DNA of 21,853 bases from Elusimicrobiota bacterium (GTDB lineage: Bacteria > CAYTYR01 > UBA6262), in NCBI GenBank assembly GCA_003153935.1, contig PMCA01000015.1:15041-36893 (forward strand). Reading direction: 5' to 3'. The notes beneath the pieces are model-generated. The model saw nothing but the letters and a program-made list of their open reading frames with translations. It was not told the DNA's origin and ran no database searches. Positions within the stretch are counted from its first letter, which is position 1; each line of letters opens with the position of its first letter. The translations under genes and the position numbers were made by a program. Below, piece after piece: positions 1-21,853 of this stretch.

Positions 1-5
1 CATTA

Positions 6-47
6 TACTTTTCGAAATAAGCGTCAAGAGCCTTGGTTCGAAAAGTA
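6..47. repeat. 11-bp perfect inverted repeat upstream of glnB
   Basis: TACTTTTCGAA at 6-16 is exactly mirrored by TTCGAAAAGTA at 37-47. The 20-base interval can fold a further small stem, CAAG 25-28 with CTTG 32-35. No T-run follows on either strand, so it does not look like a terminator. TATACT at 4-9 resembles a -10 box, but any -35 box would lie outside the window. If that promoter is real, the repeat covers the transcription start region. It could be an operator or an mRNA hairpin; nothing here decides which. Confidence 0.5.
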
Positions 48-98
48 AATGTCTCGGCGAAATCAACCACTCGACACCCGCTTAAAAAGGAGGCAAGC

Positions 99-440
99 AT
101 GAAATACGTAATAGCTATCATCCAGCCACATAAGCTGGACGCGGTTATGAAGGAGCTTGAAGATAAGGAAATCCATCTAAAGACCGTATCCAACGTATTA
201 GGTTGTGGCCGGCAAAAAGGCCGTACCGAGGTATATCGCGGCGTGAAAGAGGCCGGGAACCTGATCAAGAAGGTAAAATTAGAGATAGGGGTCAATGAGA
301 AATTCCTGGAGCAGACCATAGCCGCTATTGTAAAAGGGGCCAAGACCGGCAATATCGGGGATGGGAAGATATTTGTCATGGACCTGGATGAAGTTGTACG
401 CATCCGTACGGAAGAAAGAGGCGGAGTGGCAATAGGGTAA
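99..440 (+). CDS. glnB: Nitrogen regulatory protein P-II family
   Basis: This 113-residue protein has the usual length of the trimeric cytosolic P-II signal proteins, which bind ATP/ADP and 2-oxoglutarate and control nitrogen assimilation targets. Visible family marks are the start [20 protein letters not shown] (residues 35-41) with Gln39, TEVYRG (43-48) at the base of the T-loop, Lys58, GDGKIFV (88-94, B-loop with Lys90), and the C-terminal RIRT. ATG at 99 is chosen over upstream starts because AAGGAGG lies at 87-93 and homology begins there. An oddity is that aligning to E. coli GlnB puts Glu at position 51, where the uridylylated Tyr is expected, and the rest of the T-loop ([10 protein letters not shown]) is also unusual. 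Its downstream neighbour is the V/A-ATPase operon, behind a terminator. The gene upstream, often amtB in other genomes, is outside the window. The family is sure; the GlnB, GlnK or other subgroup is not. Confidence 0.93.
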
Positions 441-489
441 ACGAAATCGACCCGAGCCAGGACCCGCTAAGCTGTTCATAGGTTTTCTC

Positions 490-518
490 TTGCCAATTGG
501 GGGTTTTTTTGTTAGAAT
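490..518 (+). promoter_or_regulatory. Candidate sigma-70 promoter for ATPase operon, nested in terminator
   Basis: TTGCCA (490-495) and TAGAAT (513-518) are each one base from the consensus -35 and -10 boxes, with an ideal 17-base spacer. Transcription would begin near 525, inside the 3' arm of the terminator hairpin, leaving a leader of about 38 bases before the ATG at 564. Such a transcript carries only one arm, so it would escape termination. The boxes are seen directly; the promoter function is inferred. Confidence 0.55.
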
Positions 519-544
519 AAAAGTTCCCAATTGGCATTTTTTTT
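491..544 (+). terminator. Strong intrinsic terminator after glnB
   Basis: TGCCAATTGGG (491-501) pairs perfectly with CCCAATTGGCA (526-536). The stem can be extended to about 18 pairs through 508/519, counting G-U pairs. Eight T residues follow at 537-544. This should end the glnB transcript. The T-run stops 19 bases before the first ATPase start codon, so there is no room for a promoter after it. Confidence 0.88.
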
Positions 545-563
545 AACTTAAAGGACACCTCAC

Positions 564-881
564 ATGAAAGAAATAATCCAACAGATCATAGATTGCGAAG
601 AAAATGGCCGCAAACTAATAGCCCAGGCCCAGGCCGAAGCCGATAAAGCGGTCAAAGACGCCCAAACCCAGGCCGATTCCATCCGCCAATCCAATATTGA
701 GAAGATCAAGGCCATGGCTCAGCAGAAAAAGGACGAATCACTGAAGATCGTAACCGCGGAGAAGGAAAAGATGCTCTCCGAGGAAAGGGCGAAGAACTCG
801 GCTCTGCGCCAAGCCAGGGAAAAAGATGTTCCGGCATTGGCTAAAAAGGCCTTCGCTACGATAATGAAGATAGAGGAATAA
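564..881 (+). CDS. V/A-type ATPase peripheral stalk subunit (G/H-like)
   Basis: A 105-residue, highly charged, Ala/Gln/Glu/Lys-rich protein predicted to be almost wholly helical and coiled coil (about residues 10-95). It matches the small stalk subunit of V/A ATPases (called H, G or NtpF by species), which pairs with subunit E to form the peripheral stator linking the A3B3 head to subunit I. The identification rests on size, the heptad-like composition (for example EADKAVKDAQTQADSIRQ) and its place as first gene of a complete ATPase operon; sequence alone is low in complexity. AAAGGACA at about 549-556 serves as the ribosome site. The stop codon is one base from the next gene, so translation is probably coupled. 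Confidence 0.8.
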   Translation: MKEIIQQIIDCEENGRKLIAQAQAEADKAVKDAQTQADSIRQSNIEKIKAMAQQKKDESLKIVTAEKEKMLSEERAKNSALRQAREKDVPALAKKAFATIMKIEE

Positions 882-882
882 G

Positions 883-1917
883 ATGGGTCAGTTAGCCAAA
901 TATGCCTATACCAACGCCAAGATCAGGGCGATGCTCTCATTTATGTTACCGGAGAACGTCTGGTCCCGGCTAAAAGCGGCTAAGGATATGGCGGAAATAG
1001 CGGAGATACTGGCAGAGACGCCTTACCGGACCATGGTGGAAAAAGCCGGAGTAAAGGAAAACCCGGACCTGTTGGAAACCGGACTCCTGAGCGGCAACCT
1101 CGACACGCATCGTAAGGTAGTCGCGGCCACGACCGGCAAAAAGGAAAAGAGGCTGATAGAATCCCTGCTGGAGCGTTATGAGATAGAACAGCTAAAGACC
1201 GCCCTGCGGGTCTGGCACAAAAAAGCGCCAGCCGGACTGGCCGAGTCTCTTTACGGTGATAAAATTAAAAACCGGATAGATTATAAGCGCATCGCGCACG
1301 CCCCCAGCCTGGATGAGATACTGTTCCTGCTGGGAAACACGCCGTACGCGCGGCCCCTGGCCAAAGCCCGCGAAAAATATGAGACCACTAATTCTCTTTT
1401 TTACCTGGAAGTGGCGCTGGACATCGATTATTACCAGCGGCTGGACGAAATGGTGCAGAAGCTCTCCAAAACCGACCGGGTAATGGCCAAAACCATACTG
1501 GGAGTGGAGATAGATATTGAAAATATACATTGGCTGATACGCTTGCGCAAATATTATTCCCTGAATATGGGAGAAATACTGGAATGGATCATTCCCGGCG
1601 GGTCCAAAATCACCAAATCCAGCATTCGCGGTTCATATATTTCCGATGACGTGAATAATCTGCTGGACATGGTGTCTCCGGGACCTTACACGAAGATCAA
1701 GGACTTGGGGGAGAGCAATAACCAGCAACTGGAAGAATTTTTAAGCGCCGCACTTAAACAGCAGGCGAGAAAAGCCCTGAGCGGATTTCCTTTTACCATC
1801 GGTACGGTACTGGGATATCTGGTACTGAAAAAGGATGAAACACGGAATTTGATCTCTTTGCTTTACGCCAAGAAATTCGGCTGGGAAAAAGAACAAATTG
1901 ACTCGGTAATTCATTAG
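883..1917 (+). CDS. ntpC: V/A-type ATPase subunit C (AC39/d family)
   Basis: At 344 residues this matches the funnel-shaped subunit C (d in eukaryotes) that sits on the membrane c-ring and couples it to the central rotor shaft D-F. Family character is seen in the N-terminal YAYTNAKIRAMLSFML, a repeated all-helical organisation, and stretches such as TLLESLLERYEIEQLK-like ESLLERYEIEQLKTALR (about residues 91-107) and MVQKLSKTDR. No transmembrane segments are expected. AGAGG at 872-876 lies six bases before the ATG. The gene follows the stalk gene by one base and precedes subunit I by eight. C subunits diverge greatly, so the call relies on both sequence character and operon position. Confidence 0.87.
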   Translation: MGQLAKYAYTNAKIRAMLSFMLPENVWSRLKAAKDMAEIAEILAETPYRTMVEKAGVKENPDLLETGLLSGNLDTHRKVVAATTGKKEKRLIESLLERYEIEQLKTALRVWHKKAPAGLAESLYGDKIKNRIDYKRIAHAPSLDEILFLLGNTPYARPLAKAREKYETTNSLFYLEVALDIDYYQRLDEMVQKLSKTDRVMAKTILGVEIDIENIHWLIRLRKYYSLNMGEILEWIIPGGSKITKSSIRGSYISDDVNNLLDMVSPGPYTKIKDLGESNNQQLEEFLSAALKQQARKALSGFPFTIGTVLGYLVLKKDETRNLISLLYAKKFGWEKEQIDSVIH

Positions 1918-1925
1918 AGGATGCA

Positions 1926-3833
1926 ATGCTAACCACTGCGGCGATGGAATTATTGAATATAGTAGTAATGCGAGACAAAGCTGAAGAGATCATGGCTTAC
2001 TTGCTGAAGAAAAATGTTTTCCAGCCGCTGGACCTGCAGAAAGTTGAAGCCGCGGTATCGACGCTAACGCCCTATAAGTTGGAGGCGGAAACCAGCGCTC
2101 TGGACCTGCTGGAGGCAAAATTACGCGACCTGTCCCGTAAGACCGGCATCCCTATAGAATTAAAACGCGACCTGGAGCCGGTGGGACCGCAAAAAGCCCA
2201 GGAAATAATGAACGCCCTGGAGTACGAGATAGCTCCCCTGGTGGCGGAGAAAACTACCCTGGAAGAAAGCATCAAGCGCAAGGAAACATTACTGGCCAGG
2301 GCCGCGGAATCATTCGCCTTGCCTGCCCGTAAGAGCGGGATGTATAGTTTCATCGAAATGGCCCTGGGCAGAATTGAAACAAAAAACATACAATTATTGG
2401 AACGGAGCCTGGCGGGCCTGCCGCATATGAAGTATCCGGTCAGAGAGGAAGGCAAGAAAATAATCATCTTGCTGGTGGTACTGCGCCGTGACCGGGCCCA
2501 TCTGGACAAAATACTAAAAGATGTAGCCTGGGAAAAAGTGGATTATCCCAAAGATGGGCCGGCTTTATCGGAAGAGCTGGAGCAAAAGTACAATAAGGAT
2601 ATAGGGGAAGCGAAAACAAAAATACAAACCTTGGCGGAGAGTATAAACACCCTGGCCGCAAAATATACAACTGATCTGGAACGCATCCGGCTCAGCGCCG
2701 CCATTAAGCGGGCCCTGTTGGAAGCCAAAAAGGTTTCTTACGTCACCGTCAAGACCATGTTACTGACAGGATGGATCCCCAGCGAGGAAAAGGAAGAGGT
2801 GCTGGCGGCGATCAGGAAGATAGAGCAAGCTACTTTCCTCAGAGGGGAAAGAGCCGAAAAAGTAAATATGCCGGTGGAAGACGTGCCGGTGCTGTTCCAG
2901 AATAATTTCCTTATCAAACCATTCGAACTGCTGATAAATTCCTATGGTGTGCCCTGCTATGGCACTCTCGACCCGACGGCCTTCGTGGCAATAGCATTTT
3001 TACTGATGTTCGGGACCATGTTCGGCGATCTCGGGCAGGGATTGGTCCTGGCCGCGATCGGGGCTCTGATGTGGCGCGGCAAGAACCAGGCCCTTAAGCA
3101 GGCAGGCACCCTGATATTTTATTGCGGCAGCAGCGCGGCTATATTCGGGTTCCTGTTCGGCAGCGTATTTGGCTTCGAGTTCCATCCCTTCTGGATGAAA
3201 CCGATAGAGAACATCACGGAATTATTCAAAGTCGCCATTATATTCGGCATCATTGTCATCAGTTCGGGTATTTTATTCAATATAACCAACGCCATACGCA
3301 CCCGCGACCTTGGTAAATTACTTTTTGATAAGGCCGGGCTGGTGGCCGGACTGATCTACTGGACCGGCATAGCCATTGCCTTGAAAATATTCGTATCCCA
3401 GACCACTGTGCCACCGAGTTTTCTCTATACTGTCGGCGCGGGGTTATTGATAATATTATTGAAACCGATCCTGGAGATGATGTTCGGGCATAAGAAAGAC
3501 GGCGAGAGCCTGCCGCTAGCCATGGCGGAGAGCAGCGTGGATCTGCTGGAGATAGTCATGGGTTACCTGGCCAATACGGTGTCCTTCATCCGTGTGGCGG
3601 CCTTCGCTCTGGCGCACGCGGGATTATTTATTGCGGTATTTCAGCTGGCGAAGCTGGTGGGCGGATGGGGCGGCAGTCCGGCGTCGTATATCCTGATAGC
3701 GCTGGGAAATGTGGGGATCATCGCGCTGGAGGGATTGCTGGTGACGATACAATCCGTCAGGTTGAATTATTATGAGTTCTTTTCGAAGTTCTTTATCAGC
3801 GGCAAGCAGGAATTCAAACCGCTTAGTCTATAA
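1926..3833 (+). CDS. ntpI: V/A-type ATPase subunit I (a subunit)
   Basis: This 635-residue protein is the membrane stator subunit that forms the ion half-channels beside the c-ring. The cytosolic N-terminal half (about 1-335) is hydrophilic with long helices that dock onto the peripheral stalks. The C-terminal half (about 345-635) contains some seven or eight hydrophobic segments. Typical signatures are PTAFVAIAFLLMFGTMFGDLG at the start of the membrane part and SFIRVAAFALAHAGL near 553-567, with Arg556 as the essential channel arginine. The late NYYEFFSKFF motif and the GxxF-type C terminus are also family-typical. ATG at 1926 follows AGAGG at 1916-1920; the ATG at 1921 is out of frame and stops at once. 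Confidence 0.95.
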   Translation: MLTTAAMELLNIVVMRDKAEEIMAYLLKKNVFQPLDLQKVEAAVSTLTPYKLEAETSALDLLEAKLRDLSRKTGIPIELKRDLEPVGPQKAQEIMNALEYEIAPLVAEKTTLEESIKRKETLLARAAESFALPARKSGMYSFIEMALGRIETKNIQLLERSLAGLPHMKYPVREEGKKIIILLVVLRRDRAHLDKILKDVAWEKVDYPKDGPALSEELEQKYNKDIGEAKTKIQTLAESINTLAAKYTTDLERIRLSAAIKRALLEAKKVSYVTVKTMLLTGWIPSEEKEEVLAAIRKIEQATFLRGERAEKVNMPVEDVPVLFQNNFLIKPFELLINSYGVPCYGTLDPTAFVAIAFLLMFGTMFGDLGQGLVLAAIGALMWRGKNQALKQAGTLIFYCGSSAAIFGFLFGSVFGFEFHPFWMKPIENITELFKVAIIFGIIVISSGILFNITNAIRTRDLGKLLFDKAGLVAGLIYWTGIAIALKIFVSQTTVPPSFLYTVGAGLLIILLKPILEMMFGHKKDGESLPLAMAESSVDLLEIVMGYLANTVSFIRVAAFALAHAGLFIAVFQLAKLVGGWGGSPASYILIALGNVGIIALEGLLVTIQSVRLNYYEFFSKFFISGKQEFKPLSL

Positions 3834-3841
3834 ATATATAA

Positions 3842-4219
<378 letters not shown>

Positions 4220-4223
4220 TAAA

Positions 4224-4526
4224 ATGGAATTTTTCTGCATTGCCGACCGTGAAAGCAGTTTAGGTTTCCGGCTGGCCGGTTTGGATACGCGGGACGTCTC
4301 CAGCAAAGAGGAAGCGGAAGTAGCTTTGCAGGAAGCACTGGCTAAACAAGGCCTGGGCATCGTCCTGATCACCAGCCAGGCGGCTGCGTTCCTGCGCGCC
4401 GAGATCGACAAACTGGTGTATGAAAGGGAGTTACCGCTGATCCTGGAGATACCGTCCAAAGGCGGGCATGTCGAGGGCGGCGGAGTGGAAGATTTCTTAA
4501 AATCAGCATTGGGGATAAGTATATAG
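4224..4526 (+). CDS. ntpG: V/A-type ATPase subunit F
   Basis: This 100-residue protein is the small central-rotor subunit that binds the D shaft. The family pattern is a short alternating alpha/beta fold beginning with FCIADRESSLGFRLAGL. Next comes a helix with a Glu/Ala-rich EEAEVALQEAL segment, then the strand GIVLITSQAA, and finally LPLILEIPSKG before the C-terminal helix. The strand-turn pattern near GIVLITSQ is typical of subunit F across bacteria and archaea. It starts four bases after the K subunit and ends one base before subunit E. Subunit nomenclature varies: this is NtpG in Enterococcus and AtpF or AhaF in archaea. Confidence 0.9.
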   Translation: MEFFCIADRESSLGFRLAGLDTRDVSSKEEAEVALQEALAKQGLGIVLITSQAAAFLRAEIDKLVYERELPLILEIPSKGGHVEGGGVEDFLKSALGISI

Positions 4527-4527
4527 T

Positions 4528-5136
4528 ATGGATATGAATGAACTGACCCAACCGAATACCGAAAGCCTCAAGGTGATCTGCGAGCGCATCCAGAAGGAAG
4601 CGCAGGCGGAAGTGACTTTTCTTAAACAGAAAGCGGACCACGGGGCGCAGAAGATCCTGACTGACGCTAAAAATGAGGCTGAGCAGAAAAAGAACGACCT
4701 GATCCTGTGCCTGGAAGAAGAACAGCAGAAGATCCGGGAACGGGTATTTTCCACGCTTAATCTGGAGAAGAAAAAGATCGTCCTGCAGGAAAAGGAAGCG
4801 CTGGCGGATAAAGTGCTGGCCGAATTGAAGAACGTGGCAGCGGCATTCCGCCAGACCAGGGAATATACCACTTTCCTGCAGTCTGCCATTAATGAAGGGG
4901 CCAGGGTTATAAACACACAGGAAGTAACAGTGGTTTACTCCCCGCTGGATGAAAAGATAATGAACGATAATTTCAAGAACAAGGGCAAATATAAACTGCT
5001 AAAAGGTGATTTTAACGACCTGGGTGTGATCGTGCAGTCAGTGGACGGCAGGTTATTGTTCGACAACCGGTTAGCGGCCAGGCTGAAAAGAAAATATGAC
5101 GAGATCTACTCGCAATTAATAGCGGAGGCGTTTTAA
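4528..5136 (+). CDS. ntpE: V/A-type ATPase subunit E (peripheral stalk)
   Basis: A 202-residue stator subunit that forms the peripheral stalk with the small coiled-coil subunit at 564. Residues about 10-105 are a long charged coiled coil (IQKEAQAEVTFLKQKADHG and following). The C-terminal third is a globular alpha/beta domain that caps the top of the stalk on subunit B; its LGVIVQSVDGRLLFDNRLAARL (about 168-189) is a clear family mark. The stop codon overlaps the subunit A start by one base (TAATG), so translation is coupled. An alternative in-frame ATG two codons later (4534) cannot be excluded. Confidence 0.92.
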   Translation: MDMNELTQPNTESLKVICERIQKEAQAEVTFLKQKADHGAQKILTDAKNEAEQKKNDLILCLEEEQQKIRERVFSTLNLEKKKIVLQEKEALADKVLAELKNVAAAFRQTREYTTFLQSAINEGARVINTQEVTVVYSPLDEKIMNDNFKNKGKYKLLKGDFNDLGVIVQSVDGRLLFDNRLAARLKRKYDEIYSQLIAEAF

Positions 5137-6893
5137 TGCAGAAAGTAGCTGGTAAAGTATATAGAGTGGTAGGGCCGGTGGTGGAGCTGGAAGAAGTTAC
5201 TTTCCTGCGCATGCTGGATGTGGTGGAAGTGGGCGAACTGAAGCTGGTAGGGGAAGTTATGCAGCTGAAAGGCGACCACGCCTACGTGCAGGTTTACGAA
5301 GATACGACTTCGCTGAAAGCCGGCGACCTGGTTTATTCTGAAGGCCAACCGCTGATGGTGGCGCTGGGGCCGGGGCTTTTAGGCACCATTTACGACGGCA
5401 TTCAAAGACCCGAAGAGCTGATCGAAAAACAGCAAGGTTATTATATCGGCCGCGGCGTGCATCTGGACGCCCTGGACTTGAAGAAGAAATGGCATTTTAA
5501 ACCGGTCAAAACAGCCGGTACCGAAGTAAAAGGCGGGGAGATTATCGGGGAAGTGCAGGAAACATTCCTGATCAAACACAGAGTTATGATCCCGCCTGAT
5601 CAGGCCGGGAAAATTAAAAAAATCGTTCCTGAAGGCGATTATACCGTTCAGGATAAAATAGCGGAACTGGAAACGGAAACCGGGACCAAAGATATCACCA
5701 TGCTGCAATACTGGCCGGTAAGAGTGGGTCGTCCATATAAAACAAAAGAAGGCATTACTGAACCTTTGCTGACCGGGCAAAGGGTAATAGATACTTTATT
5801 TCCGATCGGGAAGGGTAGCTGCGTGGCAGTGCCAGGGGGATTTGGCACCGGCAAGACTGTGGTCCAACATCAATTAGCCAAATGGAGCGACGCGGAGATC
5901 GTGGTCTATATCGGCTGTGGCGAACGCGGCAACGAAATGACGGACATCCTTATCCATTTCCCGAAACTTATTGATCCGCACACCGGCCGACCGTTGATGG
6001 AAAGAACAATCTTTATCGCCAATACCTCCAACATGCCCGTAGCGGCGCGCGAGGCCAGTATCTATACCGGTATCACTTTAGCGGAATATTATCGTGATAT
6101 GGGTTATAACGTGGCCCTGATGGCGGACTCCACCAGCCGCTGGGCGGAAGCGCTACGTGAATTATCCGGCCGGTTGGAAGAAATGCCGATGGAGGAAGGA
6201 TTCCCGGCGTACCTGCCGTCGCGCCTGGCCGCTTTTTATGAGCGGGCCGGACACGTCAAAACTTTGGCCGGCAACGAAGGATCCATCAGTATCATCGCCG
6301 CGGTCTCACCTCCGGGCGGAGATTTTTCCGAGCCGGTAACGGCGCATACCAGGAGATTCGTCCGCGCTTTCTGGGCGCTGGACCGGGACCTGGCCAATTC
6401 TCGTCACTATCCGTCGATCAGCTGGCTGGACAGCTATTCAGAGTACCTGATAGACATTGAGGACTGGTGGAGCAAAAACATTAGTGAGGACTGGCTGGAG
6501 CTGCGCTATACCATGATGGACCTATTGCAGAAGGAGCAGCGCCTGCAACAGGTAGTAAAGTTAGTGGGGCCTGACGTCCTGCCGCAAGCGCAGAGACTGG
6601 TATTGGAGATATGCAGTGTTTTCAAAAACGGGTTTTTACAACAAGCGGCTTTTGATCCGATCGATACATACACGTCGGCGAAGAAGCAGTTCCTGATGCT
6701 GAAATCCATCGTTACCTTATATAAAGCGAGCGAGGAAGCCGTCAAGAAAGGCAGTAACGTATCCGATATCAGGGAAATGCCGATCTACCAGCAAGTGTTA
6801 CGCATGAAGACCGATTACCCGGAGGATAAACTGGCGGACCTGGAAAAAATGCCGGATAAAATAAAAGCAGCGCTGCAAGGGATGGGAATATAA
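5136..6893 (+). CDS. ntpA: V/A-type ATPase catalytic subunit A
   Basis: This 585-residue protein has the length typical of catalytic A subunits, which include an extra bulge domain absent from F-type beta. Three copies alternate with B in the soluble head and hydrolyse or make ATP. The P-loop GGFGTGKT is at residues 234-241 with Lys240 and Thr241. Downstream, [13 protein letters not shown] contains the catalytic Glu region, and [17 protein letters not shown] and [17 protein letters not shown] are hallmark A-subunit blocks. [12 protein letters not shown] follows, then a helical C-terminal domain. The start overlaps the end of subunit E and the stop overlaps subunit B, both as TAATG. No key residue appears lost, so this should be an active enzyme. 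Confidence 0.98.
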
Positions 6894-8299
6894 TGTCAAA
6901 AGAACTTACTAATCTAAGAGAATATGTCGGAGTCGACGAGATCAAGGGACCGGTATTTATTATCCGGAACGTCCATAACGTAGGTTATAACGAACTGGTC
7001 GAGATCATCGACGAACAGAACAAGAGCCGCGTTGGCATTACCCTGGAAGTAGGCAAGGGTTACGCGGTGGTGCAGGTTCTGGGTGGGACGACTGGACTTT
7101 CGATAAGCAAGTCCAAAGTGCGTTTCCAGGAAAAACCGCTGTTGATGGGCGTATCGGAAGAACTGCTGGGACGGGTTTTCGACGGATTAGGTAATCCGAT
7201 CGACAATATGCCTCGCCCGGCATACAAGGAATGGGCCGATGTCAACGGCGCAGCTATCAACCCGACTGCCCGCGATTATCCCAATAATATTATCGAGACC
7301 GGTATTACGGTCATTGACGTGATGAATACCCTGGTGCGTGGACAGAAATTGCCGATCTTCTCCGGCAGCGGTTTGTCCCATGATATGATCGCCGCGCAGA
7401 TAGCCCGTCAGGCCAAAGTGAAGGACGACGAGCAGTTCGCTGTGGTGTTCGCCGCCATGGGCGTGAAATACGACACGGCGCGGTTTTTTATAAAAAGTTT
7501 CGAGGAATCCGGCGTGCTGGAAAGGGTGGCTATTTTCCTGAGCCTGGCCGACAGCCCGTCCATTGAAAGGATACAAACGCCGCGTTCGGCGCTGACCTGC
7601 GCTGAATACCTGGCGTTCAAGAAAAATATGCACGTGCTGGTAATCATGACCGATATGAGTAATTACTGCGAAGCCCTGCGTGAGCTTTCCACCGTGCGCG
7701 GTGAAATACCGGCGCGCAAAGGTTATCCCGGTTATTTATACAGCGATCTGGCCAGTTTGTACGAAAGAGCTGGAATGATCAAGGGAGTTAAGGGCTCGAT
7801 CACACAATTGCCTATATTGACCATGCCTAATGACGACATTACCCATCCGATACCCGATCTGACCGGATATATAACCGAAGGGCAGATAGTCTGCGACCGC
7901 GATCTCCACAGCCGGGGTATTTATCCCGCTATCGCGGCCCTGCCTTCATTGTCAAGGTTGATGAAAGATAATATCGGTGAGGGTCATACCCGGGAGGATC
8001 ATCCGTCTCTGGCGTCGCAGTTGTTCGCCTGCTACGCGCAGGTCAAAGACATTCGGGCCCTGGCCTCCATCATCGGCGAAGAAGAACTGTCGCCGCTGGA
8101 CCATGAATACTTAAATTTCGGTGAAGAGTTCGAAAGGAAATTCCTGAGTCAGGGCTACAACGAGAGAAGGACCCTGGAGCAGAGCCTGGACCTGGGCTGG
8201 AGCATTCTGAATATATTCCCGCCGGAAGAACTGGTGCGCATCAAGGCCGATATGGTCAAGAAATACTATAAACCCAGACCGGAGCAAGAGGAAAAGTAA
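6893..8299 (+). CDS. ntpB: V/A-type ATPase regulatory subunit B
   Basis: This 468-residue, non-catalytic nucleotide-binding-fold subunit alternates with A in the head. Family marks are [12 protein letters not shown], the degenerate phosphate loop [18 protein letters not shown] in place of a true Walker [16 protein letters not shown], and [35 protein letters not shown] and [31 protein letters not shown]-type blocks follow, the latter contributing the arginine-finger region near the interface. The gene overlaps A at its start and D at its end by one base. Nothing in the sequence is unusual. Confidence 0.98.
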
Positions 8300-8916
8300 T
8301 GCAATTAAACATGCCGGCGACAAAAAGCAATTTAATAGGATTAAGGAAATCCCTTGCCCTGACCAAAGAGGGCTACGAATTGCTGGATGAGAAACGCCGG
8401 ATATTATTAAATGAACTGAACCTGGTGGTTCACCAGGCCAATAAGGTCCAGCATGACCTGGAAGAGGCTCTGCAAAAGAGTTACGCGCTGGTAGACAAGG
8501 CGGTGGTTACCCAGGGACGCATAAAAGTGGAGCAGACCAGTCTGGCTGTTGACATAAAGAATGATATCAGCATATCCTCGCGTCGGCTGATGGGGGTAAG
8601 CATCCCCAGCATAAAATTGCAAATGACGGACAAGCCGCCCTATTATAGTCCCTACCAGTCTAATTTCTATATCGATGAGGCCATCATCCAGTTCCGGGAC
8701 GTGCTAAAGATGCTGGCGCAGTTGGCGGAGAAAAGGATCACCCTGATGCGGCTGGCCAAGGAAGTGCAGAAGACCATCAGGAAAGTGAACGCCCTGGAAA
8801 AGGTCTATATCCCGTATTATACCGAAGCGGTAAAAATAATCTCCGACCGCTTGGATGAGGAATCAAGGGAAGCGTTCTCTACATTAAAATTGTTGAAACA
8901 GATTATTAAATCTTAA
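8299..8916 (+). CDS. ntpD: V/A-type ATPase subunit D (central shaft)
   Basis: A 205-residue, mainly helical protein forming the rotor shaft that turns inside the A3B3 head and joins it through F and C to the c-ring. Typical features are the N-terminal PATKSNLIGLRKSLALTKEG, where the long first helix starts, and the C-terminal long helix containing RRVNALEKVYIPYY-like KVNALEKVYIPYYTEAVK. Length matches the family. The gene overlaps the stop of subunit B by one base and is the last ATPase gene. No J- or H-type extra subunit follows. No terminator is visible between this gene and the next, so the UspA and PtsN-like genes may share the transcript. Confidence 0.96.
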   Translation: MQLNMPATKSNLIGLRKSLALTKEGYELLDEKRRILLNELNLVVHQANKVQHDLEEALQKSYALVDKAVVTQGRIKVEQTSLAVDIKNDISISSRRLMGVSIPSIKLQMTDKPPYYSPYQSNFYIDEAIIQFRDVLKMLAQLAEKRITLMRLAKEVQKTIRKVNALEKVYIPYYTEAVKIISDRLDEESREAFSTLKLLKQIIKS

Positions 8917-8921
8917 AAGGT

Positions 8922-8960
8922 GACCCGCAGACCCGGGACCCGAAGACTCGCAGACTATCA
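8922..8960 (+). repeat. Short degenerate tandem repeat GACCCGCA-like
   Basis: The spacer after the ATPase operon reads as five head-to-tail units of seven or eight bases: GACCCGCA, GACCCGG, GACCCGAA, GACTCGCA and GACTATCA. The same core GACCCG appears twice at 449-454 and 461-466, in the spacer before the ATPase operon. No stable hairpin or reading frame is seen. The role is unknown. Confidence 0.6.
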
Positions 8961-8972
8961 AGAGAGGTAAAA

Positions 8973-9452
8973 ATGGCGATATCAAACATTGTAGTAGCTT
9001 TAGCCGGAGGCCCCAAATCGGCGCTACCGGCCAAATACGCGATCGGTCTGGCCAAGAAACTGAAGGCCAAGATAACCGTGGTGCACGTCATCAACGAAAA
9101 GATCATCCACGACCTGATCAAGGCCCGGGTGGTAGTGGAAGCTGAGGCGCGCAACTATTATCGCGACCTGGAGGACCAGGGCTGGGCTTTCATGAAGAAG
9201 ATCAAGAAACTGGCCGAAAGCAAAGACGTCTCCTGCGATATGGTCCTGTTAAAGGGAGTGGTGCATGAGCAGATAGTCGGCAAAGTCAAGGAGAGCGGCG
9301 CCGACCTGCTGGTGATGGGCCAACTGAAAGAGATATTATCCATGAAAGAAGTATATATAGAAGAAGGCGAGAGATTGTTCTGGGAAGCGCCCTGTCCGGT
9401 ATTGGTAGTGAAGAACGACGATATGGTCGAAGCGCTATTTAAGGAGCAATAG
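8973..9452 (+). CDS. UspA-family universal stress protein domain
   Basis: A single-domain cytosolic alpha/beta protein of 159 residues. The first strand is ISNIVVALAGGPKSALPAKYAIGLAKKL, a second strand is ITVVHVI, then DMVLLKGVVHEQIV, ADLLVMGQ, and the closing EAPCPVLVVKND, all in the order of the UspA fold. ATP-binding members carry G-x2-G-x9-G-S/T after the fourth strand. Here that segment (MGQLKEILSMKEVYIEEG) keeps only the first Gly and a late Gly, so ATP binding is doubtful. AGAGAGG precedes the ATG. The next gene begins two bases after its stop, which suggests a coupled pair with the EIIA protein. Confidence 0.88.
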   Translation: MAISNIVVALAGGPKSALPAKYAIGLAKKLKAKITVVHVINEKIIHDLIKARVVVEAEARNYYRDLEDQGWAFMKKIKKLAESKDVSCDMVLLKGVVHEQIVGKVKESGADLLVMGQLKEILSMKEVYIEEGERLFWEAPCPVLVVKNDDMVEALFKEQ

Positions 9453-9454
9453 TT

Positions 9455-9910
9455 ATGAGAATAAGCGATTATCTTAAAAAAGAGAATTGCGTAATGAACT
9501 TACGGGCCATCAGCAAGGAAGAAGCAGTCAGGGAAGTAGCCGGAGCACTGGTATCAGTCGGTAAAGTTAAAGACGAAGAGAGATTCGTGCAGGACGTACT
9601 GGAGAGGGAGAAGCTGGGCTCCACCGGCATCGGCCTGAAAGTAGCCATTCCGCATGCTCCAACTGACGCGGTGAACGGATTCGTGATCGGCTTCGGTCGC
9701 TCAGAGCTGGGGATTGATTTCCAGGCCATCGATGACGAAAAAGTGCACCTGGTATTCGTTATGGGAACCAACCCGGAAGAACTGAGCCTATACCTGAAAC
9801 TGCTGTCTGAGCTGTCCCGCTTGCTGAGAAAAAGCGACTTCCGTGAGGCCCTGCAAAAGGCGACCTCCGGCGAAGAAGTTGTGGATATCTTCAAGAAATT
9901 CGAAGCATAG
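9455..9910 (+). CDS. ptsN: PTS EIIA type-2 domain protein (PtsN/fructose-type)
   Basis: This 151-residue single-domain protein belongs to the EIIA family that accepts phosphate from HPr. The phosphorylatable histidine is His67 in GIGLKVAIPHAPTDAV, within the typical block EREKLGSTGIGLKVAIPH. LVFVMGTNPEELSLYLKLLSELSRLL and the closing FREALQKATSGEEV are also characteristic. As a lone domain with no EIIB or EIIC neighbour it more likely regulates than transports sugar. PtsN (EIIA-Ntr) in proteobacteria links nitrogen and potassium status, but whether this protein does so is inference. AAGGAG at 9441-9446 gives good spacing. The symbol is by resemblance only. Confidence 0.85.
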   Translation: MRISDYLKKENCVMNLRAISKEEAVREVAGALVSVGKVKDEERFVQDVLEREKLGSTGIGLKVAIPHAPTDAVNGFVIGFGRSELGIDFQAIDDEKVHLVFVMGTNPEELSLYLKLLSELSRLLRKSDFREALQKATSGEEVVDIFKKFEA

Positions 9911-9979
9911 TAATTTAAGTTACCAAAAGCAGATATTTTTTACTTGTACTAATAGTAAGCTAAAAGTGAATAAAAATTA

Positions 9980-10071
9980 GGCACATTGGTGTGCCGAAAA
10001 TGGCTTAAGGCCCTAAAGAACACAGACGTTCAAATGGTCAATGGTTTTGACTTTATTGAGCGTTTTTTTTT
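9980..10071 (+). promoter_or_regulatory. Putative ANTAR-type antitermination leader of glutamine synthetase
   Basis: Two small hairpins have six-base loops. P1 is GGCAC (9980-9984), loop ATTGGT, GTGCC (9991-9995). P2 is GAAC (10018-10021), loop ACAGAC, GTTC (10028-10031). Both loops have A at position 1 and G at position 4, the known recognition pattern of ANTAR RNA-binding antiterminators. P2 shares GTTC with the 5' arm of the terminator at 10027-10062, so P2 and the terminator cannot form together. A weak promoter (TTTACT 9939-9944, TAAAAG 9961-9966, 16-base spacer) could start the leader. The hairpins are seen; the ANTAR function is inferred, since no ANTAR protein lies in the window. Confidence 0.6.
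10027..10071 (+). terminator. Intrinsic terminator in the glutamine synthetase leader
   Basis: CGTTCAA (10027-10033) pairs with TTGAGCG (10056-10062), including one G-U. After a small internal loop, GGTCAA (10036-10041) pairs with TTGACT (10047-10052). Nine T residues follow (10063-10071). It lies 45 bases before the next start codon and could both end the ptsN transcript and act as an attenuator. Confidence 0.82.
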
Positions 10072-10116
10072 ATTTACAAAAGAGATTCCATAGCATTTCA
10101 GAGGAGGTAAGTCGCA

Positions 10117-12306
10117 ATGAACATCAGACACAGCGTTTTGAAAGCGATCGACGGAGTGAAACTGGTCAAGGACAACCAGCCCAAAAAAGTGTCCAAGTAT
10201 TTCGGTATCAACACCTTCAGCCATGATGAAATGGTGAAAAGGGTCAGCAAGAAGACCATGGAGTCTTTCGCCCTATGGTTAAATGAAGGCAAGACCATCT
10301 CGGCCAAAGAAGCGGACGAGATCGCCGACGCCATGAAGAATTGGGCCACGGATAAAGGCGCAACTTTTTACGCGCACTGGTTCCAGCCGATGACCGGCTT
10401 GACCGCGGAGAAGCATGATACCTTTTGTAGCCTGAAGAACGGCAAAATGATGGAGAAATTCTCCGGTTCCAAATTGATATTAGGCGAACCGGATGCGTCC
10501 AGCTTCCCCTCGGGCGGCATCAGGAGCACCTTTGAAGCCCGCGGCTATACCGCCTGGGATCCTTCCAGCCCGGCGTTCCTTATTGAGTCCGAACTGGGCA
10601 AGACCCTGTGCATTCCCTGCATCTTCGTTTCTTATCATGGCTACGCGCTGGATAAGAAACTGCCGCTCTTGAAGTCCGATGAAGCTATCAGCCGGGCGGC
10701 GGTGAATTTCCTGAAATTATTCAAAAATAAAAATGTCAAAAAGGTGGTCTCCACCTGCGGTCCGGAACAGGAATACTTCCTGATCGACAAGCATTACTAT
10801 AAATTAAGACAGGACCTGGCGTTGACGGGTCGCACCCTGATCGGGGCGCCATCACCGAAAGGACAGCAGTTAGAGGACCAGTATTTCGGTTCCATCAAGG
10901 AACGGGCGATGAACTTTATGTACGAGGTTTGCGAGGAAGCCTATAAAGTAGGTATCCCGGTCAGCACCCGTCATAATGAAGTGGCGCCGCACCAGTATGA
11001 GTTCGCGCCGATCTTCGAAGAATCCAACTTAGCGGCCGACCACAATCAGATGCTGATGGAGATCATGAGGAAGGTGGCCTTAAGGCATGACCTGGTCTGC
11101 CTGCTGCATGAGAAACCGTTTGCCGGCATTAACGGCAGCGGCAAGCACTTGAACTGGTCGATGGCCGATGACCAGGGGAACAATTTATTGAACCCTGGGC
11201 AAACGCCCCAGGAAAACCTGCAGTTCCTCGCGGTCCTGGTAGCGATCCTGCATGCCGTTTACCATCATTCCGACCTGTTGCGGGCCAGCATCGCTTTCGC
11301 CGGCAACGAGCATCGTTTAGGCGCCAATGAAGCTCCTCCTGCCATCGTTTCCGTATTCCTGGGAGAACAGCTTACCCAGATTTTGGACACGATCGAGAAG
11401 GGCGCCAAACAAAAAGTAAGCAAACAGGATATCATCGATCTCGGCGTGGGCAAACTGCCGAAGGTCAACAAAGACGCGACCGACCGCAACCGCACCTCGC
11501 CTTTCGCTTTCACCGGCGCCAAGTTTGAGTTCCGGGCGCTAGGTTCTTCCCAGAATATTTCCACTCCGATCATGATCCTCAATACGGTGATCGCGAATTC
11601 GCTGGCTTACGTTACTGGTCAGATCGAGAAGTTAGCCAAGACGAAAGACTTCGAGACCGCGGTAATGACGGTGGTCACCAACCTGGTCAAAGACACCAAG
11701 AAGATCAGGTTCGAAGGCAACAACTACGCTGCTGAATGGGTCACGGAAGCGGAAAAGAGGGGCCTGCCGAATATCGCGGCCACTTTTGAAGCTCTCAAGG
11801 CGCTATTGAAGAAAGACAATATTGCCATATTTGAAAGACAGGGAGTTTTGTCCAAAGATGAGATGATCTCCCGCTATCACATCTGGGTGGAGATGTATAA
11901 CACCATCCTGACCATTGAAGCTAATACTTTGATGGAAATGGTCAACGCCAATGTCGTACCGGCCGGCTTTAATTACCTGAGCCACCTGGCGAAGATATTG
12001 GGGCAGTTAACCGATCTTAAAGAAAAAGGTTCCCTGGCGGCTGACGATGGCGCTTTCACGGACCTGCAGTCACATTTGACCGAGATCACCAATAAAATAT
12101 ATTACGTGCGCAAAAATACCCTGGCGATGGGTAAGCTGTTAGAAAAAGCCAAAGGCCTGGACGGGGAAGACAGGGCAGAGCTATACTTTGAAGAACTAAA
12201 GCCCTTGATGGAGCATATCCGCAAGCACTGCGACGACCTGGAAACGGTGATCGCGGATGAGCATTGGGATCTGCCGAAGTACCGCGAGATGCTGTTTATA
12301 ATGTAG
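10117..12306 (+). CDS. glnN: Glutamine synthetase type III
   Basis: At 729 residues this matches GSIII, the large dodecameric form that makes glutamine from glutamate, ammonia and ATP; GSI is about 450-470 residues and GSII about 350-400. Family-specific blocks are GGIRSTFEARGYTAWDPSS (from 133), CGPEQEYFLID with metal-binding Glu, STRHNEVAPHQYEFAPIF (283-300), HEKPFAGINGSGKHLNWS (331-348) and NRTSPFAFTGAKFEFRALGS. GAGGAGG at 10101-10107 is a strong ribosome site. No GSI adenylylation motif is expected in this type. The leader upstream suggests control by transcription attenuation. The gene is followed four bases later by a glutamine amidotransferase and then by GltBD, which together complete the GS-GOGAT route. 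The symbol glnN follows common GSIII usage. Confidence 0.97.
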   Translation: MNIRHSVLKAIDGVKLVKDNQPKKVSKYFGINTFSHDEMVKRVSKKTMESFALWLNEGKTISAKEADEIADAMKNWATDKGATFYAHWFQPMTGLTAEKHDTFCSLKNGKMMEKFSGSKLILGEPDASSFPSGGIRSTFEARGYTAWDPSSPAFLIESELGKTLCIPCIFVSYHGYALDKKLPLLKSDEAISRAAVNFLKLFKNKNVKKVVSTCGPEQEYFLIDKHYYKLRQDLALTGRTLIGAPSPKGQQLEDQYFGSIKERAMNFMYEVCEEAYKVGIPVSTRHNEVAPHQYEFAPIFEESNLAADHNQMLMEIMRKVALRHDLVCLLHEKPFAGINGSGKHLNWSMADDQGNNLLNPGQTPQENLQFLAVLVAILHAVYHHSDLLRASIAFAGNEHRLGANEAPPAIVSVFLGEQLTQILDTIEKGAKQKVSKQDIIDLGVGKLPKVNKDATDRNRTSPFAFTGAKFEFRALGSSQNISTPIMILNTVIANSLAYVTGQIEKLAKTKDFETAVMTVVTNLVKDTKKIRFEGNNYAAEWVTEAEKRGLPNIAATFEALKALLKKDNIAIFERQGVLSKDEMISRYHIWVEMYNTILTIEANTLMEMVNANVVPAGFNYLSHLAKILGQLTDLKEKGSLAADDGAFTDLQSHLTEITNKIYYVRKNTLAMGKLLEKAKGLDGEDRAELYFEELKPLMEHIRKHCDDLETVIADEHWDLPKYREMLFIM

Positions 12307-12310
12307 GATA

Positions 12311-13003
12311 ATGAAAAAAAATATAGTAGTTGTCAAGCACGTGGAAACTGAAGGGCCGGGCAGTATTGCGGATTATTTCCGCAATACTGCTTTTGACCTG
12401 AAAACGGTAGAGTTATCCCAAGGGGAGAGCCTGCCGTCCGACCTGTCGGCAGTCGCCGCCGTTATCGTTATGGGCGGTCCTATGAACGTCTACGAGGAAG
12501 AGAAATATCCTTTCTTGAAAAAGGAAAATGATTTTATCGGTGAGGTCGTAAAAAGGGAAATACCATACCTGGGTATATGCCTGGGGTCGCAACTGCTGGC
12601 CAAAGCCTGTGGCGGTAAAGTAGAGAAAGCGCCGCAAAAAGAGATAGGCTGGTCGGTAGTAGAACTGACCGAGGCGGCGAAGGACGATCAGCTGTTCCGG
12701 GTGTTTACCGATAAACTGGATGTCTTCCAGTGGCATGAAGATACATTCACTATCCCGGACACCGGGGTGTTACTGGCAGGATCGGAAGTGTGTCCCAACC
12801 AGGCCTTCCGGTATGGCCGGAACGCCTACGGTCTCCAGTTCCATATAGAAGTGACCCCCGAGGTGATCTGGAACTGGGTCAAGGCGGACGAGTCGTTAGT
12901 AAATCCCATCGGTATGTTGATGGATTCCTATAAAAAAAAGGACCTGTACGAACAACAGGCCCATATTATTTACAATAATTTTAAGGCCTTATTACCGGCG
13001 TAA
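12311..13003 (+). CDS. Class I glutamine amidotransferase-like protein
   Basis: A 230-residue stand-alone GATase-1 domain resembling GMP-synthase-type amidotransferases. The triad is visible: Cys90 in GICLGSQLL, His178 in LQFHIE, and Glu180. VIVMGGPMNVYEE (about 51-63) is the typical oxyanion-strand block, and FQWHEDTF precedes the last part. Such domains release ammonia from glutamine for a partner, or cleave gamma-glutamyl compounds. No synthetase partner is adjacent, so the acceptor is unknown. It begins four bases after glutamine synthetase and is probably co-translated. A perfect 12-bp hairpin lies in codons 17-27. A GuaA-type role is unlikely because the ATP-pyrophosphatase part is absent. 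Confidence 0.87.
   Translation: MKKNIVVVKHVETEGPGSIADYFRNTAFDLKTVELSQGESLPSDLSAVAAVIVMGGPMNVYEEEKYPFLKKENDFIGEVVKREIPYLGICLGSQLLAKACGGKVEKAPQKEIGWSVVELTEAAKDDQLFRVFTDKLDVFQWHEDTFTIPDTGVLLAGSEVCPNQAFRYGRNAYGLQFHIEVTPEVIWNWVKADESLVNPIGMLMDSYKKKDLYEQQAHIIYNNFKALLPA
12360..12394 (+). repeat. 12-bp perfect hairpin inside the amidotransferase gene
   Basis: GCAGTATTGCGG (12360-12371) and CCGCAATACTGC (12379-12390) are perfect complements around a seven-base loop, followed by four T residues. It lies within coding sequence, about 50 bases after the start codon. It could pause polymerase or protect upstream mRNA. The T-run is too short to call a terminator. Confidence 0.75.
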
Positions 13004-13012
13004 TATTTTTTT
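12990..13012 (+). terminator. Weak intrinsic terminator at the amidotransferase stop codon
   Basis: TATTAC (12990-12995) pairs with GTAATA (13000-13005) around CGGC, then seven T residues (13006-13012). The stem is short and AT-rich and contains the stop codon, so termination is probably partial. It may lower expression of the Fis-like gene and gltBD relative to glutamine synthetase. Confidence 0.4.
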
Positions 13013-13053
13013 AACGCTGATTGACCAATATTTGGGCAAAAAATGGTGAATTT

Positions 13054-13329
13054 ATGATAACCGTTATATTCGCGGAAGACCAGAAAAAGATAAAAGAGAT
13101 CGTGGACCGGATGCTGAAGACCGAGGGTTACGCGGCTACCGAAGAGAAGGAAGGGCGGCTGTACCGGTCCGTTTTGGACAAGGTGGAAAAGCAGTTATTG
13201 GAGTATGTTTTGGAGCGGACCGAAGGAAATCAGTTGAAATCTTCCCGGATTTTAGGTATAAATCGTAATACACTGCGCAGTAAGATCAAGAGCCTGGGAA
13301 TTGAAGCCGACAAGTGGAAAAAGGTTTAG
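13054..13329 (+). CDS. Small Fis/NtrC-type DNA-binding protein, likely response-regulator remnant
   Basis: A 91-residue protein whose residues 36-83 match the Fis-type helix-turn-helix found at the end of NtrC-family regulators: LYRSVLDKVEKQLLEYVLER, then GNQLKSSRILGINRNTLRSK and SLGI. Residues 1-27 (MITVIFAEDQKKIKEIVDRM and on) look like the first strand and helix of a receiver domain, with an acidic pair Glu8-Asp9. The rest of the receiver and the whole AAA+ domain are missing. It may be a functional Fis-like DNA-binding protein or an NtrC cut down to its ends. ATG at 13054 has GGTG seven bases upstream; a TTG start at 13021 would add 11 residues without homology. It lies just before gltB, so it may act on this cluster. 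Confidence 0.8.
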   Translation: MITVIFAEDQKKIKEIVDRMLKTEGYAATEEKEGRLYRSVLDKVEKQLLEYVLERTEGNQLKSSRILGINRNTLRSKIKSLGIEADKWKKV

Positions 13330-13343
13330 CGCTGAAAGGTTCA

Positions 13344-16300
13344 ATGATGAATCGTTTGGGTTTATATGATCCACAATTTGAGCATGACTCCTGCGGGGTA
13401 GGATTTGTTTGCAATATCAAAGGGCACCGGTCCAATGATACTGTCCGCCAGGGTTTGCAGGTATTGAACCGTCTGGCCCATCGCGGCGCCACCGGGGCCG
13501 ACCCCAAGACCGGGGACGGCGCCGGTATTTTAATACAGATACCGCATGAATTCTTCGCCAAGGTTTGCCTGGAGAACAAGATAACCCTGCCCAAGGCCGG
13601 GGAATACGGCACGGGCCTGGTTTTCCTGCCGCAGGATGCCAAGGAACGCGAGCAGTGCAAAAAAGCTTTTGCCGCGGTGGTCAAAGAGCAAAAATTATCA
13701 CTACTGGGCTGGCGCAAGGTGCCGGTGGATAACACCGATATCGGTAAGACCGCCCGTGACGCCGAGCCGGTGATCGAGCAGGTGTTTGTCGGCCGGAGCA
13801 AGAAAACCGCCAAAAACGCGAAGGATCCTTTACAATTCGAGCGTCAATTATATATAGCCCGCAAACTGGTAGAGAACAGAATCCGCGCCTCCGCTTTAAA
13901 ACAAAAGTCTTTTTTCTATATTACCAATCTTTCCAGCCGCACCTTTTCCTATAAAGGACTGCTGATGCCGCACCAGGTGGATAAATTCTTCCTGGACCTG
14001 CAAAACAAGGACCTGAAAAGCGCCATCTGCCTGGTCCATTCCCGTTACAGCACCAATACTTTCCCGACCTGGGACCTGGCCCAGCCGTTCCGCTACCTGG
14101 CGCATAACGGCGAGATCAATACCCTGCGCGGCAACATCAACTGGATGCGCGCCAAGGAAGGTCTCCTCAAAAGCAAACTCTTCGGCGACGACCTGAAAAA
14201 AATATTACCGACGATAGTTCCCGGCGGCAGCGATTCCGCCGCGATAGATAATGTGTTCGAATTAATGGTGCTGGCCGGACGATCGATGGCCCACTCCATG
14301 ATGATGCTGATCCCGTCCGCCTGGGAACACAATGAACTGATGGACGAAAAGCTCCGGGATTTCTATATGTACCATACCTGCCTGATGGAGCCCTGGGACG
14401 GCCCGGCGGCTATCGCCTTTACCGATGGCCGGCAGGTGGGGGCGGTGCTGGACCGCAACGGCTTACGGCCGGCGCGCTACATCGTGACCAAACAGGGTAT
14501 GGTGGTGATGGCCTCGGAGGTCGGGGTCCTGGATATACCGCCGCAGGATATTTTGAAAAGCGGCCGGCTGGAACCGGGCAAGATGTTCTTTATCGATACG
14601 GAGCTCGGCCGGATCGTCGATGACCAGCAGTTAAAAGAAGAGATCTCGGGACGCAATCCCTACGGCAACTGGATAAAAGAAAACATGCTGGAGCTGGACA
14701 GCCTGCCGGAAGCGGTCATGCTGCCGCTGGACAAAAGCTTCTATTTAAAATCCGATGATATAGTTACGTCTCTCAAAGCGTTCGGTTATACCCGCGAGGA
14801 CCTGAAGTTCATACTCAAGCCCATGGTGGAGAACGGCCAGGAGCCCGTGGGCTCCATGGGTAACGACACGCCGCACGCTATCCTGAGCAAAAAACCGCAA
14901 TTATTATTTAATTACTTCAAACAACTGTTTGCCCAAGTCACCAACCCGGCCATCGATCCCATCCGCGAAGAACTGGTAATGAGCCTGGAAAGCTTTATGG
15001 GACCGCGCAAGAACCTGTTCGAGGAAATTCCCCAGAACTGCCGTAAGCTCAGGGTCAGCCAGCCGATCATCACCAATGTGGAACTAGCCCGCATACATTC
15101 GATCAAAGAACCGGGTTTCCGCGCCAAACGCATTTCCATCCTGTTCAAAGCCGGGGAAGAAAAAGATTTACGCACCGCCCTGAACCGTATCTGCAGCGAT
15201 GCGGAAGAAGCCATTAAAGACGGATTTACCTTTATAATATTGAGCGACCGCGGCGTTAATAAAGACAAGGCCGCTATTCCATCGCTGCTGGCTACGGGCG
15301 CCGTGCACCAGCACCTGGTCAAGATCAGCCTGCGCGCCCAGATCGCTATTATTATAGAAAGCGCTGAACCGAGGGAAGTTAATCATTTCGCGCTGTTGTT
15401 GGCGTTCGGCGCCGGGGTCATCAATCCCTACCTGGCCTTTGAAGCCATCGAGCACATGATCCTGGAAGGCGATGTGCACCTGCGCTTAGAAAAAGCTACC
15501 GACAACTATATTAAAGCCATAGACAAGGGCATCAAAAAAGTACTGTCCAAGATGGGCATCTCCACCCTGCAGAGTTATCGCGGGGCGCAGATCTACGAGG
15601 CCCTGGGACTGGGCAAAGATATCATCGACCGTTGTTTTACCGGGACGGTTTCACGTATCGGCGGCGCGACGCTGGATGTGATCGCCCGCGAAGCGTTGGA
15701 ACGTCATAACCAGGCGTTCCCGGTCCGGCATGAGTTCAGTATCAAGTACCTGGCCAGCGGCGGCCTGTACCAATGGCGCCGTGACGGGGAGTTCCATTTA
15801 TGGAATCCGGAAAGCATCGCCGCCCTGCAGGACGCCACCCGGGACAATGATGCCGACCGTTTCCATGAATTTTCCGAGATGATCGATAACCAGACTGGGC
15901 ATCCTACCACCCTGCGCAGCCTGCTGAAATTTAAAAAAGCCAAACCGGTCCCGATAGAAGAAGTGGAACCGGTCGAGAATATAGTCAAAAGATTTGTCAC
16001 CGGCGCCATGAGCTTCGGGTCCATCAGCAAGGAAACCCACGAGTCTATGGCTATCGCCATGAACCGCTTGGGCGGCAGGTCCAATACGGGTGAGGGCGGA
16101 GAAGATCCAGCCAGGTTCCAGCCGTTGCCGAACGGGGATTCCCTGCGCAGTTCCATTAAGCAGATAGCTTCCGGCCGGTTTGGTGTAACCACTAATTACC
16201 TGGTCAATGCCGACGAGATACAGATCAAGATCGCCCAGGGCGCCAAACCGGGCGAGGGCGGGCAGCTGCCCGGCCATAAGGTGAGCGCAACCATCGCCAA

Positions 16301-17891
16301 GACACGTTATACGATGCCGGGTGTGACTTTGATATCGCCGCCGCCGCACCATGATATTTATTCTATTGAAGACCTGGCCCAGCTTATATTCGACCTGAAA
16401 AATACTAATCCTAAAGCGCGCGTCAGCGTTAAACTTGTATCCGAGATCGGCGTGGGCACCATCGCCGCCGGCGTGGCCAAGGGCCATGCCGATATGATCC
16501 TGATATCGGGAGGGGACGGCGGTACCGGTGCGTCCCCGCTCAGCTCGGTTAAACACGCAGGATTGCCATGGGAACTGGGCTTGGCCGAAACTCACCAGAC
16601 GCTGGTGCTCAACGACCTGCGCAGCCGGGTGCGGTTACAGACTGACGGACAACTGCGCACGGGCAGGGATGTGGCGATAGCCGCCCTGCTGGGCGCCGAG
16701 GAATTCGGGTTCGCTACCGTAGCGTTGATAACCCTGGGCTGCGTGATGCTGCGCCACTGTCATCTTAATAATTGTTCGGTCGGTATCTGCACGCAGGACG
16801 ATATTCTGCGCAAGCGTTTCCGCGGCAGTCCCGAATACCTGGTCAATTATTTCCGCTTCGTGGCTACGGAGCTGCGGGAGATCATGGCCGAACTGGGCCT
16901 GAAGACCATAGAAGAAATGGTCGGCCGGACCGACTTGCTGGAATTAAACCAGGATATCCTGGACTGGAAAACCAAGGGCCTGGATTACTCCCGGATACTG
17001 TATAAACCCAAAGTAAAAGCGGATATAGGTACGCACCAGTCCATTAAACAAAACCATAATATAGACGATGTGCTGGACCATAAGCTGATAACGCTCGCCA
17101 GGCCGTCACTGGAGAAAACCGAACCGATCAGGGTGGAACTGGCTATCAGGAACACCGATCGGACCACGGGAGCGATGCTGAGCGGCGAGATCTGCCGCAA
17201 ATACGGCGAGACCGGTTTGCCGGAAGATACGGTTAATTTCAAATTCAGCGGAGTGGCGGGGCAGAGTTTCGGCGCCTGGCTGGCCAAGGGCGTCACTTTT
17301 GAGCTGGAGGGCCTGGCCAACGATTATGTAGGCAAAGGTATCTCCGGCGGCAAGATCATCGTTTATCCCGATAAGAAATCCGACTACCGCCCGGCGGAAA
17401 ACATCATCATTGGCAATACATCATTCTACGGCGCCATCACCGGTGAAGCTTATATACGGGGCGTAGCTGGAGAAAGATTCTGCATCAGGAATTCCGGATT
17501 GAACGCGGTAGTGGAGGGGGTAGGCGACCATGGCTGCGAGTATATGACCGGCGGGCGGATAGTGATCCTGGGCCAGACCGGCCGAAATTTCGGCGCCGGC
17601 ATGAGCGGCGGCATCGCCTATATATATGATAGCGGCAATGATTTCCGCGGCAAATGCAACCTGGACATGGTAGAGCTGGAGAGCATTACCGATGAAGACG
17701 CGGAAACCATCAATAATCTGTTGCGTAACCATTATAAATATACCGCCAGCGGCAATGCTAAGAAGGTTCTGGATGATTTCCAGAACCAACGTAACCGGTT
17801 CATCAAGGTCATGCCGGTGGAATACAAGAAACTGCTGGAGAAAAAGAAACTGGCCGACAAACTGGATTTGGAGCAATCATACGATGGGTGA
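13344..17891 (+). CDS. gltB: Glutamate synthase large (alpha) subunit
   Basis: This 1515-residue protein has the size of bacterial NADPH-dependent GltB, which takes the amide from glutamine and with 2-oxoglutarate forms two glutamates. Cys17 in HDSCGVGF would become the catalytic N-terminal nucleophile after removal of a short propeptide. The amidotransferase domain is about 17-430, a linking domain follows, and the FMN-binding synthase domain is about 840-1220, with SGGDGGTGASPLSS. The [3Fe-4S] cysteines are Cys1133, Cys1139 and Cys1144 in GCVMLRHCHLNNCSVG. The C-terminal Gly-rich beta-helix includes GISGGKIIVYP. GAAAGG at 13334-13339 supports ATG at 13344 or 13347; a GTG at 13314 overlapping the previous gene is less likely. 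It overlaps gltD by eight bases. Confidence 0.98.
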   Translation: MMNRLGLYDPQFEHDSCGVGFVCNIKGHRSNDTVRQGLQVLNRLAHRGATGADPKTGDGAGILIQIPHEFFAKVCLENKITLPKAGEYGTGLVFLPQDAKEREQCKKAFAAVVKEQKLSLLGWRKVPVDNTDIGKTARDAEPVIEQVFVGRSKKTAKNAKDPLQFERQLYIARKLVENRIRASALKQKSFFYITNLSSRTFSYKGLLMPHQVDKFFLDLQNKDLKSAICLVHSRYSTNTFPTWDLAQPFRYLAHNGEINTLRGNINWMRAKEGLLKSKLFGDDLKKILPTIVPGGSDSAAIDNVFELMVLAGRSMAHSMMMLIPSAWEHNELMDEKLRDFYMYHTCLMEPWDGPAAIAFTDGRQVGAVLDRNGLRPARYIVTKQGMVVMASEVGVLDIPPQDILKSGRLEPGKMFFIDTELGRIVDDQQLKEEISGRNPYGNWIKENMLELDSLPEAVMLPLDKSFYLKSDDIVTSLKAFGYTREDLKFILKPMVENGQEPVGSMGNDTPHAILSKKPQLLFNYFKQLFAQVTNPAIDPIREELVMSLESFMGPRKNLFEEIPQNCRKLRVSQPIITNVELARIHSIKEPGFRAKRISILFKAGEEKDLRTALNRICSDAEEAIKDGFTFIILSDRGVNKDKAAIPSLLATGAVHQHLVKISLRAQIAIIIESAEPREVNHFALLLAFGAGVINPYLAFEAIEHMILEGDVHLRLEKATDNYIKAIDKGIKKVLSKMGISTLQSYRGAQIYEALGLGKDIIDRCFTGTVSRIGGATLDVIAREALERHNQAFPVRHEFSIKYLASGGLYQWRRDGEFHLWNPESIAALQDATRDNDADRFHEFSEMIDNQTGHPTTLRSLLKFKKAKPVPIEEVEPVENIVKRFVTGAMSFGSISKETHESMAIAMNRLGGRSNTGEGGEDPARFQPLPNGDSLRSSIKQIASGRFGVTTNYLVNADEIQIKIAQGAKPGEGGQLPGHKVSATIAKTRYTMPGVTLISPPPHHDIYSIEDLAQLIFDLKNTNPKARVSVKLVSEIGVGTIAAGVAKGHADMILISGGDGGTGASPLSSVKHAGLPWELGLAETHQTLVLNDLRSRVRLQTDGQLRTGRDVAIAALLGAEEFGFATVALITLGCVMLRHCHLNNCSVGICTQDDILRKRFRGSPEYLVNYFRFVATELREIMAELGLKTIEEMVGRTDLLELNQDILDWKTKGLDYSRILYKPKVKADIGTHQSIKQNHNIDDVLDHKLITLARPSLEKTEPIRVELAIRNTDRTTGAMLSGEICRKYGETGLPEDTVNFKFSGVAGQSFGAWLAKGVTFELEGLANDYVGKGISGGKIIVYPDKKSDYRPAENIIIGNTSFYGAITGEAYIRGVAGERFCIRNSGLNAVVEGVGDHGCEYMTGGRIVILGQTGRNFGAGMSGGIAYIYDSGNDFRGKCNLDMVELESITDEDAETINNLLRNHYKYTASGNAKKVLDDFQNQRNRFIKVMPVEYKKLLEKKKLADKLDLEQSYDG
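17765..17787 (+). repeat. 9-bp perfect hairpin near the 3' end of gltB
   Basis: GGTTCTGGA (17765-17773) and TCCAGAACC (17779-17787) are perfect complements around TGATT. It lies about 100 bases before the gltB stop, without a T-run. The function is unknown; it may be chance within coding sequence. Confidence 0.6.
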
Positions 17892-19329
17892 CCCTAAAGG
17901 TTTTCTAAAAATTAAACGGGATAAGAGTAAATACCGGCCGGCTTGCGAGCGGGTGCGCGATTACCGCGAGGTAGTGCTGCCGCGCAAGGATGAAGCTTCC
18001 CAGGACCAGGCTTCGCGTTGTATGGATTGCGGCACGCCTTTCTGCCACTGGGGCTGCCCGATCGGCAATTATATACCTGACTGGAACGACCTGGTTTTCC
18101 ACGCGCATTGGGAAAGAGCGATCGACCTGCTGCATGCTTGCAACAACCTGCCCGAGATCACCGGACGGCTATGTCCGGCCTTGTGCGAATACGCCTGCGT
18201 ACTGGGCATAAATGACGACCCGGTGACTGTCCGGGAAAATGAACTGGCTATTATTGAGCACGCTTTCAAAGCGGGACTGATCAAACCGAACCCGCCCCTG
18301 TACCGTACCGGCAAGAACGTGGCGGTGATCGGGTCCGGGCCAGCCGGCCTAGCCTGCGCCGACCAGCTGAATAAGGCCGGGCACAAGGTGACCGTTTTCG
18401 AGAAGGATGAAAAAGCGGGCGGTATATTACGTTACGGTATCCCTGATTTCAAGCTGGAGAAGTGGATACTTGACCGCCGCCTGGAAATATATGAAAAAGA
18501 AGGTATTGTATTCAAGACCGGCATAAATGTTGGTCCGGCTTACCCTGTGAATAAGCTGTTGAAAGAATTTGACGCGGTCTGCCTGGCCGGGGGTTCGCGC
18601 CAGCCTCGCGATCTTAAGATCGAGGGCCGGGATTTAAAAGGGATACATTACGCCATGGATTACCTTATCCAGTCCAACCAAAGAGTGGCCGGGAAGGTAA
18701 TACCAGCGGCGGAGATCATTGACTCCAAGGACAAGAAAGTGGTGGTAATAGGCGGCGGGGATACAGGGTCGGATTGCGTAGGCACGGCTCACCGCCAGGG
18801 CGCCAGTTGCGTAGTGCAGATTGAACTGCTGCCCCAGGCGCCAGATTGCCGGTCCAAGGAATCCCCCTGGCCCAAATACCCGTTGCTGTTGAAAACCTCA
18901 ACCAGTCATGAAGAGGGCGGGACTCGCGAATGGGCGGTCCTGACCAAGAAATTCACGGGTGATAACGGTCAGGTGAAACAATTATCCTGCGTGCGGGTGG
19001 ACTTCTCCCAGAAGGACGAAAAGGGCTGCGCGCAGATGAAAGAGATCACCGGCAGCGGGTTCACCATTGACGCCGATCTGGTGATCCTGGCTATGGGGTT
19101 TGTGCACCCTGAACAAGCGGGCCTGCTGGAGGGGCTGAAAGTGGCCCTGGACCAGAGAGGCAACGTGAAGACCGGGCCGGACCTCCAGACCTCGGTCAAG
19201 AAAGTATTCAGCGCGGGGGATATGCGCCGGGGACAATCCCTGATCGTTTGGGCGATAAGCGAGGGCCGTACCGCGGCTTATAACATAGACTTATACCTGA
19301 TGGGCAAGACCAGCCTGCAAAAAATTTAG
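17884..19329 (+). CDS. gltD: Glutamate synthase small (beta) subunit
   Basis: A 481-residue flavoprotein that passes electrons from NADPH through FAD and iron-sulfur clusters to GltB. Cluster cysteines are Cys46, 49, 54 and 58 (CMDCGTPFCHWGC) and Cys97, 101 and 105 (CPALCEYAC). The FAD-binding Gly motif is GSGPAG at 150-155, and the nucleotide motif is GGGDTG at 290-295. A late AGDMRRGQSLIVWAISEGR block is typical. ATG at 17884 overlaps the gltB stop by eight bases, with GGAG at 17870-17873. Open frame further upstream lies inside gltB and has no homology. Sequence and length are complete, so an active partner of GltB is expected. Confidence 0.97.
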   Translation: MGDPKGFLKIKRDKSKYRPACERVRDYREVVLPRKDEASQDQASRCMDCGTPFCHWGCPIGNYIPDWNDLVFHAHWERAIDLLHACNNLPEITGRLCPALCEYACVLGINDDPVTVRENELAIIEHAFKAGLIKPNPPLYRTGKNVAVIGSGPAGLACADQLNKAGHKVTVFEKDEKAGGILRYGIPDFKLEKWILDRRLEIYEKEGIVFKTGINVGPAYPVNKLLKEFDAVCLAGGSRQPRDLKIEGRDLKGIHYAMDYLIQSNQRVAGKVIPAAEIIDSKDKKVVVIGGGDTGSDCVGTAHRQGASCVVQIELLPQAPDCRSKESPWPKYPLLLKTSTSHEEGGTREWAVLTKKFTGDNGQVKQLSCVRVDFSQKDEKGCAQMKEITGSGFTIDADLVILAMGFVHPEQAGLLEGLKVALDQRGNVKTGPDLQTSVKKVFSAGDMRRGQSLIVWAISEGRTAAYNIDLYLMGKTSLQKI

Positions 19330-19330
19330 C

Positions 19331-19359
19331 TTGCATTTTCTTTAGGTTTGTGCTAAACT
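19331..19359 (+). promoter_or_regulatory. Candidate promoter for the HypA-like/pyrophosphatase genes
   Basis: TTGCAT (19331-19336) and TAAACT (19354-19359) are separated by 17 bases, with TGC directly before the -10, an extended -10 feature. It starts two bases after the gltD stop. Transcription would begin near 19366 and pass the hairpin at 19393-19424. The match is moderate (four of six bases in each box). Confidence 0.45.
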
Positions 19360-19391
19360 TAGTAAACTTATTTATTAGTAATAAACCTAAA
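19341..19391. repeat. Nested AT-rich inverted repeats downstream of gltD
   Basis: TTTAGGTTT (19341-19349) is mirrored by AAACCTAAA (19383-19391). Inside it, TTTATT-AGT-AATAAA (19371-19385) is another palindrome, and AAACTTA occurs twice (19355-19361 and 19364-19370). The repeats overlap the candidate promoter, so they may be operator sites. No binding protein can be named. Confidence 0.45.
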
Positions 19392-19392
19392 T

Positions 19393-19434
19393 ACGGTAAT
19401 CAGTCCGTAACTCGCTGATTCCGTGTTTTTTCTT
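19393..19434 (+). terminator. Intrinsic terminator or attenuator before the HypA-like gene
   Basis: ACGG-T-AATCAG (19393-19403) pairs with CTGATT-CCGT (19415-19424), with one bulged T, followed by six T residues at 19426-19431. A second copy of CCGT at 19404-19407 lets the first arm form a competing stem, TACGG with CCGTA. The T-run ends about 20 bases before the next start codon. Confidence 0.75.
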
Positions 19435-19454
19435 ATACCCCCAGGAGAGCTGAT

Positions 19455-19712
19455 ATGCATGAATCACATATAATACAACCGGTTATCAAGGGGATCCTGG
19501 AAACCGCGGCCAAGAACGGGGCCAGCCGGATCACCAAAATAACGGTAGCGATGAGCGACCGCAGCGGGTTCAGCGAAGAAGCGATAAAGACGCATTTCGC
19601 CCTGTTAGGCGAGGGCACCCTGGTGGCGGGGGCGCAAGTGATCATCCATAAAGTACCGGCCCAGGAAAATCCCGTGGAACTTTACGTGGAAGATATAGAA
19701 ATAGAACAATAA
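19455..19712 (+). CDS. HypA-like protein lacking the zinc domain
   Basis: An 85-residue protein that begins MHESHIIQPVIKGILETAAK, matching the N-terminal nickel-binding start (Met-His-Glu) and first helix of HypA/HybF. It continues with ITKITVAMSDRSGFSEEAIKTHFALL, like the HypA strand-helix pattern. HypA is usually near 110-120 residues and carries a zinc site of two CxxC pairs before its last strand. Here that part is absent, there is no cysteine at all, and the ending VELYVEDIEIEQ resembles the HypA C-terminal strand. Nickel insertion into hydrogenase is therefore uncertain. No hydrogenase gene is in the window. AGGAGAG precedes the start, and the pyrophosphatase follows after 14 bases, probably in the same transcript. 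Confidence 0.7.
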   Translation: MHESHIIQPVIKGILETAAKNGASRITKITVAMSDRSGFSEEAIKTHFALLGEGTLVAGAQVIIHKVPAQENPVELYVEDIEIEQ

Positions 19713-19726
19713 AAGGAGAAAAAAAA

Positions 19727-21853
19727 GTGAAAAAGTTTTTTAAGCTCATTTTATCCATGCTCATTGTATCTTTGCCGAAACTGGCCCTGGCCAGTGAAGC
19801 TGATCTGATCCTGCCGGACTTGCGTTCGGTCAGTTTCCTGGGTGTGGATGGCTGGACTTTGCTGGCCTGGGGATTACTGTTGTGCGTAGGCGGACTGATT
19901 TTCGGATTTGTCCAGTTCCAGCAGATCAAGAAGATAAAAATACACAAGTCCATGAGCGATATTTCCGAACTTATTTACGCCACCTGTAAAACCTACCTGA
20001 TCACTCAGGGCAAATTCATCGTTATCCTGGAAGTGCTGGTAGGTATTATTATGGCCGTTTACTTCGGCTGGCTGAGAGCTTTATCCTTTAATAAGGTAGC
20101 TATCATCCTGGCCTGCAGCGTTGTCGGTATCGGGGGCAGTTACTTTGTCGCCTGGTTCGGCATGCGCATAAACACCCTGGCTAACGCCCGGTCGGCTTTT
20201 TCCAGCCTGAGAGGCAAGCCTTTCCCGACTTATGCCATACCTATAAAAGCGGGCATGAGCATCGGCATGCTGTTGATCAGCATCGAATTGTTCGTGATGT
20301 TGTGCATCCTGCTTTTCATCAATCCTGAATACGCCGGACTGTGTTTCATCGGCTTCGCCATCGGCGAATCGCTGGGCGCTTCCGTGCTAAGGATCGCCGG
20401 CGGCATCTTCACCAAGATCGCCGATGTCGGCAGTGACCTGATGAAGATTGTTTTCAATATTAAGGAAGATGACGCCCGCAATCCGGGCGTGATCGCGGAC
20501 TGCACCGGGGATAACGCCGGTGACTCGGTCGGACCTACCGCGGACGGGTTTGAAACTTACGGCGTGACCGGAGTGGCTTTGATTTCCTTTATTTTGTTGG
20601 CGGTCAAGATTTACTCGCCTACACTGGCGGCGGACGGCTCTAAGGTAATTGACCTGGTGGCCACCTCGACCGTGCAGGTGCAACTACTGGTCTGGATATT
20701 TGTCATGCGTTTAGTAATGTTGATCGCCAGCGGCGTAGCCTACGGCATTAATGCGACCATCGCCAAAGCCCGCTTTGGCAACGCTGACGAAATGGATTTC
20801 GAATCACCTTTAACCTCCCTGGTATGGATCACATCCGGTGTTTCCATTGCCTTAACCTATATTGCTTCGTATCTGCTGATCTCCAACCTGGGTGACGGCA
20901 CCCTGTGGTGGAAACTGGCTTCCATTATTACCTGCGGCACTATCGCCGGAGCGGTGATACCGGAACTAGTCAAGAATTTCACTTCTACAAGTTCCGCCCA
21001 TGTGCAGAATATTGTTAATTCCTCCCGTAAGGGCGGCGCTTCGCTGAATATCCTGGCGGGTTTTGTCACCGGCAATTTCAGCGCGTACTGGCTCGGCTTG
21101 ACGATCGTTTTCCTGATGAGTATTTCCTTCATAATAAGCTCTATGGGCCTGAGCGCCCTGATGCTGGCGCCGGCAGTCTTTGCTTTCGGCCTGGTCGCTT
21201 TCGGGTTCTTAAGCATGGGACCGGTAACCATCGCGGTTGACTCCTACGGCCCGGTCGCTGATAACGCGCAATCCATCTATGAACTTTCACTGATCGAATC
21301 CATCCCTAATATAAAGGAAGAACTGAAAAGAGATTTCGGCTTTGAACCGAATTTTGAAAAAGCCAAATACTTCCTGGAATGCAATGACGGGGCCGGCAAC
21401 ACTTTCAAAGCCACGTCCAAACCGGTACTGATCGGTACCGCGGTGGTGGGGGCTACGACCATGATCTTCTCCATCATCATGATACTGACCGCCTCGCTTA
21501 CCCAGAACATTGAGAAGCTGAGTATACTATATCCCCCGTTCCTGCTGGGTATTATCACTGGGGGCGCCATGATCTACTGGTTCACCGGCGCTTCCACGCA
21601 CGCCGTGGCCACTGGCGCTTATCACGCTGTGGAATTCATCAAAAAGACCATTAAACTTGACGGTGCTACCAAGGCCTCCACTGAAGATTCCAAGAAAGTG
21701 GTGGAGATCTGCACCAAGTTTGCGCAAAAGGGCATGATCAACCTGTTCCTGGCCATTTTCTTCAGCACCCTGGCCTATGCCTGTCTGAACTCCTACTTTT
21801 TTATCGGTTACCTGATCGCCATCGCCATTTTCGGCCTGTTCCAGGCCATCTTC
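19727..21853 (+). CDS. hppA: Membrane-bound ion-pumping pyrophosphatase (partial, 3' end outside window)
   Basis: An open frame of 709 codons runs from GTG at 19727, with AAGGAG at 19713-19718, to the window edge without a stop. It encodes a many-helix membrane protein that hydrolyses PPi to pump H+ or Na+. Catalytic marks are DVGSDLMK (233-240), EDDARNPGVIAD (247-258) and GDNAGDSVGPTADGFETYG (261-279), then DSYGPVADNAQSIYELS. These differ from the commonest version (for example NVGDNVGDCAGM), suggesting a divergent branch. GNTFKA has Lys561 where K+-dependent enzymes have Ala, so K+ independence is likely. The N terminus resembles a signal peptide ending at LALA-SE. The last catalytic Asp/Lys block lies beyond the window. 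Confidence 0.94.
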   Translation, partial: MKKFFKLILSMLIVSLPKLALASEADLILPDLRSVSFLGVDGWTLLAWGLLLCVGGLIFGFVQFQQIKKIKIHKSMSDISELIYATCKTYLITQGKFIVILEVLVGIIMAVYFGWLRALSFNKVAIILACSVVGIGGSYFVAWFGMRINTLANARSAFSSLRGKPFPTYAIPIKAGMSIGMLLISIELFVMLCILLFINPEYAGLCFIGFAIGESLGASVLRIAGGIFTKIADVGSDLMKIVFNIKEDDARNPGVIADCTGDNAGDSVGPTADGFETYGVTGVALISFILLAVKIYSPTLAADGSKVIDLVATSTVQVQLLVWIFVMRLVMLIASGVAYGINATIAKARFGNADEMDFESPLTSLVWITSGVSIALTYIASYLLISNLGDGTLWWKLASIITCGTIAGAVIPELVKNFTSTSSAHVQNIVNSSRKGGASLNILAGFVTGNFSAYWLGLTIVFLMSISFIISSMGLSALMLAPAVFAFGLVAFGFLSMGPVTIAVDSYGPVADNAQSIYELSLIESIPNIKEELKRDFGFEPNFEKAKYFLECNDGAGNTFKATSKPVLIGTAVVGATTMIFSIIMILTASLTQNIEKLSILYPPFLLGIITGGAMIYWFTGASTHAVATGAYHAVEFIKKTIKLDGATKASTEDSKKVVEICTKFAQKGMINLFLAIFFSTLAYACLNSYFFIGYLIAIAIFGLFQAIF

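Follow-up and report, generated by a model that had tools for sequence, protein, structure and literature searches.

What governs the glutamine synthetase type III (GSIII) gene that opens a nitrogen-assimilation operon in an Elusimicrobiota bacterium, and what is the structured leader in front of it for? We address this in a 21,853-nt stretch of contig PMCA01000015.1 (hereafter the window), together with the rest of the source genome (G000; 1.75 Mb, 95% complete) and genomes of related bacteria and Omnitrophota. We conclude, at a probability of roughly 0.88, that the leader is an ANTAR-controlled antitermination switch heading an operon for GSIII, a glutamine amidotransferase, a small HTH_8 protein, and glutamate synthase (gltBD) (Table 1). 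It would be only half of the arrangement, because a sigma-like promoter element upstream goes with the leader. We lean, with less assurance, towards a two-step nitrogen regulon in which a dedicated, diverged ECF-like sigma factor and a near-invariant promoter would start transcription and GAF-ANTAR antitermination, sometimes through two switches, would decide on read-through. Such a regulon would take in glutamine synthetase, glutamate synthase, ammonium transporter, and PII genes, as well as nifH in one relative, across the UBA6262 lineage and a subset of the Omnitrophota.

Table 1. Features of the leader, the operon, and the candidate regulators (window positions unless a contig of G000 is named)
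Feature	Position	Strand	Basis or remark
Promoter-like element GTTACC-N16-TACTTGTA, probably read as -35 and -10 by a dedicated ECF-like sigma factor	9919..9948	+	exact match
P1 hairpin GGCAC-ATTGGT-GTGCC, predicted ANTAR recruitment hexaloop, A1/G4	9980..9995	+	sequence, folds, relatives
Linker, 22 nt, holding a small 4-bp hairpin at 10002-10012	9996..10017	+	sequence, fold
P2 antiterminator hairpin GAAC-ACAGAC-GTTC, A1/G4, 4 pairs	10018..10031	+	sequence, folds, relatives
Intrinsic terminator, mutually exclusive with P2 (3' arm common to both)	10024..10071	+	sequence, fold
GSIII, first gene under the leader	10117..12306	+	Pfam GSIII_N (230 bits), Gln-synt_C-ter, Gln-synt_C
Class-I glutamine amidotransferase, second operon gene	12311..13003	+	Pfam GATase; 4-nt gap after GSIII
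Small Fis-type HTH_8 protein	13021..13329	+	Pfam HTH_8
Glutamate synthase large subunit, gltB	13314..17891	+	Pfam GATase_2, Glu_synthase, GXGXG
Glutamate synthase small subunit, gltD, ORF as listed	17692..19329	+	Pfam Fer4_20, Pyr_redox_2 from residue 88
GAF-GAF-ANTAR protein, 411 aa	contig C25
GAF-ANTAR protein, 243 aa	contig C27
Sigma-like gene	C28:284-856 (L267)		about 24 kb upstream of GSIII, same contig

Leader architecture and conservation

The initial annotation read two hairpins here whose six-base loops both start with A and have G as the fourth base, with only four pairs in P2 and 22 bases between the hairpins, and each of these features is present in the sequence. The P1 stem has five pairs, with a possible sixth A-U pair inside the hexaloop as read from the sequence. 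The leader has these features of an ANTAR target RNA: two hairpins of at least three pairs with six-base loops, A1 and G4 in both loops, and a P2 that overlaps a mutually exclusive intrinsic terminator, the last of these evident from the folds and from the comparison of sites. In the terminator, ACGTTCAA (10026-10033) pairs with TTGAGCGT (10056-10063) around an inner helix GTCAA/TTGAC, and a U tract of nine T follows at 10063-10071. The annotation had also described the 3' arm of P2 as shared with the terminator, and alternative folds bear this out: the truncated leader RNA folds into exactly P1, the small linker hairpin, and P2 (-15.8 kcal/mol), whereas the complete leader adopts P1 plus the terminator at the expense of P2 (-30.5 kcal/mol, z -3.9), an energy matched by none of 200 shuffles.

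To gauge how often such an arrangement arises, the window was scanned for a P1 of at least 5 bp and a P2 of at least 4 bp, both with A1/G4 hexaloops, a linker of 2-30 nt, and a P2 overlapping a terminator of at least eight pairs. The leader is the one place that qualifies, and 60 dinucleotide-shuffled windows contain none on either strand. A scan of the window with Rfam release 15, which may hold no ANTAR family, gave no relevant match.

Three relatives of G000 were found by contig search. The same leader precedes GSIII in two family members (G001 and G003, the latter Elusimicrobia bacterium UBA6262) and in about a dozen Omnitrophota genomes. When hairpins in these GSIII leaders are chosen by stem letters only, the P1 loops read ATTGGT, AAAGCA, ATTGAT, AAGGTA, ATTGTA, ATCGTT, ATTGCA, AAAGTA, ATCGTA, and AGAGAA, three further loops start with G1, and G4 is present in 14 of 14. 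Loss of the loops or stems in relatives had been set beforehand as the outcome that would speak against ANTAR control; instead the hairpins are kept, and the loops vary except at G4 and, mostly, A1. Covariance models R1 to R3 supplied further sites. Across 59 sites with intact stems, G4 is invariant in both loops (59/59), A1 occurs in 43 P1 and 50 P2 loops with mostly G1 in the remainder, and the linker spans 6-44 nt (median 19). A terminator overlaps P2 at all 65 comparable sites, with a median pairing score of 25 versus 11 for shuffles. Conserved letters are confined to the two small hexaloops, with no larger conserved core.

Compensatory stem changes alongside fixed loop letters had been proposed as a further check. 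Within the GSIII leaders alone covariation is uninformative, because their stems hardly vary and had been selected on GCAC/GTGC and GAAC/GTTC. The compensatory changes came only from sites at other genes, with stems such as GATAC/GTATC and AGAC/GTCT: in a 55-row alignment that was itself fitted to the structure, both partners are replaced in five of nine stem pairs, where shuffles give 1.8. Stems are thus preserved by compensatory change across sites at different genes. Model R3, built on Omnitrophota sites only, returns the window leader as its single match in G000 (E 4.5e-9), a mildly circular result, as the window was among the sequences behind the models that located those sites; a check based on the upstream element only, described below, avoids this circularity.

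In the Omnitrophota loci L066, L068, L074, L080, and L082, the region upstream of GSIII has the 30-bp element, P2, and the terminator with no recognisable P1, and the same genomes carry a full dual-hairpin leader after GSIII, before the HTH_8/gltB operon.

Target genes and candidate regulators

The next gene at 64 of the 65 sites is a nitrogen-assimilation or ANTAR gene, the exception being L223. First genes at the sites include GSIII, the HTH_8/gltB operon, GSI, GATase, gdhA, amtB, PII, an FMN glutamate synthase, and the ANTAR gene itself; the suggestion that the motif might recur before amtB and other nitrogen genes was thus borne out for amtB, PII, gltB, gdhA, and GSI. G000 has four copies of the 30-bp element, all on the GSIII contig, which precede amtB, an amino-acid permease-PII fusion, a PII-amtB operon, and GSIII. 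Covariance models find only the GSIII site in this genome. The other three leaders, which have weak or odd P2 stems, were found via the upstream element.

The three additional element copies, at L267:7986-12176 (G000:C28), carry ANTAR-like leaders, two of which have two terminator switches in tandem. The PII-amtB leader reads CCCC-AGTGTT-GGGG and AAC-AAAGGC-GTT plus a terminator, followed by a second switch, AGAC-ATAGAC-GTCT, with a terminator of its own. In family member G002, the element and a leader stand before a gene that reads as nifH (nitrogenase iron protein, named from its sequence), with the element at 11163-11192 of contig C5 on the minus strand (L270, G002:C5:9800-11900). This position hints that nitrogen fixation may be under the same control.

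Absence of any ANTAR protein from the genome was the other outcome set beforehand against ANTAR control; G000 encodes two above the Pfam cut-off (77.8 and 63.2 bits). Aligned with EutV (6wsh), both keep most of the residues that contact the hexaloop in that protein (PMC8934654): Arg142, Lys143, Lys149, Met172, and Arg175 are kept in both, Lys147 is K/R (Arg in one), Tyr164 is Y/F (Phe in one), and Arg168 and Arg177 are changed to Gln and Ser. Contacts were mapped by hand, the numbering of the alignment chain running two ahead of the paper's. The 243-aa GAF-ANTAR protein is the likelier regulator and the 411-aa form the second choice, because the leader-bearing Omnitrophota G078 and G079 have only GAF-ANTAR. 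ANTAR proteins occur in 50 of 51 genomes with the motif versus 161 of 234 without it (Fisher p 9e-7). ANTAR and GSIII genes share a contig in at least 48 Omnitrophota genomes, always on the same strand and in at least 45 within 10 kb. G004 (88% complete, 200 contigs) has leaders with no ANTAR protein found among its contigs, and the same holds for G346.

We propose that transcription probably starts just downstream of the element at 9919-9948, which an ECF-like sigma factor would recognise, and that the RNA would by default form the terminator and stop at the U tract. Under nitrogen shortage, a signal suggested because of the target genes, a dimer of the GAF-ANTAR protein would bind P1 and then P2, contacting both hexaloops through A1/G4. 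Held in this way, P2 would block the terminator and let polymerase proceed into the glutamine synthetase and glutamate synthase genes, by analogy with EutV and NasR. The element-plus-leader unit would likewise control amtB, the amino-acid permease-PII fusion, and the PII-amtB operon on the GSIII contig, as well as genes of these kinds in Omnitrophota.

The upstream element and its probable sigma factor

The element follows the pattern GTTACC-AAAA-rich-N-T-rich-TACTTGTA. The exact match in the window is a single one, where 0.03 would be expected even with up to two mismatches. Its length is fixed at 30 nt, and it occurs at 35 of the 65 ANTAR sites, 4-43 nt before P1. It is present in 42 of 71 genomes at one to four copies each, and a reversed-pattern control gave 0. 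We chose 102 leaders solely by this element, using no ANTAR model, and counted hexaloop hairpins of at least four pairs in the next 180 nt: 134 carry A1/G4, whereas shuffles give 17 and the opposite strand 12.

In most genomes a sigma-70-family protein of 165-190 aa is encoded beside one copy of the element. TIGR02937 (sigma70-ECF) gives a full-length match at 64.2 bits (cut-off 42.9), and 13 of 13 members match; Pfam region 4 in the G000 protein falls below cut-off. In the predicted structure (pLDDT 73.5) the two halves resemble known structures of ECF sigma regions 2 and 4; at a pTM of 0.47, how these domains are placed against each other is not reliable. The sigma gene is found in 39 of 42 genomes with the element and in three of 29 lacking the exact element (p 6e-13). 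An element lies within 150 nt after the sigma gene in 33 of 40 cases; the G000 sigma gene is not adjacent to one. Two of the three sigma-bearing genomes without the exact element have variants after the gene, GTTACC-...-TTACTTTA in G004 and GTAACA-...-TACTTGTA in G071. Co-occurrence and linkage together suggest that the ECF-like sigma factor may direct transcription from GTTACC-N16-TACTTGTA, a pairing predicted from sequence.

After the sigma-like gene of G000, a c-di-AMP riboswitch (Rfam RF00379, 73.4 bits) lies at L267:970-1140 (G000:C28), and the genes that follow it resemble kdp potassium transport genes.

Could the leader be something simpler? An ordinary terminator or attenuator, ending upstream transcription or attenuating GSIII in some other way, would leave P1 and P2 as meaningless chance hairpins, in keeping with their short stems and with the lack of a relevant Rfam match. 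The data already contradict this account, which we rate as very improbable: shuffled windows do not reproduce the arrangement, across two phyla the loops keep A1/G4 and otherwise vary, a cross-phylum model finds the leader, and A1/G4 hairpins are enriched where no ANTAR model was used. A riboswitch, perhaps for glutamine, or another RNA that responds to a small molecule would be a second alternative, since the place before a glutamine synthetase gene and the terminator switch are both typical of such RNAs. Yet no Rfam riboswitch matches the window or the relatives' leaders at E up to 5, and conservation is limited to letters of two small hexaloops, so the chance of this reading is slight indeed. 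P1 could also be taken for DNA, not RNA structure: GGCAC-N6-GTGC resembles the -24/-12 element of a sigma-54 promoter, and nitrogen genes are classic sigma-54 targets under NtrC-type control. This we reject as practically negligible, given that no Sigma54_DBD (PF04552) gene occurs in G000, three family members, G004, or G071, that the GG-to-GC spacing is 11 and not 10, and that other P1 stems of the regulon (CCCC/GGGG, ACAC/GTGT, GATAC/GTATC) do not resemble it.

The most serious competing account touches the upstream element only and leaves room for ANTAR control of the leader. On this view the 30 bp would be bound by a different nitrogen regulator that recognises DNA, the operon's own HTH_8 protein being one candidate, and a standard promoter would follow immediately. 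In L058 and L063, TTGTAA-N17-TATAGT could indeed serve as a sigma-70 promoter, and co-occurrence is unable to tell a sigma factor from an activator. In most leaders, however, a -10 is missing at that place, and the gap between the element and P1 can be as short as 4-5 nt. Two blocks at a fixed 16-nt spacing are what a sigma factor reads, and a sigma-family gene adjoins an element copy in most cases; moreover, where the sigma factor has diverged, in G071, the -35 half has changed (GTAACA) and the -10 half has not. We accordingly regard a separate regulator as unlikely, though a genuine contender, and favour recognition of the element by the ECF-like sigma factor. Another assignment, in which TTGTA(A) within the element acts as -35 for an ordinary sigma-70 promoter, suits only a few leaders.

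Relation to known systems and genomic surroundings

Dual-hexaloop antiterminators are known ANTAR targets in the eut (EutV), nasF (NasR), and amiE (AmiR) RNAs (PMC3369931, PMC3369936). The present leader resembles them in its tandem hexaloop hairpins, A1/G4, and the P2 3' arm common to the terminator, and the system as a whole resembles theirs in having an ANTAR protein in the genome and nitrogen genes downstream. The mechanism of antitermination is established for EutV (PMC3369931, PMC8934654). NasR, like the G000 proteins, is a one-component sensor with a C-terminal ANTAR domain that can be aligned with theirs; the sensor is GAF here and NIT in NasR. Clade leaders differ from the eut, nasF, and amiE RNAs in tolerating G1 in some loops and in having tandem double switches in some cases. 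The likely regulators differ too, being one-component GAF-ANTAR proteins, and the candidate phyla lie outside the published searches that were consulted.

The initial annotation had wondered whether the linker was too long. It does exceed the 5-12 nt of eut leaders (PMC3369931), as does the clade median; it lies within the 2-25 nt used in actinobacterial ANTAR RNA searches (PMC8164766) and is ordinary for its clade. A GAF-ANTAR dimer would need to tolerate the longer linker, because EutV no longer antiterminates when the linker is 14 nt long (in vivo) or is extended by 20 nt (in vitro; PMC3369931, PMC8934654).

The annotation's impression that ANTAR control of GSIII would be new holds for the lineage and not for the kind of gene. 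Ramesh et al. (2012) predicted ANTAR control of glutamine/glutamate synthesis, PII, and ammonium transporter genes in other phyla (PMC3369931, PMC3369936), so the leader alone is not new in kind. Their Desulfotomaculum regulons, predicted by covariance search, cover glutamate synthase, glutamine synthetase, PII, and ammonium transport; the kinds of target genes and the presence of several leaders per genome are shared with the bacteria studied here, whereas the available text of PMC3369931 describes no dedicated sigma factor or fixed promoter element. What is new is the occurrence of ANTAR leaders in the UBA6262 lineage and Omnitrophota, with tandem and long-linker forms, and their link with an ECF-like sigma factor and element, for which the literature searched holds no published counterpart. 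Searches for ANTAR with Omnitrophota, and for ECF sigma factors with nitrogen assimilation, returned nothing on point in a literature in which few subscription papers were within reach.

The linked factor shares regions 2 and 4 and the predicted fold with ECF sigma factors (TIGR02937), and differs in being divergent and linked to nitrogen assimilation. We know of no ECF sigma factor linked to nitrogen assimilation, nor of well-studied isolates from these phyla. The leader provides a concrete candidate switch for control of nitrogen uptake in them, and with the element and sigma factor an entire regulon can be delineated by sequence. The known ANTAR grammar also grows, by longer linkers, by loops in which G1 is tolerated, and by switches in tandem. 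If the two-step reading is true, an ECF-type sigma factor would be dedicated to nitrogen assimilation and act with ANTAR antitermination, doing the job that sigma-54 and NtrC do in proteobacteria; sigma-54 is absent from most genomes checked. A nitrogen regulon of this composition would surprise specialists.

Within the operon, the true start of gltD is probably near 17.9 kb, because the listed ORF overlaps gltB. A second GSIII gene, 76% identical, lies at G000:C9:23288-25474 (L036), with neither the leader nor the 30-bp element. Upstream in the window are a PII protein (33-440), a V/A-type ATPase operon (883-8916), and a PTS EIIA gene (9455-9910) whose end lies 8 nt short of the 30-bp element; in Omnitrophota, one element copy (L277) stands before a PTS EIIA-like gene.
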